This document shows positions 1 to 64,000 of a stretch of DNA of 64,000 bases, one piece after another (position 1 is the stretch's first letter; each line of letters begins with the position of its first letter). The notes beneath the pieces were generated by a model. It ran no database searches. It was not told the origin of the DNA and saw only the letters and a program-made list of their open reading frames with translations. The DNA comes from Lachnospiraceae bacterium (GTDB lineage Bacteria > Bacillota > Clostridia > Lachnospirales > Lachnospiraceae): positions 1 to 64,000 of the forward strand of contig JAFSTN010000014.1 of NCBI GenBank assembly GCA_017450485.1, read 5' to 3'. The translations under genes were made by a program, and so were the position numbers.

Positions 1-216
1 GTACATCCGCCTCTCTCCAAGTGCAAGGTTTTTTGCTGAAAAACCGTATTTTTCCCGCACTTCTATTATACACCCAAGAGACTACAAATTCAGTATTTTC
101 AAGGTTTTCAGCCGCTTATATTATAGTGAAAGCAGACATTAATTATTGGCAGAAATATAAATCAGATCAAGCGTTCAATTGATTATAGCGGCGGAATCAA
201 TAAGCCGGAATACGTA

Positions 217-1164
217 ATGTTAAACGGACAGGAACAGTATATCCTCACTATGGGACATGATATATCAAATCCCGTTATTATCAGCCTCCATGGTGGACCG
301 GGAGCACCCACTACAAGTTCTGACTATTGCTGGATCGATTATCTGACAGATGAGTATACGGTTATTAGCTGGGATCAAAGAGGATGCGGCAGGACATATT
401 ATCATAATGTGAGTACAGACCCTGATAATAGCACGGTTTCATTTAAGCAGGCCATGAATGATCTGGATGCTCTGGTTGATTATGCTCGAAATACATATAA
501 ACAGGATAAGGTGGTAATCATTGGACATTCATATGGGACCATGCTCGGAAGCCAGTATGTTCTTGATCATCCTGAAAAAGCTTTTGCCTATATAGGTATT
601 GGTCAGGAAGTGATCGAAGAAGATATGTACGCATATACTTATGATTATGAGGATGCGTTGGCAAAAGCAAAGGAAGCCGGTGATGATACCGGCGAACTGG
701 AGAATGCGTATGAGAATCTTATAAATAATCCCACGGTAGCAAATATGTCCGCCCTTAGCAACAGTACGCTTAAGTATCATTCGGTGCGAGTAACGGAAGA
801 TGTATCAACAGCGGCTGTAATCTTCTCGCCTTATTTTGGAGTTGATGATGCAAGGTGGTATGGGGTTATTTTGTCATCGCAAACCGGAAGTACGGCATAC
901 GAAGATTTGGAAAAACCACTGATAGATTACTTAATGGATTTTAATGCATACAAAAGAAATACTGATTTTCAGATGCCGGTTCTTTTTATATCCGGTTCGG
1001 ACGATTGGTCTTGCCCTGTTGGACCGATAGAAGAATACTATGATGTGATAACTGCTCCCAAAAAGGAAATGAATCTCGTCGATGGGTGCGGACATTCTCC
1101 TCAAGGACAATTACCGGATCAGTTCGCCAAGATAATCCGTGATTTTCTGCATGAATGTGATTGA
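217..1164 (+). CDS. alpha/beta hydrolase, proline iminopeptidase-like (5' end doubtful)
   Basis: A 315-residue alpha/beta-hydrolase of the S33 prolyl-aminopeptidase type. The oxyanion-hole motif HGGPG lies near residue 25, the nucleophile elbow GHSYG gives Ser105, and Asp262 (SGSDDW) and His293 (GCGHS) complete the catalytic triad. Known members cleave N-terminal proline or hydrolyse small esters and amides; the substrate here cannot be told. The ATG at 217 has no recognisable ribosome binding site. The frame stays open upstream to a TGA at 127-129, and that stretch reads like family sequence leading into the hydrolase core, but it contains no ATG, GTG or TTG. The gene may therefore have lost its 5' end, which in relatives often carries a membrane anchor. 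Bases 1-216 show no gene; a weak TATAAT on the - strand at about 65-70 could serve a gene beyond the left edge. The gene is more AT-rich than most of its neighbours. Confidence 0.75.
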   Translation: MLNGQEQYILTMGHDISNPVIISLHGGPGAPTTSSDYCWIDYLTDEYTVISWDQRGCGRTYYHNVSTDPDNSTVSFKQAMNDLDALVDYARNTYKQDKVVIIGHSYGTMLGSQYVLDHPEKAFAYIGIGQEVIEEDMYAYTYDYEDALAKAKEAGDDTGELENAYENLINNPTVANMSALSNSTLKYHSVRVTEDVSTAAVIFSPYFGVDDARWYGVILSSQTGSTAYEDLEKPLIDYLMDFNAYKRNTDFQMPVLFISGSDDWSCPVGPIEEYYDVITAPKKEMNLVDGCGHSPQGQLPDQFAKIIRDFLHECD

Positions 1165-1209
1165 CAGCTGCAGCATATTCCCGTAACCGTTGAGTGAAGA
1201 TTTTTCGTT

Positions 1210-1281
1210 ATGATCATTAATACAGGGCAAAGAACAGACATACCGGCATTTTACGCCGAGTGGTTTTCGAATAGGATAAGT
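1210..1281 (+). pseudogene. DUF1848-like N-terminal remnant
   Basis: From the ATG at 1210 about 24 codons read MIINTGQRTDIPAFYAEWF followed by SNRI, which matches the conserved start of DUF1848 family proteins as I recall it. The match ends near 1281. The frame then runs on into the antisense of the flavin reductase gene and stops at about 1364. The rest of the gene is missing, so this is a deletion remnant. Assignment is by recall of the family N-terminus, not by search. Confidence 0.5.
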
Positions 1282-1293
1282 GCCGCAGATATC

Positions 1294-1860
1294 TTATTTG
1301 CGCTTTTGTACCGAATATCCGAATTTCCCGAGCTTTTTGCCAAGAGCAAAGTATTCCCCGTGTGAATACGCGATCAGTCCGGTTTCTTCAAGGGCGAATC
1401 TGCCCTTAGCATCCATATACTTATCATCTACGGTCACACCTGTCACTTCACCGATAAACATATCGTGTGATCCGAGCCATTCCGTTTTTACTACTTTGCA
1501 ATAGATGTTTACGGGGCTCTCGGCGATAGCGGGAGTGTCCATGAATTCGGATCTGTATTCGGTCAGATCCATTTCGGCAAATTTATCATGATCTTTGCCT
1601 GATCTTACGCCGCACCAGTCACAGGCCGGTGTCAGTTTTTCGTTTACCAGATTTATGACGAATTCTCCGGTGCTTTCTATGATGTCGTGGGAATATCTCT
1701 CGGGACGTATTGAAACAGAGACCATGGCGGGATCTGAGCACACGGTTCCCGTCCACGCTACCGTGATGATATTTGCTTTTTCACCTGCTCTTTTACAGCT
1801 TACCATTACCGCCGGCACCGGATACAACATATTTCCGGGCTTCCATGATTGTTTGGACAT
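1294..1860 (-). CDS. flavin reductase family protein (flavoredoxin-like)
   Basis: A 188-residue FMN-binding split-barrel protein of the flavin reductase/DIM6-NTAB family. Members bind FMN and either reduce flavins with NAD(P)H or act as flavoredoxins. Family features include the early ...YPVPAVMVSC strand, the TVAWTGTVCSDPAMVSVSIRP stretch carrying the flavin-site segment, EFVINL, and the CDWCGVRSGKDHDKF segment with a Cys pair and KF. The frame is open further upstream, but the ATG whose first base is 1860 is preferred: it is preceded (reading the - strand) by a clear AAGGAG at proper spacing, and the protein then starts MSKQSWKPGN as in relatives. The 3' end abuts the DUF1848 remnant. No operon partner is seen. 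Confidence 0.88.
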   Translation of the reverse strand: MSKQSWKPGNMLYPVPAVMVSCKRAGEKANIITVAWTGTVCSDPAMVSVSIRPERYSHDIIESTGEFVINLVNEKLTPACDWCGVRSGKDHDKFAEMDLTEYRSEFMDTPAIAESPVNIYCKVVKTEWLGSHDMFIGEVTGVTVDDKYMDAKGRFALEETGLIAYSHGEYFALGKKLGKFGYSVQKRK

Positions 1861-1949
1861 AATCGGTCTCCTTATAGATAGATTAACGTCATGGGTGCAT
1901 TTCCATATATCCATTATAAACCGAAGAATGATTATGTGGTCTTAGGATT

Positions 1950-2081
1950 ATGGACATTGCGGTATTGACAATGAATTACGACGAAGTGATGAATATGGAC
2001 AACGTGGAGTTCGGAGATATGCCTCCGCAGGCCTTTCATCTGGGATTGCTCAGTGCGTTTGATAACAGGTATCAGGCTGCT
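1950..2081 (+). pseudogene. MarR-family regulator, N-terminal remnant
   Basis: About 44 codons from 1950 encode a segment containing MPPQAFHLGLLSAFDNRYQ, which resembles the start of MarR-type winged-helix regulators of clostridia (usually followed by the first DNA-binding helices). Here the family resemblence breaks off at about 2081 and the frame closes at 2141. The DNA-binding part is absent. This is the first of several gene remnants lying head to tail up to 2884. Confidence 0.45.
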
Positions 2082-2103
2082 TACAGAGGATCAGAGACGC
2101 TAC

Positions 2104-2268
2104 ATTGCCGTTTTTTATTGTCAGGGCGGTTTCTGTTATGAGAAAATGAATACTGCATCCAGACTGGCCATGAAGATGTTCGTAGGAACCCTTAAGAAAA
2201 AGAAGGATGCCGGCGAGGCTGAAAAGAAGATGGCGGAGATGATATCATCATCCTATGATATTTCGGAT
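2104..2268 (+). pseudogene. flavodoxin-like C-terminal remnant
   Basis: A frame open from 2053 to 2475 contains, between about 2104 and 2268, the segment IAVFYCQGGFCYEKMN and the following helix rich in Lys and Met. This resembles the C-terminal third of clostridial flavodoxin-fold proteins, where such a strand carries the loop near the flavin. The FMN-binding N-terminal part is missing, and the segment joins directly to the MarR remnant. The downstream part of the same frame is promoter DNA and then the tail of a MerR gene, so the whole frame is a composite and not one protein. Confidence 0.4.
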
Positions 2269-2304
2269 ATCAGCTATACGGGAAAAATCCCCTTGCGTAA
2301 TATA

Positions 2305-2335
2305 TTGCTTGTTACGCAGCGTCATGTAGTAAGAT
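2305..2335 (+). promoter_or_regulatory. MerR-type promoter with 19-bp spacer
   Basis: TTGCTT at 2305-2310 and TAAGAT at 2330-2335 are separated by exactly 19 bp. The spacer contains the dyad ACGC-A-GCGT at 2314-2322. An over-long spacer bearing a dyad is the hallmark of promoters controlled by MerR-family regulators, and the next start codon downstream (2360) begins a MerR-like N-terminus. The promoter has outlived the gene it controlled. Confidence 0.6.
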
Positions 2336-2359
2336 GCATGGCGAAAGGAGGTGAAAGCT

Positions 2360-2475
2360 ATGTCAAAATACACGACGGGAGAGCTTGCCATACGCCGACC
2401 ACACGGAAGCTTACCTGTACGGCATGCGGTCATAAGGGATTCTGTGTGGAAGTGTGGGGAGGTGATGATAAATGA
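2360..2475 (+). pseudogene. MerR-family regulator with internal, frame-shifting deletion
   Basis: A strong AAGGAGGTG ribosome binding site at 2345-2353 precedes ATG 2360, and the first ten residues MSKYTTGELA match the start of MerR-type regulators. At about 2389 the match stops. In another frame the sequence continues with the C-terminal zinc-ribbon tail of the same regulator type (TRKLTCTACGHKGFC, then a stop at 2473-2475). Both ends of the gene survive while the roughly 200 central codons are missing and the frame is shifted. Reading from 2360 alone gives a meaningless 41-residue peptide. The start of the next remnant overlaps this stop (ATGA at 2472). Confidence 0.7.
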
Positions 2476-2633
2476 AAGAGCTTGAGAATATCGTTATAGG
2501 TAAAAGCAGCATTCCGGCGCTGGTCATCACTGTCGTCCTGATGATCGCGATCCCTGTTGTGTTCTTCATATACTGGCGAGTGAAGCATAGAGAGCAGACC
2601 GGGATCAGCTGGCTGATCGCCGGTGCTGTCGGT
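2472..2633 (+). pseudogene. YhfC-type membrane protein, N-terminal remnant
   Basis: The first 54 residues from ATG 2472 (MKELENIVIG, one membrane segment ending PVVFFIYWRVKHRE, then SWLIAGAVG) resemble the N-terminus of YhfC-family membrane proteins, which in clostridia often sit just after a MerR gene of the type remaining upstream. At about 2634 the frame passes without a stop into an unrelated LysR-type segment, giving a 113-codon chimeric reading frame ending at 2813. The remaining YhfC membrane helices are lost. Confidence 0.5.
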
Positions 2634-2884
2634 TCACATAAGACCATCAGTGAAGAAGATCTGAGGGAGGTGCCGCTTCTGCTGACCGGGCATGAATGTA
2701 ATTTCCGCCATATGCTGGTCACTGATCTTGAGGAAAACGGTATTTCGCCGAAAATCGTGCTGGAAACGAGCAGCAAGGAGATACTGAAGCAATTTGCGGC
2801 GGGTGGCTACTGAACAAAGCGATCAACGGTCTGGTTGATATTATAAAACGCGATGAACACAGTGATCCGGATGTCCTGCAGTAA
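2634..2884 (+). pseudogene. LysR-type regulator, substrate-domain remnant
   Basis: Residues following the YhfC segment (VPLLLTGHECNFRHML, then PKIVLETSSKEILKQFAAGG) read as the middle of a LysR effector-binding domain. A stop at 2811-2813 interrupts it. In a neighbouring frame the sequence continues as a plausible C-terminus (LNKAINGLVDIIKRD, stop at 2882-2884). The helix-turn-helix half is absent, so this is the 3' remnant of a gene fused by deletion to the YhfC start. Confidence 0.45.
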
Positions 2885-2965
2885 TACCGGATCGACATGC
2901 AGGAGAGCCTGTTTAGACTATAAGCAGAACGTCGAGTGTCGAAATACCGAAAGGAGATGACCGCT

Positions 2966-3760
2966 ATGATAATAACAGACAGCCGTATAGATGCCGGAAA
3001 GGCCTTTGACTGGGGACGAACCTCAGAGGAATATGCCAAATACAGGGATATATATCCGGAAGAATTCTATAAAAGGATCGTGGACAGAGGGCTCTGCAAG
3101 GATGGGCAGAAGGTCCTTGATCTCGGGACCGGTACGGGTGTGCTGCCGCGTAATATGTACCTGTATGGCGCTGAATGGACGGGGACTGATATTTCTCCCG
3201 AACAGATAGAGCAGGCGAAGCGGCTGGCGGCTGAAGCCGGAATGAATATCTGTTTTTATGCGGTACCTGCCGAGGAGATCGACTTTCCGACAGGCAGCTT
3301 TGATGTGATCACGGCCTGTCAGTGCTTCTGGTATTTTGATCATGAGCGGGTCATGCCGAAACTCGCAGAGCTCCTTAAGCCCAATGGGAAGCTTCTGATC
3401 CTGTATATGGCATGGCTTCCGTATGAAGACCGGATCGCAGGCGCCAGTGAGGAAATAGTTCTCAGATACAGTCCCAAGTGGTCGGGTGCGGGAGAAAGGC
3501 GGCATCCGATCCACATCCCGGATGTGGCATACGATTATTTTGAACTTGAAGATCATGAGGAATATGATCTCATGGTACCTTTTACCAGAGAATCCTGGCA
3601 CGGAAGAATGAAAGCAAGCCGTGGCGTGGGTGCATCCTTGACCGGAGATGAACTCGCCAAATGGGATAAAGAGCACAGGAAACTTCTGGAAGAAATCGCA
3701 CCGGATCAATTTGAGGTTCTGCATTATGCTGCTCTTGCCGAACTGAAGAAGAAATTTTGA
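2966..3760 (+). CDS. class I SAM-dependent methyltransferase
   Basis: A 264-residue Rossmann-fold methyltransferase. Motif I VLDLGTGTGVLPR (glycine-rich SAM loop) lies near residue 52, TGTDISPEQIEQA supplies the acidic ribose-binding residue, and FDVITACQCFWYFDHE is motif IV. The C-terminal half is a variable substrate domain. It resembles UbiE/Methyltransf_11 family proteins common in clostridia; the acceptor is unknown. The frame extends upstream to 2936, but AAGGAG at 2951-2956 places the start at ATG 2966. It follows the remnant cluster and is separated by 19 bp from the next gene, with which it may be co-transcribed. Confidence 0.85.
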   Translation: MIITDSRIDAGKAFDWGRTSEEYAKYRDIYPEEFYKRIVDRGLCKDGQKVLDLGTGTGVLPRNMYLYGAEWTGTDISPEQIEQAKRLAAEAGMNICFYAVPAEEIDFPTGSFDVITACQCFWYFDHERVMPKLAELLKPNGKLLILYMAWLPYEDRIAGASEEIVLRYSPKWSGAGERRHPIHIPDVAYDYFELEDHEEYDLMVPFTRESWHGRMKASRGVGASLTGDELAKWDKEHRKLLEEIAPDQFEVLHYAALAELKKKF

Positions 3761-3779
3761 CTGGTTCCCCGTAAGGGAT

Positions 3780-4460
3780 ATGGGTGCGTGGATAAATACA
3801 ACAGCAATGGAGAATAGTCATAAGAATTTATTTATGAAAACCAGAGATGAAGCATTAAAATATGGCCTTTCTTTTCCTGACACATATCAGGATGCACCGT
3901 TTCATGATCCAAACTGGCAGCTGGTAAGATTCGCCGGGAATAAGAAGGCATTTCTGTGGACTTATGAGATGGATGGGCACATCTGTCTGAATGTCAAGGT
4001 CGATCCGGAGAAAGCATATTACTGGCGTCAGATATACAGATCGGTCATCCCCGGATATCATCAAAACAAAGAGCACTGGAATACGATCATACTTGACGGT
4101 TCCGTACCCGATAAGGATGTGAAACTCATGATCGCCGAGAGCTATGATCTTATCAGCGACTGCCCTTCAAAGAGGATATATGAAGCGGTAAAGCAGATAC
4201 CGTATGGGCGTGTGGCCACTTATTCCCAGGTAGCAGAGATCGCGGGAGACAGGAAGATGGCCCGTGCGGTCGGTAATGCTCTCCACAAGAACCCCGATCC
4301 CGACAACATTCCGTGCTTCCGTGTGGTGAATGCCAAAGGAGAACTTGCCGGCGAATTTGCTTTCGGCGGCCCGGGAGCACAGGCAAAACTGCTGGAAGCC
4401 GAAGGGATCACGGTTGTGGATGGGAAGGTTGACCTTGATATTTATCAGTGGAGAAAGTGA
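3780..4460 (+). CDS. MmcQ/YjbR domain fused to O6-alkylguanine-DNA alkyltransferase-like domain
   Basis: A 226-residue two-domain protein. Residues ~15-120 form an MmcQ/YjbR (DUF419, CyaY-like) domain (FPDTYQDAPFHDPNWQLVR, HICLNVKVDPEKA). Residues ~125-220 form the DNA-binding and active-site domain of methylated-DNA-cysteine methyltransferase: IPYGRVATYSQVAE, ARAVGNALHKNP, then the acceptor motif IPCFRVV and the GGPGAQAKLLEAEGI tail. The acceptor Cys is present, but the usual His of PCHRV is Phe. The fusion is known in clostridia and presumably repairs or senses alkylated guanine. The start at 3780 has a weak GGGAT nearby; ATG 3810 is an alternative. Gene ends 26 bp from the convergent histidine kinase. 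Confidence 0.85.
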   Translation: MGAWINTTAMENSHKNLFMKTRDEALKYGLSFPDTYQDAPFHDPNWQLVRFAGNKKAFLWTYEMDGHICLNVKVDPEKAYYWRQIYRSVIPGYHQNKEHWNTIILDGSVPDKDVKLMIAESYDLISDCPSKRIYEAVKQIPYGRVATYSQVAEIAGDRKMARAVGNALHKNPDPDNIPCFRVVNAKGELAGEFAFGGPGAQAKLLEAEGITVVDGKVDLDIYQWRK

Positions 4461-4486
4461 TAAGCTCGCATGATGAGATGAATACC

Positions 4487-6568
4487 TCATGAAGATCCGA
4501 GAATCTCTCCGAGGATGACCTTAAGAGCCCGGTAGTCTGTAAGCAGATCCGGCATGTTTTCCGCGATCAGGGCGGTATCGCCTGCCTTGGCAGCCAGTTC
4601 AACAGCCTTTGCCTTTTCCGAAAGAGCACCTGCGCCGATAGCTGCGGATGTACTCTTTAATGAGTGCACGTTTATAGCCAGATTTTCGAGATCCCCGTTT
4701 TTGCAGTTATCCTCGATCTGCCCGGCTTTTGCATCAATAGACGATTCAAAGGTCTCCATGGCGAATAGGTATTCTTCGGCATCGCCGCAGTATTCGATCC
4801 CCTTAACGGGATCGATCTCGGGATGATCAAATATAACATCCGGAAGCTTTGAAATCTCATCGTCCTCGTCATCATCGTCATCATTGTCGTTATTCAGGAT
4901 CACGGAGTCCTGTGGAAGATACTTGATCATCATTCGTTCCATTTCATCGATATTAACCGGTTTTGAGAGATAATCTGTAAACCCGGCTCTCATCATTTTT
5001 TCCTTGTCACCGGCCACTGCACTGGCAGTAAGCGATATGACCGGTGTTTTCTCGAATTTCTCCGGATAATTCTTTTTTAGTATCTCCAGAGTCTCGATAC
5101 CGTTCATCTGGGGCATTCTGTAATCAAGGAAGACCAGATCGTAGTGTTCGCTGCCGAACTTCTGAATGCACTCTGCTCCGCTGGTTGCAACGGCTATATG
5201 CATTCCGGTCCTTTTAAGCAGTCCGGAGACAACCTGCAGGTTCATCGGGGTGTCGTCTACGATAAGGAGGCTTAAGCCCGGAGCGGTAAAAAGCGAATGC
5301 TTGCGCCGGATATGATCCGGTTCGTTCAAATGCGGATCGGGAGTAAACTCACCCACCGGATTCCAGTCTGATACTTTCTGGGTCAGGACAAAAGAAAATC
5401 TTGATCCGTTTTCATACCTGCTTTCCACATTAAGCTCACTGTCCATTATTGAAAGCAGTTGTCTGGTAATGGCCAGTCCGAGCCCGGTTCCTTCGATGGT
5501 TCGGGTCTTTTTTAGATCCAACCTGTCAAAAGGTTCAAACAGGCGCTCCATGTCTTCCTGTCTGATGCCTATGCCGGTATCTGTAACTGAAACCTCATAG
5601 TTCACGGAGTCTTCAGACCGGTCTTTAAGCCTGATCTCGAAGTCTACGGATCCCTTCTCGGTATATTTAACGGCATTGGTCAGCAGGTTGGTGATGATCT
5701 GTTTTACCCTGATCTCGTCTCCGAGCAGATGGCAGGGTAGATCGGGATCCACTTTGAAGTTTAGTGCCAGACCTTTGGCCTCTGCGCGAAACTGTACCAG
5801 ATTATAGAGATCCATGATAAGAGATTTGAGTGAATACTCCTCATTCTCCAGAGTCATCTTTCCTGTCTCTATCTTGGAGAAATCAAGTATATCGCTGATT
5901 ATTCCCAGCAGGCTGACGCCGGCTTTTCTTATGTTTTCGGAGTATTCAAGTATCGTTGAGCTGTCGGTCTCCCTCTGTATCATTTCGTTCATTCCGAGGA
6001 TGGCTGTGATGGGAGTCCGTATCTCATGACTCATATTTGAGAGAAAAGCGCTCTTGGCAATGTTGGCCTGTTCTGCCTGCTCCAGTGCATAGGCGAGGTT
6101 CCTGGCTCTTTCCTTTTCCTCTTCGGCCAGCTTGTTCTCGGTGATATCCTCGATGAAAACGTAGTAAACTTCCCCGTAGCCCGGGAGAGTAGCGAAGTGC
6201 CCGTAGTCATCCACCCATCTGATGGAACCGTCCTTGCGGATGATGCGGTATACGACATAATCGATGTGCCGTCTGTTGGAGGGCAGGGATATCTGTTCGT
6301 CTATGGAATTCTGGATCTTCTCATAATCCTCGGGATGCACCATGCCCTTGAAGTTATTGCCTGTCAGTTCACGGAATTCATTCACGGTCTCACATCCGTA
6401 GATATCGCATGTGGACTGGTTGACATACAGGAGCTCCATGGTCTCGTCCGCCCGGTAGATAAAAAATCCTCCCGGCATCTGCTCTGCCAGCCATTCGGCT
6501 GCCGACATCCCTTCTTTGGAAGGAATGGTAGACATTATTTCATCGCTTATCAGTCGGTTTCTCTGCAT
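4487..6568 (-). CDS. PAS-domain hybrid histidine kinase with receiver and Hpt domains
   Basis: A 693-residue soluble hybrid kinase. Order: PAS with PAC (residues ~25-150, including [20 protein letters not shown]), a short coiled linker, HisKA with MSHEIRTP (His181), HATPase (~290-410, TDTGIGI and EGTGLGLAI boxes), receiver (~435-560, VDDTPMN, phospho-acceptor Asp482 in [21 protein letters not shown]), an Asp-rich linker, and an Hpt domain with His635 in VHSLKST. It would run a His-Asp-His phosphorelay; the final receiver is not encoded nearby. No membrane segment is visible, so it probably senses a cytoplasmic or diffusible signal through PAS. It is the only large - strand gene here, preceded by GAGG before the ATG at 6568 and by an extended -10 promoter. 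Confidence 0.93.
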
Positions 6569-6606
6569 CTTTTTACCTCTCGGTGCGTTGCTCTTCTGTT
6601 TTTTTT

Positions 6607-6615
6607 AGTATAGCA
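6607..6615 (-). promoter_or_regulatory. extended -10 promoter for the hybrid kinase
   Basis: On the - strand the sequence TGCTATACT is an extended -10 element (TGn plus TATACT), about 39 bp before the kinase ATG at 6568. No good -35 is seen, as is usual for extended -10 promoters. Confidence 0.45.
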
Positions 6616-6692
6616 TATAACTGATGCGATAGTTGTGGTCGATACGACGTTGGGAAAGTATAAAGCCATTAAGCGGACCGGTTGTGTGGATC

Positions 6693-7463
6693 ATGGATAC
6701 TAAGATAATCTGTATAAACTGCGGGGCCGAAATAGAAAAAGACAGCACAAGATGTCCATATTGCGGCTATATCAACGTAGAAGGTGCCGAGAAGAAGTTC
6801 CTAAGCGACCTCGATGAGATCGACAGGAATATCAAAGAGACGAAGAAGGAGCCTGTAAAAGCACTGGCGAAGGGCTTCACCGGCGGAACGAAGACGATAC
6901 TTATCACGGTCACGGTTCTTTTGATAATAGCCATCCTGATAGCGGTGGAACTGTTCAGGGAGACAAGGGATGAGCCTAAGCTCTTTATGTCCGCAGATGA
7001 GCAGGCCTACGCTTCGGCATATGTAGAACAGGCCGGTGAACAGCTGACTGAGGCATTTGAGGACGAAGATATAGCCCGGATGGCGGATATTTTTGACACG
7101 GCTTATTCCCGGGACAGGGTTTCGCTCTGGGGAGTGGATCATTATGAGGCGGGGTACGCATCGAGCTGCTATATGAAGCTGCAGCAGTGCCTGCCGAACC
7201 TTGATAAAGAAGAGATGTCCGTTAAGGAAGCTGAGGAGATTACATACTATTGCTTCTATTTCTACTACAGGGCATATGGTGATGACGGCGCAGATCTTTT
7301 CGATCCGATAAGGGATGATCTGGTCCTGCCGGTGATCACGGAGAGACTGGGGTTTTCGGTTGAGGATATGGAGAACTTCAGGAAGCGGGTATGTGATCCG
7401 CCGCATGTAAACAGGTCCAGGGTATATAAAGCCACTAAAAAGTATTATAAGGATTATAAGTGA
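6693..7463 (+). CDS. zinc-ribbon membrane protein, function unknown
   Basis: A 256-residue protein with an N-terminal zinc ribbon (CINCG ... CPYCG, residues ~6-25), a charged linker, one membrane helix at ~residues 69-89 (TILITVTVLLIIAILIAVEL) and an extracytoplasmic domain of ~165 residues of unknown fold with many aromatic and acidic residues. The frame is open upstream to 6633, but ATG 6693 puts the zinc ribbon at the N-terminus as in similar proteins. It is the first of three consecutive genes with the same ribbon/helix/outer-domain plan, suggesting a family duplicated in place and working at the membrane. Function not recognised. Confidence 0.75.
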   Translation: MDTKIICINCGAEIEKDSTRCPYCGYINVEGAEKKFLSDLDEIDRNIKETKKEPVKALAKGFTGGTKTILITVTVLLIIAILIAVELFRETRDEPKLFMSADEQAYASAYVEQAGEQLTEAFEDEDIARMADIFDTAYSRDRVSLWGVDHYEAGYASSCYMKLQQCLPNLDKEEMSVKEAEEITYYCFYFYYRAYGDDGADLFDPIRDDLVLPVITERLGFSVEDMENFRKRVCDPPHVNRSRVYKATKKYYKDYK

Positions 7464-7506
7464 GTGCCGTGTCGGGTGCAGGGTATTGAAGGTGTGAGGG
7501 ATCTGA

Positions 7507-8313
7507 ATGAAGTGCCGATATTGCGGAAGCAATCTGGGATTTGAAGACGAATATTGTCCTTATTGTGGGAAACTGAATGATCAGGCTGCCGGACATCAGG
7601 CGGTGATGAAAGAGTACCGTAATGAGTATGAGAACACCGTGGCCGATGTGAAGGTAAAGTCGAGAAAGGCCGGTCGGACCGGCAGGCTGATAGTCATCGG
7701 CCTGATGCTTGCCGCCATTGTCGCGATGCTGATCAGCATCCGCATTAATTCTGACTTCGAACGCATCGATCAGAAAGAAAACGAACGGATAGTCAGGGAA
7801 GTCGACAATAACCTGGACGGTGTGAAAGCCCAACTGGACGAAATGGAAAAAAACCGCGATTATCTGGCATTGGATTATTACAACCTCAATTATCGTCTGA
7901 GAAGTGACAGCAGATTCGACGATTATTCCCGGGTGTTTACGGCCGCGATCAGTTATAAGGTTGTACATGATGATATCCTGAATATCATGTCCGGCTTCGG
8001 GGGATATGACGAAAAGACCAATAAGGACTGGTGCTATGATGCCGCGATCTATATCAGCGACTGGAACCGTTTCGCCGGAGGTGAATTCTGGTCCGATGCT
8101 GCCGATTCACCGATGCATGCGGGTGAGCACGGAGCATTTCTCACCGACATCAAAAAAGACACACAGGATATGGTACAGGTGTATTTTGCCCTGACTGATG
8201 AACAGGCATCTGCAATCTGGGAGATGGACAGGGATGCTCTGGGTGAGATGCTGTATGCGAATTGCGTAAGACTCTATTCGGAAGAACAGGCAGGTGAGCC
8301 GAGTGAGGAATAG
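7507..8313 (+). CDS. zinc-ribbon membrane protein, function unknown
   Basis: A 268-residue protein starting directly with a zinc ribbon (MKCRYCGSN ... CPYCGK), then a basic linker, one membrane helix near residues 60-80 (LIVIGLMLAAIVAMLISI) and an outer domain of about 185 residues. The plan matches the preceding gene, and the outer domains share the pattern of Tyr/Trp-rich helices, so they are probably paralogues. Start at ATG 7507 is preceded by GTGTGAGGGATCTGA, giving an acceptable GAGGG ribosome binding site. The gene overlaps the next by 20 bp. Function not recognised. Confidence 0.75.
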   Translation: MKCRYCGSNLGFEDEYCPYCGKLNDQAAGHQAVMKEYRNEYENTVADVKVKSRKAGRTGRLIVIGLMLAAIVAMLISIRINSDFERIDQKENERIVREVDNNLDGVKAQLDEMEKNRDYLALDYYNLNYRLRSDSRFDDYSRVFTAAISYKVVHDDILNIMSGFGGYDEKTNKDWCYDAAIYISDWNRFAGGEFWSDAADSPMHAGEHGAFLTDIKKDTQDMVQVYFALTDEQASAIWEMDRDALGEMLYANCVRLYSEEQAGEPSEE

Positions 8314-8725
8314 GAAGGAAAGAAAGCCTAAAGATCCTGTGATCATAGCACTGGATGTGACAATTGTCATACTCATGATCGCGATGATCTTTGTGGGGGA
8401 GAAGGCCGTAATATATAAGCTCGTGGTGGACAGTAACGCTTCTTTTGCTCAGGATGCGTCCATGATGTCCTTTGAACTGCAGCGCGGAGATTATGCCGGC
8501 CTCATACAGGATAAATATATGAATGAGTTTAACGGGAATACGAAGCCCGGCGCTTATAATTCTTTGGCGGATTATGTGGAAGCATCTTTTCTGTATAAGA
8601 TATACGATACCAAAGGGTATACGGACAGAGCGAATAAGCAGAAGAATGCCTGTGATGAGGCCCGCGCAAACATGAGCAAGCTCGGGGTCTTCGCCGATAA
8701 GATCGACAAAATGTTTGCCAAATGA
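8294..8725 (+). CDS. single-pass membrane protein, function unknown
   Basis: A 143-residue protein with a very basic N-terminus (VRNRKERKPKD), one membrane helix at ~residues 15-38 (IIALDVTIVILMIAMIFVG) and an outer domain of ~100 residues. It resembles the two upstream proteins but has no zinc ribbon. The start is GTG, at 8294 or possibly 8303, inside the end of the previous gene, so translation is probably coupled. The stop codon TGA at 8723-8725 is the first three bases of a REP-like repeat, so the natural C-terminus may have been trimmed by the repeat insertion. Confidence 0.65.
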   Translation: MSRVRNRKERKPKDPVIIALDVTIVILMIAMIFVGEKAVIYKLVVDSNASFAQDASMMSFELQRGDYAGLIQDKYMNEFNGNTKPGAYNSLADYVEASFLYKIYDTKGYTDRANKQKNACDEARANMSKLGVFADKIDKMFAK

Positions 8726-8751
8726 CCCCCGGGGACGGAGTCAGAGGGTCA
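8723..8751 (+). repeat. REP-like palindromic repeat, copy A
   Basis: A 29-bp element beginning TGACCCCCGGGGACGGAG and ending TCAGAGGGTCA; the outer hexamers TGACCC and GGGTCA are inverted repeats. It is identical base for base to copy B at 9842-9870 and differs at two positions from the reverse complement of copies C and D. It supplies the stop codon of the upstream gene. Read as protein it gives the nonsense peptide MTPGDGVRG. Confidence 0.9.
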
Positions 8752-8769
8752 TTTTTTGACGAGGAAAAG

Positions 8770-9291
8770 ATGGTAATAATTATAACAGGCGCATCCCATG
8801 TTGGAAAAACTGTTCTGGCACAACGGATGCTTGAAAAATACAAATATCCGTATTGTTCAATTGACCATTTGAAGATGGGGCTTATTCGCAGTGGCATAAC
8901 GACTCTCACACCGGAAGATGACGATGATCTGACAGATTATCTTTGGCCAATAGTTCGAGAGATGATAAAGACTGCTATTGAGAATAAGCAAAACCTTATT
9001 GTTGAGGGTTGTTATATTCCTTTTGATTGGAGAAACAGTTTTGATGAGCATTATCTTCAGTCGATAAGATTCATCTGTCTTGCAATGTCTGATGAATATA
9101 TAAGTTCGCATTTTGGAGAGATTAAATCACATGGTTCTGACATTGAAAGAAGACTCGATGATTCTTATTGTACAGATGAACAACTGAAACAAGACAATCA
9201 CCGGATTATAAATGGCTACAAGTCTTATGGAGAAAAGATTACTTTGATTACAGAAAGCTATGAGGATTCGATAAGAGGCTTTTTGGATTAA
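8770..9291 (+). CDS. P-loop NTPase, nucleotide or small-molecule kinase-like
   Basis: A 173-residue P-loop protein. The Walker A loop GASHVGKT lies at residues ~7-14 right after the first beta strand (VIIIT), followed by a helix and CSIDHLKMG, a position that often binds substrate in adenylate-kinase-like folds. LIVEGCYIPFDW could hold the second acidic strand. An Arg/Asp-rich lid (IERRLDD) follows. It looks like the AAA/zeta-toxin/shikimate-kinase group of small kinases, but the substrate is unknown. ATG 8770 is preceded by GAGGAAAAG, so the in-frame upstream part that runs through the REP-like repeat is not coding. The gene is clearly more AT-rich than its neighbours and lies between two identical direct repeats, suggesting recent acquisition. 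Confidence 0.7.
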   Translation: MVIIITGASHVGKTVLAQRMLEKYKYPYCSIDHLKMGLIRSGITTLTPEDDDDLTDYLWPIVREMIKTAIENKQNLIVEGCYIPFDWRNSFDEHYLQSIRFICLAMSDEYISSHFGEIKSHGSDIERRLDDSYCTDEQLKQDNHRIINGYKSYGEKITLITESYEDSIRGFLD

Positions 9292-9351
9292 CAGATTCAA
9301 GTTTGAACATATAGAGGCACTTTTGTAAAAAGGGACTTTTTTGATAACGTT

Positions 9352-9879
9352 ATGAAAGAACACATCGTACATCCGATACCGGCATTTTATGATAATGAGT
9401 CCCATATCCTCATATTGGGAAGCTTTCCGTCCGTTAAGTCCAGAGAGCAGATGTTTTTCTACGGTCATCCGCAGAACCGCTTCTGGAAGGTGGTCGCCGG
9501 AGTTTTCGAGGATGAGATGCCGGAGAGTATTCCGGATAAAAAAGCTTTTCTGACGAAGCATCATATCGCCCTGTGGGATGTTATAGGGTCGTGCGACATA
9601 AAAGGTTCTTCGGATGCAAGCATAGATAACGTGATCCCGAACGATCTGGGCAAAATCTTAGATTCGGCGGATATACGCGGGATCTTCGTTAACGGTAAAA
9701 CGGCAGAGAAGTATTACATTAAATACATCGAAAACAAAATACACAGGAAGGCAGTTTGCTTACCATCCACAAGTCCTGCAAACGCCGCCTGGAATCCTGA
9801 GAGGCTGATCGGTATCTGGAGCAAAGAGATCAGGAAATGTATGACCCCCGGGGACGGAGTCAGAGGGTCAAAACAATGA
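9352..9879 (+). CDS. DNA-deoxyinosine glycosylase (UDG superfamily)
   Basis: A 175-residue member of the uracil-DNA glycosylase superfamily, of the hypoxanthine/deoxyinosine glycosylase (family 6) type. Visible motifs: ILILGSFPSVKSRE (active-site loop), YGHPQNRFWKV, ALWDVIGSCDIKGSSDASI, IFVNGKTAEKYY and the C-terminal STSPANAAW minor-groove loop. It would remove deaminated adenine or similar bases from DNA. No strong ribosome binding site precedes ATG 9352. The last ~12 residues (MTPGDGVRGS...) are encoded by REP-like repeat copy B, so the native C-terminus was replaced or extended. The stop overlaps the next start as ATGA at 9876. Confidence 0.85.
   Translation: MKEHIVHPIPAFYDNESHILILGSFPSVKSREQMFFYGHPQNRFWKVVAGVFEDEMPESIPDKKAFLTKHHIALWDVIGSCDIKGSSDASIDNVIPNDLGKILDSADIRGIFVNGKTAEKYYIKYIENKIHRKAVCLPSTSPANAAWNPERLIGIWSKEIRKCMTPGDGVRGSKQ
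9842..9870 (+). repeat. REP-like palindromic repeat, copy B
   Basis: Identical in all 29 positions to copy A and in the same orientation. It encodes the C-terminal tail of the deoxyinosine glycosylase, and its AGAGGG segment lies 8-9 bases before the ATG at 9876, where it can serve as the ribosome binding site of the isomerase gene. Confidence 0.9.
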
Positions 9880-10700
9880 TACAGTTTGGTATGCCAACCC
9901 TTATCGAAAACAGCACACTTGAAGATAATATAGCTCTCTGCCAAAGTCTGGGGCTTAAATTCATAGAACTTAACATGAATTTCCCTGAGTATCAGGTGGA
10001 TAAGCTGGAACAGATTGAACGCTTGACAGAGGCGGCCGGCGCAGCAGGCATATTTTATACGATCCATCTCGATGAGAATCTGAACATTGCGGACTTTAAC
10101 CCGCTGGTTTCTGATGCGTATCTGGAGACAGTGAGGCGTACGATCGATGTTGCCCGCCGACTGATTCCCTTACGCGACCGGTATGGCGACAGCACACAGC
10201 CGCTTACCGTTAATATGCATATGCATCACGGGATCTATATCACTCTTCCCGATCGTAAGGTGCAGATGTATGACCGCGACTTTGAGACCTATATGAGTTC
10301 GTTTGAGGCCTTCCGCGCCAAGAGCGAGGAATGGGTCGGAGACAGCGATATAGTGATTGTCATTGAGAATACGGACGGATTCAGAGACTATGAGAAAAAG
10401 GCGATAGAATACTTGCTGGAGAGCCCGAAATTCGGACTCACCTGGGATATCGGACATTCCAGGGCGGTGGGCGAAAAGGATGTTCCTTTTATCATGGAAC
10501 ACAGTGACCGCCTGATGCATTTTCACATCCATGACGGCTCGGAGATCCCTCCGAAGAATCACCTGGCGCTGGGTGACGGAGAGATCGATCTTGCGGACAG
10601 ACTGAGTCTTGCGGAAAGCAGAAATGCCAGATGTGTCCTGGAAACAAAAACTGTGGAGGCGCTGAGGAAGTCGGTTGAGTGGCTTCATATCCATGGTTGA
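9876..10700 (+). CDS. sugar phosphate isomerase/epimerase-like TIM-barrel protein
   Basis: A 274-residue AP-endonuclease-2/xylose-isomerase-like TIM barrel. Characteristic segments: FGMPTLIENSTLEDN, CQSLGLKFIELNMNFPEY (first metal-site Glu region), YTIHLDENLNIAD, VNMHMHHGIY, VIENTDGF with metal-ligand Glu, FGLTWDIGHS with Asp and His, MHFHIHDGS and the final CVLETKT Glu. The pattern of Glu/Asp/His metal ligands is intact, so it is probably an active divalent-metal isomerase, epimerase or endonuclease; substrate unknown. ATG 9876 overlaps the previous stop and uses a ribosome binding site donated by the repeat; the in-frame upstream codons are repeat sequence. Confidence 0.85.
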   Translation: MIQFGMPTLIENSTLEDNIALCQSLGLKFIELNMNFPEYQVDKLEQIERLTEAAGAAGIFYTIHLDENLNIADFNPLVSDAYLETVRRTIDVARRLIPLRDRYGDSTQPLTVNMHMHHGIYITLPDRKVQMYDRDFETYMSSFEAFRAKSEEWVGDSDIVIVIENTDGFRDYEKKAIEYLLESPKFGLTWDIGHSRAVGEKDVPFIMEHSDRLMHFHIHDGSEIPPKNHLALGDGEIDLADRLSLAESRNARCVLETKTVEALRKSVEWLHIHG

Positions 10701-10862
10701 CATTATCCGACTCCGCTGATATACTTTGCCCAGTTACAAATCTTATAGAAAGTGAGGTTATCATTGATGCGTGCAGTAACAATTGAGATTGTAAGTGAAT
10801 ATGGTATGGTGACCTCGGTTTCTGCTCTTTGATCCATATAGGATAAATATTTTGCATCATGG

Positions 10863-10892
10863 ACCGTGGCATTTTCGTCACGGTTTTCTTTT
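10863..10892 (+). terminator. intrinsic terminator
   Basis: ACCGTG at 10863-10868 and CACGGT at 10879-10884 form a 6-bp stem around a 10-base loop, followed by TTTCTTTT. It would end transcription of the 6.7-10.7 kb genes. The 160 bases before it (10704-10862) hold only a 21-codon open frame at 10767 with no recognisable homology. Confidence 0.65.
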
Positions 10893-10979
10893 GCCCGTTC
10901 CGGCAGATTTCGTTGATAAAGGTCTCCATACTATACAGACAGTCGTTTTTTTTGCATTTACGTTTCAACATCAAGGAGA

Positions 10980-11097
10980 CAGAGAAAATGAGGTCTTAAC
11001 ATTTGGACCGCTTGCGGTGGAGCCGACATGCTTTGGTCTGTGGATCGGATCGCTGCTTCTGAAGGAAACACTCACGCTTGCCCAAGAAGCCGGATAC
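10980..11097 (+). pseudogene. GNAT acetyltransferase, central remnant
   Basis: About 38 codons encode VLTFGPLAVEP ... IGSLLLKETLTLAQEAGY, which is the beta4-alpha3 acetyl-CoA-binding core of a GNAT acetyltransferase. Neither the N-terminal nor the C-terminal part is present. The segment runs into the RsgA remnant at about 11093, so it is a deletion-joined fragment. Confidence 0.55.
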
Positions 11098-11386
11098 TCC
11101 AGGCATGCGCGAGGTCGGCATGGCTAACGTGCAGGAAGGAATAGATGAGACATTCGCGGATATCGTGGAACTGGAGAGTATGTGCAGATTCAGCGATTGC
11201 AGGCACGAGACCGAGCCCGGATGTGCGATCAAAGCGGCTATCGCCGGCGGCGAACTCTCAGCTGAGAGATACGAGCTGTATAAGAATCTGGGCAAAGAGA
11301 ATACACGCAATTACGCTCTGAAAAAGCAGGTTTCCAAGTGGGCAAAAGCCTATAAAAAGAACAGCAAGAGGAGTATGTGGGATTAG
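11093..11386 (+). pseudogene. rsgA: RsgA (ribosome-biogenesis GTPase) C-terminal remnant
   Basis: The sequence encodes DTPGMREVGMANVQEGI and then the zinc-binding tail CRFSDCRHETEPGC, followed by the basic C-terminus ending SMWD. These are the G3-to-C-terminus portion of RsgA/YloQ-type circularly permuted GTPases. About two thirds of the protein (OB fold, G4, G5 and G1 motifs) is missing, replaced by the GNAT fragment. An ATG at 11078 would allow a 102-residue product, but it could not be a functional GTPase. A full-length rsgA elsewhere in the genome is likely. Confidence 0.75.
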
Positions 11387-11411
11387 CATTAATAACGGAA
11401 GGAGCAAACGG

Positions 11412-11873
11412 ATGACCAAAGACTTGAATTATACATATGTGACTTTAAAAGAAAGGCCGGAATTGAAGGATGCTGCGGCTGACTGGTTCCACGGTAAGTG
11501 GGGCGTGCCCAGAGAGGCATATTACGAATGCATGACGGACTATCTTGATGACAATACGGAGAACGGATGGTATCTGTGTCTGCTCGGGAACACGATAGTC
11601 GGAGGTCTCGGGGTGATAGATAATGATTTCCATGACAGAAAAGACCTTAGCCCCAACGTATGCGCGGTATATACGGAAGAGGATCACAGGAAGAAAGGGA
11701 TTGCCGGCAGACTGCTTGATCTGGCAGTCGATGACATGAAGAAAAAAGGAATATCGCCGATATATCTTGTGACAGATCATAACGGATTTTATGAGAGATA
11801 CGGCTGGGAGTTCTTCTGCATGGTACAGGGCGACGATGAGCCCGGGCAGACGAGATTGTATATCCACAGATAG
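11412..11873 (+). CDS. GNAT family N-acetyltransferase
   Basis: A 153-residue GNAT protein with a complete fold: N-terminal ADWFHGKWGVPREAYYECM, beta4 NVCAVYTEEDHRKKGIAGRLL, which holds the acetyl-CoA pyrophosphate loop (R/Q-x-x-G-x-A/G type, RKKGIAG), and GFYERYGWEFF near the end. Relatives acetylate small amines or protein N-termini; substrate unknown. ATG 11412 has an excellent GGAAGGAG ribosome binding site. The gene ends about 20 bp before a cluster of REP-like repeats. It stands after two remnants and is intact. Confidence 0.88.
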   Translation: MTKDLNYTYVTLKERPELKDAAADWFHGKWGVPREAYYECMTDYLDDNTENGWYLCLLGNTIVGGLGVIDNDFHDRKDLSPNVCAVYTEEDHRKKGIAGRLLDLAVDDMKKKGISPIYLVTDHNGFYERYGWEFFCMVQGDDEPGQTRLYIHR

Positions 11874-11891
11874 AAAGCCGGTAATGCACCT

Positions 11892-11935
11892 TGCCCCCGG
11901 GGACGATGACCCCCTGACTCCGTCCCCGGGTGTCA
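11892..11935 (-). repeat. REP-like repeat, copy C with a partial copy
   Basis: Full copy at 11907-11935 in the opposite orientation to A and B; ends are TGACCC and GTGTCA. It is directly preceded by a partial inverted copy TGCCCCCGGGGACG at 11892-11905, so the two could fold into a long hairpin of complementary G/C runs just after the GNAT gene. Confidence 0.85.
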
Positions 11936-11947
11936 ACCGAAGAAAAA

Positions 11948-11976
11948 TGACCCCCTGACTCCGTCCCCGGGTGTCA
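11948..11976 (-). repeat. REP-like repeat, copy D
   Basis: Identical to the full copy C over 29 bases and in tandem with it, 12 bp apart. It differs at two positions from the reverse complement of copies A and B. Its outer bases GTGTCA lie where the -35 of the next promoter would be. Confidence 0.88.
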
Positions 11977-11999
11977 AAAGGGGGAAAATGAGCTATAAT
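11971..11999 (+). promoter_or_regulatory. possible promoter of the lipoprotein-GGDEF operon
   Basis: A perfect TATAAT at 11994-11999 is preceded at 17 bp by GTGTCA (11971-11976), which matches 4 of 6 -35 bases and is the end of repeat copy D. The lipoprotein start is 68 bp downstream. Confidence 0.4.
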
Positions 12000-12067
12000 A
12001 GAAATGTTATCCGATTTATGAAACCGGAGAGGCAGATTATGATCACTGATGAACAGGAGATGGTTTG

Positions 12068-13201
12068 ATGCGGATTATTTCAAAGAAGGCAGGTGTCCTG
12101 GCAGCCACTCTGGCAACGGTGCTTGTTTTCTCTTCTTGTGCAGGCGTCCCCGCTGCAGGGGAGCACAGCGAAAATACATCCACAACCGAAATCGAATCAA
12201 CCGATTCGGGCTCGTCTGATAAAGGTGTTGCTGCAAGATCATCCGAGTCTGTAGACAGTGCGGTGGATTTCGAACACGAACTGGATGAGTACGAGCCGCA
12301 CAAAGATCATTACAATTTCTACTTCACTTATAAGACCGTTCACCCCTGGTGGGATGCTGTGGCTCTGGGGATGGAAGAAGCCCAGAGACAGTTTCTGGAT
12401 AAGGGAATAACGATCACATACGAATATATGGCTCCCGAAGGAGCTTCCGCTGAGGATCAGACGGAGCGTCTCCTTGCGGCGGCGCAGAAAGACTATGATG
12501 TCATCGGCGTTGATGTGGCGGATGAGGAAGTGATTTCTCCGGTTCTGGATGAGCTGATCGATGAGGGAACCAAAGTCATGACCTTCTCCAGCTCTGATGC
12601 ATCCGAGGACTGCAAAAGGATCGCTTACGTGGGTAATACTCATAACTATCAGGACGGTGTGGATCTGACGGAGGCCTTGTGCAAAAAACTTGACTACAAG
12701 GGAAAGGTTGCGATCCTTGTGGGCAGCGTGGGTGCCCCCTGTCATGAAGACCGTGCAAGAGGAGCCAAGGATACGATCGCTCAATACGCCGACATGGAGA
12801 TCGTAGCTGTCGAATATGATATGGATTCCGTTGATCTGGCTTATGATCTGACACTGAAGATACTGGAGGATAATCCGGATCTGGATGGGATCGTCTGCTG
12901 TAACATGAGTAATCCCGTAGGTGCCGCGAGGGCCATCACGGAAAAGGAAAGCGACGCGGTCATCGTAGGCATGGATCATGACGAAGAAGCACTCAAATAT
13001 TTACATGACGGGGTAATATATTGTCTCGGTGTGCAGGATTGTTATTCGATAGGCTATGACACCATACAGGTTGCGGTCAAGATCGCGGACGGCAACGTGC
13101 CCGGTGCCCTCTTCCCCGAGAAAACCGATGAGATTACGACGGTGATCTATCAGGAGGACGCAGCTCTGATGCTTGAACTGCTGTATGGTGATATCTTATG
13201 A
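12068..13201 (+). CDS. sugar-binding periplasmic-type lipoprotein (Peripla_BP_4)
   Basis: A 377-residue substrate-binding lipoprotein. The signal peptide ends in the lipobox VFSSC (lipidated Cys ~residue 22), followed by a Ser/Thr/Asp-rich linker and a two-lobed LacI/RbsB-type binding domain (YFTYKTVHPWWDAVALGMEEA, YDVIGVDVADEEVISPVLDE, VAILVGSVGAPCHEDRARG, DAVIVGMDHDEEAL). Normally such proteins deliver sugars to an ABC importer, but no importer genes are present; the stop overlaps the start of a diguanylate cyclase (ATGA). It may instead present a ligand to that cyclase's outer domain. ATG 12068 has AGGAGAT at good spacing; a TTG one codon earlier is less likely. A 9-codon open frame at 12040 ends in the same spot and may be a leader. 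Confidence 0.88.
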   Translation: MRIISKKAGVLAATLATVLVFSSCAGVPAAGEHSENTSTTEIESTDSGSSDKGVAARSSESVDSAVDFEHELDEYEPHKDHYNFYFTYKTVHPWWDAVALGMEEAQRQFLDKGITITYEYMAPEGASAEDQTERLLAAAQKDYDVIGVDVADEEVISPVLDELIDEGTKVMTFSSSDASEDCKRIAYVGNTHNYQDGVDLTEALCKKLDYKGKVAILVGSVGAPCHEDRARGAKDTIAQYADMEIVAVEYDMDSVDLAYDLTLKILEDNPDLDGIVCCNMSNPVGAARAITEKESDAVIVGMDHDEEALKYLHDGVIYCLGVQDCYSIGYDTIQVAVKIADGNVPGALFPEKTDEITTVIYQEDAALMLELLYGDIL

Positions 13202-14697
13202 AGCGGAAGAAACAGATAACGAATAAAACGATCGTCATGACAGCCGTCATAGGCAGCCTGATCGTTATGGGAACGATGATCACCAATATGCTGTGGACAT
13301 CCAGACAGACCGCCATGGCTACGAGTGAAGCGGTTGGCGCTGTCAGCACATTCTATCTTGAAGCGATGGCCGACAGGCGGGCCAAGACCATCACGAATCT
13401 TATCAACAGTAATTTTGATCATATGCAGAAAGCCGTAGATTTTATCGCCGGTGAAGATATCGATTCCCAGGAAGAATTGCGAGACTGTCTGGGAGAGATC
13501 AAGTCGCTGCTGGGTCTTAACCGTTTCGCTCTGGTTGATGAAGACAACGTCGTTTATACGCAGTACACAACATATACAGGCGGAAGCCGACATACCTTCC
13601 TTACGGATGCGGCGTTAAATTCCCGGATCATTACTACGGTATCTCTTTACGGTTCCTCCAAACAGCTCTGTCTTGCCATACCTACTCCGGATCTGGTGAT
13701 AATGGGGAAGAATTTTAAAGCCTGTTTTGTCCAGGTGGATATCAGAGAGATCGTTGAACTGCTGGCATTTGATGATCGGGGCAGGACTCATTTTGCACTT
13801 TATGCCAAAAACGGAGGAAATCTGTCCGGTACCAGACTTGGACCGGTCATTCAGGATGACAACCTGTTTGAGTCGTTAAAGGGTGTAATTCCCGATGATG
13901 TTTGGGAAGACAACTACAGGAATTTCGAACTCGAGAAAAACGGAAGCCTGGCTTTAGAACTTGAAGGCGCCGAAGAAAGCCTGTGTTATGTTCCCATCCG
14001 CGGGACAGGCTGGGAGATGGCAGTCCTCATCCGTGACAGTGTCATACAGGATCAGATCCGCAACGTAAGTGAGAGAAGTCTTAAAACCACCAGGATACAG
14101 ATCATCTTTACCCTTGTGACAGTCCTGATACTTGCGACGATCCTGCTGTATCAGCTGGGAGCGATTTCGAGAGCCAAGCTTGAGGAAGAAAAAGAAACCA
14201 GCAGATCGTTCCGGGATATGGCAAATACGGATTCAATGACCGGTGTCAGGAACAAGCATGCCTATACGGAAGCCGAAAAGATCATTAACGAACAGATCGG
14301 TTCGGGAGAGCTTCGGAATCTGGCTGTCGTGGTCGGCGATATCAATGGGTTAAAGCATGTCAATGATACCCTGGGACACGCGGCGGGCGATCAGCTGATA
14401 AGGGATGCATGTACTCTGATCTGTGAGTATTTCAAGCACGGAGCGGTCTACAGGATAGGCGGCGATGAATTCGTCGTGCTCCTTGAGGGGACAGGTTACG
14501 ATTCGATGCTCGAGACGATCAGAGCTTTGAACCGAAAGGTTGAAGACAATATAAAAGAGGACGCGGTCGTCGTCTCGATCGGATATGCGTCTTTGAACCC
14601 GGATGACAGGCAGCTTCGGGATGTTTTTGAAAGAGCCGATCAGATGATGTATGAACGCAAGAAAGAGCTGAAGGCTATGGGGGCACAGACCAGGTGA
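13198..14697 (+). CDS. membrane diguanylate cyclase with extracytoplasmic sensor
   Basis: A 499-residue protein: N-terminal membrane helix (~16-35), a 250-residue outer sensor domain of Cache-like character, a second helix (~300-322), then a GGDEF domain (~335-495). Active-site features are DINGLKHVND and the intact signature RIGGDEF (Gly421-Phe425). No RxxD inhibitory site is seen in the expected position five residues before GGDEF. It should make cyclic di-GMP in response to an outside signal, plausibly the ligand-loaded lipoprotein encoded immediately upstream with a 4-bp overlap. The stop overlaps the next gene's GTG start. Confidence 0.9.
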   Translation: MKRKKQITNKTIVMTAVIGSLIVMGTMITNMLWTSRQTAMATSEAVGAVSTFYLEAMADRRAKTITNLINSNFDHMQKAVDFIAGEDIDSQEELRDCLGEIKSLLGLNRFALVDEDNVVYTQYTTYTGGSRHTFLTDAALNSRIITTVSLYGSSKQLCLAIPTPDLVIMGKNFKACFVQVDIREIVELLAFDDRGRTHFALYAKNGGNLSGTRLGPVIQDDNLFESLKGVIPDDVWEDNYRNFELEKNGSLALELEGAEESLCYVPIRGTGWEMAVLIRDSVIQDQIRNVSERSLKTTRIQIIFTLVTVLILATILLYQLGAISRAKLEEEKETSRSFRDMANTDSMTGVRNKHAYTEAEKIINEQIGSGELRNLAVVVGDINGLKHVNDTLGHAAGDQLIRDACTLICEYFKHGAVYRIGGDEFVVLLEGTGYDSMLETIRALNRKVEDNIKEDAVVVSIGYASLNPDDRQLRDVFERADQMMYERKKELKAMGAQTR

Positions 14698-16181
14698 GTA
14701 TAATACCGTTGGTGGTTGACGATTACATAATGGTTGCGGAATTACTCGGATTATGGGTAATGCTGAGATCCAATGTTCATCTGGACAAAAAGACGATCAA
14801 AATCACCCGGATCGTCATCATACTGATCTTCGTTGAAGCCGTGTGCTGGGCTGTGGAAAGATATACCAGGGAGATCGGTTATCTGACATGGACCAGGATC
14901 ATTCTTACTCCTACGATATATCTGCTTCACCCTATCATCATGATGGGCATCATTGATATGGCGGAGTTTGTGAAGAAAAACAGAGTACTGTTTTATCTTC
15001 CGCTCATTATCAGCGCTCCGCTTCTCTATACTTCGCAGTGGACGCATCTGTTTTACTGGTTTGATGAGAATAACCTGTATATCGCGGCGGACAGCATCCT
15101 GCAGTATTATCCCTATCTGCTCTTCATGTTTTATGTTGTTCTTTTCGTTGTGGCCTTTACGATCCGGTATGCCCGCTATGGAACTTCCGAGAGAAGAGGT
15201 ATTCTTATCAGCATCATCGCTGCCACGATCGGGGTTGTCCTGCACCTTGTTTTTGATATCTACGCGGATTATGCTACTCTTTTTGCTTCCCTTCTGCTCA
15301 TATACTATCTGTCGTTGTCCATACTCACAGCCAAGGAGGATACCCTCACCAAGCTTCTGAACCGTCAGTGTTATTATGCCGATTCGGAGAAACGCAGGGA
15401 TATTATCACGGCGGTAGTGTCCGTGGATATGAATGACTTAAAGAAGATCAACGACAATCAGGGACATGATGCCGGGGATACCGCGCTCAGGACCGTAGCC
15501 GAATGCCTGGGCAAAAGCAGGACCAAAGGCAAAAGGATCTACCGCATCGGCGGAGATGAGTTTGCAATCTTCTATCTGAACAAAACGGAAGACGATGTCA
15601 AAAATGATATTGAGGCCATGCGCGAGAATCTTGCCAAAACTCCGTATGTATGTGCCTTCGGATATCACATGGTAGATAAGGATAATCCCGACATCCACAA
15701 GACCATGGTACTGGCCGACCATGAAATGTATTCGAACAAGGCAAAGCTCAAGGATACCAGCGAGCGCCGTATAGCAGCTCATAGGGAAGCAACCATCCGT
15801 GTCATGCATGAAGCCCTCGGCTCGGGTATGTGGGGCATGGAGTTTGATGAAGCGGGTAATATGACATCCGTGGAGTGGAGCCCCGAATTCAGGAAGATGA
15901 TCGGTTACACGGATGAAAATGACTTTCCCAATAAGCTGGAATCCTGGTCCGACCTGCTGCATCCCGATGACAGATCTGCGGTTCTGAAAGAGTATAATGA
16001 TACCATCGCCGATTATTCCGGTCAGAAGAATTATGATGTCGAATACCGGCTTAAAATCAAAAGCGGAGAGTGGCGCTGGTTCCATGCTATAGGAAGACTT
16101 CTGCGCCGTGATGACGGCTCGCCCCTGTCATATGTCGGCATGTTTGTAGACATCACGGACAGAAAAGCGGCGGGACTATGA
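14694..16181 (+). CDS. multi-spanning diguanylate cyclase with C-terminal PAS
   Basis: A 495-residue protein starting with GTG inside the previous stop (GTGA). Seven or so membrane helices fill residues ~10-210, resembling a 7TM histidine-kinase-type receptor module. A GGDEF domain follows (~215-360: VSVDMNDLKKINDNQGHDAG, RIGGDEF at Gly286-Phe290), with its signature intact but without an RxxD I-site. The C-terminus (~370-490) is a PAS domain of the PAS_3 type (GMWGMEFDEAGNMTSVEWS, WRWFHAIGRL, VGMFVDITDRK). PAS placed after GGDEF is less common than the reverse. Likely a second c-di-GMP synthase of the same operon. Confidence 0.88.
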   Translation: MSIIPLVVDDYIMVAELLGLWVMLRSNVHLDKKTIKITRIVIILIFVEAVCWAVERYTREIGYLTWTRIILTPTIYLLHPIIMMGIIDMAEFVKKNRVLFYLPLIISAPLLYTSQWTHLFYWFDENNLYIAADSILQYYPYLLFMFYVVLFVVAFTIRYARYGTSERRGILISIIAATIGVVLHLVFDIYADYATLFASLLLIYYLSLSILTAKEDTLTKLLNRQCYYADSEKRRDIITAVVSVDMNDLKKINDNQGHDAGDTALRTVAECLGKSRTKGKRIYRIGGDEFAIFYLNKTEDDVKNDIEAMRENLAKTPYVCAFGYHMVDKDNPDIHKTMVLADHEMYSNKAKLKDTSERRIAAHREATIRVMHEALGSGMWGMEFDEAGNMTSVEWSPEFRKMIGYTDENDFPNKLESWSDLLHPDDRSAVLKEYNDTIADYSGQKNYDVEYRLKIKSGEWRWFHAIGRLLRRDDGSPLSYVGMFVDITDRKAAGL

Positions 16182-16627
16182 AGGTCGATATCCGTAAGAT
16201 CGAAACCGGTGATGATGAAGTCATCGTCAGATATAAAGAGGAGACCGGGAGGATCCGGAAGATCCTTGACGTCCTGAGAGACGGCGGTGAGAAACTGTAC
16301 GGCAAAAAGGAAAGCGATGTCGTATCCGTTGTGCCCGGAGATATACTCTACATCGAATCGGTGGACGAAAAGATATTTGCATATACCTGTGATGACGTAG
16401 TCAGACTGGAAGGGACGCTCGCCGGGATCATACAGAAGCTGGGAGATGAGCGTTTCTTCAGATGCAGCAAATCCATGATCATCAATATCGATAAAGTCGA
16501 CAGTCTCCACAGTCTGTCATCCAACAGGATCGATGCCACGATGGAGGGCGGCGAGCATATCATGATATCCAGGACATATGCGTCCGAATTCCGCAGGATC
16601 CTTAGGGGGTATTCGCGTGAAAGATAA
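16178..16627 (+). CDS. LytTR-type DNA-binding regulator
   Basis: A 149-residue protein without a receiver domain. The LytTR domain occupies ~residues 45-147: DILYIESVDEKIFAYTCDD, a VRLEGTLAGIIQKL helix, ERFFRCSKSMIINIDKV and the final MISRTYASEFRRIL. The N-terminal 45 residues form a small alpha/beta cap. Such stand-alone LytTR proteins are usually paired with a DUF3021 membrane protein, exactly as here, and regulate their own operon and nearby transport genes. The start overlaps the previous gene (ATGA). Confidence 0.9.
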   Translation: MKVDIRKIETGDDEVIVRYKEETGRIRKILDVLRDGGEKLYGKKESDVVSVVPGDILYIESVDEKIFAYTCDDVVRLEGTLAGIIQKLGDERFFRCSKSMIINIDKVDSLHSLSSNRIDATMEGGEHIMISRTYASEFRRILRGYSRER

Positions 16628-17096
16628 TGGGAAAGTATCACTCTGGGAGAGGTATCTGACAAAGGAGATCAGCATAGAGTTCAAGGCATGCCTGTATTTC
16701 TTCGCACTCCTCTTTTATTACTGCATGTACCGCCTGCTGACCGGCTCTGCGGATGCCGTTATCGTGCATATGGCGGAAATGATCATGACATGCTACATCA
16801 TCGGATACGTACAGGTATATGTGTTGTGGAACTTCGATGAGGCTGACAGCGTGGGAGGCCGTGAGATAGCGGGCGTGGCGATATGCTCTCTGGTCTATGG
16901 CCTGCTGTCCTATATCTTCAGGTGGTTTGACCGGAGCATCCCGGTGACGCTCGGGCTGATCGCATACCTGGTATTGACATATATCTGCGTCATATTGATA
17001 TATCGGATCAAGCGGAGGATAGATGATAAAAAACTGAATGAGGAGCTTGCACTTTTCAAAACGGAACACAGACAAGTGCAGGATACCGACAGATAA
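16617..17096 (+). CDS. DUF3021 family membrane protein
   Basis: A 159-residue protein with four membrane helices (near residues 20-38, 48-70, 84-103 and 110-132) and a charged cytoplasmic C-terminal tail. It matches the DUF3021 family, partners of LytTR regulators in Firmicutes, probably controlling the regulator at the membrane. The start is GTG 16617 inside the LytTR gene end, supported by AGGGGG upstream; the frame is open earlier but lacks another good start. It ends the operon, followed by a strong terminator. Confidence 0.82.
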   Translation: MKDNGKVSLWERYLTKEISIEFKACLYFFALLFYYCMYRLLTGSADAVIVHMAEMIMTCYIIGYVQVYVLWNFDEADSVGGREIAGVAICSLVYGLLSYIFRWFDRSIPVTLGLIAYLVLTYICVILIYRIKRRIDDKKLNEELALFKTEHRQVQDTDR

Positions 17097-17105
17097 GTGC
17101 AACTT

Positions 17106-17134
17106 GCGGGAACACCTATTGTTCCCGCTTTTTT
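17106..17134 (+). terminator. strong intrinsic terminator
   Basis: GCGGGAACA (17106-17114) pairs perfectly with TGTTCCCGC (17120-17128) over 9 bp around a 5-base loop, followed by six T. It closes the lipoprotein-GGDEF-LytTR operon. Confidence 0.92.
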
Positions 17135-17221
17135 GTGCCTTATTATGGCCGTACAGAAATCCGTTAAAGTCGATCCGTGCATAAGCCCGGATCAGATCGC
17201 TCATGAAGCGGAGGGGAAAAT

Positions 17222-18061
17222 ATGGAAAGTGTTATCAGGATTCAAAACCTGACCAAGACGTACGGCAAAAAGCGCGGCGTGGCTGACGTGTCCTTCGATG
17301 TGCATAAAGGTGAGATATTCGGATTCATCGGTCCCAACGGTGCCGGAAAGTCCACAACGATCAGATCCATGCTCGGACTTATCAGATATGACTCCGGCTC
17401 CATAGAGATACTCGGAATGGATGCTGTCAGGGATCATGAGAAGATACTTAAAGATATCGGGTATATGCCGTCGGAAGCATTATTCTATCCCGCAATGAAA
17501 GTATCCGATGTGATAAAGTATGCCGCTGACGTAAGGCATATGGATTGCACGGAAGAAGCGGGCAGGCTGTGTGAGAGACTGCAGGTCGATACAGCCAAAA
17601 AGATCCGTGAACTCTCTCTGGGGAACCGCAAGAAGGTGTCTATAGTATGCGCTATGCAGCATAAACCCCGGCTGTTCATTTTCGATGAACCGACCGGCGG
17701 ACTCGATCCACTGGTACAGAATACATTCTTCGAACTGATAAAGGAATATGTGAACGACGGCGCTACGTGCATGCTGTCGACTCATATTTTACCCGAAGTC
17801 AGAAATCACTGCGACAGGGCTGCGATCATGAGAAAGGGGCATCTGATCATGGCGGATACCGTGGATAATCTGATCAAAACCAGTGCAAAATGCGTCAGGG
17901 TGGAGGCAGACGGCGAGATCAGGGAGTACATGTATGACGGAGACATAAACGATCTGCTCGCCGAACTCTCCGGCAGACACATCGATAACGTGACCATAGA
18001 GGATCCGTCGCTTGAGGATATATTCATGCACTTCTATGACGGTGGAAAGGAGCGCGTATGA
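17222..18061 (+). CDS. ABC transporter ATP-binding protein
   Basis: A 279-residue ATPase of the ABC-2 exporter class. Walker A GPNGAGKST, a Q-loop region, signature LSLGNRKKVSI, Walker B LFIFDEPTGGLDP and the switch-His in STHILPE are all present, so it should be active. The C-terminal 70 residues are the usual extension of the CcmA-type family. Ribosome binding site GGAGGGG precedes ATG 17222. The stop overlaps the permease start (ATGA), and with it forms a small exporter; the nearby LytTR/DUF3021 pair could regulate it, as such pairs often do. Confidence 0.93.
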   Translation: MESVIRIQNLTKTYGKKRGVADVSFDVHKGEIFGFIGPNGAGKSTTIRSMLGLIRYDSGSIEILGMDAVRDHEKILKDIGYMPSEALFYPAMKVSDVIKYAADVRHMDCTEEAGRLCERLQVDTAKKIRELSLGNRKKVSIVCAMQHKPRLFIFDEPTGGLDPLVQNTFFELIKEYVNDGATCMLSTHILPEVRNHCDRAAIMRKGHLIMADTVDNLIKTSAKCVRVEADGEIREYMYDGDINDLLAELSGRHIDNVTIEDPSLEDIFMHFYDGGKERV

Positions 18062-18849
18062 CTGCGATCATCAAACAGGAACTGAAACTGAATCTGAGGA
18101 ATATGCTGATCTGGGCATTGACGGTAGGCGGCCTGGGATTCATCTGCATCATGATGTACACGAGTATGGAAGGCGATGTCATGGAGATGGCGGATTCGTT
18201 CTCCGAGATGGGGGCATTCTCGGATGCATTCGGAATGAGCACGCTCAGCATAGCGACCATAGCGGGATTCTTTGCTACCGAAGTCGGGACCGTTCACGGA
18301 CTGGGCAGCGCCATGTTTGCGGCATTTTTTGCTTCCTCCATGTTGTCTAAGGAAGAGGATGGGCATACGGGAGAGTTTCTCTATGCACTGCCTGTCTCGA
18401 GGGGCAAGGTGATCACGGCCAAGGGACTCACGATCCTGGTCCATTTGGCTGCCTTTACTCTGATCTGCGGAGCGTTCTATGCCGCGGGCTTCACAGCGCT
18501 CGGCGAGGAGATACCGTTCGAAGAACTGATACGCTTCCTGGTATGCATGCTGCTCATGAATGTGGAGGTTGCATCCGTGTCATATCTGATCTCTGCGACT
18601 TCGAGTAAGACACGCATGGGGCTGGCGCTTGGGATATCGCTGATCATATACACCTACGACATTATGGGCAGAGTCATCCCTTCAATGAAGGATTATCTTT
18701 TCCTGGGGCCTTTCTCATATGTGAACGCATCTGAGATATTCGCACACATGGATGCACCGGAGTACAGCTTCACGGTTGCGGCGGTAACGGTAGTTCTGAC
18801 GACTGTTATGACATATGTCATATACACAAAAAAGGATCTTGCCTGCTGA
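18058..18849 (+). CDS. ABC-2 type transporter permease
   Basis: A 263-residue protein with six predicted membrane helices, beginning with the KQELKLNLRNMLIW amphipathic start typical of ABC-2 permeases, the SSMLSKEEDGHTGEFLYALPVSR coupling region and a C-terminal hydrophobic helix. It forms the membrane half of the exporter with the ATPase just upstream. Cargo is unknown; relatives export peptides, antibiotics or ions. Confidence 0.88.
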   Translation: MTAIIKQELKLNLRNMLIWALTVGGLGFICIMMYTSMEGDVMEMADSFSEMGAFSDAFGMSTLSIATIAGFFATEVGTVHGLGSAMFAAFFASSMLSKEEDGHTGEFLYALPVSRGKVITAKGLTILVHLAAFTLICGAFYAAGFTALGEEIPFEELIRFLVCMLLMNVEVASVSYLISATSSKTRMGLALGISLIIYTYDIMGRVIPSMKDYLFLGPFSYVNASEIFAHMDAPEYSFTVAAVTVVLTTVMTYVIYTKKDLAC

Positions 18850-18888
18850 TACCGCGCTTGTATTGGCACTTTATCCGATCCGTAAAAA

Positions 18889-18897
18889 TGATATAAT
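18889..18897 (+). promoter_or_regulatory. extended -10 promoter
   Basis: TGATATAAT at 18889-18897 is a perfect extended -10. It would start transcripts at about 18904, inside the hairpin next door, and drive the alkD-like gene at 19016. Confidence 0.45.
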
Positions 18898-18901
18898 CAG
18901 A

Positions 18902-18936
18902 AGCAGTTCATGTTCACCCGGCATGAGCTGCTTTTT
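18902..18936 (+). terminator. probable intrinsic terminator
   Basis: AGCAGTTCATG (18902-18912) pairs with CATGAGCTGCT (18922-18932), with one G-T pair and a 9-base loop, followed by TTTTT. It would end the ABC exporter transcript. Confidence 0.7.
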
Positions 18937-19015
18937 GGATTGAATGAACCGGGTGCAATGCATTATGAATGCGTAGCTCGGGCGCACCGCTTATGAGTGA
19001 CGATGGAGGGCATGT

Positions 19016-19693
19016 ATGACCGTATACGACAGACTGCTTGAAGTAAAAGATGATGCGTATAAAGAATTCCAGGCCAAACTGGTTCCGAACATTTCCGCGG
19101 ACACCATACTCGGTGTCAGGACTCCGCAGATGAGACGGATCGCCAAGGAGGTATTCAACGGACCGGAAAAGGATACATTTCTGAGTGAGCTTCCGCATAA
19201 GTACTATGAGGAAAACCTCGTGCACTTCTTCGTGATCGCGCTCATACGTGATTTCGACGAGTGTGTGGAAGAGGTGGAGCGCTTCCTGCCATACGTGGAC
19301 TGCTGGCCGGTGTCGGACCAGTCGTCGCCCAAAGTATTCAAAAAGAACCATGAGAAGCTGCTGCCTTATATTCGCAAATGGATCTCGTCGGATCATGTCT
19401 ATACTGCCAGATTTGCCATTCGTATGCTGATGAACGAATATCTCGGGGATGATTTCAGGGATGAATATCCGGAAATGGTGGCCCTGAGGAGCGGCCCGGA
19501 AGAAGACTATTATCTCAACATGATGGTGGCCTGGTACTTTGCCACGGCTTTGGCCAAGAGATATGATGAGACGGTCGGATACTTCGAGGAGCACAGGCTG
19601 GATGACCGGGTACACAGGAAGTCTATACAGAAGGCGGTCGAGAGCTACAGAGTGACCGATGAGCACAAGGAATACCTGAAGAGCCTGAGGTAA
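19016..19693 (+). CDS. DNA alkylation repair protein (AlkD-like HEAT repeat)
   Basis: A 225-residue protein of the DNA alkylation repair family: start ILGVRTPQMRRIAKEV, YYEENLVHFFVIAL, VDCWPVSDQ and FAIRMLMNEYLGD correspond to the AlkD HEAT-repeat scaffold. AlkD glycosylases remove positively charged alkylated bases such as 7-methylguanine. The WPVSDQ segment covers the catalytic Trp/Asp area. GGAGGG precedes ATG 19016. The gene is followed by a short imperfect tandem repeat that begins inside its last codons. Confidence 0.88.
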   Translation: MTVYDRLLEVKDDAYKEFQAKLVPNISADTILGVRTPQMRRIAKEVFNGPEKDTFLSELPHKYYEENLVHFFVIALIRDFDECVEEVERFLPYVDCWPVSDQSSPKVFKKNHEKLLPYIRKWISSDHVYTARFAIRMLMNEYLGDDFRDEYPEMVALRSGPEEDYYLNMMVAWYFATALAKRYDETVGYFEEHRLDDRVHRKSIQKAVESYRVTDEHKEYLKSLR

Positions 19694-19744
19694 AGGATCC
19701 CCCGAAGAATCTGAGATAAAGGATTTCCCGAAGACCCTGAGGAA
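19678..19744 (+). repeat. 26-bp imperfect tandem repeat over a gene end
   Basis: Units 19678-19703 and 19704-19729, and a partial third from 19730, share the pattern GAAGA--CTGAG-TAAAGGAT. Unit 1 includes the last codons and TAA stop of the alkD-like gene, so the gene end was duplicated locally. Confidence 0.7.
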
Positions 19745-19774
19745 GAATATGATATGATATATGAGGAGGACGGT

Positions 19775-20455
19775 ATGGACGCATATAAAGAAGAATTCAT
19801 AAGGTTTATGGTGGAGTCGGACGTACTCAAGTTCGGCGATTTCACTTTGAAGAGCGGGCGTAAGTCGCCTTTTTTCATGAATGCCGGAGCGTATGTCACC
19901 GGGTCACAGCTTAAGAAGCTGGGTGAGTACTACGCGCGTGCGATACATGAGACATACGGTGACGATTTCGACGTTCTCTTCGGTCCCGCATACAAGGGCA
20001 TACCGATCAGTGTGGTGACGGCAGTAGCCTACAGTGATCTCTACGGACGTGAGATCAGATACTGCTCCGACCGTAAGGAGGTCAAGGACCACGGTGCCGA
20101 CAAGGGCGGCCTGCTCGGATCACCTCTTAAGGACGGGGATCGTGTGATCATGATCGAGGATGTGACGACCTCCGGCAAATCCATGGAAGAGACCGTGCCC
20201 AAGGTACGCGCCGCAGCCGATGTGACCATAGTAGGTCTGATGGTGAGCCTGGACAGGGGAGAGAAGGGGCTTGAGTCCGACAGGAGTGCGCTGGTTGAGG
20301 TTTCCGAGAAATACGGTTTCCCCGCACATGCGATAGTTTCCATGGCTGAGGTGACAGAGGCTCTGTATAACCGCGAAGTGGCCGGCAGGGTCCTTATAGA
20401 TGATGAGATGAAGGCGTCGATAGACGCGTATTACAGAGAATATGGCGCGAAATAG
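19775..20455 (+). CDS. pyrE: orotate phosphoribosyltransferase
   Basis: A 226-residue PyrE, which joins orotate to PRPP to form OMP in pyrimidine synthesis. Visible: SGRKSPFFMNAG, LFGPAYKGIPI, YCSDRKEVKDHGADKGG (catalytic loop with Lys/Asp/His) and the PRPP-binding motif VIMIEDVTTSGKS. The frame is open to an ATG at 19754, but GAGGAGG before ATG 19775 marks the start. The 3' end overlaps the next gene by 14 bp. No other pyrimidine genes are present. Confidence 0.95.
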   Translation: MDAYKEEFIRFMVESDVLKFGDFTLKSGRKSPFFMNAGAYVTGSQLKKLGEYYARAIHETYGDDFDVLFGPAYKGIPISVVTAVAYSDLYGREIRYCSDRKEVKDHGADKGGLLGSPLKDGDRVIMIEDVTTSGKSMEETVPKVRAAADVTIVGLMVSLDRGEKGLESDRSALVEVSEKYGFPAHAIVSMAEVTEALYNREVAGRVLIDDEMKASIDAYYREYGAK

Positions 20456-20759
20456 CAGGATAATATTCAGCAGTCACCGGCAATCGGATAAGGGGATCAT
20501 GGCGCTGGTATTGGGTGTGATCAGCGCATCGTCACTTGTCTATGCTGCCATAGTGAGTTATATACGTCAGGGTGAGGTGCCGGATGAGTTCGGCAGCGCC
20601 CTGTTTGTTACGTTTATCTTTGCCGTAGCAGGAGTTATCCTGGGCGGTTTGGGCCGTAATGAGGCCGATAAGCTCAAGACGATCCCGACCGTGGCGATCG
20701 TTTTGAATGCGCTTGTGATACTCTCACTGGGATTCTTTTTGTGGATAGGGCTGAATTGA
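20442..20759 (+). CDS. small membrane protein (DUF6142-like)
   Basis: A 105-residue protein with three hydrophobic helices (near residues 18-40, 50-68 and 80-103) and a conserved-looking GGLGRNEADK loop. Small proteins of this kind sit directly after pyrE in many Lachnospiraceae, and I recall them as DUF6142; function unknown. It begins inside the end of pyrE (ATGGCGCG) and its stop overlaps the next start (TGATG), so expression is coupled on both sides. Confidence 0.75.
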   Translation: MARNSRIIFSSHRQSDKGIMALVLGVISASSLVYAAIVSYIRQGEVPDEFGSALFVTFIFAVAGVILGGLGRNEADKLKTIPTVAIVLNALVILSLGFFLWIGLN

Positions 20760-22720
20760 TGGATGAGATGAAGTATTTTGAAGAAGTTGACGGATTCGCA
20801 AGGCTGCTGGAGGACGTATGGGTGATGCTGGATCACATTGATGATCTGGATACCTCCGAGCTTGCATGTATCAATTCGAAACTGTACGGGCAGATACTTC
20901 CGGGAAACTACAAAACAAGTTATGTAAACCCAAGCATAGCCGTAGCAGCCTTCGGTACCCGTATCGGCAGACTGCTGAGCGCAGTGGCAGCTGAACTGCG
21001 TGCCGCCATTCCGGCACTCTATGAGAGGGACAGAAGAGAACTTGATATCAGACTTGGGCTTATTGCGGGTGTACGGTCTTCGTATGACCGGAACAACGGA
21101 TTTGCCGATGACGATATATGCCGTATCTTCCGGGATTACTATTCCGATAACCGTCTCGAAGCGAGCCGAAGGAAACTACGTGCCCAGCTGATCCCGGGCA
21201 CATCCTGCATCCGGTTTGACTTGGCTTCCGAGAGCTTGAACCGTCGTGCCGACGATATCATCCGAGAGATGTACGCCTGTGGCGAATATGTCACGGACAG
21301 TGAGACAGCCATGGTGCGTAAGCTGTGTGCCATGCCCGATGAGAAGCTTGCGGCGATGGCCGGGACTTTTACCGACGGTTATATCAAGGGCTTCGAGGTC
21401 AGCGGACGTGATCTGTCCATCAAGGACACCGTGGAGCTGCGCTTCAATATCGGCTTTATCCCGATGATGATCATTGCATCGCGCATTTTTGCGGATAATG
21501 GCTTGAAGTGTACGATGATGCGCGGCGGTTACAGCATCTTTACCGGACGCAGTGTCGATAAGAACGGCTTCTACGGAGCCAATCCCAATCCCCAGTTTGA
21601 TCTGGATCACAAGAATGACTTAAGCCTGATACTGGATGAAGCACTGAACGAGAAGCGTGTGGAGACTCTCAGGGAAGCATTTGAGGAACTGAAGAGCGAG
21701 GCAAAGGCGATGGGCGGTCCCGCATGTGTGGATATGTTCGGAGAACCGGAGTTTACCCCGGAGACCAAGCCGGAAGCCGCCGATTATGATGATGTGAGCC
21801 GGAAACTTGTGACGGACTATACCTCGCGTGCCGGTGCCATTGTCAACGAATACATACCCGGTGAGGAGAGGAGCTTCACGATCATCGCTTATCCGATGCC
21901 TTCCATCGGACCCGGGTTTGAAGAGATATTTGATGCAACGGTGCGTATCAACACACTGGATTATGAACTGTACCGTGATATACAGCAGCGTATGATAGAT
22001 GTTCTGGATACTGCCGAGTATGTACAGGTGCGAGGACTGGGTGCGAACAGAACAGACCTCAGGGTGCACCTGATCGATCTGACCGATCCCGATCATCAGA
22101 CGAAATTTGAAAACTGCGTTGCCGATGTCAATATCCCGGTGGGTGAAGTATTTACATCACCTGTTCTGAAGGGGACTGACGGGGTACTCCATGTCACACA
22201 TGTATTTCTTGAAGGGATCGAATATCATGACCTTGAGATACAGGTAAAAGACGGCAGGATCGCCGCTTTCTCCTGTAAGGAGGGCGATAAGCTCATCAGG
22301 GATAATATCCTCTATCATCATGAGACCCTTCCTATGGGCGAGTGTGCGATAGGGACCAATACGACCGCTTATGTACTGGCACGTAAGTATGAAATAGAGT
22401 CAAAACTGCCGATACTGATCGCGGAGAAGACCGGACCTCATTTTGCCTTCGGGGACACCTGTTACAGTCACTCGGAGGATCTGGCTGTCTACAATCCGGA
22501 CGGCAAGGAGATCATCGCCCGCGATAACGAGTGCTCGGCTTTGCGCAAAACGGATCCCGCCAAGGCATATTTCAACTGCCACACGGACATCACCCTGCCG
22601 TATGATGAGCTCGGTGAACTCTCTGCTATCGGCCCGGACGGAACCGTCACACCCATCATTTCACACGGCAGATTCGTGCTGCCCGGATGCGAAGAATTAA
22701 ACCGTCCTTTTGACGAGTAA
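20759..22720 (+). CDS. M29 family aminopeptidase
   Basis: A 653-residue metallopeptidase of the M29 (aminopeptidase T/AmpS) clan, longer at the N-terminus than the ~410-residue classical enzymes. The peptidase part (~400-650) shows VQVRGLGANRTDLRVHL, the metal-ligand Glu in IPVGEVFTSP, YHHETLPMGECAIGTN, a His in GPHFAFGDTC and NCHTDI near the end. The ~380-residue N-terminal part includes a helical domain and GYSIFTGRSVDKNG and is of uncertain role. It likely releases N-terminal amino acids from peptides in the cytoplasm. Start ATG 20759 overlaps the previous stop and follows AGGG; a GTG at 20741 is possible. Confidence 0.88.
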   Translation: MDEMKYFEEVDGFARLLEDVWVMLDHIDDLDTSELACINSKLYGQILPGNYKTSYVNPSIAVAAFGTRIGRLLSAVAAELRAAIPALYERDRRELDIRLGLIAGVRSSYDRNNGFADDDICRIFRDYYSDNRLEASRRKLRAQLIPGTSCIRFDLASESLNRRADDIIREMYACGEYVTDSETAMVRKLCAMPDEKLAAMAGTFTDGYIKGFEVSGRDLSIKDTVELRFNIGFIPMMIIASRIFADNGLKCTMMRGGYSIFTGRSVDKNGFYGANPNPQFDLDHKNDLSLILDEALNEKRVETLREAFEELKSEAKAMGGPACVDMFGEPEFTPETKPEAADYDDVSRKLVTDYTSRAGAIVNEYIPGEERSFTIIAYPMPSIGPGFEEIFDATVRINTLDYELYRDIQQRMIDVLDTAEYVQVRGLGANRTDLRVHLIDLTDPDHQTKFENCVADVNIPVGEVFTSPVLKGTDGVLHVTHVFLEGIEYHDLEIQVKDGRIAAFSCKEGDKLIRDNILYHHETLPMGECAIGTNTTAYVLARKYEIESKLPILIAEKTGPHFAFGDTCYSHSEDLAVYNPDGKEIIARDNECSALRKTDPAKAYFNCHTDITLPYDELGELSAIGPDGTVTPIISHGRFVLPGCEELNRPFDE

Positions 22721-22790
22721 AAAGCTTCCTGATCCGCTCGGCCTTATGCTCAACTTTATCTCAGAAATACTGTTATGAAAGCGCATTTTA

Positions 22791-22799
22791 TGGTACAAT
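22791..22799 (+). promoter_or_regulatory. extended -10 promoter of the pur operon
   Basis: TGGTACAAT at 22791-22799 is an extended -10, 44 bp before purE. No purine riboswitch or PurR-type box is recognisable in 22721-22843. Confidence 0.45.
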
Positions 22800-22843
22800 G
22801 TTCAGGAATGTGTTCTAGTATTAGTGTTTAGGAGATTTTTGAC

Positions 22844-23344
22844 ATGCCACAGGTTTCTATAGTCATGGGATCCGATTCCGATATGAGCGTTATGAGCAAA
22901 GCTGCCGAGATGCTCGACCGGTTCGGTATCACCTATGAGATGAAGATCATATCGGCTCATCGTGAGCCCGATATTTTTTTTGAGTACGCACGCACTGCCG
23001 AAGAGAGAGGCATACAGGTCATCATAGCCGGTGCCGGTATGGCAGCTCATCTGCCCGGTATGTGTGCCGCACTTTTTCCGCTGCCGGTCATCGGAGTACC
23101 GATGCATACCACATCTCTCGGCGGCAGAGATTCCCTGTATTCCATAGTGCAGATGCCGAGCGGCATCCCGGTCGCCACGGTCGCGATAGGGGGCGGCGCC
23201 AATGCGGGTATTCTGGCAGCGAAGATCCTGGCTGTATCCGATCCGGAGCTTTTGGCTAAACTGAAAGCTTATTCCGAGGAGATGAAGGCCGGAGTGGAAG
23301 CCAAGGATGCGAAGCTTCAGGAAGTCGGATATAAGAACTATTGA
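22844..23344 (+). CDS. purE: N5-carboxyaminoimidazole ribonucleotide mutase
   Basis: A 166-residue class I PurE, converting N5-CAIR to CAIR. Signature [24 protein letters not shown] with the catalytic His, [12 protein letters not shown] and the [10 protein letters not shown] loop are all present. First gene of purE-purM-purN-purD; purK is not adjacent. Start has GGAGA upstream. Confidence 0.96.
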
Positions 23345-23380
23345 TTCTTGTTTTTTGATTCTTGTCAGAAAGGAAAACAC

Positions 23381-24406
23381 ATGGATTACAAAAGTGCAGG
23401 TGTAGACATCGAAGCGGGATACCGCAGTGTCGAACTCATAAAGAAAAGCGTTGCGGAGACGATGCGTCCGGAGGTCCTCGGAGGTCTTGGCGGGTTTGCG
23501 GGAGCCTTTTCACTCGAGAAGATCCGGCAGATGGAGGATCCGGTTCTGGTGTCGGGTACTGACGGTGTCGGTACCAAGATCAAAGCAGCTTTCATCATGG
23601 ATAAGCATGACACGGTCGGCATCGACTGTGTCGCCATGTGTGTCAACGATATAGCGTGTGCGGGCGGCGAGCCTCTGTTTTTCCTCGACTATATAGCCTG
23701 CGGCAAGAATTACCCCGAGAAGATAGCACAGATCGTCGCAGGTGTTGCCGAAGGCTGCAAGCAGTCCGAGGCAGCGCTGATAGGCGGTGAGACAGCGGAG
23801 CATCCCGGCCTGATGCCCGAGGATGAATATGATCTTGCGGGATTCGCCGTAGGTGTGGTGGACCGTAAGGACATGATCACGGGTGAGAGCATACAGGACG
23901 GCGATACGCTGGTGGGCATCGCATCGAGCGGGATCCATTCCAACGGTTTCTCACTGATCCGCAAAGTATTCGACATGACGGAGGAGAGCCTGAACACATA
24001 TTATGATGAGCTCGGCGCGAAGCTGGGCGATGTGCTTCTGACTCCCACCAGGATATATGTAAAAGCACTGAAGGCTCTGAGGACTGCCGGTGTGGATATC
24101 AAGGGTGCAAGCCATATCACAGGCGGCGGCTTCTACGAGAATGTACCTCGCATGCTTCCCGACGGAACACGCGCGAGCATCAGACTTGATTCATTTCCGC
24201 GTTTGCCGATATTTGACCTGATTCAGAAAAAAGGAAGTATCGCCGACGAGATGATGTATAACACATATAACTGCGGTCTGGGCATGGTACTCGCCGTGGA
24301 TGCATCCGATGCTGAGCGTGCAGTGAGCATATTAAACGAAGCCGGTGAGAAAGCTTACATCGTGGGCAGCGTGATCTCCGGAGAGAAGGGTGTGGATCTA
24401 TGCTGA
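23381..24406 (+). CDS. purM: phosphoribosylformylglycinamidine cyclo-ligase
   Basis: A 341-residue AIR synthetase that closes the imidazole ring with ATP. Visible: [11 protein letters not shown] start, [17 protein letters not shown] (ATP/substrate loop), [45 protein letters not shown] and [27 protein letters not shown] before ATG 23381 decides the start; the frame is open to 23348. Its end overlaps purN by 7 bp. Confidence 0.96.
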
Positions 24407-25032
24407 GGATCACGGTGCTGGTATCCGGAGGAGGGACCAACCTGCAGGCGATCATAGACGCGATCGCGGCCGGTGACATACACAATGCGGGCATTGTCCG
24501 CGTGATCAGCAACAACCCCAATGCATATGCACTGACACGTGCGCAGAATGCCGGTATAGAAGCCGTATGCATCTCGCCGAAGTCATACCCCGACAGAGAA
24601 CAGTTCCACAAAGCCCTGCTCCGGGCTATAGATGAAGCGGATACCGGTCTGGTGGTCCTTGCAGGATGCATGGTTGTCCTGCCTGCCGAGTTGATCAGCG
24701 CATATCGCGGACGTATCATCAATATACATCCCGCACTTATCCCGTCCTTCTGCGGCAAAGGATTCTACGGACTGCATGTCCATGAGGAAGTGCTCGCCCG
24801 CGGAGTCAAAGTGACGGGAGCAACAGTCCATTTCGTCGATGAAGGCACGGATACCGGACCGATCATTTTGCAGAAGGCCGTGGAGGTGCATGATGACGAT
24901 ACTCCCGAGACGCTGCAGAGACGTGTCATGGAAGAAGCGGAGTGGAAGATCATGCCGCAGGCGATCGATCTGATCGCGCAGGGCCGCGTAAGGATTGAAG
25001 GCGGCAGAACATTTATCGATCCACAGGATTAG
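24400..25032 (+). CDS. purN: phosphoribosylglycinamide formyltransferase
   Basis: A 210-residue GAR transformylase using 10-formyl-tetrahydrofolate. The opening [15 protein letters not shown], the [10 protein letters not shown] catalytic Asn/His, [21 protein letters not shown] and the final [13 protein letters not shown] match the family. It follows purM with a short overlap. Length is usual. Confidence 0.96.
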
Positions 25033-25041
25033 GAGAAACAT

Positions 25042-26316
25042 ATGAACATTCTTGTAGTAGGAAGCGGCGGCAGAGAGCATGCCATAGTTACACAGATAGC
25101 ACGAAGCCCGAAGGCTGATAAGATATATTGTGCTCCCGGTAATGCGGGCATAGCTCAGCTTGCCGAGTGCGTGCCGATAGGAGCCATGGAGTTCGACGCT
25201 CTGGTGACATTTGCCAAAGAGCATGACGTACAGCTGACCGTAGTCGGCATGGATGATCCGCTCGTCGGCGGTATAGTGGATGTGTTCGAGGCAGCTGGAT
25301 TGAGGGTATTCGGTCCCAACAAGGCCGCAGCTATTCTCGAGGGATCCAAGGCCTTCTCCAAGGATCTGATGAAGAAGTATAACATTCCCACCGCTGCATA
25401 CGAGAATTTCACCGATCCCGGTGAAGCCATAGCATATCTGAAGACCGCACGTTTCCCTATCGTTCTGAAGGCCGACGGCCTTGCACTGGGCAAAGGCGTG
25501 CTGATATGCAATAACCTGCAGGAAGCCGTGGCCGGAGTTAAGACCATCATGCAGGATAAGAAGTTCGGAAGTGCCGGAAACATGATGGTGGTCGAGGAGT
25601 TCCTGACGGGACGAGAGGTATCGGTTCTGTCATTCGTGGACGGCAAGACCATACGTATCATGGATTCCGCTCAGGATCACAAGAGAGCGTATGACGGAGA
25701 CGAGGGTCCCAATACCGGCGGTATGGGTAATTTCTCACCGAGTCCTTTCTATACCGAAGAGGTGGACGAGTTCTGCCGCAAGTACATATATCAGGCTACG
25801 GTGGATGCGATGGCAGCCGAGCACAGACCGTTTAAGGGGGTTATCTTCTTCGGTCTCATGCTGACCGAGGATGGCCCCAGAGTGCTTGAGTATAATGCGC
25901 GTTTCGGTGATCCGGAAGCTCAGGTCGTTCTGCCCAGGCTCAAGAATGATATCATCGATGTGTTTGAGGCGTGCATAGACGGACGCCTCGATGAGATAGA
26001 GCTTGAATTTGAATCGGATAAGGCGGCGGTATGTGTGGTTCTCGCCTCTGACGGCTATCCGGTCTCCTATGAGAAGGGCTTCCCGATAAGCGGACTCGAA
26101 GCTTTTGACGGTAAGGATGATTATTATTGCTTCCATGCCGGGACAGCATTTAAAGACGGGCAGATCGTGACTAACGGCGGACGTGTACTCGGTATCACCG
26201 CCATAGGCTCGGATCTTAAGGAAGCCAGGGCCAAAGCTTACGAAGCGACCGGCTGGGTAAGCTTTGACAACAAATATATGCGCACGGATATAGGCCACGC
26301 CATTGACGAGGTTTAA
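25042..26316 (+). CDS. purD: phosphoribosylamine-glycine ligase
   Basis: A 424-residue ATP-grasp GAR synthetase. Start VVGSGGREHAIV, FGPNKAAAILEGSKAFSKDLM, VLKADGLALGKGV (ATP-grasp), EEFLTGREVSVLSF, GPNTGGMGNFSPSPF and LEYNARFGDPEAQ are all intact. AGGAGAAACAT precedes the ATG. Last gene of the purE-M-N-D run; purF, purL, purC and purH are elsewhere. Confidence 0.97.
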   Translation: MNILVVGSGGREHAIVTQIARSPKADKIYCAPGNAGIAQLAECVPIGAMEFDALVTFAKEHDVQLTVVGMDDPLVGGIVDVFEAAGLRVFGPNKAAAILEGSKAFSKDLMKKYNIPTAAYENFTDPGEAIAYLKTARFPIVLKADGLALGKGVLICNNLQEAVAGVKTIMQDKKFGSAGNMMVVEEFLTGREVSVLSFVDGKTIRIMDSAQDHKRAYDGDEGPNTGGMGNFSPSPFYTEEVDEFCRKYIYQATVDAMAAEHRPFKGVIFFGLMLTEDGPRVLEYNARFGDPEAQVVLPRLKNDIIDVFEACIDGRLDEIELEFESDKAAVCVVLASDGYPVSYEKGFPISGLEAFDGKDDYYCFHAGTAFKDGQIVTNGGRVLGITAIGSDLKEARAKAYEATGWVSFDNKYMRTDIGHAIDEV

Positions 26317-26359
26317 CATCAACATTTATATAGATATTCATTACGGAGGATTATGAATC

Positions 26360-27688
26360 ATGAAGAAACAGCGAATCACTGTTATCACAGCGAAGCTCCT
26401 GGCAGCGGTCATGATGGCTGCGGTAGTATTCGGAACAGGCACTCTCGAGGCCAGAGCCGAATCGACAGGCACAGTCACTGTGGATAATGCCAAGGTCAGA
26501 AGTGATGCATCCACGGATTCATCCACGATAAGCACGCTGGCTAACGGAACCACACTTACCGTAAACGGCGAGAAGACCGATTCATCCGGTAACGTCTGGT
26601 ATCAGGTTACTCTGTCGGATGGTAAGACAGGTTATGTGCGTTCGGATCTGATGAGTGTTACCGAGAGCGCCGATGCCGCGGACATAGCCGCTGATGCAGA
26701 TGCAGGTGCAGCCGAGGCCGCCCTGGACAACATTATAACCCCTGTGGCAGGCGGCGTAGATATCTCGGCCATAAGCAATCCCGATGATGTGACGCCTCAG
26801 GATCTTCAGGCTGCGACGATCAATACCAACGGCAAAGTAAGGGCAAATGCATCCACCAGTGATGACATAGTTGCCCAGCTTTCTCAGGGAACCGAAATGG
26901 TCATCTCCGGCTCCAAGCTCGGCAGCGATTCCAAGACCTGGTATTATGTGACATTCGTGGATGGCGGTGCTACGAAGACCGGTTATATCAGATCCGATCT
27001 GGTAGATATAGGCGAAGTGATCGTCATGCCGACGGCGGCTCCCGAAGAACAGCCTGCAGAGGCCGTGGAAGAGGAACCTGTAGTCGAAGAAGTAAATAAC
27101 GATTATGAGCTGGTATACACCGATGATGGTACCGGAAATAACGTATGGTGGCTGTATAACCATATAGACAATACACGTGAGAAACTTCAGGAACTCCTGG
27201 ATTTCGCAGATTCACAGGCAAGCAAGACCGCAACACTCACAGCTGCCAACCAGAAGCTCAAGATCATATGCATCGTACTCGGTGCACTGCTCGCCATAGC
27301 CATCATAGCCGTGATCATAATGGCGGTTAAGCTGGCAGCAGGCGGATACGATTATGATGACGATGATGACGACGATGACGAGGATGACGAAGAGGATGAT
27401 GAACCCGTAAGATCACGTCGCAGCAGCAGAAGCTCACGTCGCAGATATGATGACGACGACGATGACGATAATGATGACGATGACGACGAAGAAGAGGAGC
27501 GCAGACCGAGAAGGAGAAGCTCCCAGACATCATCACGTGACCGCAACCGTGCTCCCAGACGCAGAGTCGAATATGATGAGGACGATGATATCAAGGCGGA
27601 CACTGCACCCAAGAAAAACAAACCCAAGAACTTCATGCTCGATGACGATGACTTCGAGTTTGAGTTCCTGAACATGGATGATAAGTGA
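26360..27688 (+). CDS. SH3b-domain membrane protein with Asp-rich cytoplasmic tail
   Basis: A 442-residue protein: signal sequence (AKLLAAVMMAAVVFG, cut near EARAES), a first bacterial SH3 domain (~residues 38-97, VTVDNAKVRSDASTDS ... GKTGYVRSDLMSV), a linker, a second SH3b (~150-217, INTNGKVRANASTSD ... TGYIRSDLVDIG), a Glu/Pro-rich stretch, a short helix, a membrane helix (~302-324) and a C-terminal tail dominated by Asp runs alternating with Arg/Ser clusters. SH3b domains bind cell-wall peptides, so the protein probably links wall sensing to a strongly charged inner tail. GGAGG precedes ATG 26360. The simple-sequence tail (27350-27500) may vary by slippage. It lies just upstream of clpC. 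Confidence 0.82.
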   Translation: MKKQRITVITAKLLAAVMMAAVVFGTGTLEARAESTGTVTVDNAKVRSDASTDSSTISTLANGTTLTVNGEKTDSSGNVWYQVTLSDGKTGYVRSDLMSVTESADAADIAADADAGAAEAALDNIITPVAGGVDISAISNPDDVTPQDLQAATINTNGKVRANASTSDDIVAQLSQGTEMVISGSKLGSDSKTWYYVTFVDGGATKTGYIRSDLVDIGEVIVMPTAAPEEQPAEAVEEEPVVEEVNNDYELVYTDDGTGNNVWWLYNHIDNTREKLQELLDFADSQASKTATLTAANQKLKIICIVLGALLAIAIIAVIIMAVKLAAGGYDYDDDDDDDDEDDEEDDEPVRSRRSSRSSRRRYDDDDDDDNDDDDDEEEERRPRRRSSQTSSRDRNRAPRRRVEYDEDDDIKADTAPKKNKPKNFMLDDDDFEFEFLNMDDK

Positions 27689-27723
27689 TCACAAGGTTCC
27701 GCTTGATGATATAGAGTATAAAA

Positions 27724-30168
27724 ATGCAACCCGAATATACAGATAAAGCCCGTATAGCTCTGGAACTGGCCAGGCGCGCAGCCCGCAGCCTGCACCAGAG
27801 CTATATCGGAACCGAGCACCTGCTGCTCGGACTCATAAAAGAGAATACAGGCGTAGCCGCCAAGATCCTGATGGATAACGGCGTAAGCGCAGAGCAGCTG
27901 ACAGATATGGTGAGCGATCTGTTGTCCCCCGACTCCACGACTCTGCTCGCTGAGAAAAATGATTTCTCACCCAGAGCCCGTGAGGTACTCGAAGAGGCAG
28001 CCAGACAGGCGGAGAGATTCAAAGCCGACCGCGTCGGCACCGAGCATATCCTGCTGGCCATCCTCAAGGAGAACGACAGCATAGCTATCAGACTGCTTAA
28101 CACTATCGGAGTATCCACGCAGAAACTGTACGTAGATACTCTTATCAGTATGGGAGTGGATCCCGCCAGATATAAGGATGACCTGAATCAGGTCAATCGC
28201 AAGAGCAAAGGTAAAGGCTCCACACTGGAGCAGTACTCCAGAGATCTGACCGCACTCGCCAGAGAGGGTAAGCTTGATCCCGTTATCGGCAGAAATGATG
28301 AGATCCAGCGGGTCATTCAGATCCTCAGCAGACGCACCAAGAACAATCCCTGTCTGATAGGTGAACCGGGAGTAGGCAAGACTGCTATAGTAGAAGGTCT
28401 GGCGATCCGCATCGTCAACGGTGAAGTTCCTTTCACGGTACAGAACAAGAGAGTCATGACACTCGATCTGTCCGGCATGGTGGCCGGCTCCAAATACAGA
28501 GGCGAGTTTGAAGAGCGCATCAAAAAGGTGATAAGCGAAGTCACCGAGGATGGCAATATCATTCTTTTCCTCGATGAGATCCATACACTCATAGGTGCGG
28601 GCGGTGCAGAGGGCGCGATCGATGCCTCCAACATACTCAAGCCTTCACTGGCCAGAGGTGAATTACAGCTCATAGGTGCGACGACCATCTCGGAGTATCG
28701 TAAGTACGTAGAGAAGGATGCCGCTCTCGAGCGCAGATTCCAGCCTGTGACCGTAGAGGAACCCGATAACGAGGAAGCGATACGTATCCTGCAGGGTATA
28801 GCGCATAAATACGAAGAGCACCATCAGGTGAAGATCACGGATGACGCTCTGGTTGCCGCTGTACAGCTGTCAGCCAGATATATCAATGACCGTAATCTGC
28901 CCGACAAGGCGATAGATCTGATAGATGAAGCATCGGCTGCGGCTAGGCTGCACACCACTAAGCATCCCAAGAAACTCACGGATATGGCCGAGGAGATCGA
29001 GAAGATCGACAAGCAGATCGAGAGATCGATACGCATGGAAGCCTTTGGGCAGGCAGGCGAACTCAGACGTCACCAGATCGAGCTCAAGAAGAAATATGAG
29101 CGTGCACTCAAGAAATTCGAGTCCGGTGAGCAGGAGAAATACTTCACCGTAACCGAAGAGGATATTGCTTCGGTGGTATCCATGTGGACCAAGATACCGC
29201 TTAACAAGCTCGAGGAAAAAGAGTCAGAGCGCCTTCTTAAACTCGAGGATACACTTCATAAGAGAGTCATCGGCCAGGAGGAGGCTGTTACCGCACTGGC
29301 GAGAGCCATACGCAGAGGCCGTGTGGGATTACAGGATCCGGGTCGCCCTATAGGTTCGTTCCTTTTCCTCGGACCTACGGGTGTCGGTAAGACCGAGCTG
29401 TGCAAGGCTCTGGCAGAGGCCATGTTCGGATCTGAGTCGGCGCTGATCAGAGTGGATATGTCCGAGTATATGGAAGGCCACTCGGTATCGAAGATGATAG
29501 GATCACCTCCGGGATATGTAGGATTTGATGAGGGAGGCCAGCTCAGCGAGAAGATCAGACGTAATCCGTATTCGGTAGTGCTGTTCGATGAGATAGAAAA
29601 GGCTCATCCCGATGTATTCAATATACTGCTCCAGGTGCTTGATGACGGACATATCACGGATTCGAAGGGACGTAAGGTCAGCTTCAAGAATACGATCCTC
29701 GTCATGACATCCAATGCCGGCGCTCAGAGGATCATGGAACCGAAGAATCTAGGTTTCGGTGCCGGAGATACCGCTGAGAAGACGTATGACAAGATGAAGT
29801 CTTCCGTTATGGAAGAGGTCAAGAAGATATTCAAGCCCGAGTTCATCAACCGTATAGATGAGATCATGGTATTCCATCCTCTGACACGCGATGATATGAC
29901 ACGCATAGTCACTCTGCTGGCTTCGAATCTGACCTCGAGGTGCAGGACACAGATGGGCATCGAACTGAGCCTGACACCTACACTTAAGAAATATATCGTG
30001 GATAAGTATTCCGATGCGAAAATGGGAGCGAGACCTCTGAAGAGAGCCATACAGTCTTTCGTTGAAGATGAACTGGCACAGGAGATACTCGCAGGAAACA
30101 TACATGAAGGCGATAAGGTGACCGCTACAGTAAGCGGGGGCAAGATTAAGTTTAAAACCGGGAGGTAA
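27724..30168 (+). CDS. clpC: ATP-dependent Clp protease ATPase subunit ClpC
   Basis: An 814-residue Hsp100 unfoldase. Two N-terminal Clp repeats ([17 protein letters not shown] and [14 protein letters not shown]), the first AAA domain ([30 protein letters not shown]), a ClpC-type middle UVR-like domain (~420-475) and the second AAA domain ([28 protein letters not shown]) are intact. With ClpP it degrades proteins delivered by adaptors. The usual upstream ctsR-mcsA-mcsB genes are absent; instead the SH3b gene precedes it. No strong ribosome binding site is seen before the ATG. Confidence 0.97.
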
Positions 30169-30173
30169 CTTAA

Positions 30174-30587
30174 ATGGCAGTGATCGAAGAACTGATCAGA
30201 ACTGAGAGCGACGGAAAGATAAGCTTTGGTAATCACAGTCTGGCCGAGAAAGCTAAAAAAGAAGACTACGAGAGCGCCGGTGATATCTACAAAGTAAAGA
30301 CTTACGGTGCTATGACCAAGCTGGAGAAGAACGGCATGTTTCTGTATGAGTCGGTGCCGGGTACCAGCGTGACAGGGTTCAATGAGACCGAGGATGGTGT
30401 GAGCTTCACGGTTTCCGGTTCGGAAGATGCACAGATCACGGTAGGTCTTCAGGATGATACCGAATATGATGTAACAGTCGGCGGAGCCGAGGTCGGACGC
30501 ATGAAGACCAACATGGGCGGTAAGCTGGTCGTATCATTGGAACTCTCGGAAGGATCCGATCAGGAAGTACGTATCGTCAAGGCATAA
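30174..30587 (+). CDS. small conserved protein between clpC and radA, function unknown
   Basis: A 137-residue soluble, beta-strand-rich acidic protein beginning AVIEELIRTESDGKISFGNH, which includes a pattern (KISFGNHSLAEKAKKEDYE) I associate with small proteins sometimes named endosialidase in Lachnospiraceae. That name is not supported by any visible catalytic motif. GGGAGG before ATG 30174 is a strong ribosome binding site, and only 5 bp separate it from clpC, so it is co-expressed with clpC and radA. Confidence 0.75.
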   Translation: MAVIEELIRTESDGKISFGNHSLAEKAKKEDYESAGDIYKVKTYGAMTKLEKNGMFLYESVPGTSVTGFNETEDGVSFTVSGSEDAQITVGLQDDTEYDVTVGGAEVGRMKTNMGGKLVVSLELSEGSDQEVRIVKA

Positions 30588-30613
30588 CAGGTATTTCTCC
30601 TCGGAGCATTGAT

Positions 30614-31981
30614 ATGGCAAAGAGCAAAAGCGTATTCTTCTGCCAGCAGTGCGGATATGAGTCCGCCAAATGGATGGGACAGTGTCCCGCATGCAGGGAG
30701 TGGAATACTTTCACTGAGGAGCCTGTGGTCATAAGCACGGGCTCCGGTGCGAAGTCGCGTGTCCGTACCGGACAGGCTCCCGTACCCAAATCCATATCGG
30801 AGATATCAGGTGAGGAAGCACCGCGCATCACTACGGGGATCGGGGAGTTCGATCGAGTCCTCGGAGGAGGTGCTGTTCCGGGATCATTGATCCTGGTGGG
30901 CGGCGATCCGGGTATCGGTAAATCAACACTTCTCCTGCAGACCTGCAGAAATCTCGCAGCGTCGGGCAGGAAAGTATTGTATATATCGGGCGAAGAGAGC
31001 CTGACACAGATCAGACTACGTGCGGAGAGACTGGGTGACTTCAACGATCATCTGAAACTTCTGTGCGAGACGGATCTGACGGCTATAGAAGAATGCATAG
31101 CATCCGTCAAACCGGAATGTGTGATCATAGATTCCATACAGACTATGTGCAGTGCGGACGTGACCTCATCGCCGGGATCGGTATCCCAGGTCAGGGAGTC
31201 CACGAATATACTGCTGCGTATAGCCAAGTCCATGGATATAACCGTATTTATAGTCGGACATGTGACCAAAGAAGGTACCGTAGCCGGCCCCAGAGTCCTG
31301 GAACACATGGTGGACACGGTCCTGTATTTTGAGGGCGACAGGCATGCATCATACAGAGTCCTCAGAGGCGTAAAGAACAGGTTCGGATCGACGAATGAGA
31401 TCGGTGTATTCGAGATGTCCGGCGGAGGGCTCATCGAAGTGACCAATGCTTCGGCATATATGCTGGAGGGTAGGCCGGAGGGGGCCAGCGGCAGCGTGGT
31501 CGTATGCTCCATGGAGGGTACGAGACCGATATTGCTCGAGATACAGGCGCTGATCACACGCACTTCATTCGGTATGCCCAGGAGACAGGCGGCCGGAGCC
31601 GATTATAACAGGGTGAATCTGCTGATGGCAGTACTTGAGAGACGTACCGGACTGAAACTGTCGGAATGTGATGCCTATGTGAACCTGACCGGCGGCATCC
31701 GGATACAGGAGCCGGCACTCGATCTGGGGATGGCTATGGCCATAGCATCGGGGTTTAAGAACAGACCGGTGGATCCGCACACCGTGGTATTCGGTGAGGT
31801 CGGACTCTCGGGTGAGGTCAGGAGCGTGAGCCAGGCCGAAGCCAGAGTCAGGGAAGCAGCCAGACTCGGATTTGACACATGTATAATTCCGTTAAGTAAT
31901 GCGGAGAAGCTCCGCGGGATCAAGGATATAAAGCTGATAGGCGTATCGTCGCTGGATGAGTGTATGCCGCTTATCGGTTAG
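30614..31981 (+). CDS. radA: DNA repair protein RadA
   Basis: A 455-residue RecA-like helicase that helps strand exchange in recombination. N-terminal zinc finger CQQCGYESAKWMGQCPAC, Walker A GGDPGIGKSTLL, the RadA-specific KNRFGSTNEIGVFEM motif and a C-terminal Lon-like domain (ITRTSFGMPRRQAAGADYNR, GEVGLSGEVR) are present. It sits in the common clostridial clpC-radA order, and its stop is 9 bp before the LCP gene. Confidence 0.97.
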   Translation: MAKSKSVFFCQQCGYESAKWMGQCPACREWNTFTEEPVVISTGSGAKSRVRTGQAPVPKSISEISGEEAPRITTGIGEFDRVLGGGAVPGSLILVGGDPGIGKSTLLLQTCRNLAASGRKVLYISGEESLTQIRLRAERLGDFNDHLKLLCETDLTAIEECIASVKPECVIIDSIQTMCSADVTSSPGSVSQVRESTNILLRIAKSMDITVFIVGHVTKEGTVAGPRVLEHMVDTVLYFEGDRHASYRVLRGVKNRFGSTNEIGVFEMSGGGLIEVTNASAYMLEGRPEGASGSVVVCSMEGTRPILLEIQALITRTSFGMPRRQAAGADYNRVNLLMAVLERRTGLKLSECDAYVNLTGGIRIQEPALDLGMAMAIASGFKNRPVDPHTVVFGEVGLSGEVRSVSQAEARVREAARLGFDTCIIPLSNAEKLRGIKDIKLIGVSSLDECMPLIG

Positions 31982-31990
31982 GATGGAAGT

Positions 31991-33100
31991 TTGGAAGACA
32001 GGAAGCAGTGGGCGCGTAAGAATGTGCCCTTCATAATAATAGAACTGATAGCTCTCGCTCTGTCGATAGGTGTACTGTATGTGGTCACTTTGACCACTCG
32101 GACTGTCAAGAAAGTCGATATTGATCAGAGTAATATAGTGATCAACAGCAGCGCTTCGGACGAACCGGACAACCCGGGAAACGGCAGGACCGCCGGCAAC
32201 GAAACACTAAGTACCGGGACAGGTGTCCGCAATATAGCACTGTTCGGTGTAGACTCCAGAGACGGTAACTTAAGCAAACGTACCCGCAGCGATACGATGA
32301 TCATAGCATCGGTCGATCAGGATGCGCATGAGATACGTCTGGTGAGCATCTATCGTGATACGTATCTGAATCTTGGGAACGATACATATTCCAAGGCAAA
32401 TGCCGCATATGCAAAAGGCGGACCCGAGCAGGCCATCAATATGCTGAACATGAATCTGGACCTGGATATAACCGACTATGTCACAGTGGGTTTCGAAGGG
32501 TTATCCGAGGCAGTAGATGCACTCGGCGGAGTGGAAATAGATATAGCTGTCGATGAGATCAGCCACCTGAATAATTACCAGCGCAGCATGTATGTGAATG
32601 AAGACGGTACGGGCGAGCTGAATGAGGATATCATTGAGGTCTATGAGGACGGAATTCAGACTCTGAACGGATTACAGGCCACGGCATATTGCCGTATCAG
32701 ATATACCGCCGGAAATGATTACAAACGTGCCGAGAGGCAGAGAACAGTCATAACCAAGCTGCTCGAGCGTGCGTCTTCATCCTCCGTGTCCAAGCTTTCC
32801 AAAGCCGCCATGGCCATACTCCCGCATGTGGAAACCTCTCTGCCGGCCGATGAGATCATGAAGCTTCTGGCTTCGGCCTCGGAATATACGGTGGTCGCTT
32901 CCGACGGACTCCCTTTTGAAGCATACCGCTATCCCGCCAAACTGGGCGTGGACGGATGGTGCATAGTGCCTGTCACCCTGGAGGCAAATGCGAGAGCACT
33001 GCATGAACTGCTCTATCCCGGTGTGGAATACACACCGACCGAGCGTGTGTATGAGATTAGTTCATACATATCCGATCATTGCGCGCCCTATATGCAATAG
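31991..33100 (+). CDS. LCP (LytR-CpsA-Psr) family cell-wall polymer ligase
   Basis: A 369-residue membrane protein: short cytoplasmic start, membrane helix (~13-36), a low-complexity linker and the LCP domain (~75-300). Typical features are IALFGVDSRDG, RSDTMIIASVDQDAHEIRLVSIYRDTYL, KANAAYAKGGPEQAINMLN, DALGGVEI and the Arg-rich ATAYCRIRYTAGNDYKRAERQR. LCP enzymes transfer undecaprenyl-linked polymers to peptidoglycan or proteins. The start is TTG (31991); no ATG or GTG fits in frame upstream. Confidence 0.92.
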   Translation: MEDRKQWARKNVPFIIIELIALALSIGVLYVVTLTTRTVKKVDIDQSNIVINSSASDEPDNPGNGRTAGNETLSTGTGVRNIALFGVDSRDGNLSKRTRSDTMIIASVDQDAHEIRLVSIYRDTYLNLGNDTYSKANAAYAKGGPEQAINMLNMNLDLDITDYVTVGFEGLSEAVDALGGVEIDIAVDEISHLNNYQRSMYVNEDGTGELNEDIIEVYEDGIQTLNGLQATAYCRIRYTAGNDYKRAERQRTVITKLLERASSSSVSKLSKAAMAILPHVETSLPADEIMKLLASASEYTVVASDGLPFEAYRYPAKLGVDGWCIVPVTLEANARALHELLYPGVEYTPTERVYEISSYISDHCAPYMQ

Positions 33101-33116
33101 CCCGCCAAGATAAGTT

Positions 33117-34889
33117 ATGAAACGTTTGTTGAGATATCTGAAAAACTATAAGATCCAGTGTGTATTGGCACCGTTGTTCAAGATGCTCGAAGCTCTCTTC
33201 GAGCTTTTTGTGCCTTTGGTAATAGCTGCCCTTATTGACCGGATATCGGATTATTCGGCAAGCGGGGATGCGGGTTTTGTTGTGCGGTGCTTTATACTGC
33301 TCATCATTCTGGGCGTGGTAGGACTGATCAGTTCATGTACCGCCCAGTTCTTTGCCGCCAGAGCCGCGACCGGGTTTTCCAAGGAACTCAGACACGATCT
33401 GTTTGCCACACTGCTGGATCTGGACTACCCGCAGATAGACGGTCTGGGGACTTCCACGATGATCACACGCATGACCGCTGATGTCAATACTGCCCAGAAC
33501 GGTGTGAATATGTTCCTCAGACTGTTCCTGCGTTCTCCGTTCATAGTAGCCGGAGCAGTGGTCATGGCATTCACGATAGATGTCAGATCGGCACTCATAT
33601 TTGTGGCAGTGGTAGCGGTGCTTTTCGTCACGGTCGGACTGATCATGCGCTATAATATCCCGATGCTCAAGCGGGTTCAGTCGAAGCTGGATAAGGTACT
33701 GGATTTCACCAGGGAGAATCTGTCCGGAGCCAGAGTCATCAGGGCGTTCAACGTGGAGAGTGACAGACAGGCCGGATTTGAAGCGGCGAATGAAGTGTTG
33801 TCTCAGGATCAGCGCCGTGCCGGACGGATTTCCGGACTGCTTAATCCTCTGACATATGTGATTATCAATCTGGCTATAGTCATGCTGATAGGCGTAGGGA
33901 ATATACAGGTGGCACAGGGACGCCTTACTACCGGTCAGGTCGTCGCTCTGTATAATTACATGTCCCAGATACTGCTCGAGCTCATCAAATTCGCGAATCT
34001 CGTGGTCACTATCAACCGTGCGCTTGCAAGTGCCAACCGTATCAGTGAAGTGTTCGGTCTGGAGGAGGGACCGGCCGCCAATGCAACGGGGCAGCCCGCC
34101 GCTCGCGTAGAAGAAGCTTCTGCACTGACCGACAGTGCTTCGGAGGCGTCTGAATGGGCCGTCGAATTCGATGATGTATCTCTCAGATATCACGAAGGCT
34201 CTGACGAGGCTCTGAGTAATATATCATTCAAGGTGAAGCGCGGAGAGACCATAGGTGTGATCGGAGGTACCGGATCCGGTAAAACCTCTCTGATCAATAT
34301 GATCCCGGGATTCTATACAGCCACATCCGGTACCGTGAAAGTAGACGGTGAGGATGTGAAGTGCGTCGATGCACATGAACTGAGATCGCGGATAGGCATA
34401 GTTCCGCAGAAGGCGGTCCTTTTCGACGGGACCATAGCGGAGAATCTGAGATGGGGTAATGCATCCGCCACGGACTCAGAGCTTGAAGAAGCCGTACGTA
34501 TGGCTGTGGCCGTGGACGTGGTGGAGGCGAAGGGCGGCCTTGATGCCCATATAGAGCCCGGCGGAAAGAATCTCTCCGGAGGACAGAGACAGCGTCTTAC
34601 CATAGCGAGAGCTCTGGTCAAAAAGCCCGACATACTGATACTGGACGACTCTTCATCCGCTTTGGATAATGTGACCGACCGCAGGCTGCGTGAGAATATA
34701 CGCCGGATGGATTCCGGAACTACGGTGTTCATAGTATCACAGAGGAGTTCTTCGGTCAGGGATGCCGACCGCATCATAGTGATGGATGACGGAGTGATGG
34801 CCGGAATAGGCACACATGCCGAACTGATGGAGTCCTGCGCGGTATATCGTGAGATATATGAGTCACAGTTCGGAAGGGAGGAAGGCTGA
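33117..34889 (+). CDS. ABC exporter half-transporter with degenerate ATP site
   Basis: A 590-residue half-transporter: six membrane helices (~residues 15-310), a linker with an acidic insert, and a nucleotide-binding domain (Walker A GGTGSGKTSL, signature LSGGQRQRLTIARAL, Walker B ILILDDSSSALD). The catalytic Glu after Walker B is Asp, as in the degenerate site of heterodimeric exporters such as TM287/288. Its stop overlaps the start of the partner. Function is probably multidrug or lipid export; cargo unknown. Confidence 0.93.
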   Translation: MKRLLRYLKNYKIQCVLAPLFKMLEALFELFVPLVIAALIDRISDYSASGDAGFVVRCFILLIILGVVGLISSCTAQFFAARAATGFSKELRHDLFATLLDLDYPQIDGLGTSTMITRMTADVNTAQNGVNMFLRLFLRSPFIVAGAVVMAFTIDVRSALIFVAVVAVLFVTVGLIMRYNIPMLKRVQSKLDKVLDFTRENLSGARVIRAFNVESDRQAGFEAANEVLSQDQRRAGRISGLLNPLTYVIINLAIVMLIGVGNIQVAQGRLTTGQVVALYNYMSQILLELIKFANLVVTINRALASANRISEVFGLEEGPAANATGQPAARVEEASALTDSASEASEWAVEFDDVSLRYHEGSDEALSNISFKVKRGETIGVIGGTGSGKTSLINMIPGFYTATSGTVKVDGEDVKCVDAHELRSRIGIVPQKAVLFDGTIAENLRWGNASATDSELEEAVRMAVAVDVVEAKGGLDAHIEPGGKNLSGGQRQRLTIARALVKKPDILILDDSSSALDNVTDRRLRENIRRMDSGTTVFIVSQRSSSVRDADRIIVMDDGVMAGIGTHAELMESCAVYREIYESQFGREEG

Positions 34890-36709
34890 TGGCGCTTGAT
34901 ACCAGCGGCTTCGTGCCCAAAGGAAACTTAAATACCGACGAAACGGCTCTGGGACGTTCCGGACGCAGATCCACCCTCATCAAGGTCCTCGGGAGATTAT
35001 CCGGATTCCGGTTTCCGATCCTTATGTCTCTGCTGATGGCTGTGCTGTCGGTAGTATTCACACTTCTGGTGCCTATATATATAGGCCGGGTGATAGACTG
35101 TATCAGTACCGGATCGGGTCCCGAACCGATCAGGGATAATCTGATGCGCGCTGCCGTCAGTGCCGTGATCGTGGGTGTGTCTACCTATATCATGAATCTG
35201 ATCAATAACCGTGTCACATATCTGACCGTGCGCGATATACGTAACGAAGCGATAAGGACCATCGATACACTGCCTCTTAAATATATCGATTCACACTCCC
35301 AGGGAGATATAGTGAGCCGTGTGATCGCCGATGCGGATCAGTTCGCCGACGGTCTGCTGATGGGATTCACACAGGCCTTCACGGGGATCATGACGATCAT
35401 AGGTACGCTGGTGTTCATGCTGAGGATGAATGTGGCGATCACATTGGTGGTCGTATGCGTGACACCGCTGTCGCTGTTCATAGCGAGATTCATTTCTTCA
35501 CGTACATATCGTATGTTCAGGGACCAGAGCATAGAGCGCGGCGCACAGACATCTGTCATCGACGAGATGATAGGCAATGCCAAAGTGGTCAAAGCATTTA
35601 ATAAGGAACAGGACGTTTTGGCCCGTTTTGATGAGATAAATGACCGCCTGGAAAAGGCGAGCCTGAAGGCCATCTTCTATTCATCACTCACCAATCCCTG
35701 CACCAGATTCGTGAACGCGGTCTGCTATGCATTGGTGGCTTTGACGGGATCCTATTTCGCAGTCCTGGCTCTCGGCGGCGACAGCAGCCGTCTGACCAGC
35801 GGGATCACGGTAGGTACACTTACGGTATTCCTGTCATATGCAAATCAGTATACTAAGCCTTTCAACGAGATCTCCAGTGTGATCAGTGAGCTTCAGGGAG
35901 CGATAGCCTGCGCTGCGAGAGTGTTCGAGATCATTGAGGAGACTCCCGAGACTCCCGATACGGACGGCCGGACACTTGAGGATATCAGCGGTCGTGTGGA
36001 TATAGACGATGTTGATTTCTCATATGTACCGGACAGAGAACTGATAACGGACTTAAGTCTACATGTTGAGCCGGGTCAGCGTGTAGCCATAGTCGGTCCT
36101 ACCGGCTGCGGCAAGACCACGATCATCAACCTGCTGATGAGATTCTATGATGTGGACAGTGGCGCCATCTGCGTCGACGGAGAGGATATCCGCGGAGTTA
36201 CACGCGGTTCCCTGCGTTCATCATACGGTATGGTTTTGCAGGATACATGGCTGGCAGGAGGCACGATAGCGGACAACATCAGATTCGGATGTCCGCAGGC
36301 TACCATGGATGAAGTTACAGAAGCAGCCAAGGCGACAGGAGCCCACAGCTTCATCCGCAGACTTCCGCTTCGATACGATACAGTCATAGGAGAGGGCGGA
36401 ACCGAACTCAGTCAGGGCCAGAAGCAGCTTCTGTGCGTGACCAGGGTCATGCTCCATATCCCTCCGATGCTGATACTCGATGAGGCTACCTCATCCATAG
36501 ATACACGTACCGAGATGCGTATACAGAAGTCCTTCCGCGACATGATGACAGGGAGGACCAGTTTCATAGTAGCGCACCGTCTGTCGACCGTCAGGGAAGC
36601 TGATGTCATTCTGGTCATGAGAGACGGCGCCATCATAGAGCAGGGAGATCATGATACCCTTCTTGCACGGGGGGGCTTCTACAGCGAGTTGTATAACTCA
36701 CAATTCTAG
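34889..36709 (+). CDS. ABC exporter half-transporter, catalytic partner
   Basis: A 606-residue half-transporter: N-terminal cytoplasmic extension, six membrane helices (~45-350) and a nucleotide-binding domain (Walker A GPTGCGKTTI, Walker B MLILDEATSSIDTRTE with the catalytic Glu). Its signature reads LSQGQKQLLCVTRVML, non-canonical in the way usual for this partner. The ATG overlaps the TGA of the first half (TGATG), showing an obligate pair. Confidence 0.94.
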   Translation: MALDTSGFVPKGNLNTDETALGRSGRRSTLIKVLGRLSGFRFPILMSLLMAVLSVVFTLLVPIYIGRVIDCISTGSGPEPIRDNLMRAAVSAVIVGVSTYIMNLINNRVTYLTVRDIRNEAIRTIDTLPLKYIDSHSQGDIVSRVIADADQFADGLLMGFTQAFTGIMTIIGTLVFMLRMNVAITLVVVCVTPLSLFIARFISSRTYRMFRDQSIERGAQTSVIDEMIGNAKVVKAFNKEQDVLARFDEINDRLEKASLKAIFYSSLTNPCTRFVNAVCYALVALTGSYFAVLALGGDSSRLTSGITVGTLTVFLSYANQYTKPFNEISSVISELQGAIACAARVFEIIEETPETPDTDGRTLEDISGRVDIDDVDFSYVPDRELITDLSLHVEPGQRVAIVGPTGCGKTTIINLLMRFYDVDSGAICVDGEDIRGVTRGSLRSSYGMVLQDTWLAGGTIADNIRFGCPQATMDEVTEAAKATGAHSFIRRLPLRYDTVIGEGGTELSQGQKQLLCVTRVMLHIPPMLILDEATSSIDTRTEMRIQKSFRDMMTGRTSFIVAHRLSTVREADVILVMRDGAIIEQGDHDTLLARGGFYSELYNSQF

Positions 36710-36722
36710 GCGGATTACTGAC

Positions 36723-38177
36723 ATGGAAATGACCGAAAGCTTATTTGACAACATTATCAATACAGCACAGGACTGCGTGTTCTGGAAAGACAAAGACAGA
36801 AGATTCGTGGGAGTCAATCAGGCATTCCTGGATTTCTACGGATTTGAATCGGCTGATATCCTCATAGGCAAGACCGATGAGGATATGGGATGGCATAACG
36901 ATCCGGAGCCTTTTAAGCAGGATGAACTCAGGGTACTGGCCGGACACAGTACATACAAGGTGGCCGGTAAGTGTGTGATCCGGGGCGAGGACAGAGATAT
37001 CATAGCCACTAAGAGACCTATATACGAAAACGGTGAGATAGTAGGTCTGGTGGGCAGTTTTATGGATGTGACAGATGTCACAAAACGGCAGAAGATGCAT
37101 GACAGGAACCAGGTCATGTATACCACTGCCGGACTTCGTAAATATCCGTATTTCGATAAGCTTCTTGATGAATTACCGATAGAGGAGCTGCTGGATCCCC
37201 TGACAGGTATCGTCTCCCGTAAGTATGCGATAGGGTTTGCACATTCACTGATAGCATCCGGCACGCCTTTTACATTTGCCATCGTGGATCTGGACAATTT
37301 CAAATATATCAACGACACCTACGGACACCGGGCAGGTGATGTGGTCCTGACCGATGTTTCGGCCAAGCTCGCGGGGCACATGGGTGCGGATGGAATAGCG
37401 GGGCGCTTCGGCGGAGATGAACTTCTGCTGATCGACACCAAACATTTCTCCCGCGCGGATAAAGAGAGCGTATTCGCCGCCATGTACGGTGATGCGGGTG
37501 TTCTGAGGAGTCATGTCGTTGTCGATGATCACAGACTTTTTGTGACAGGGACAACGGGATGTGCCACCTTCCCCGATGATGCTGCCGACTATGACGATCT
37601 TTTCTCCAAGATCGATAAGACTCTGTATTACGGCAAGAGAAAAGGACGCAACTGCTTCGTGATCTATGATGATGACACTCACAGGGATCTGGATATGAAG
37701 AAGCTGGTCAAGCAGGGCGTCTATACCAATATGAACAGCCTGATGGTACAGCTCGGGCTTGAGACCGGATTCGAGAACAGATTGCGGGCTGCCATGTCGC
37801 TCGTTCAGGAACAGTTTCACATCGCCGATATGTACTACGCGGGTCATTCCGGACTCATGTATTCGGTCATAGACAGCAATATCTCCGAGGATGTCAGTGA
37901 TATCGACATGGCGATAGATGATGAGATACTGAAGGTGAGCGATCTTGAAGAGATACGGGATACAAGCCCGAAACTATATGCTGCGCTTAAGAAGCAAAAT
38001 ATCGGTTCGGCATTGATCATAAGGATCGGCCTCAATATGGAGACCGACGGATATCTGATCTGCACCGATCAGAGAAACAACAGGCTCTGGCAGGAGGACG
38101 AGTGCGGGATACTCTACTTCATCGCAAAATCGCTTGCGGCTCATATCAGACTGAATAAAGACAGTATGCCCGAATAA
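36723..38177 (+). CDS. PAS-GGDEF protein with altered GGDEL signature
   Basis: A 484-residue soluble protein. A PAS domain (residues ~5-130, CVFWKDKDRRFVGVNQAF, IVGLVGSFMDVTD) is followed by a GGDEF domain (~160-320, DLDNFKYINDTYGHRAGD) whose signature is RFGGDEL (Gly230-Leu234), and by a C-terminal domain of ~150 residues (LVKQGVYTNMNSLMVQLG ...) of unknown fold. The Phe-to-Leu change does not remove the catalytic acidic residues, so activity is possible but unproven. No RxxD I-site is seen. ATG 36723 follows the ABC gene by 13 bp; the open frame reaching back into that gene is not used. Confidence 0.83.
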   Translation: MEMTESLFDNIINTAQDCVFWKDKDRRFVGVNQAFLDFYGFESADILIGKTDEDMGWHNDPEPFKQDELRVLAGHSTYKVAGKCVIRGEDRDIIATKRPIYENGEIVGLVGSFMDVTDVTKRQKMHDRNQVMYTTAGLRKYPYFDKLLDELPIEELLDPLTGIVSRKYAIGFAHSLIASGTPFTFAIVDLDNFKYINDTYGHRAGDVVLTDVSAKLAGHMGADGIAGRFGGDELLLIDTKHFSRADKESVFAAMYGDAGVLRSHVVVDDHRLFVTGTTGCATFPDDAADYDDLFSKIDKTLYYGKRKGRNCFVIYDDDTHRDLDMKKLVKQGVYTNMNSLMVQLGLETGFENRLRAAMSLVQEQFHIADMYYAGHSGLMYSVIDSNISEDVSDIDMAIDDEILKVSDLEEIRDTSPKLYAALKKQNIGSALIIRIGLNMETDGYLICTDQRNNRLWQEDECGILYFIAKSLAAHIRLNKDSMPE

Positions 38178-38190
38178 AACCATAAAACAC

Positions 38191-38220
38191 TTGCCTATCC
38201 CGGAGATGATGTGGTAATAT
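38191..38220 (+). promoter_or_regulatory. tRNA-Trp promoter
   Basis: TTGCCT (38191-38196), 18-bp spacer, TAATAT (38215-38220) preceded by TGG; the tRNA begins 28 bp later. Confidence 0.6.
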
Positions 38221-38247
38221 AGCATTTGGCTGTTTTGAAGCCGATAC

Positions 38248-38318
38248 AGGGGCGTAGTTCAATGGTAGAACGGCGGTCTCCAAAACCGTTAATGCGGGTT
38301 CGACTCCTGCCGCCCCTG
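38248..38318 (+). tRNA. tRNA-Trp (CCA anticodon)
   Basis: A 71-nt cloverleaf. Acceptor AGGGGCG pairs with CGCCCCT, D arm GTTC/GAAC, anticodon stem GCGGT/ACCGT around loop CTCCAAA (anticodon CCA), T arm GCGGG/CCTGC around TTCGACT, discriminator G. The CCA end is not encoded. Confidence 0.95.
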
Positions 38319-38333
38319 CTTTCTTTTTGAGAA

Positions 38334-38377
38334 ACCTGTAAATGCGTGAAAACAATGCGCGTTTACAGGTCTTTTTT
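38334..38377 (+). terminator. intrinsic terminator after tRNA-Trp
   Basis: A 13-bp stem (38334-38346 with 38358-38370, one G-T pair) around an 11-base loop, followed by C and six T. Confidence 0.9.
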
Positions 38378-38400
38378 ATGCTTCCGGCGGTTCTTTTTAA

Positions 38401-38429
38401 TTGTATCGTGCCCCCCATAATGGTAAAAT
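38401..38429 (+). promoter_or_regulatory. promoter placed for a leaderless transcript
   Basis: TTGTAT (38401-38406), 17-bp spacer, TGG and TAAAAT (38424-38429). The ATG of the PP2C gene begins at 38436, seven bases after the -10, which is where transcription should start; no ribosome binding site separates them. Confidence 0.55.
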
Positions 38430-38435
38430 TTTATT

Positions 38436-40598
38436 ATGCGGAAAAAGATCCTTACGGTAATAATCGATATCATCGGAATACTGATAACCATAGTCTGCGG
38501 ACTGCTGCTGATACAGATGATATTTATGCAGAGAGATCTCGTCTCTTCCTCACAACAGGCGGGTGAACTGATCGAGAATACTTCCGAGGAAGCAATGCGC
38601 TCCCAGATAGGGGCATATCTGAAGGAGGCGGCTTCCATCAGAGCATGGGTTTCGGACGGGGAGTTCTCCAAGTTTGCCGATTCCATCGGAGTGATCGCGG
38701 ACACTGCATCGGACATATATGCTCATCCGGAGAGATATGGCACATCCCGGATGGAGAAATACGGCGAGTCCGATATGGGGGAGCTTAAGTCTTATATCGC
38801 ATACGGTGACGGAGTGGACCCCGAAGCGGCGGATATCAGTGCGGAAGCCGGTATGGCAGCCAATATGCAGGGAGTGCTCAAGTCTGTCAATATGGCCAAC
38901 AGTTCTATGGCCAGTGATTATTTTGCATCCGAATCCGGTCTGTTCGTATGTGCAGAGGCTGTATCTGTCTACAATCTTCCAAATGGGAATGAGCATCTGA
39001 GCTTCGAGGCGAGACAGCGTCCCTGGTATACGGAGGCAAAGGATTCCGGACAAGCGGTTTTCACGGGGATCATCAAGGATGCCGATACCGGTGATTATGT
39101 CATCACATGCGGAGTGCCTGTGTATGCTGACGGTGATTTTGTCGGTGTGGCCGGAGCCGGACTTTTCCTGGATACCATCCGTCAGGATGTAGACGGATTT
39201 CAATTGGGGGAGAACGGTTATGCCTGCATAGTCAATTCACAGGGGCAGGTTCTTTTCTCGGGAGCAGCTGAAGGCGATCTGAGTGCTTCGGAGGATATGG
39301 ATTCGGATATCAGGAATAGCGCCAATACGGAACTGGCAGGACTGGCCACCGATGCACTTGACGGAAATGCCGGCGTGGATATCGTGAATCTGGACGGAAG
39401 CAGATATTACATCGGCTATGCTCCGATGGAGACGGTAGGCTGGTCATATATGACTATTCTTCCCGAAGCGGAAGTTACGGCTCCAACCAGGGCTCTCGTT
39501 GAGAAGCTGGATGCTCATAATACCGAGCAGAATGAATATGTTCACAGATCCGTGATCAAATCCGTCAGATTCATAGTGCTCCTTCTGGTGGCTGTCGGCG
39601 GTATCATGCTGATCGTAGCCGGCAGGTTTGCGGATAAACTGGCGGATCCGATAGTCCTGCTGACAGGACAGGTGAGCCAGATCGAGGGTGATAACCTGGA
39701 TTTCACCTCTGATCTGCGTACTGGCGATGAAGTGCAGGTCCTGGGCGAGGCGTTTGAATCCATGACCGGGCGCATGAAAACGTACATCGATGATATCACT
39801 GCGATCACGGCCGAGAAGGAGAGGATAGGAGCGGAGCTTTCTGTCGCAAAACACATACAGGCGTCCATGCTTCCGTGCATCTTTCCCGCTTATCCGGACA
39901 GAGGGGAGTTCGAACTGTATGCATCCATGGATCCGGCCAAGGAAGTTGGCGGGGATTTCTATGATTTCTTTCTGATCGATCATGATCATCTGGGAATAGT
40001 CATAGCCGATGTTTCGGGAAAGGGCGTGCCTGCTGCGCTGTTCATGGTCATAGCGAAGACTCTGATCAAGAACAGGGCATTATCCGGAGAGAGGGTGGAT
40101 GAGGTATTTACTCATGCCAACAACCAGCTCTGCGAGGGCAATGCCGAGGATATGTTCGTTACGGCCTGGATCGGGATCATAGAGCTGTCGACCGGACATA
40201 TGCAGTGGTGTGATGCCGGACATGAGATCCCGTATCTCATACATGGCGACGGAAGTATTGAGAAGATCAAGCCGGAGAGGAAGAAACTCCCTCTGGCGGC
40301 TATCGAGGACACGCAGTATGTGGCCAACGAGCTTGATCTGAACAGGGGAGACATGATCTTTCTGTACACTGACGGCGTACCGGAAGCATGTGATAAGAAT
40401 GATGAACTGTATGGGATCAGGAGACTTGAGACTGCTCTGGGCATGGAATACAGGGCTGATCCCGAGACTCTGTTAAGGGCAGTCAGATCTGATGTGGACA
40501 GCTTTGTAGGAGAAGCATCACAGTTTGATGATCTGACCATGCTCTGCTTACAATACAGGGGAAACGGCCGCGATCAGGTCCGGGATTCCAAAGTATAG
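38436..40598 (+). CDS. Cache-HAMP-SpoIIE-type PP2C phosphatase
   Basis: A 720-residue membrane phosphatase: membrane helix (~7-30), a long outer dCache domain (~40-365, containing RQRPWYTEAKDSGQ, FVGVAGAGLFLDTI and YYIGYAPMETVGWSYM), a second helix (~378-400), HAMP (~402-455) and a PP2C domain of the SpoIIE/RsbU kind (~475-710). Its metal-site motifs are MDPAKEVGGDFYDFF, IVIADVSGKGVPAALFM, WCDAGHE, LYTDGVPEA and QFDDLTML. Relatives dephosphorylate anti-sigma-factor antagonists with STAS domains; none is encoded nearby. Probably heads an operon of unknown and regulatory genes up to 46460. Confidence 0.92.
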   Translation: MRKKILTVIIDIIGILITIVCGLLLIQMIFMQRDLVSSSQQAGELIENTSEEAMRSQIGAYLKEAASIRAWVSDGEFSKFADSIGVIADTASDIYAHPERYGTSRMEKYGESDMGELKSYIAYGDGVDPEAADISAEAGMAANMQGVLKSVNMANSSMASDYFASESGLFVCAEAVSVYNLPNGNEHLSFEARQRPWYTEAKDSGQAVFTGIIKDADTGDYVITCGVPVYADGDFVGVAGAGLFLDTIRQDVDGFQLGENGYACIVNSQGQVLFSGAAEGDLSASEDMDSDIRNSANTELAGLATDALDGNAGVDIVNLDGSRYYIGYAPMETVGWSYMTILPEAEVTAPTRALVEKLDAHNTEQNEYVHRSVIKSVRFIVLLLVAVGGIMLIVAGRFADKLADPIVLLTGQVSQIEGDNLDFTSDLRTGDEVQVLGEAFESMTGRMKTYIDDITAITAEKERIGAELSVAKHIQASMLPCIFPAYPDRGEFELYASMDPAKEVGGDFYDFFLIDHDHLGIVIADVSGKGVPAALFMVIAKTLIKNRALSGERVDEVFTHANNQLCEGNAEDMFVTAWIGIIELSTGHMQWCDAGHEIPYLIHGDGSIEKIKPERKKLPLAAIEDTQYVANELDLNRGDMIFLYTDGVPEACDKNDELYGIRRLETALGMEYRADPETLLRAVRSDVDSFVGEASQFDDLTMLCLQYRGNGRDQVRDSKV

Positions 40599-40609
40599 GA
40601 GGAACTTTC

Positions 40610-41131
40610 ATGGCTTTAGTGGGTAATGCAAAGGACATCAATGTCAGGGAGTTCTATGATGCGATAGTGGATTTCGCACATGATGAGAAGGCTCAGGATA
40701 AGTACTACAGCATCATGGACATGCTGACAGGCAGGAAGAACAGGGACGGCAGCGATGAGACCGTCAGAGACAGGATACTCAAGGCGTACGCCATGCTGTT
40801 TTGTGAGGATGCGGGCTTGGAACCCGGAGAGTGCGCGGGCGTGGATGAAGTGGCCGATACCGCAGACAGACTGTATATAGGCGGAACGGGATATGATCCC
40901 GAACACTGGTATCGCATGAAGTACCATTTCCCGGTGATAGATGATGATAATTATGACAGATTCGCTGCACTGGTGCTGAGTGACATGAACTCGGGACCGC
41001 TGCACGAGGCAGCTCTTAATGACGGAGAGACACTTGTAGTTGGTGAACCTGATCCGCTGCATATGACGCCTGAGCAGAGACGCAATCAGACGGTCAGGAG
41101 CGTAGGACTTCCTGCGGGAGGTGACCAATGA
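40610..41131 (+). CDS. unknown soluble protein of the signalling operon
   Basis: A 173-residue acidic, mainly helical protein with no recognised domain. Notable segments are NVREFYDAIVDFAHDEKAQDKYY near the N-terminus, a central DRLYIGGTGYDPEHWYRMKYHFP and a Gln/Arg-rich C-terminus. AGGAGG precedes ATG 40610. It lies between a PP2C phosphatase and the pseudo-receiver regulator, overlapping the latter by 4 bp, so it may be the phosphatase's substrate or an adaptor; that is inference from position alone. Confidence 0.7.
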   Translation: MALVGNAKDINVREFYDAIVDFAHDEKAQDKYYSIMDMLTGRKNRDGSDETVRDRILKAYAMLFCEDAGLEPGECAGVDEVADTADRLYIGGTGYDPEHWYRMKYHFPVIDDDNYDRFAALVLSDMNSGPLHEAALNDGETLVVGEPDPLHMTPEQRRNQTVRSVGLPAGGDQ

Positions 41132-41937
41132 ACATACTGGCAGTCGACAGCGATAAGAAGGCACTTGACGGTATCCGCAGCATACTGGGGAAACGCAGAC
41201 CCAAGGCAGCATGCTACTATTTCGAAGACCCTCTGGCTGCTCTGGCTCAGGCAAGAGAGACAGAGATAGATGTGGCCCTGCTGGAGGTGGACACGCCCGA
41301 GCTCTCGGGTCTGGATCTGGGCAGATATCTGAAGGAGCTTAACCCCTATGTCAATCTGATATATCTGAATGCGGGCGAAAGCTATGCATATGATGCCATC
41401 CGCCAGCATGCCAGCGGATATGTGGTGAAGCCCGGAGACGAGAATGATATACAGTATGAGCTGGATTCCCTGCGGTTTCCGGAGATACGCAAGAAACTCA
41501 AGAGAGTGTTTGCACAGACTTTCGGGAATTTCGAGTTCTTCGTGGACGGTGAACCCGTGGAGTTCAAATACAGCCGGACCAAGGAGATCGTCGCCATACT
41601 TATCAATAACAAGGGAGCCCAGACCACAAACGGCGAGATCATAGCCGACCTGTGGGAGGATGACGCTGACCCCGATAAGAAACTCTCATATCTGTGCAAC
41701 CTAAGACAGGATCTGCAGAATACATTCACCAGGCTCAAACTTGACGGGATCATACTGAAGCAGCGCGGAAGCATGGCCATAGCAAAGGACAGGATAGAGT
41801 GCGATCTCTATGACTGGATGGCAGATCCGGAGCACTCCAAATACAAGTATATAGGTGATTACATGAATCAGTACAGCTGGGCCGAGAGCGTGCATGCCGA
41901 GCTGGATGAGATCAGCTACGATCTGTATGATGAATAG
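41128..41937 (+). CDS. SARP-like response regulator with pseudo-receiver (Glu at the phospho site)
   Basis: A 269-residue regulator. Residues 1-120 are a receiver fold (ILAVDSDKKAL, VALLEVDTPELSGLDL, LIYLNAGES, GYVVKPGDEND). The phospho-acceptor Asp is Glu53, the acidic pair is reduced to Asp-Ser and the switch Thr is Asn; only the Lys is kept. Residues ~128-215 form an OmpR-type winged helix (FGNFEFFVDGEPVEFKYSR, RTKEIVAILINNKGA), followed by a short BTAD-like end (GDYMNQYSWAE). This is the SARP layout with a cut-down BTAD. It is paralogous to the regulator at 61966, which has an intact receiver. It probably acts without phosphorylation, controlled by partners or level. ATGA overlap with the previous gene. 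Confidence 0.88.
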   Translation: MNILAVDSDKKALDGIRSILGKRRPKAACYYFEDPLAALAQARETEIDVALLEVDTPELSGLDLGRYLKELNPYVNLIYLNAGESYAYDAIRQHASGYVVKPGDENDIQYELDSLRFPEIRKKLKRVFAQTFGNFEFFVDGEPVEFKYSRTKEIVAILINNKGAQTTNGEIIADLWEDDADPDKKLSYLCNLRQDLQNTFTRLKLDGIILKQRGSMAIAKDRIECDLYDWMADPEHSKYKYIGDYMNQYSWAESVHAELDEISYDLYDE

Positions 41938-44900
41938 GATGATTCACAAGATCATATCGGTAATACTGACGGCAGTACTGCTGATCGCTCCCGGAGCTGG
42001 GATCGCTGCATCCGCCGGAATTGCTGCTGTGCTGTCCGCACCTCCGCTTGTTGCTGCGGCAGCTGACAGTCAGGATCAGGGATCACCGGATGATTCATAT
42101 GTTTTTGACCCGTTTAAGGATGCTGACAGTTATTCCGCCGTGCTTTACAACAGTACGAGCGGACTGCCTACCTCGGAAGCCAATGATATAGTCCAGACGA
42201 GTGAAGGCTTCATATGGATCGGCGGTTACAGCGGGCTGATCAGGTATGACGGTGCCCATTTTGAACGCCCCAGGATCACATCTCTCATAGCCAGTGTGAC
42301 ATGCATGATGGTGGACGAAAAGGAGAGACTGTGGATCGGAACCAATGAGAGCGGAATCTATATATATGAGCACGATATAGTCTATATTATTGACGAGGAG
42401 GCCGGACTCCCTTCTCCGGTCATTCGTGATATCGCCAGAGATTCTCAGGGCAGGGTCTATGTGGCCACCGTATCGGGCCTTGCCATTATAGATACCGAGA
42501 TGAACGTATCCGTATTTGATTATCCCGGAATATCGGATAAGCTCATCAACGACCTGTGGGTAAACGATGACGGGCATGTATACGGGATTACCAACGAAGG
42601 TGATGTATTTACTCTCAGATACGGAGCGATAGAAGCGTGCTATCCTCATGAAGATTTCGACTTCGGCACGATCGACACCCTTCTTCCGGATCCGTCCGCT
42701 CCCGGATATATCTATACCGATGTCGGTGATTCGACAGTACGATACGGCCGGCTGGCCAATGAGTTTAACGTTGAGATGTCGATCGATATCTCTCCGCTGA
42801 GCCAGGTTATGGAGTTTAATTATCTCGGAGGCCGTATATGGATTTGTGCACGTAACGGTGTCGGAGTTATCGATAATGGCAAGTTCACTTTACTGGATGA
42901 TCTTCCCATGGACAGCAGTATAGGTCATGTCATGGCGGATTATGAAGGGAATCTGTGGTTTACTTCCACCCGACAGGGAGTGATGAAGCTGGTTCCGAAC
43001 AGGTTCACCGATCTGTATGAGAAGTATCATCTGCCTGATTCGGTGGTCAATTCAACATGCAAACTGGGCGACAGACTCTATGTGGCTACGGATAAGGGAC
43101 TGACGGTCATCGGTCCTGACGGCCCTGTATCGAAGCTGCCGGTCAGTGAAGTTCATACGGCATCCGGAAAGGAACTGGAATATAAGGACCTGATAGCGAT
43201 GCTTGACGGTATCCGCATCAGATCCGTGATCAGGGATTCACAGGACCGTCTGTGGATATCATCGTGGAGATCCTACGGCCTGCTCAGGTACGATCATGGA
43301 GAATTGACCGTATTCGGGGAAGAAGACGGACTGAAATCGACTCAGGTGAGAACCGTATACGAGACATCCGATTCCCGATTCATGGTTGCATGTACGGGTG
43401 GGATCAATATCATCGAAGGTGACCGGATCACTGCCACATACGGCGAGAGTGATGGCATAGACAATACTGAGATCCTTTCCGTATGTGAGGGATGGGACGG
43501 TGATATCCTTATAGGTACGGATGGAGGCGGCATATATATACTGGGTTCATCCGGAGTACGCCTGCTGACAAAAGCCGATGGTCTTACTTCAGGGGTTGTG
43601 ATGCGTATCAAGCCTGCCCGGGACAGGGATATATACTGGCTGGTGACCGGTACATCTCTTGCCTATATGACTCCGGGCTATGGGATTCATACCATAGAAT
43701 CGTTCCCGTATTCCAATAATTTCGATCTGTATGAGAACGGTTGCGGGGAGACATGGGTTCTGTCCAGCAGCGGTATCTATGTTCTGACTACGGAGTCTCT
43801 TCTGGCCGATGAAAATCTGTCTCCGATGCATTTCTCTCTCTCCAACGGCCTTCCTCATATTGCTACCGCCAATTCGTACAGCGAGCTGGATACCGATGGT
43901 ACTCTCTATATAGCCGGCACATCCGGGGTATCAAGGGTAAATATCGAAAAGCCCTTTGATGATGTGAGTGAACTCAAGGCATCCGTGCCGTATATAGAAG
44001 CAGATAACATGCGTATCTATCCGGATGATGACGGCAGGTTTTCGATATCATCCTCTGTACGAAGACTGACCATATATGCATATGTATACAACTATTCACT
44101 GATCGATCCGATAGTTACATACAGGTTGGATGGGTTTGATGATGAGGATACATCCGTGATCAGGTCCGAGCTGGATCCGGTCTATTACACCAACCTGCGC
44201 GGGGGGGATTACCGGTTCGTGATGAGTCTCAAGGATCCCATGGGACGTGAGAGCAATACGATCACGGTTCCTATCTCCAAGCAAAAAGCGATCTATGAGC
44301 ATCTGTGGTTCATCCTGCTGATGTGTCTGGCGACGATCGCCTGGATCACAATAGCTGTCAGGGCATATATCAACAAGCGTATCAGCGATCTGGAGAAGCA
44401 GCATAAAGAAGAAGCCGAGAAGGAACGTATCGGCAATGAGCTCAGGATGGCCAGCGGTATCCAGAACGACATGCTTCCTCACGAGTTTCCGCCATTCCCC
44501 GATATCAGTGAATTCAGCATTTACGCTTCGATGGATCCTGCCAGAGATGTCGGCGGTGACTTCTATGATTTCTTTATGACAGATGAGGATCATCTGTGCA
44601 TAGTTATAGCGGATGTAAGCGGCAAAGGCATACCGGCAGCTCTGTTTATGATGATCTCCAAGGTCATACTTCAGAGCAATGCTGCCATGGGCGTATCTGC
44701 AGCTGAGATACTTGAGAGGACCAATAATGCTCTGTGTTCGGATAACCGGTCCGATATGTTTGTGACTGTATGGCTCGGTATACTGAATATCAGAACGGGA
44801 GTGATCGCAGCGGCAAATGCCGGACACGAATATCCCGCGCTGATGCAGGATGGCAGATTTTCGCTGCTTAAGGATAAGCACGGAGTTGTCATCGGCGGTT

Positions 44901-45178
44901 TCGAAGGAGTGAAGTATACCGAATATGAGATACATTTAAACCCCGGAGACAAGCTTTTCCTGTATACCGACGGAGTTCCGGAAGCATCGGCTGCGAGTGA
45001 CGACATGTTCGGAACAGACCGTATGATCGATGCTCTTAATATGGATCCCGGAGCCGATTGCGAGCAGATACTTAAGAATGTCAGACAGGCTGTGGATGCT
45101 TTTGTGAGGGATGCCGAGCAGTTTGACGACATGACCATGCTGTGCCTGGAGTATCACGGAGCACAGACAGAACACTGA
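41930..45178 (+). CDS. two-component-type propeller sensor with PP2C output
   Basis: A ~1080-residue protein. A signal/anchor sequence (IISVILTAVLLIAPGAG), a long outer region of two-component-regulator propeller repeats (~60-700; LPTSEANDIV, IWIGGYSGLIRYDG, RLWIGTNESGIYIYE, ILIGTDGGGIYIL), a Y_Y_Y-type domain (~700-780), a membrane helix (~790-810), a coiled linker and a SpoIIE-type PP2C domain (~850-1075; MDPARDVGGDFYDFF, IVIADVSGKGIPAALFM, LYTDGVPEA, QFDDMTML). The propeller closely resembles that of the hybrid kinase at 55265, so the same kind of ligand, perhaps a polysaccharide fragment as in HTCS systems, is read out as dephosphorylation. Start could be ATG 41927, 41930 or 41939; none has a good ribosome binding site and translation is probably coupled. 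Confidence 0.88.
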   Translation: MNRMIHKIISVILTAVLLIAPGAGIAASAGIAAVLSAPPLVAAAADSQDQGSPDDSYVFDPFKDADSYSAVLYNSTSGLPTSEANDIVQTSEGFIWIGGYSGLIRYDGAHFERPRITSLIASVTCMMVDEKERLWIGTNESGIYIYEHDIVYIIDEEAGLPSPVIRDIARDSQGRVYVATVSGLAIIDTEMNVSVFDYPGISDKLINDLWVNDDGHVYGITNEGDVFTLRYGAIEACYPHEDFDFGTIDTLLPDPSAPGYIYTDVGDSTVRYGRLANEFNVEMSIDISPLSQVMEFNYLGGRIWICARNGVGVIDNGKFTLLDDLPMDSSIGHVMADYEGNLWFTSTRQGVMKLVPNRFTDLYEKYHLPDSVVNSTCKLGDRLYVATDKGLTVIGPDGPVSKLPVSEVHTASGKELEYKDLIAMLDGIRIRSVIRDSQDRLWISSWRSYGLLRYDHGELTVFGEEDGLKSTQVRTVYETSDSRFMVACTGGINIIEGDRITATYGESDGIDNTEILSVCEGWDGDILIGTDGGGIYILGSSGVRLLTKADGLTSGVVMRIKPARDRDIYWLVTGTSLAYMTPGYGIHTIESFPYSNNFDLYENGCGETWVLSSSGIYVLTTESLLADENLSPMHFSLSNGLPHIATANSYSELDTDGTLYIAGTSGVSRVNIEKPFDDVSELKASVPYIEADNMRIYPDDDGRFSISSSVRRLTIYAYVYNYSLIDPIVTYRLDGFDDEDTSVIRSELDPVYYTNLRGGDYRFVMSLKDPMGRESNTITVPISKQKAIYEHLWFILLMCLATIAWITIAVRAYINKRISDLEKQHKEEAEKERIGNELRMASGIQNDMLPHEFPPFPDISEFSIYASMDPARDVGGDFYDFFMTDEDHLCIVIADVSGKGIPAALFMMISKVILQSNAAMGVSAAEILERTNNALCSDNRSDMFVTVWLGILNIRTGVIAAANAGHEYPALMQDGRFSLLKDKHGVVIGGFEGVKYTEYEIHLNPGDKLFLYTDGVPEASAASDDMFGTDRMIDALNMDPGADCEQILKNVRQAVDAFVRDAEQFDDMTMLCLEYHGAQTEH

Positions 45179-45188
45179 GGTACCCCGC

Positions 45189-46460
45189 ATGAACAGTATT
45201 CTCATAGCAACAATAATCGTTCTGGATGTGGCGCTTATACTGCAGCTGCTGCAGATGACATTTGCCGTATGGGCAGATCCGTATATCAGCGGCCACGAGA
45301 GATCGTTCATGATGATCGTGGGCGCGCTGGTGCTCGTCCTTCTTGCTCAGGGGCAGATGGATTATCTGATAGGAGAAAAACTCCTGTTTACCGGGATGAA
45401 TCCGGCACCGGCCGCAACGATCGTGTCGGCCTGCGGCTATGTGATCCGTCCGGTAGTGATAGCGATGTTTGTATATCTGACAGACCCCGGCGGCAGAAAC
45501 ATATGGATATACGTACTCAGCGGCATTAACGCACTAGTTTACATAATATCAATATTCTTTCCGATCGCGATCGAGTTTGACGAATCGGGAAGATTCCACA
45601 GAGGACTGCTGGGATATACCTGTGCCGTGGTCAGCTTTCTTTTCCTGGGACGTCTGATCATACTGGCGATACGATCCTATACCAGGAACAGACGTATCGA
45701 CATGATCATCCCGATATTTGCATCAGCGGTGATAATAGGTGCGACGATCGTTGATATGCTCATGACGCATGATCTTCCGGTCAGCTTTCTGATGGTGGCG
45801 ATAGTGTGCGGCTGCTTATCTTATTATCTGTGGCTGCATCTTAAGTTTGCAAAGGAACACGAGACTTCGCTGCTGGCAGAGTCCCGTATTCGTATCATGA
45901 TGTCCCAGATACAGCCTCACTTCCTCTATAACACGCTGGCATCGATACAGGCACTTTGTGCCAAGGATCCGCCGAAAGCGGCACATACCGTTGAGATCTT
46001 TGCAAACTATCTGAGGCAGAATCTGGACTCGCTCGGTGAGAGCGAACTCATCCCCCTTAAAAAGGAACTGGAGCATACCAGGATCTATACGGAGATAGAA
46101 CTTCTGATGTTTCCGGAGATACTCATCGATTATCAGATTAATGATCAGAACTTCATGCTGCCTGCCCTGACGATACAGCCGCTGGTAGAGAATTCAATCC
46201 GGCACGGCGTACGCGGTATCAAAGATCCCTCTATCTATATCACGACACGCAGAGATTCCGAGGAGCACATGATAGAGATACGTGATAACGGCAGGGGATT
46301 TGATACAACGGATGAGAGCAGGATGAGCGGCAGGCATATCGGTATAAGCAATGTCCGGGAGAGAGTGGAGAAGATGTGCGGAGGACGGGTTGATGTGGAG
46401 AGCAGTCCCGGAAAGGGATGCACAGTGACCATTCATATCCCCGTAAAAAAGGAACAGTGA
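45189..46460 (+). CDS. LytS/YehU-type sensor histidine kinase
   Basis: A 423-residue membrane kinase: about seven membrane helices (residues ~5-220), then the His_kinase domain with QPHFLYNTL (His244) and a GHKL ATPase (PLVENSIRHG N-box, IRDNGRGFD, HIGISNVRERVE). Kinases of this class usually pair with LytTR or AraC-type receivers. Here the nearest regulators are the SARP-like pair, so it may phosphorylate the regulator at 61966; this is inference. 10 bp after the PP2C-propeller gene. Confidence 0.9.
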   Translation: MNSILIATIIVLDVALILQLLQMTFAVWADPYISGHERSFMMIVGALVLVLLAQGQMDYLIGEKLLFTGMNPAPAATIVSACGYVIRPVVIAMFVYLTDPGGRNIWIYVLSGINALVYIISIFFPIAIEFDESGRFHRGLLGYTCAVVSFLFLGRLIILAIRSYTRNRRIDMIIPIFASAVIIGATIVDMLMTHDLPVSFLMVAIVCGCLSYYLWLHLKFAKEHETSLLAESRIRIMMSQIQPHFLYNTLASIQALCAKDPPKAAHTVEIFANYLRQNLDSLGESELIPLKKELEHTRIYTEIELLMFPEILIDYQINDQNFMLPALTIQPLVENSIRHGVRGIKDPSIYITTRRDSEEHMIEIRDNGRGFDTTDESRMSGRHIGISNVRERVEKMCGGRVDVESSPGKGCTVTIHIPVKKEQ

Positions 46461-46482
46461 ACAGTATCGAAGCAATAACCGG

Positions 46483-46519
46483 CTGTGTGACAGAACTGTG
46501 ATACTTGCCGGTCTATAGT
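46483..46519 (+). promoter_or_regulatory. SARP-like operator/promoter 1 (11-bp heptamer repeats)
   Basis: TGTGACA at 46486-46492 and TGTGATA at 46497-46503 start exactly 11 bp apart, each preceded by C or CTG. TATAGT at 46514-46519, 5 of 6 -10 bases, follows the second heptamer after 10 bp. No -35 is present: the repeats occupy its place, as in activator-dependent SARP promoters. The same arrangement recurs at 62807-62843; over 40 aligned bases 24 are identical. It drives the GNAT-like gene and the 1064-residue protein. Confidence 0.6.
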
Positions 46520-46574
46520 ATGAACAGTAAAGCAGAGAAGAATTTTATAACACGTTAAAAACGGAGAGAGAAAA

Positions 46575-47402
46575 ATGAAAGTAAGAATGATAACCCCGAA
46601 AACGATGGATAAGTTTCAGTACCTGATAGCTCCTGAGGTATATGCCGACATGGAGGCCGGTCAGCCCGTGACTGCCATAGGTCTGGCTGAGGATAAGACT
46701 CCCATAGGAGCCGTAGCGGGAGTGATGGAGAACGAGTATGTATTCTCTGTCAGATCTCTGTATGTGGCACCCGATTACAGGAGACAGGGCGGAGCAACGA
46801 TGCTCATCACGGCACTGGAGCGTCTGCTGGACACTCGGGATGCACTGGCCTGCATATCGTTTCTGGAGGATGATACGGAGGATTCGCGTGCTCTTATCGC
46901 ATTTGTGGAGAGTCGGGACTGCGTTCTTGAGAACGGTCTTGAGAGACTCTATCGCGGAACGGTCGGAAGCTTCGTTGAGTCCGGACTTTTCTCCAAAGGG
47001 TTCAGGAGCAAGGACATACACAGTCTGGTTGATGTCGACAAGCCCATGATCGCCACCATCGGTAAAAGGATCCGCGCGGTCTCTAAGGAGCTTGGTGACA
47101 AGTATCTGAGCTCATTTAGGAATGACAGACGCCTTTCATTTGCAGCCCTGAAAAAAGAAGATCTGCAGGGAGTGCTTTTGACCGGATACATGCCGGCCTG
47201 TCCCGATGAGCCGCTGGTCGTCATGACATCCAGTCAGGATCCGCATATCATCGGCGGATTGCTCAGTACGTTTTTTAACTCATGCAGGTCAAAGTTCGGA
47301 GACACTACATATCTCAGATTCCCCGTGGTCGATGACCGATTCGACCGCATGATGGGACACATAGACGGAGTTACCAATATACAGCACAATTATCTGTTTT
47401 GA
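46575..47402 (+). CDS. GNAT-like acetyltransferase with C-terminal extension
   Basis: A 275-residue protein. The N-terminal ~130 residues show the GNAT fold (IGAVAGVMENEYVFSVRSLYVAPDYRRQGGATMLI, with the RRQGGA acetyl-CoA loop). The C-terminal 140 residues, with LLTGYMPACPDEPLVVMTS and a FFNSCRSKFG segment, look like a second degenerate GNAT half. GGAGAGAG precedes ATG 46575. It is the first gene after SARP-like operator 1 and is followed after 34 bp by the giant unknown protein, which it may modify. Confidence 0.75.
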   Translation: MKVRMITPKTMDKFQYLIAPEVYADMEAGQPVTAIGLAEDKTPIGAVAGVMENEYVFSVRSLYVAPDYRRQGGATMLITALERLLDTRDALACISFLEDDTEDSRALIAFVESRDCVLENGLERLYRGTVGSFVESGLFSKGFRSKDIHSLVDVDKPMIATIGKRIRAVSKELGDKYLSSFRNDRRLSFAALKKEDLQGVLLTGYMPACPDEPLVVMTSSQDPHIIGGLLSTFFNSCRSKFGDTTYLRFPVVDDRFDRMMGHIDGVTNIQHNYLF

Positions 47403-47436
47403 TCTGTCTGCCGGTTGAGCGGACAAGGAGGAGTAT

Positions 47437-50400
47437 ATGGACGGCAAAAGCATATTCGAACAGGATCTTCTTAAGAAAGAAGTAAAAATGAACGAGGGGA
47501 TCCTGAACGTAGATAAAAAGGACGAGATGATCGGGCGGAATTCCTTCATGGATATCTCCGCAATAGACATGAAAGATGTCCAGGATCAGGATGACAGTTT
47601 CGATGATCTGATCATCAAAGACAATAAGGAGCTGGTTAAGACAGGAAAGATGCTTCTTAAGGAATTTGATGAAAAAGAGATCATAATGGGTGAGAGACTG
47701 TCCATCGAAAGCTTTAAGGACAGCCCTTTGGCCACATCAGCGACCAGACGGAGGAGATTCGGCGAATACCCCAGACTGATGGGCCAGGGACAGGTAGCAG
47801 CAGGTGATCTGCTGGGAAGAAATACATCCAAAGTGGTAAAGAGAGGCGGATTCGGCAATGATATGATCGCCAAGGGACAGGAGTTCGTCAGGAGGATCAA
47901 AAGCTGGGCTACCGCGAGTGACATACAGGATGCGATCCTGGGAGATTTCGTGCAGCAGTACGGTGTATCCGATATAATCGACTGCCTCTATGTGGACGGC
48001 ATGCCTATCAGGGAGTTCGTAGCGGGTAAATATGCATACAACGGATCAGAGGACAAGGCTCAGGAGCGAAATATCCTGAGTGCATATGCGGCTATGATCG
48101 CTTCCAGACGGAATCATCCCATAACCCTGGTACGTCCCGTGCTCATTAACGGTGTTGCCGATATTGATATCAGAAATGTCGGCGTGGATATGCGTATAGA
48201 TGGACATTATACGAGCCGCAGACAGAAAACCGATGCCATCAGATACGGTATAGAGGGAGACAGATACCGCGAGTACTGCGAGACAGCTTATCGCTCCGAT
48301 ATGAGAGCAAAAGCAGGCGAAGCTCTGCGTGCGGTAAAAGGCAAGACGGTAAACGGCTTAAGCAAACTGCAGGAGCTTAAGCGTAATCTGAACGCAGCCG
48401 GCAAGGGTAAACACAATAACTATGACAAGTTTGTGATGGCTTTCAACAGATATTTTGATGTTCTGCAGGATATAGGCAGGGATCCCGATCATATGGATAT
48501 CAACCGCAACGAACTGCAGATGATCTATGATCTGAACACAGCCGTGCTTAATGCAGCTCATGCTTATCTGAAGGGTAAGAAGATGAATCTGCCCAGACAC
48601 CATGCGGTCAAGGACATCAGTGATCTGATGTCGGCTCAATCCGGCACCATGTGGGGGCTGATCAGAGGTGAAAAACTGAATGCAGGTAACCCCACCGTAA
48701 ACCTTAAGGAGCTTCTGGATCCTGAAAAGGAAGGGTTTACGCTCGTGGGATTGTCGGATGAGATAGAAGATTATTCCATGGATCAGACCATTAACGGAAG
48801 CAATAACATTGAGTATGTAAAAGTTGATGACGAGGTGGAACTTGCGCTCGACCAGAAGAAGGCTATCAGGATACACAGAACCATATTCAGTGACGATACC
48901 ACTTTGAAAGCATATCAGAAGCTGGTTAACGGTCATAGTGACGACAATATGGATGTTTCATCCAGAATGGTGCTGGCCGGCACGTTCTTAAAGTCCGCAG
49001 CCAATACGCTGTACAATGATGAAAGATTCAGAAAAGAGATCAACAAAAGATATGCTTATGCCACTGATAACAAACAGTATCTCCTGTGCATGGTGGCCAG
49101 AGAACAGCTGACCAAGGTCCTCACCGCTGATTTCAGAAATTACCCCGAACTGCGTGATGCCATGGAGAGTTGGAATGAAGAGGTAGTAGCGCAGGAAGCG
49201 GATTACATGACATATAAGAGCAATGTTCTCGGAGATAAGGTTACAGCCGAGGAGTTCAAGAAGTACGGAGGATCAGTGCGTCACAGATATGTGACACCCG
49301 CCGAGGCGAATGAAGCGATCGCTTCCTCCAAGAATTACCTCTGTGTCAAGAAAGTTGAGGGCAAAAAAGGGATGTATGAACTTCGTCCGTCCATGCCCGA
49401 ATATGCAACACTTAACTTAAGCCAGCCGCTTGAGAAACCTATCCCTCTTCGTAAGACATTCAAGGCCGTATATAAGACGATAGCCAATATCATAATGGAC
49501 GAAAAGGGCAATATCAAAAACAACATAGGCCTGGTGAACGGCGAATCGGTCACCAGACGTATAGATGAGATGCTGATGGCTCTCCCGGAAACGAAAGCCG
49601 ATCTGAAAAGGGCCGGGGAGTGTGCCGAACTCATCATACGACCGGCCATGGAAAAGATGCTTGCTGCGGACTATAAGCGCCGGGGAACCAAAAACGCAAC
49701 GGCCAAAGCAAGAGAAGACGCCGAACAGATATGTCGTGATTTCATGACACTTGTGCAGGGTAACCGCGGACCGCTGGTGAGTTCTTTTGATGCAACATTC
49801 CATGATTTCAGACTCATGATGGATATGATCGCGAAGACCTCGGCGGATGATCTGATGAAAGAGCCCCGGATCCGTGATTATAAGATAGATGGCGTGGCTC
49901 CGACCCGTGCCGAAGTTGAGGAAGCATATAACGAGGTGAAAAAGGAATATGCCAGTGCCAGAGAAGACTTCCTGAAGCTCAGGAACATGGACCTGGATGA
50001 TGAAGAAGTACCCTGCATGAGCTCCTGTAATGAGCATAGCCGCGGCACACAGGTATTGATGCTGAGTCATACCGACAACGGTTCATATGACTCTGTCGCA
50101 TACAATCTGGCAGATAAGGCCAAGTCAAGCCCTGATGAGATCCTTGATTATATGGTCACCAATATGGAGATGATATTTGCGACCGGCTTCGGAGATGCCC
50201 GCACGGTTACCAAGCATCGCAAGAGACTGAATGAGCTGAATGAGAGCAAAAAGAAAAACGGACAGCTCACCAAGGAGGAAGTAAGCGATCTTAAGGGCAT
50301 ATTCCGGAACTACGTCAAGTATGACTATCACAGAGGCGCCAATATGGGTCAGTCAGGCAACGCACAGTATACGTCCGAAACGTTTGCCCTTGAACCCGAT

Positions 50401-50631
50401 CAGGTGATCCAGTCGCCGCTTACATTTAACGTATGCATCGGTAAATACAAGTCGGATCTGGACAAGCAGAATATAGACGATGAAGGCGGATTCATAGAGC
50501 ATGAGGGCATGAAGAAATTCTATGAACATGATAACGGACTGGAATACTGCAACTCCAGGAAGAAACTGATCAAGGGCATGATGAAGGATGTATTAAAGGT
50601 TAAGGTCAGCAATATCCGTGATCAGTATTGA
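47437..50631 (+). CDS. giant cytoplasmic protein (1064 aa), function unknown
   Basis: A 1064-residue hydrophilic, mainly helical protein with no signal sequence, membrane segment or recognised enzyme motif. The first 85 residues are highly charged (Lys/Asp/Glu); then RRRRFGEYPRLMGQGQ, a central helical region (NYDKFVMAFNRYFDVLQDIG) and a C-terminal region with a Cys pair in PCMSSCNEHSRGTQVLMLSH. The segment at ~335-405 shows the same spacing of aromatic, Asn and YL residues as residues ~75-150 of the large protein starting at 62890, so they may be distant relatives. AAGGAGGAG precedes ATG 47437. Controlled, I infer, by operator 1. Confidence 0.85.
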   Translation: MDGKSIFEQDLLKKEVKMNEGILNVDKKDEMIGRNSFMDISAIDMKDVQDQDDSFDDLIIKDNKELVKTGKMLLKEFDEKEIIMGERLSIESFKDSPLATSATRRRRFGEYPRLMGQGQVAAGDLLGRNTSKVVKRGGFGNDMIAKGQEFVRRIKSWATASDIQDAILGDFVQQYGVSDIIDCLYVDGMPIREFVAGKYAYNGSEDKAQERNILSAYAAMIASRRNHPITLVRPVLINGVADIDIRNVGVDMRIDGHYTSRRQKTDAIRYGIEGDRYREYCETAYRSDMRAKAGEALRAVKGKTVNGLSKLQELKRNLNAAGKGKHNNYDKFVMAFNRYFDVLQDIGRDPDHMDINRNELQMIYDLNTAVLNAAHAYLKGKKMNLPRHHAVKDISDLMSAQSGTMWGLIRGEKLNAGNPTVNLKELLDPEKEGFTLVGLSDEIEDYSMDQTINGSNNIEYVKVDDEVELALDQKKAIRIHRTIFSDDTTLKAYQKLVNGHSDDNMDVSSRMVLAGTFLKSAANTLYNDERFRKEINKRYAYATDNKQYLLCMVAREQLTKVLTADFRNYPELRDAMESWNEEVVAQEADYMTYKSNVLGDKVTAEEFKKYGGSVRHRYVTPAEANEAIASSKNYLCVKKVEGKKGMYELRPSMPEYATLNLSQPLEKPIPLRKTFKAVYKTIANIIMDEKGNIKNNIGLVNGESVTRRIDEMLMALPETKADLKRAGECAELIIRPAMEKMLAADYKRRGTKNATAKAREDAEQICRDFMTLVQGNRGPLVSSFDATFHDFRLMMDMIAKTSADDLMKEPRIRDYKIDGVAPTRAEVEEAYNEVKKEYASAREDFLKLRNMDLDDEEVPCMSSCNEHSRGTQVLMLSHTDNGSYDSVAYNLADKAKSSPDEILDYMVTNMEMIFATGFGDARTVTKHRKRLNELNESKKKNGQLTKEEVSDLKGIFRNYVKYDYHRGANMGQSGNAQYTSETFALEPDQVIQSPLTFNVCIGKYKSDLDKQNIDDEGGFIEHEGMKKFYEHDNGLEYCNSRKKLIKGMMKDVLKVKVSNIRDQY

Positions 50632-50672
50632 TGCTGTCGTGAGGCGTCATATCCCGCGAGGAGGGGATGATA

Positions 50673-50852
50673 ATGTCCAAAGGTGATCTGGAACTGGAAA
50701 AAAAGAAAAAACCCGTGGAGATCATGGTTACACGGGATGCGGAGGATGGACGGACAGGCATTTCTCCAACTTTCATGCCAAGCTGAAGGCCGAAGGAGCT
50801 TATATAATGGTTGGTGAGACCGCATTGTATACACATACATGGTTGACATAAT
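50673..50852 (+). pseudogene. internally deleted remnant of a giant-protein-like gene
   Basis: A strong GAGGAGGGG ribosome binding site precedes ATG 50673. The start (MSKGDLELEKKKKPVEI) matches the plan of the large protein at 62890 (MGREQEEQLKKKKKVEL): acidic start, run of Lys, then VE. The reading frame ends after 37 codons at 50784-50786. In another frame the sequence resumes as a plausible protein end (HFSNFHAKLKAEGAYIMVG ... THTWLT, stop just before 50853). This fits an out-of-frame internal deletion that spared both ends. A genuine 37-residue peptide is the alternative. Confidence 0.45.
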
Positions 50853-51392
50853 ATGAATATTCACAATTCCGACAATAACATAAATCTCAGACATATGCGG
50901 GATAATCTGGTACATGCAGGTTACGGATACATAATCTTCGGCATCTGGAGTGTGATCAAGCTGTTAATGATGAGTACGATGCAGAAAGAGTATTCCGGTC
51001 TGCTGAGCGATAGCATAGGCAGTTCAACGGGGGATTATTTCCTTGCGATAGCCATTACTGTCGCTGCCTATCTCATCATAATCATCTTCACTCTGGGGAT
51101 GCATCTCTGGATCGGATACGGAGCGGTCAGATACGGCAGGGGTACCGGCCACAGGAAGTATTATGTGGTTCTGTCAGTTATAGGTATAATCATGACGCTG
51201 GTTTTGCTGCCGTTATATTTCTGGAATCCCTCGGAAGGCACGCCGATCATTCCGGATGATACGACGATCGCATCAATTCTGGTTGACATAACTCTGGTAT
51301 TTGTTTTTTTGGATATGATAATATCGACTGTCAGGATCGACAGACTCATGAAGTCAACCGATCCGGACGGATCTTCGGAGACACGGGATTAA
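50853..51392 (+). CDS. four-helix membrane protein, function unknown
   Basis: A 179-residue protein with four membrane helices (near residues 22-42, 62-88, 105-124 and 135-160) and short charged ends. Nothing ties it to a known family. It starts one base after the stop of the upstream remnant's tail frame and its stop is 1 bp before the next gene, so it belongs to the 50.8-53.0 kb operon. No strong ribosome binding site is visible. Confidence 0.7.
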   Translation: MNIHNSDNNINLRHMRDNLVHAGYGYIIFGIWSVIKLLMMSTMQKEYSGLLSDSIGSSTGDYFLAIAITVAAYLIIIIFTLGMHLWIGYGAVRYGRGTGHRKYYVVLSVIGIIMTLVLLPLYFWNPSEGTPIIPDDTTIASILVDITLVFVFLDMIISTVRIDRLMKSTDPDGSSETRD

Positions 51393-51393
51393 C

Positions 51394-52485
51394 ATGCAGG
51401 AAGATTTTCATTATTACGCAACGTATTGTGCTGCCATGCTGGCAGGCTACTCACACGAAGAGAGTCTGGACATCTGCTACAGTGCCCAGTTTGTGGATCT
51501 GTGTTCACGGACCGTACTGGTCAAACTGGGAGCACCTGCCATCGCTGCCACGACTCAGCTTCAGCTGGAGCTGATGGATGCCCGTACGGATATCGCAGGC
51601 ATACAGGATATCACGCGAATCTGGGCTTCATTTCATTTTCTCCCGCGTGATCTGTACGCGAACAAACCGAAGCGGACGAAGAGATACCTGCACAAATACC
51701 GCCTGATCTGCGGCCCCAACGGAGACCTGGTGAAAAAGACGGTTGAACTCGCAAAGAACAGATCGCTCCAGTCAGCCGGGATAGCTATGCACGTGATGGC
51801 CGATACCTGGGCACACATGTACTTTGCGGGCACCCCTTCACTGGTCATCAATGATACGTCCGGAGATTTCACGGAACTGACAGGCGAAACCGGTGAAGTG
51901 AAGATTACTTTCAGACATAATCCGTCTGCTCCCGACGACCTTGAGAACAGCATCTATACCAACAGTCTCAGACAGAGGGACGAGAATTCCATCATGAATC
52001 TGGGACATGGCCGGGCCGGTCATCTGCCGGATTATTCTTTCATCCGGTACAGATATATGCCTGCATGGGATGAGTACAGATTGACCGTCAAAGACAATCC
52101 GTCCGACTATTATAAAGCTTTTTCTCAGATGGTATATGCCATGAAGTATCTTATCGGTGACCGGGCGGATTTTGAGATTGACCGATATGATCAAGACAGT
52201 GTATCCGTATATGAGGACAGGATCCGTGAGATCCTGGGCAGACGGCGTCTGTCGGCATCCGATGACTGGAAGGCGTTCGGGGAGGAACTCTCAGGAGAGA
52301 CGATCCCGGACTTCGATCTGGATAAATATCAGGATGAGTACATACAGGCCCCTTCAGAACGGAAGGATGAGACATTTATCGGCAGATTCATACAGGGCGC
52401 CATAGCACAGAAGACGATGGTGAGCGAAGCGATATACCGGTCGGGTAATCTTCTTGCCGGTATCGTACAGATCGGAGGATCATGA
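51394..52485 (+). CDS. DUF6765-like protein, putative metal-dependent hydrolase fold
   Basis: A 363-residue soluble protein beginning MQEDFHYYATYCAAMLAGYSHEES. With VDLCS further on and IAMHVMADTWAHMYFAG near residue 130, it has the spacing of His/Asp residues seen in zinc-dependent phospholipase-C-like folds (HYY..T and HxxADTWAH). I recall this as the DUF6765 family, function unknown. The end reads GRFIQGAIAQKTMVSEAIYRSG. ATG 51394 is preceded by ACGGGATTAAC; its stop overlaps the next ATG by 4 bp. Confidence 0.75.
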   Translation: MQEDFHYYATYCAAMLAGYSHEESLDICYSAQFVDLCSRTVLVKLGAPAIAATTQLQLELMDARTDIAGIQDITRIWASFHFLPRDLYANKPKRTKRYLHKYRLICGPNGDLVKKTVELAKNRSLQSAGIAMHVMADTWAHMYFAGTPSLVINDTSGDFTELTGETGEVKITFRHNPSAPDDLENSIYTNSLRQRDENSIMNLGHGRAGHLPDYSFIRYRYMPAWDEYRLTVKDNPSDYYKAFSQMVYAMKYLIGDRADFEIDRYDQDSVSVYEDRIREILGRRRLSASDDWKAFGEELSGETIPDFDLDKYQDEYIQAPSERKDETFIGRFIQGAIAQKTMVSEAIYRSGNLLAGIVQIGGS

Positions 52486-53012
52486 CCAAACTGCAGAGAA
52501 TCAGAGATATTCTTTTGGGACTTATAATGATCGCCATTGCGGGTGTGATGTTCTTATTTCAGGAGAGCGTATATTGGGTCATCATAAGCGTTCTTTCCGT
52601 GATCTTTACTTTTGAGGGCCTGTCGACGATCATATACTATTTCACCATGGCCAGATTCATGACCGGCGGCAGATCCATACTGTACAAGGGTGTGATCCTG
52701 CTGGACTTCGGAATCCTGACGGGAACGCTCACCGATGTTCCCCGTATATACGTTCTGCTGTATCTGGTTGCCATACATGCATTCTCCGGTGCGGTTGAAC
52801 TGCTTAGAGCCAGAGAAGCGGCGAGCTACGGGGGATCCTGGAAGCTGAAGATGTTCCACGGTATTCTTGACCTGAGCATGGCATTGATATGTATCGTGTT
52901 TATCAGGCGGCTGAACATAGCGGTGATCATTTACGCGTTCGGACTGGTTTATTCCGCGATACTCAGGATAGTATCCGCATGCCGCAGGACCAAACTCGTT
53001 TACATACCATAG
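52482..53012 (+). CDS. HdeD/DUF308-like membrane protein
   Basis: A 176-residue protein with six hydrophobic helices in three pairs, starting IRDILLGLIMIAIAGVMFLF and containing ILYKGVILLDFGILTGTL and FHGILDLSMALICIVF. This repeated pair layout is that of the HdeD/DUF308 family. Role unknown; often stress or envelope related. It overlaps the DUF6765-like gene (ATGA) and ends the operon. Confidence 0.78.
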   Translation: MTKLQRIRDILLGLIMIAIAGVMFLFQESVYWVIISVLSVIFTFEGLSTIIYYFTMARFMTGGRSILYKGVILLDFGILTGTLTDVPRIYVLLYLVAIHAFSGAVELLRAREAASYGGSWKLKMFHGILDLSMALICIVFIRRLNIAVIIYAFGLVYSAILRIVSACRRTKLVYIP

Positions 53013-53063
53013 AAAAATCCCAACCCGTATGATGAATTCAGCCAGATTGATATGGCGCGGAAC

Positions 53064-53086
53064 AGGTATTATGGAGTATAATACCT
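53064..53086 (+). promoter_or_regulatory. palindromic operator over the -10 of the HD-GYP gene
   Basis: AGGTATTAT (53064-53072) and ATAATACCT (53078-53086) are perfect 9-bp inverted repeats around GGAGT. TATAAT (53077-53082) lies inside the right arm, so a bound dimer would block the promoter. No -35 is evident. The gene starts 27 bp downstream. Confidence 0.55.
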
Positions 53087-53112
53087 ATTGATCTTACTCG
53101 AAGGAGACTGGC

Positions 53113-55245
53113 GTGGATACTCATACGCGCAGAATAGATAAAAACAGCTTATACAGGGCGCTTTTTACGATGCTTGGCATCGTGCTGAATGTTGTCCCTG
53201 CTTTTGTAGCACACAGATTTGATCTTCCCTTTTATGCGGACACACTCGGGACAGTCTTTGTATCGGCATTGTGTGGCAGCTTTTCCGGAATTGTCACTGC
53301 GGTACTTACGAGTGTTATATGCAATTTCTTTAATGATCTGTCCATATATTTTACCCTGATCTCCATACTTATAGCTTTGATCACATCCGGATTTGTCCGT
53401 CAGGAACGGTATCGCAGGAAGCGTAATGTGATCGTTCTCATCCTCGTTTTGAGCATCGTCAGCGGGGTGATGGGGACTGTTTTCCAGTGGATGCTGATCG
53501 GCGGACTGCAGTTCGCCTATGTGTCACAGGCGGTGGATGCCCTGGCAGGCCAGTCTGCCGTAGGTTCTTTTTTTGCAGCCGTGCTGATCAGTACGCTTGT
53601 CAATATAGTGGATAAGGGAGTGCTGACCATGATCGCGGTATTCATGCTGATGCTGATACCCACCGATATCAGAGACGGCATCTATAACAGTTCGTGGCGT
53701 CAGAAACCTTTATCCCTGCGCGAGATCAGTGAGATCAGGGGAAACAGGCACGGTTCGGGACGTTCGATCGCATCCAGACTGACTATAACTTTGACGGTCG
53801 GATCCATCCTGCTGGTGGCAGGTATGATGTTTCTGAGCGTGAATATGTACTCCAGGAGTATTATCGAGCAATACAGTAATGTGGCGCGCAACGCTGCGGT
53901 AGCTACGGCGAGCGCCTTGGATACGGACCTGATAGATACGTTTATCAGGAAGGGCAAATCATCGCCCGGTTACCGGGACACGGAGAGGCGCCTTATTTCC
54001 ATCAGAGAGAATTCGTACGGTGTTCAGTATCTGTATGTGGTCAAGGTCGATGAGGATGGGATGACCGTGGTATTTGATCTGGATTCCGAGCAGGTTGAGG
54101 GTGCCAATCCCGGGACCCATTGGGATTTTGAACCGGACCTGTTACCACAGCTTGACCGGATGCTGGCGGGACAGGAGCTGGACGCATTTGAGGAGCATGG
54201 TCAATACGGCTGGGTACTCACTTTGTATTATCCGGTACGTGATGATGAAGGTCACACCGATTGCTATGTGGGAGTGGATCTTTCACTGGATTCCATCAGA
54301 GAGTATATTACCGACTTCATGATCAAGGCCATCATGGTATTCTCCGGCTTCTTCATACTGATACTGGGATTTGTACTGTGGATGTCCAATCATTATCTTG
54401 CCTATCCGATAGGCGCCATGGCTTCCATGATAGACGGTTTCTCACTGGAGAGTGTTGATCAGAACATACTCGATGACAATGTACGTAAGCTACGTACACT
54501 GGATATACATACCAGCGATGAGGTCGAGGTCCTGTATCGTGCCATATGCGAGATGGCATCCGGGGGAGCGGAGCAGATGCGAAGTATCCGGTATCTGGCC
54601 GAGTCCACATCCAATCTGCAGAACGGCCTGATCATCACCATGGCGGATCTTGTCGAGAACAGGGATTCCGATACCGGGGCTCATATCCAGAAGACAGCCG
54701 CATATGTCAGGATCATAGCGGAGGGCCTTAAAGCAAAAGGATACTATGCCGAGAAGATGTCACCGAAGTTCATATCCGACGTGGTCATGTCCGCGCCGCT
54801 TCATGACGTGGGCAAGATAAACATATCCGATACGGTGCTGAATAAACCCGGCAAGCTTTCCGACGAGGAATTCGAGATAATGAAGACGCACACGATACAC
54901 GGACGTAAGATCATAGAGAAAGCCATAAGTACGGTAAGCGGTGAGAGCTACCTGAAGGAAGCGCGCAATATGGCAGCATATCATCATGAACGCTGGGACG
55001 GCAAGGGATACCCGGAAGGCCTTCACGGACAGGTCATCCCTCTGTCCGCGCGTATCATGGCGGTAGCGGATGTCTTCGATGCGCTGGTATCTCCGCGTGT
55101 ATATAAGCCTGCTTTTCCGCTGGAAAAGGCATTGAAAATACTCGAAGAAGGCGCCGGGACCCAGTTTGACCCCAAATGTGTGGAGGTATTCATGGAAGCC
55201 CTTCCCGAGGTCAAACATATCATGATCAAATATCAGGAAGGCTGA
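53113..55245 (+). CDS. membrane HD-GYP phosphodiesterase with ECF-like N-terminus
   Basis: A 710-residue protein. Residues ~10-195 form about six membrane helices resembling ECF/QueT-type substrate-capture modules (YADTLGTVFVSALCGSFSGIV). Then come an outer Cache-like domain (~230-410) between two helices, a linker and an HD-GYP domain (~510-705): LHDVGKI (His564, Asp565), HHERWDGKGYPEGL with the GYP motif, and VADVFDAL. HD-GYP enzymes hydrolyse cyclic di-GMP. An ECF-like head on such an enzyme suggests direct reading of a small nutrient. Start is GTG 53113 with AAGGAG upstream, under a palindromic operator. Confidence 0.9.
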   Translation: MDTHTRRIDKNSLYRALFTMLGIVLNVVPAFVAHRFDLPFYADTLGTVFVSALCGSFSGIVTAVLTSVICNFFNDLSIYFTLISILIALITSGFVRQERYRRKRNVIVLILVLSIVSGVMGTVFQWMLIGGLQFAYVSQAVDALAGQSAVGSFFAAVLISTLVNIVDKGVLTMIAVFMLMLIPTDIRDGIYNSSWRQKPLSLREISEIRGNRHGSGRSIASRLTITLTVGSILLVAGMMFLSVNMYSRSIIEQYSNVARNAAVATASALDTDLIDTFIRKGKSSPGYRDTERRLISIRENSYGVQYLYVVKVDEDGMTVVFDLDSEQVEGANPGTHWDFEPDLLPQLDRMLAGQELDAFEEHGQYGWVLTLYYPVRDDEGHTDCYVGVDLSLDSIREYITDFMIKAIMVFSGFFILILGFVLWMSNHYLAYPIGAMASMIDGFSLESVDQNILDDNVRKLRTLDIHTSDEVEVLYRAICEMASGGAEQMRSIRYLAESTSNLQNGLIITMADLVENRDSDTGAHIQKTAAYVRIIAEGLKAKGYYAEKMSPKFISDVVMSAPLHDVGKINISDTVLNKPGKLSDEEFEIMKTHTIHGRKIIEKAISTVSGESYLKEARNMAAYHHERWDGKGYPEGLHGQVIPLSARIMAVADVFDALVSPRVYKPAFPLEKALKILEEGAGTQFDPKCVEVFMEALPEVKHIMIKYQEG

Positions 55246-55264
55246 TGCGGACAGATCGCGGAAT

Positions 55265-58200
55265 ATGAAACTATACAATTGTATTGAAAATCTGATATTG
55301 AGGATCCGGACATTGATGCCCGCCCGGATCGCGGCTGTCATCCCGACTTTTATCGTGTCGCTGGCATGTGCCTGCATGTGTGTGATGGATACACATGCGG
55401 CCGCAGATGCACCGGAACCCGTTCTTTACGGCGGCGGCTATGCGGCATCCGGGCAGATAGATAACGTGGGAGTCATGGCGGAACTCTACAATATCGAGAA
55501 CGGCCTGCCCACATCAGAGGCCAACTTCGTCATGTGTTCATCCGGCGGCTATATCTGGATCGGCGGATACAGTGGGATCATCAGATATGACGGTACATCC
55601 TTTGAGAGACTGGATTCCTCTGACGGACTGACCAGCGGCAGAGGATTGTTCGAAGATTCGCGCGGACGCATATGGGTGGGCACCAACGATAACGGAGTGG
55701 TCGTGCTTGACGGGGGCGAAAGAACTCATCTCACCGTGGATGACGGCCTGCCCTCATCATCCATACGGGTATTCACCGAGGATGGGCTCGGGAACATATA
55801 TGTAGGAACCACAGCCGGGCTGTGCTATGTGGATCAGGATATGAATGTACACATCATGGACGATGAGCGGATCAATGATGACAGAGTACTCAGACTGTGT
55901 ACCGATTCGAGCGGCCGTGTATACGGTCAGACCAGAAACGGTTGCGTATTCGCGATAGATTCGGCCCGGATCACCGAAATGTACACCTGTGAAGACCTGA
56001 GTATGAGCGATAAGATCACGACCATAGTGTGTGATCCCGATATGCCGGGCAAGATGTACTTCGGTACCGAGTCAAATGTGGTATATCATGGATACTTCGG
56101 CGACAATGCTTGGCATATGGACAGGATCTCGGTGGCCCCGATAGAGAATATCCACTGGATGGAATATGCCTGCGGCCGGATATGGGTGACGTCAACAACG
56201 GAAGTCGGATATCTGGATGAGAACTACAGGCTTCATATGGCAGACGGTCTGGATCATATTGAAAGTCTGGAGATGATCACCGGGGATTATCAGGGTAATC
56301 TGTGGATGGCTTCATCCAGACAGGGCATTATCAAGGTGGTGGCAAACAACTTCCTCAATCTGACCGAGAGAGCAGGTATGGAACCGGACGTGGTAAACTC
56401 AACCTGCGTATATCAGGGAAATCTGTATATAGGCACCGATACGGGGCTTAAAGTGCTGAACGGCAACAATAAACCCGTCACCAACATGCTCACCTCCCAT
56501 ATCGGTGATGCGCGTATCAGATGCATCAAAAAGGATGACTCAGGTAATATATGGATATCCACATTCAAGAAGGATCTTGGGCTTGTATGTGCGACCGCAG
56601 ACGGTGAGATCAGGGATTATACCGCCTATGACGGCATGCCTACCGACGAGATCCGGTGCACCGAGACCGCGTCCGACGGGTCGGTTCTCGTAGGTACGGG
56701 TAACGGACTTGCGGTTATCAAAGATGGCCGGATCACCAGAACACTGGATGATACCGATGGTTTACATAACGCAGTTTTTCTGGCGGTGACCGAAGGGCCG
56801 GACGGTGAAATATATGCCGGTACGGACGGTGACGGCCTTTATGTTATCAGGGGAGATGAGGTTACCAGACTGGGAGCCGAAGACGGCCTGACCAGTGATG
56901 TCATACTGCGCATCAAGAAAGACAGTGAACGCGGCGTATACTGGATCATCACATCCAACTCCATAGAGTATATGAAGGACGGAGTCATCACCAATGTGAC
57001 CACTTTCCCGTATAACAACAATTACGATCTGTATTATGACGATCACGGATATATATGGGTGCTGTGTTCCCACGGCATCTACACTGTCAGAGCCGAGGAT
57101 ATGATCAATGACAGTATATCGGATTACCGGATGTATACTCACGCGAACGGGCTTGTATCGATGCCTGTCGTACATTCACACTGCGAGTTCGATGATTACG
57201 GTAATCTGTACATGGCATGCCAGACCGGTGTGATCAAGGTCAACATCAATAACTATGTGGACGGAGATACTGCGGTCAAGATCGACGTCGGCTCCGTGTA
57301 TGCTGACGATGTGAGGATATATCCTGACGAGAACGGAACCTATACCATCCCCAGGGATGCAGCCCGTATACAGATATCTCCCTCCGTAATGGACTATTCC
57401 ATGTCTGATCCAATGATACGCGCCTACATGGAAGGAGCCTCCGATGCCGGTATCACTTTACACAGGAGTGAGCTTTCCGCTCTGGAGTATACCGGACTTG
57501 AGTACGGTGATTACGATCTCCACATTCAGACTCTCAGCACCGGTACGGGAGCAGTGGTTCAGGACCGGGTATTCAGGATAGTCAAGAAACCGAAGCTTAT
57601 GGAGCTGATGGTTGTGAGGATGATAATACTGATACTGGTGATGGGCATCGCGGCTTTCGTGGTATGGCGTGTAATGACCGGGACCGTCATACGCCGTCAA
57701 TACGGTGAGATACAGCAGGCCAGAGACGATGCGGAGCGTGCCAATACCGCCAAATCCAGATTCCTCGCCAACATGAGCCATGAGATACGTACCCCTATCA
57801 ATACCATTCTGGGTATGAACGAAATGATACTCCGCGAGGACAGGGCTGATGTACCCAAGCCGTACTATATGTCTGTCATAGGATACGCCATTGATGTAAG
57901 GGATGCCGCCGAATCCCTGCTCGCCCTGATCAATGATCTGCTCGACATGTCCAAGATCGAATCGGGCAAGATGCATCTGGTCGAACAGGAATATGACACG
58001 GCCTCGGAACTCAGATCGATAATCAAGATGATCCGTGTCAGGAGCAACAGCAAGGATCTGACATTCGATGTCGTTGTCGATCCGGCTGTCCCCCGGAGGT
58101 TGTACGGCGATTCCGGCAAGATCAAACAGATCGTACTCAATCTTCTGACCAATGCGGTAAAGTATACCGATTTCGGCGGATTCACGCTGTCGGTATCCGT

Positions 58201-59539
58201 TGAAAGTAAGGATGATGAGAAATGCTCCCTCAGGATATCCGTTAAAGATACGGGTATCGGGGTACGTCCCGAAGACATGGATAAGCTGTTTACCGCATAC
58301 GAAAGGCTGGATGAGGAGAAGAACAGCGGGATACAGGGAACCGGGCTCGGGCTGGATATATCGAGAAGGTTTGCCGCCCTTATGGATGGCAGACTGTGGT
58401 GCGAGAGTGTATACGGAGAGGGCAGCGAATTCATATTCACGCTTGTTCAGAAGATCATTGATCCCGCCGTGCTCGGTGAGTTCAATGAAGAGGAGGACAA
58501 CGAAAGGAAGGGACCTTATGTGCCCCGCTTCATAGCGCCTGATGCGGATGTCCTGGTAGTTGATGATAATCCGATGAACCTGAATGTCATACGCGGACTC
58601 CTGAAGGCGACCCGGGTATATGTGACTACCGCTTCGAGCGGGGAGGAGTGTCTTGAGAAGATCAGGTTCACCGATTTCAATATTGTGCTGCTCGACCATA
58701 TGATGCCGGGAATGGACGGACTGGAGACGGTAGCCCGTATCAGGGAGACACATCCCGATCTGCCGGTATATGCACTGACAGCCAATGCCACGGCAGGCGG
58801 TGAGGAGTTCTACAAGTCCAAAGGCTTCGACGGATATCTGGCCAAGCCCATAGACAGTGCGGCACTGGAGGAAACCATCATGCGGCATATCCCTGCCGAT
58901 ATGATGATGAAACCGGCTGCGGCTGACACAGCTGAGGCACTGTCCGAACTGCCGGATGATAAGCTCTGGATCAGGGATGTGGACGGTATCGATGCCGATG
59001 AGGGTATCCACTGGTCCGGTGGCATAGTGACGTATATCCACAGCCTTACGGACTTCCTCGATACGATCGATCACAATGCAGGGATCATACAGGATGCGTA
59101 TGAGGCGAAGGACTATGATCTGTACACGATCAAGGTGCATGCGCTTAAGACATCCGCACGTATAGTGGGAGCAACGGGATTGGCGGCTCTGGCGGAGTCT
59201 CTGGAAGATGCAGGCAAGAAAGAGGATATCGCATTCATCCGCGAACACACGGATGAACTCCTGAATGATTACCGTGCATATGAAAAGAAGCTTTCACGCC
59301 TGCGTGAAGCAGATACGGAAAACGATCTGCGAGATATGATCCCGGATAAGGAACTGGCCGAAGCGTATGAAGCTCTTAAGGAAGTGGTTCCGCAGATGGA
59401 TTACGATGCCGTGGAGATGATCATATCCGGCGTGCGTGAATACCGTCTGCCCGATCCGGACAACAATGAATTTGTCGAATTGGAGAAATGCCTTAAGGCA
59501 CTGGATTGGGACGGAATGGAGAAATTATTGGGTCTGTGA
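55265..59539 (+). CDS. propeller-type hybrid histidine kinase (HTCS-like) with receiver and Hpt
   Basis: A 1424-residue hybrid sensor. N-terminal signal/anchor (~15-42), a two-component-regulator propeller (~60-690; LPTSEANFVM, IWIGGYSGIIRYDG, YIGTDTGLKVLNG), a Y_Y_Y-type domain (~690-770), membrane helix (~783-805), HisKA with MSHEIRTP (His839), HATPase (~925-1075, GTGLGLDI), receiver (~1095-1215, VDDNPMN, Asp1144 in LLDHMMP, LAKPID) and Hpt with His1292 in VHALKTS, plus a helical tail. The His-Asp-His relay must pass to an external receiver; the regulator at 61966 is the natural candidate. Its propeller is paralogous to that of the PP2C sensor at 41930. The stop is followed after 19 bp by an HD-GYP gene. 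A long antisense open frame opposite it is not credible. Confidence 0.93.
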   Translation: MKLYNCIENLILRIRTLMPARIAAVIPTFIVSLACACMCVMDTHAAADAPEPVLYGGGYAASGQIDNVGVMAELYNIENGLPTSEANFVMCSSGGYIWIGGYSGIIRYDGTSFERLDSSDGLTSGRGLFEDSRGRIWVGTNDNGVVVLDGGERTHLTVDDGLPSSSIRVFTEDGLGNIYVGTTAGLCYVDQDMNVHIMDDERINDDRVLRLCTDSSGRVYGQTRNGCVFAIDSARITEMYTCEDLSMSDKITTIVCDPDMPGKMYFGTESNVVYHGYFGDNAWHMDRISVAPIENIHWMEYACGRIWVTSTTEVGYLDENYRLHMADGLDHIESLEMITGDYQGNLWMASSRQGIIKVVANNFLNLTERAGMEPDVVNSTCVYQGNLYIGTDTGLKVLNGNNKPVTNMLTSHIGDARIRCIKKDDSGNIWISTFKKDLGLVCATADGEIRDYTAYDGMPTDEIRCTETASDGSVLVGTGNGLAVIKDGRITRTLDDTDGLHNAVFLAVTEGPDGEIYAGTDGDGLYVIRGDEVTRLGAEDGLTSDVILRIKKDSERGVYWIITSNSIEYMKDGVITNVTTFPYNNNYDLYYDDHGYIWVLCSHGIYTVRAEDMINDSISDYRMYTHANGLVSMPVVHSHCEFDDYGNLYMACQTGVIKVNINNYVDGDTAVKIDVGSVYADDVRIYPDENGTYTIPRDAARIQISPSVMDYSMSDPMIRAYMEGASDAGITLHRSELSALEYTGLEYGDYDLHIQTLSTGTGAVVQDRVFRIVKKPKLMELMVVRMIILILVMGIAAFVVWRVMTGTVIRRQYGEIQQARDDAERANTAKSRFLANMSHEIRTPINTILGMNEMILREDRADVPKPYYMSVIGYAIDVRDAAESLLALINDLLDMSKIESGKMHLVEQEYDTASELRSIIKMIRVRSNSKDLTFDVVVDPAVPRRLYGDSGKIKQIVLNLLTNAVKYTDFGGFTLSVSVESKDDEKCSLRISVKDTGIGVRPEDMDKLFTAYERLDEEKNSGIQGTGLGLDISRRFAALMDGRLWCESVYGEGSEFIFTLVQKIIDPAVLGEFNEEEDNERKGPYVPRFIAPDADVLVVDDNPMNLNVIRGLLKATRVYVTTASSGEECLEKIRFTDFNIVLLDHMMPGMDGLETVARIRETHPDLPVYALTANATAGGEEFYKSKGFDGYLAKPIDSAALEETIMRHIPADMMMKPAAADTAEALSELPDDKLWIRDVDGIDADEGIHWSGGIVTYIHSLTDFLDTIDHNAGIIQDAYEAKDYDLYTIKVHALKTSARIVGATGLAALAESLEDAGKKEDIAFIREHTDELLNDYRAYEKKLSRLREADTENDLRDMIPDKELAEAYEALKEVVPQMDYDAVEMIISGVREYRLPDPDNNEFVELEKCLKALDWDGMEKLLGL

Positions 59540-59558
59540 GTTGACCGGGGTAATACAG

Positions 59559-61931
59559 ATGATGAAATTACTGGCAACCTACCAACTTGATTTCATGCTG
59601 GTTCTAAGCGGGGCATGCGTGATACTGATCCTGCTGCTGCTGCTTACCGGAGCGATAAAACGAAGGAGGAGATTCATACTTATCCTTCTGGTTTTCAATG
59701 CACTGATGTTGATAAGCTTTGACCGTATGGCCTATATCTATTCCGGCGATGTGAGTGCACTGGGATACGTGATGGTCAGAGTGTCCAATTTTGTGGTTTT
59801 TTTCATGACCGCAGGCATGGTGCTTGCCTTTTCGCTGTATCTGGCCGACCTGATGCTTGATGAAGGCAGGATGAGCGTACTGCCGGTCAGGGTCAGGATC
59901 GTTGTATGGGCATCTGTCGTCGAGATGGCTCTTGTGATCCTGTCGCAGTTCATCGGACTGTATTATTATTTTGATGAGAATAACGTATATCACAGAGGTA
60001 AGGGATTCCTTATCGCCTATATAATACCGGTGCTCGGGCCTCTTGTCCTGCTTTCCGTGATCATGCAGTATCGTAAACTGTTCAGCAGATGGATCCTTAT
60101 CTCTCTCCAGATATTCATCATAGCCCCCATTGTCGCAGCTCTCATACAGATAGCCGCATACGGACTGTCTCTGGTCAATATCGCTATGGTCTTCGTGGCC
60201 ATAACCTCATATATATTTTCATACTTTGACTTAAATGAGAGACTCGAGCATGCCCAGCGTCTGGAGATAGATAGCCTGAAAGAGAATCAGGACACTATGA
60301 ACAGGCTGTTTACTCAGACGGCCAAAGCATTTGTAAATGCCGTGGATGAGAGGGGCCTGCATTCAGCCGGACACTCGGAGAGGGTGGCGGATTATGCTGT
60401 GAGGCTGGCCAGGCTCGGGGGCATGAATGAGAGCAAATGCGAGGAAGTATACTATTGCGCTCTGCTGCATGATGTAGGCAAGATACAGACACCGGACAGC
60501 ATCCTGGACAAGCTGGAGGATCTGACGGATGAGGAACTGGAGGAAGTGAAGAAGGAGCCTGTCATAGGCGGGCAGATACTGCTTTCGATCTCGGATTTTC
60601 CCGGCATCGGTATGGGAGCACAGTATTATCACGAGCGATATGATGGCAAGGGTTATCCGGAGGGACTGTCCGGTGAGGCCATACCCGAGCCGGCAAGGAT
60701 CGTGGCCATCGCGGATGCTTATGATTTGATGACTACCTCCAACAACTATCGTGATCCTCTTCCTCAGGATATGGTCCGCGAGGCCTTCGTCAGGGAAGCC
60801 GGCAGTGCTTTTGATCCCAAATACGCGCGCCTCATGGTTCAGATGATCGATGAAGATCCGGGCTATCAGATGAAGACCGAAAATGAATATGTGGATGCAC
60901 TTCTCCATGATGAGTTTACCTGTGAAGAATACCGCAGCACGGTCTCATACGGTATCAGGATATCAACAGAGGTCACCCTGATACGGTTCAGGTGCGAATC
61001 CACACTCGGATCGGATGAAGGGTTCTCGGCTCCGGCGGTCATCCTTTTTGATTCACAGGACAGACGTGTGCATGATACCGTAAGGGCCGTAGAGGAGACC
61101 AGATATGTCGAATACGGGGAATTGTGGTTCGACGGGCATGCGAACAACGCTTCGGCCAGAAATATGAAGACCACGGTCACCGAGACGGAATCCGATGACG
61201 ACGGTATCTATGAGATAGAATCGGTAAAGGCGGGGGATCATATCCGGATCAGATTGAGATACGCCGGCAAAATGACCGAGGTCATAGCCGCTCTTCAGGA
61301 CAATTCGAGATACGCTTATGTCGGACTGACCGGAGAAAACTGCCATATCTATGATATAGACATCCTGAGCAACGGTCCGATAGCCGAGGACGATGCGATC
61401 GAGCGTATAGCCGACGAAGTCAGCTATATCGACCGGCTTGAGAGTGACGTACCCAATGTTCAGGTGGACGGATATCGTACTGCTGCAACACAGGGTATCC
61501 CTGTGAAAGACGGACTTACCATAGATTTCCATACCATGAGTCTGCCGTCTGCCAATCTGGTATGGCACTGTCCGTATATCATCATCTTCAGTGCATCGGA
61601 CGGGAAGATATACGGTGAAGATTACCGGGAATATGCATTGATCAGGCTGGACGGTGAGATAAGAGATGACGGGATATACTCCGAGAACGACAGGTATTCG
61701 GTCAGAGGGGATAAGTTTACAAACTGGGATGACTGGAAAGAGATCAACCAGCGCGGATATGAGGTCAGCGTTACGTTCGGCAGATCGGGTAATAAAGTCA
61801 CCACCGTCACCGAAAATCACGGTATCAGGATAGAGAACAACACACGTGTCAAGGATCCGGATCTGAAGGGCGATATACTGGTGGCTATCACGGGTGATCT
61901 GGTGGCTCTGACCGACATACGTATCCATTAA
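59559..61931 (+). CDS. 7TM-HD-GYP protein with large C-terminal beta-rich extension
   Basis: A 790-residue protein: seven membrane helices (~12-225), a short coil, and an HD-GYP domain (~255-410: HSAGHSERVADYAVRLARL, LLHDVGKI with His304/Asp305, YYHERYDGKGYPEGL, IADAYDLMTT). The last ~370 residues are two beta-rich modules of unknown family (WFDGHANNASARNMKTTV; NLVWHCPYIIIFSASDGKIYGEDYREYALIRLDG). Such an extension on an HD-GYP is unusual. ATG 59559 is chosen since CGGGG lies upstream and the 7TM unit then starts at the N-terminus; the frame is open back into the kinase gene. Confidence 0.85.
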   Translation: MMKLLATYQLDFMLVLSGACVILILLLLLTGAIKRRRRFILILLVFNALMLISFDRMAYIYSGDVSALGYVMVRVSNFVVFFMTAGMVLAFSLYLADLMLDEGRMSVLPVRVRIVVWASVVEMALVILSQFIGLYYYFDENNVYHRGKGFLIAYIIPVLGPLVLLSVIMQYRKLFSRWILISLQIFIIAPIVAALIQIAAYGLSLVNIAMVFVAITSYIFSYFDLNERLEHAQRLEIDSLKENQDTMNRLFTQTAKAFVNAVDERGLHSAGHSERVADYAVRLARLGGMNESKCEEVYYCALLHDVGKIQTPDSILDKLEDLTDEELEEVKKEPVIGGQILLSISDFPGIGMGAQYYHERYDGKGYPEGLSGEAIPEPARIVAIADAYDLMTTSNNYRDPLPQDMVREAFVREAGSAFDPKYARLMVQMIDEDPGYQMKTENEYVDALLHDEFTCEEYRSTVSYGIRISTEVTLIRFRCESTLGSDEGFSAPAVILFDSQDRRVHDTVRAVEETRYVEYGELWFDGHANNASARNMKTTVTETESDDDGIYEIESVKAGDHIRIRLRYAGKMTEVIAALQDNSRYAYVGLTGENCHIYDIDILSNGPIAEDDAIERIADEVSYIDRLESDVPNVQVDGYRTAATQGIPVKDGLTIDFHTMSLPSANLVWHCPYIIIFSASDGKIYGEDYREYALIRLDGEIRDDGIYSENDRYSVRGDKFTNWDDWKEINQRGYEVSVTFGRSGNKVTTVTENHGIRIENNTRVKDPDLKGDILVAITGDLVALTDIRIH

Positions 61932-61965
61932 TGAACCCGGCGTTCCGTCATGGCAGAGGATGTAT

Positions 61966-62775
61966 ATGAAAGCTATTTGTGTGGATGATGCTGCACTGAT
62001 CCTGGATCATACGATGTCGCAGCTTAAGCAGATCAAAGTGATCAATGAAGTTCAGGGATTCACCAATCCGCTGGACGCGCTCGAATACGCACGCAACAAT
62101 CCTGTGGATATAGCGCTGCTCGATATAGACATGCCGGAGATGAACGGAATAGCTTTGGCTGCAAAACTGAAGAATGTTCAACCTTCATGCGCCGTCATAT
62201 TTCTGACGGCGTATGCCGAATATGCGGTTGAAGCTTTTGCACTTCATGCATCCGGATATCTGATGAAGCCGGTCAGCATAGAGCGACTCACCGAAGAGAT
62301 CGAGTACAGCGTTGCGGGTGCGCGCACACTGCCATCTGCCCATATTACGGTCAGGACTTTCGGTAACTTTGACATCATGGTGGATGGCGAGACCGTATCT
62401 TTCGGACGGTCCAAGGCGAAAGAACTCCTTGCCTATCTTGTGGACCGGAACGGTGCGAGCATTAAGCGCGTTGAAGCATTTTCGGTACTGTGGGAAGACG
62501 GTGAGTACGACTACTCGATGCAGAAGCAGCTTGATGTGATCATCAGGAGCCTGCGTTCCACTCTGAAGGATCACGGTATCGGCGATATATTCGAACTCAA
62601 GAAATCCACCATGCGTATACGCCCCGAGCTGATCGACTGTGATCTGTACAGATTCCTGGCCGGAGATACCGATGCGGTCAGCACCTACAGAGGCGAGTAT
62701 ATGAATCAGTATTCCTGGGCTACGCTGGGTGAGGCTGACTTAAGCAGGCGGTTCAATGAACTGATGGACGGATAA
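61966..62775 (+). CDS. SARP-like response regulator with intact receiver
   Basis: A 269-residue regulator, same length and layout as the one at 41128. Receiver (1-118): CVDDAAL, phospho-acceptor Asp53 in ALLDIDMPEMNG, Thr in IFLTAYAEYA, Lys in YLMKPVS. Winged helix (~125-212): TFGNFDIMVDGETVSFGRSK, KELLAYLVDRNGA, LWEDGEYDYSMQKQL. Short BTAD-like tail with RGEYMNQYSWA. AGAGG at proper distance marks ATG 61966 (ATG 61960 also in frame). It likely receives phosphate from the hybrid or LytS-type kinase and acts on operators 1 and 2; the second lies just beyond its own stop. Confidence 0.9.
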   Translation: MKAICVDDAALILDHTMSQLKQIKVINEVQGFTNPLDALEYARNNPVDIALLDIDMPEMNGIALAAKLKNVQPSCAVIFLTAYAEYAVEAFALHASGYLMKPVSIERLTEEIEYSVAGARTLPSAHITVRTFGNFDIMVDGETVSFGRSKAKELLAYLVDRNGASIKRVEAFSVLWEDGEYDYSMQKQLDVIIRSLRSTLKDHGIGDIFELKKSTMRIRPELIDCDLYRFLAGDTDAVSTYRGEYMNQYSWATLGEADLSRRFNELMDG

Positions 62776-62806
62776 ACTTAAGCGGATCGTCCCGGATCGA
62801 AGATGA

Positions 62807-62843
62807 CTGTGTGATACTTCTGTGATAAAAGATCCGTTAACAT
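62807..62843 (+). promoter_or_regulatory. SARP-like operator/promoter 2 (11-bp heptamer repeats)
   Basis: TGTGATA at 62810-62816 and again at 62821-62827, exactly 11 bp apart, followed after 10 bp by TAACAT (62838-62843), a 4-of-6 -10. Layout, heptamers and the TATG just after the -10 match operator 1. The start of the large unknown gene is 47 bp downstream. Confidence 0.6.
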
Positions 62844-62889
62844 ATGTGAAGTAATACAGGTACTGTGTTTTGCGACAAGGAGACAAATC

Positions 62890-64000
62890 ATGGGTAGAGA
62901 GCAAGAAGAACAGTTAAAGAAGAAAAAAAAGGTAGAGCTTCAGGTGGAGCAGCCCACCTATGAAGAGATCCAGAATCCGGCATGGATGATGGTGGACAAA
63001 GCGACATTTACTTCCGAGGGAACCGGTAAGAATGCCGCTTCTTATGCTGAATATAACAAATACGACATTAAGCAGCTTTGTGATGAGCTTGCCAATGATA
63101 CAGGTTCTAAATCCGATACATTCATGAATATGTATAACTCCGTGAATGACCTTATCACGCTGGCTACAACGGGCGGCCAGTATGAGGTAGAGAATAAGAA
63201 GCTTACCGCCGATTTCTTCGAGACATTCTATAATGCCCGAATGCATGTCAGTCATTATCTCTATACCCGTGACGGATTCCACTGGACCGGTAAGGGTGAG
63301 CGCAGAATACAGATCGTCAGACGTATCGGAGCCATCCTCGGGAAGCTCAATAACCAGATAGAAGAATACAAGGCCTCCCTGACTCCGGAGAAGGCACGTA
63401 TGCTGGAGTACAGACAGCAGAATCTCTCCCCCGAAGAGATCGAGCAGCGTGAGGAGAATTTCCGCATCAAGCAGGCTACCGAAGAAATGGTAAATATCGT
63501 TTCTACGGGAGAGTACGGTCCTAAGGTGGGTGAAAAGGAACGTACCGAACTGGCCAAGAAATGGATCGTCGGCGGCTATTCAGAGACTATCAGGCAGCTC
63601 CTCGACGGCTCGACAATGGATGAACTCAAGAATAAAGATGACTTCATCGCCTTCATAGAGGATCATAATAACCGCATGCTGGCGAACAGGATGACCGTAA
63701 GCCTGCTGGTTGATAAGAAGAGCAAACTGACATCGGATACCCCCTGGGTCCGTAACTCTCTCATGCAGTATGTCATAGCGGGACTGGGCGAAGATGCGAT
63801 GTTTACGCTTAAGCCTCAGGAGATCGCGGACAAAGCGCTGACTCTGATGGATGACTATGCGAATACGAATAAGGATTATATAGAGCGGACATCCAAGAGA
63901 GCGAAGAAGTTCTCCAAAGAACTGCATATCCCGCTGGATATATCGGAACTGTATGAGTATCCGATCATGAAACAGCTCATAGACGAATCCGATGATGACG
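62890..64000 (+). CDS. large unknown protein, 5' part (runs off the window)
   Basis: An open frame of 370 codons without a stop up to the window end. AAGGAG precedes ATG 62890. The protein begins MGREQEEQLKKKKKVELQVE, is hydrophilic and helical, and lacks a signal sequence or membrane segment. Recognisable enzyme motifs are absent. The first 150 residues (NMYNSVNDLITLATTGGQ, FYNARMHVSHYLYTRDGF) show a spacing of aromatic and Asn residues similar to residues ~335-405 of the giant protein at 47437, and its start resembles the remnant at 50673. It follows SARP-like operator 2. I do not recognise a family. Confidence 0.85.
   Translation, partial: MGREQEEQLKKKKKVELQVEQPTYEEIQNPAWMMVDKATFTSEGTGKNAASYAEYNKYDIKQLCDELANDTGSKSDTFMNMYNSVNDLITLATTGGQYEVENKKLTADFFETFYNARMHVSHYLYTRDGFHWTGKGERRIQIVRRIGAILGKLNNQIEEYKASLTPEKARMLEYRQQNLSPEEIEQREENFRIKQATEEMVNIVSTGEYGPKVGEKERTELAKKWIVGGYSETIRQLLDGSTMDELKNKDDFIAFIEDHNNRMLANRMTVSLLVDKKSKLTSDTPWVRNSLMQYVIAGLGEDAMFTLKPQEIADKALTLMDDYANTNKDYIERTSKRAKKFSKELHIPLDISELYEYPIMKQLIDESDDD

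Follow-up and report, generated by a model that had tools for sequence, protein, structure and literature searches.

Two direct-repeat sites in a Lachnospiraceae genomic island look like activator-dependent promoters of one response-regulator regulon

An island in the genome of a Lachnospiraceae bacterium (GenBank assembly GCA_017450485.1, contig JAFSTN010000014.1) contains two short sites of the same design, genes for very large proteins, and two paralogous response regulators, which we call RR1 and RR2. The question is whether these sites are promoters and, if so, which of the two regulators reads them. The window analysed here is the whole 64,000-nucleotide stretch at positions 1 to 64,000 of the contig, and its relevant features are listed in Table 1. 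By comparing the sites across genomes, we find that they look like activator-dependent promoters belonging to one regulon.

Table 1. Features of the window that bear on the two sites (all on the + strand)
Feature	Position	Strand	Remarks
PP2C/SpoIIE-type phosphatase gene (720 aa), 5' of p173-RR1	38436..40598	+	domain name from sequence reading alone
p173, conserved gene directly 5' of RR1	40610..41131	+	no family match above cut-off
RR1, response regulator (receiver, winged helix, tail of about 64 residues; boundaries set by the authors)	41128..41937	+	most likely reader
RR1 box 1, heptamers TGTGACA and TGTGATA, spacer GAAC (TGTGACAGAACTGTGATA)	46486..46503	+	exact match; two heptamers, 11-bp period
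-10 element TATAGT of box 1	46514..46519	+	10 bp past second heptamer
GNAT-type acetyltransferase gene (275 aa), first behind box 1	46575..47402	+	Pfam Acetyltransf_1, E 2.7e-10
Giant protein 1 (1064 aa), second gene behind box 1	47437..50631	+	no family match above cut-off
RR2, response regulator paralogous to RR1	61960..62775	+	34% identical to RR1; probably TGTTGGA reader
RR1 box 2, heptamers TGTGATA and TGTGATA, spacer CTTC (TGTGATACTTCTGTGATA)	62810..62827	+	exact match; same in G005, absent in G006
-10 element TAACAT of box 2	62838..62843	+	10 bp past second heptamer
Giant protein 2, first 370 codons in the window; continues beyond it to 2442 aa	62890..64000	+	behind box 2

The promoter unit and its geometry

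An earlier note on this DNA had described the two sites, and its description was borne out in position, common design, exact 11-bp repeat unit and a -10 element starting 10 bp further on; 24 of the 40 bases in the aligned 40-bp frames are identical. The TATG that it added after the -10 element is not conserved in the wider set of sites and is the start codon of neither gene. The same note placed the sites in front of two large unknown proteins. This is directly so for site 2, but site 1 first precedes the GNAT gene and the 1064-aa protein comes second. Box 1 is kept upstream of the orthologous operon, GNAT plus a 1065-aa protein, in the congeneric genome G005. From the initiator position in the profile of 134 sites described below, transcription is predicted to start near 46526 for box 1; for box 2 the predicted start is near 62850.

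In the searches, the full promoter was defined as TGTGAYA-N4-TGTGAYA-N10-TAnnnT, the core as the heptamer pair without the -10 element, and the control as the reversed pattern. With up to two mismatches, the window alone held five sites against a mean of 1.83 in shuffled sequences, and 6 of 100 shuffles reached five. This count is not significant, and the case therefore rests on the whole genome and its relatives. A scan of the whole genome (2,622,484 bases in 49 contigs), which the earlier note had proposed as a check, gave four exact core matches, all with the -10 element at 10 bp, and none for the reversed core. A further site with one mismatch lies at C48:71151, and another has two mismatches. 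When the -10 element was included and up to two mismatches were allowed, the genome held six sites against one control.

A scan of named genomes found RR1 orthologues of 62-99% identity at at least 80 loci; the records carry the labels Butyrivibrio, Pseudobutyrivibrio, Lachnospiraceae and other Clostridia, and in a few cases other names. Across the 80 RR1 loci listed (1,350,397 bases), the heptamer pair occurred 48 times at a spacing of 4 and 0-8 times at each other spacing from 0 to 11, and the reversed control gave none. TAnnnT stood at exactly 10 bp for 47 of the 48 pairs and for none of the eight pairs at spacing 5. Fifty genomes were picked from the RR1 loci listed, and 45 had the full promoter (275 sites, median 5, controls 0); the other five, which also bear RR1, had no exact full match. 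The density of boxes near RR1 was about 20-fold that of whole RR1-bearing genomes, a comparison in which some RR1 loci are near-identical and the sites are not all independent.

We then have 134 distinct full sites from 57 genomes, with three of 30 loci from the 50-genome set not assigned to a genome. The earlier note had held that many hits inside genes, or repeats not conserved in relatives, would speak against its proposal. Seven of the 134 sites lay inside ORFs longer than 120 aa, and the repeats are kept in related genomes. For 116 sites a same-strand ORF, called by a longest-ORF heuristic, starts within 500 bp (median 57 bp past the -10 element), and for 18 there is no ORF of at least 60 aa within 500 bp. 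By construction, neither the heptamers nor TAnnnT can vary in this profile. Conservation extends to positions that the search left free: a G at -1 before the first heptamer (100/134), a TG one base before the -10 element, giving the extended form TGnTAnnnT (95/134), W-W-S in the spacer (T/A at two positions), and a pyrimidine-purine pair, the initiator, 6-7 bases after the -10 element. With this purine as the predicted +1, 40 bp after the first T of the box, the 11-bp units would cover -40 to -30 and -29 to -19, with their centre at -29.5.

RR1 as the candidate reader

The boxes follow RR1 within the genus. Among its seven genomes, RR1 is present at 99-100% identity in G000, G005 and G006, with 4, 7 and 4 core matches, respectively; G001-G004 are without RR1 (best matches about 30-33%) and have 0, 1, 0 and 0. 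TAnnnT is found at 10 bp for 14 of the 15 core matches in the RR1-bearing genomes, the exception being TATATC in G006 (L043), and the single core match of G002 has no -10 element.

The same was seen in a family sample of 299 genomes. A relative of RR1 at E 1e-30 was found in 89, and RR1 at 57% identity or more in four (own genome 100, G198 70, G158 68, G125 57; the next is 42%). The core alone matches in 58 genomes, the full promoter in seven: the own genome with 4 sites, G198 with 7, G158 with 11, G125 with 1, G140 with 2, G086 with 1 and G016 with 1. The full promoter is present in 4/4 genomes with RR1 at 57% or more versus 3/295 others (Fisher P = 1e-7, or 5e-6 without the own genome, both uncorrected for kinship). 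This co-occurrence is not independent, because the RR1-bearing genomes are related. G140, G086 and G016 hold their one or two full sites without a close RR1, and one core match of G198 (L103) is without TAnnnT at 10 bp. Among 40 core matches tabulated from other genomes, which are part of all matches and count at least one site twice (L077 and L113), four had the -10 element: two in G140, one in G086 and one in G125, the genome of the 57% orthologue. The distance to the -10 element is what separates real sites from background. Gene runs headed by a box include p173 in six genomes, and RR1 itself is among the first three genes in three. What comparative genomics shows is a box of rigid geometry that co-occurs with RR1 and lies close to it, and on these grounds RR1 is most likely the reader of both boxes.

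The presence of RR1 does not always go with a box. In Butyrivibrio sp. AE3009 giant proteins adjoin p173-RR1, and their surroundings gave no RR1 box (L155 on both strands, up to two mismatches with the -10 element; L296 on the coding strand). There, one contiguous stretch (L296, L155) encodes an AAA protein, a secreted-looking protein, giants of 2542 and 923 aa, a homologue of the 216-aa protein, p173 and RR1. Its AAA protein is 79% identical to the one on C21, and the stretch joins loci that the window's genome has on different contigs. Giant 2 of G006, where RR1 is present, also has no box. When L303 (G006:C1) is compared with window positions 62776-62850, about 75 bp found in G000 and G005, including the RR1 box, are absent. 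Therefore, the promoter appears to have been gained or lost as a block.

We consider it very probable that both sites are activator-dependent promoters and belong to one RR1 regulon. A pair of RR1 molecules would bind side by side on the two 11-bp repeats and take the place of a -35 element. Bound RR1 would then recruit the housekeeping RNA polymerase, presumably by contacting sigma, and the polymerase would melt a -10 element, usually of the extended form, at the fixed 10 bp. RR1 binding, activation and the sigma contact are steps that we infer. In the window's genus RR1 would work without aspartate phosphorylation, perhaps via p173 and neighbouring PP2C-type phosphatases. RR2-type paralogues would use the same layout with the heptamer TGTTGGA.

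Pfam finds a receiver domain in 45/45 RR1 orthologues. The phosphoacceptor site is Asp in 31 and another residue in 14 (Glu 8, Ser 4, Arg 1, Ala 1); RR1 of the window has Glu at this position, residue 53, and Ser at the second acidic position. Because Asp is missing in 14 of 45 orthologues, control by phosphotransfer cannot be general. Mean majority identity over the 45 sequences is 0.90 in the winged helix, 0.84 in the tail and 0.65 in the receiver, and the recognition-helix region, SYL-NLRQDLQNT, is nearly invariant across genera. The winged helix itself is a weak match to Trans_reg_C, which is found in 45/45 orthologues at E up to 1 with a best E of 0.0011; RR1 of the window scores 14.7 bits against a cut-off of 26.2. 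With a profile that includes paralogues, the best PDB match is EmbR (E 0.011), and AfsR is at 0.61. The AlphaFold model is good for the receiver (block pLDDT 74-96 over residues 1-120) and poor for the remainder (31-69).

The gene p173 may encode the real sensor or a partner of RR1. It stands directly 5' of RR1 in 80/80 loci listed, with a gap of 1-199 bp in 63 and ending where RR1 starts in 17. Relatives of the island's 720-aa phosphatase-type protein occur in 22 of these 80 loci. Control of RR1 via p173 or via PP2C/STAS partner switching is our guess from the gene neighbourhood.

A different reader has to be considered. A classical OmpR/PhoB-type regulator encoded elsewhere, for example a phosphate regulator, could read the boxes with RR1 merely co-distributed. 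The E. coli Pho box, CTGTCAT-N4-CTGTCAT at 10 bp from the -10 element, has the same geometry; the winged helix of RR1 is of the same superfamily (Trans_reg_C), and the targets include a few phosphatase-like proteins (HAD, PAP2, inositol phosphatase). However, no phosphate-transport gene occurs among the annotated targets, which are part of all targets; the density of boxes is about 20-fold higher at RR1, and p173 or RR1 is found in runs that a box heads; and 292 of the 299 family genomes lack the full promoter but would be expected to keep a PhoB. We regard such a reader as unlikely. RR1 does share with OmpR/PhoB-type regulators the receiver and winged helix, and its boxes share with the Pho box the tandem repeats of 11-bp period beside a -10 element. 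It differs from them in its heptamer TGTGAYA, in a winged helix that in RR1 of the window is well below the Pfam cut-off, and in the Asp missing in the genus.

A second heptamer and re-spelled promoters

The earlier note had both regulators of the island activating the giant-protein genes. For RR1, which tracks the boxes, this agrees with our results. That RR2 also binds the same two sites might be expected from paralogues of 34% identity in one island, with box 2 directly behind RR2. However, RR2 orthologues are present in all seven genomes of the genus (72-100%), including G001-G004 (72-79%), and RR2 is an unlikely reader of TGTGAYA boxes because these congeners are without TGTGAYA promoters. 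Furthermore, the neighbourhoods of RR2-type genes hold nine exact TGTTGGA pairs versus one TGTGAYA pair, and the recognition regions of RR1 and RR2 differ. Relatives of RR2 accompany the other heptamer, and binding of both regulators to the two sites is, in our judgement, very unlikely.

The TGTTGGA word obeys similar rules. In 2.86 Mb of partly overlapping loci there were 14 TGTTGGA pairs, all at spacing 4 (spacings 0-10 tried), and 11 of them had the -10 element at 10 bp; with up to two mismatches and the -10 element, 15 sites were found versus 2 in the control. The nine pairs near RR2-type genes come from 225 kb in G001-G004, G006, G086 and G140. All have spacing 4 (spacings 2-7 tried, none reversed), and four of them are already among the 14. 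TAnnnT is present at 10 bp in four of the nine, the others having TTAGAT (2), TTATAT (2) and CATTCT. With five of nine pairs lacking TAnnnT, the -10 rule looks looser than for RR1. The one exact TGTGAYA pair in these 225 kb has no -10 element. Within the 80 RR1 loci listed, exact TGTTGGA boxes occur in L210 and L214 alone; only L146, which has no TGTTGGA box, holds a closer RR2 relative than these two loci. RR2-type regulators probably read TGTTGGA, as their proximity and their different recognition region suggest.

Several promoters of the genus appear in both words. The gene for the 976-aa protein has TGTTGGA-N4-TGTTGGA-N10-TAnnnT within 600 bp upstream in G002 and G004, and no TGTGAYA box in the same interval (best four mismatches). 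G003 has a one-mismatch TGTTGGA version, G000, G005 and G006 have both boxes in tandem, and G001 has neither directly upstream. In G004, TGTTGGA boxes head a 121-aa receiver-like ORF with the GNAT_w orthologue (63%) behind it, a run of GNAT, giant 1 (38%), GNAT and a relative of the 3130-aa protein, and a run of the 216-aa (71%) and 1167-aa (45%) proteins; in G002 such a box stands before the 302-aa lipoprotein (49%). The 216-aa run of G000 and G006 is headed by a one-mismatch RR1 box instead. Giant 2 of G001 and G004 has no TGTGAYA box, which is expected where RR1 is absent, but also no TGTTGGA box directly upstream in the stretches seen.

On C21 (minus strand, L007:10675-10738) the RR1 box of the 976-aa gene lies, by reading, in a terminator-like hairpin, and the TGTTGGA box follows in tandem. 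The hairpin arms differ between genomes, AAAACCGTGT/ACACGGTTTT in G000 and AATGCTGT/ACAGCATT in G005, with the heptamers kept (L050, L041). This site, C21:15720, was considered as a chance match, being by reading a perfect hairpin followed by T's, and this was ruled out by the -10 element at exactly 10 bp. The box was accepted because of that -10 element, because it is kept in G005 and G006, and because relatives of the 976-aa protein are boxed in six genomes.

In several operons of one genus, then, the RR1 word is used where RR1 exists and TGTTGGA where it is absent, with the geometry kept and one promoter carrying both. There is about an even chance that rumen Lachnospiraceae have a set of receiver-winged-helix activators with one layout and a private heptamer for each paralogue, and that a regulon was handed over by re-spelling while the RR1 receiver was losing phosphorylation control. 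Repeats that are alike by chance or shared ancestry and have no function would agree with the two-mismatch count in the window, but are extremely unlikely given the whole- and multi-genome counts, the near-zero controls, the fixed spacing and the fixed -10 distance.

The regulon and related systems

In the window's genome, a 302-aa lipoprotein-like gene comes after the 2442-aa giant 2 gene. The one-mismatch box at C48:71151, outside the window, heads a run encoding 216-aa and 1167-aa proteins, two GNAT-type proteins and a 2103-aa protein; one of the two GNAT-type proteins is below Pfam detection. A GNAT (282 aa) and a 3130-aa protein are encoded behind the box at C31:8904, and a 976-aa secreted protein with InlB-type repeats behind that at C21:15720. 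On contig C48 a box is present at every run holding a giant protein. C31 and C21 were selected for reading because they bear boxes, and a statement that all giant operons are boxed would come from a biased sample; further giants may lie in the rest of the genome.

The giants scanned had no family match above cut-off in Pfam and NCBIfam, five giants or giant parts had no PHROG match, and homology among the giants themselves was unconvincing (best E 0.033). The C-terminal part of the 2103-aa giant (L006:30-3503, C48:80030-83503) reached 24.6 bits with Pfam Ntox11, whose cut-off is 25. A Cys-Trp-Ala stretch in the 2103-aa and 3130-aa giants is, we presume, reminiscent of papain-like peptidases. 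An origin from contractile injection systems or phages was considered for the giants and found no support: Pfam gave no tail or sheath protein among 20 window ORFs at 7.5-33 kb and five beyond 41 kb, and PHROG gave no match. Giant 2 is rare, being found in 7 of 60 genomes searched. A box-headed operon of G005 (L055, G005:C23, positions 817-9309), which encodes a 617-aa protein, gave only matches to MORN repeats, OEP and, weakly, YabP, and no known system was recognised in it.

The earlier note's regulon does include the giant-protein genes, yet it is much wider than these. Families that recur among the first three genes behind boxes include lipoproteins of variable length (13 genomes), an RsbW-type-ATPase-like family (9 genomes; the likeness is by reading alone, and Pfam gave no match for one member), STAS-like proteins (8 genomes), relatives of the 976-aa secreted protein (6 genomes) and relatives of the 302-aa lipoprotein (6 genomes). 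Pfam matches in 38 sampled first targets were PepSY (3), InlB-type repeats (2), HATPase_c_2 (1) and STAS (1). A hydrophobic N-terminus was scored in 30/38 first targets versus 178/526 background ORFs, in a crude test with a simple hydrophobicity score, near-identical pairs among the 38 and a background partly from different genomes. In the Butyrivibrio, Pseudobutyrivibrio and related genomes sampled, the targets are mainly exported or membrane proteins and partner-switch-type proteins, with p173-RR1 in some. Small proteins with Gly-Gly leader-like N-termini (VTGG, IQGG, VSGG) are encoded behind or near RR1- and RR2-type boxes in the L102 region, L223 and L338.

The earlier note called the sites and regulators SARP-like. 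For the promoter geometry this is apt: PMC10936776 describes SARP/AfsR promoters with two 11-bp direct repeats over the -35 region and a fixed -10 distance, and the register it gives for the AfsR box is that of the RR1 box, with the repeat centre at -29.5. The 8-bp distance given there is not reproduced when heptamers are counted, which gives 10 bp at RR1 boxes. From these likenesses RR1 would work like a SARP at the promoter. For the protein the term does not clearly apply. BTAD was absent among the 17 Pfam families matched by the 45 RR1 orthologues at E up to 1, a search in which HMMER filters lose most matches above 0.1; a remote BTAD remnant is possible after the winged helix, where the AlphaFold model is poor. 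Unlike SARPs, RR1 has a receiver domain and only about 64 residues past the winged helix, and the annotated targets of its boxes are not antibiotic clusters. Its host belongs to the Bacillota, whereas SARPs are said in PMC10972967 to occur exclusively in actinobacteria.

RR1 also resembles the aspartate-less or pseudo-receiver regulators such as ChxR (PMC4395418, PMC3960148), which bind DNA and have a receiver without phosphoacceptor. It differs from these in that the loss of Asp is patchy within one orthologous group (31/45 keep Asp) and the promoter code is constant.

In the open-access literature searched, no regulon of this kind is described for this group of rumen bacteria. Our results would provide the group with a predictive promoter code tied to one named regulator, and bring otherwise unannotated giant proteins under one switch. 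Because the paralogues seem to share geometry and differ in words, with one promoter carrying both, regulon rewiring could become directly testable. If our reading is true, SARP-type promoter architecture is not confined to Actinobacteria and here serves a regulator that does not have the usual activation domain.
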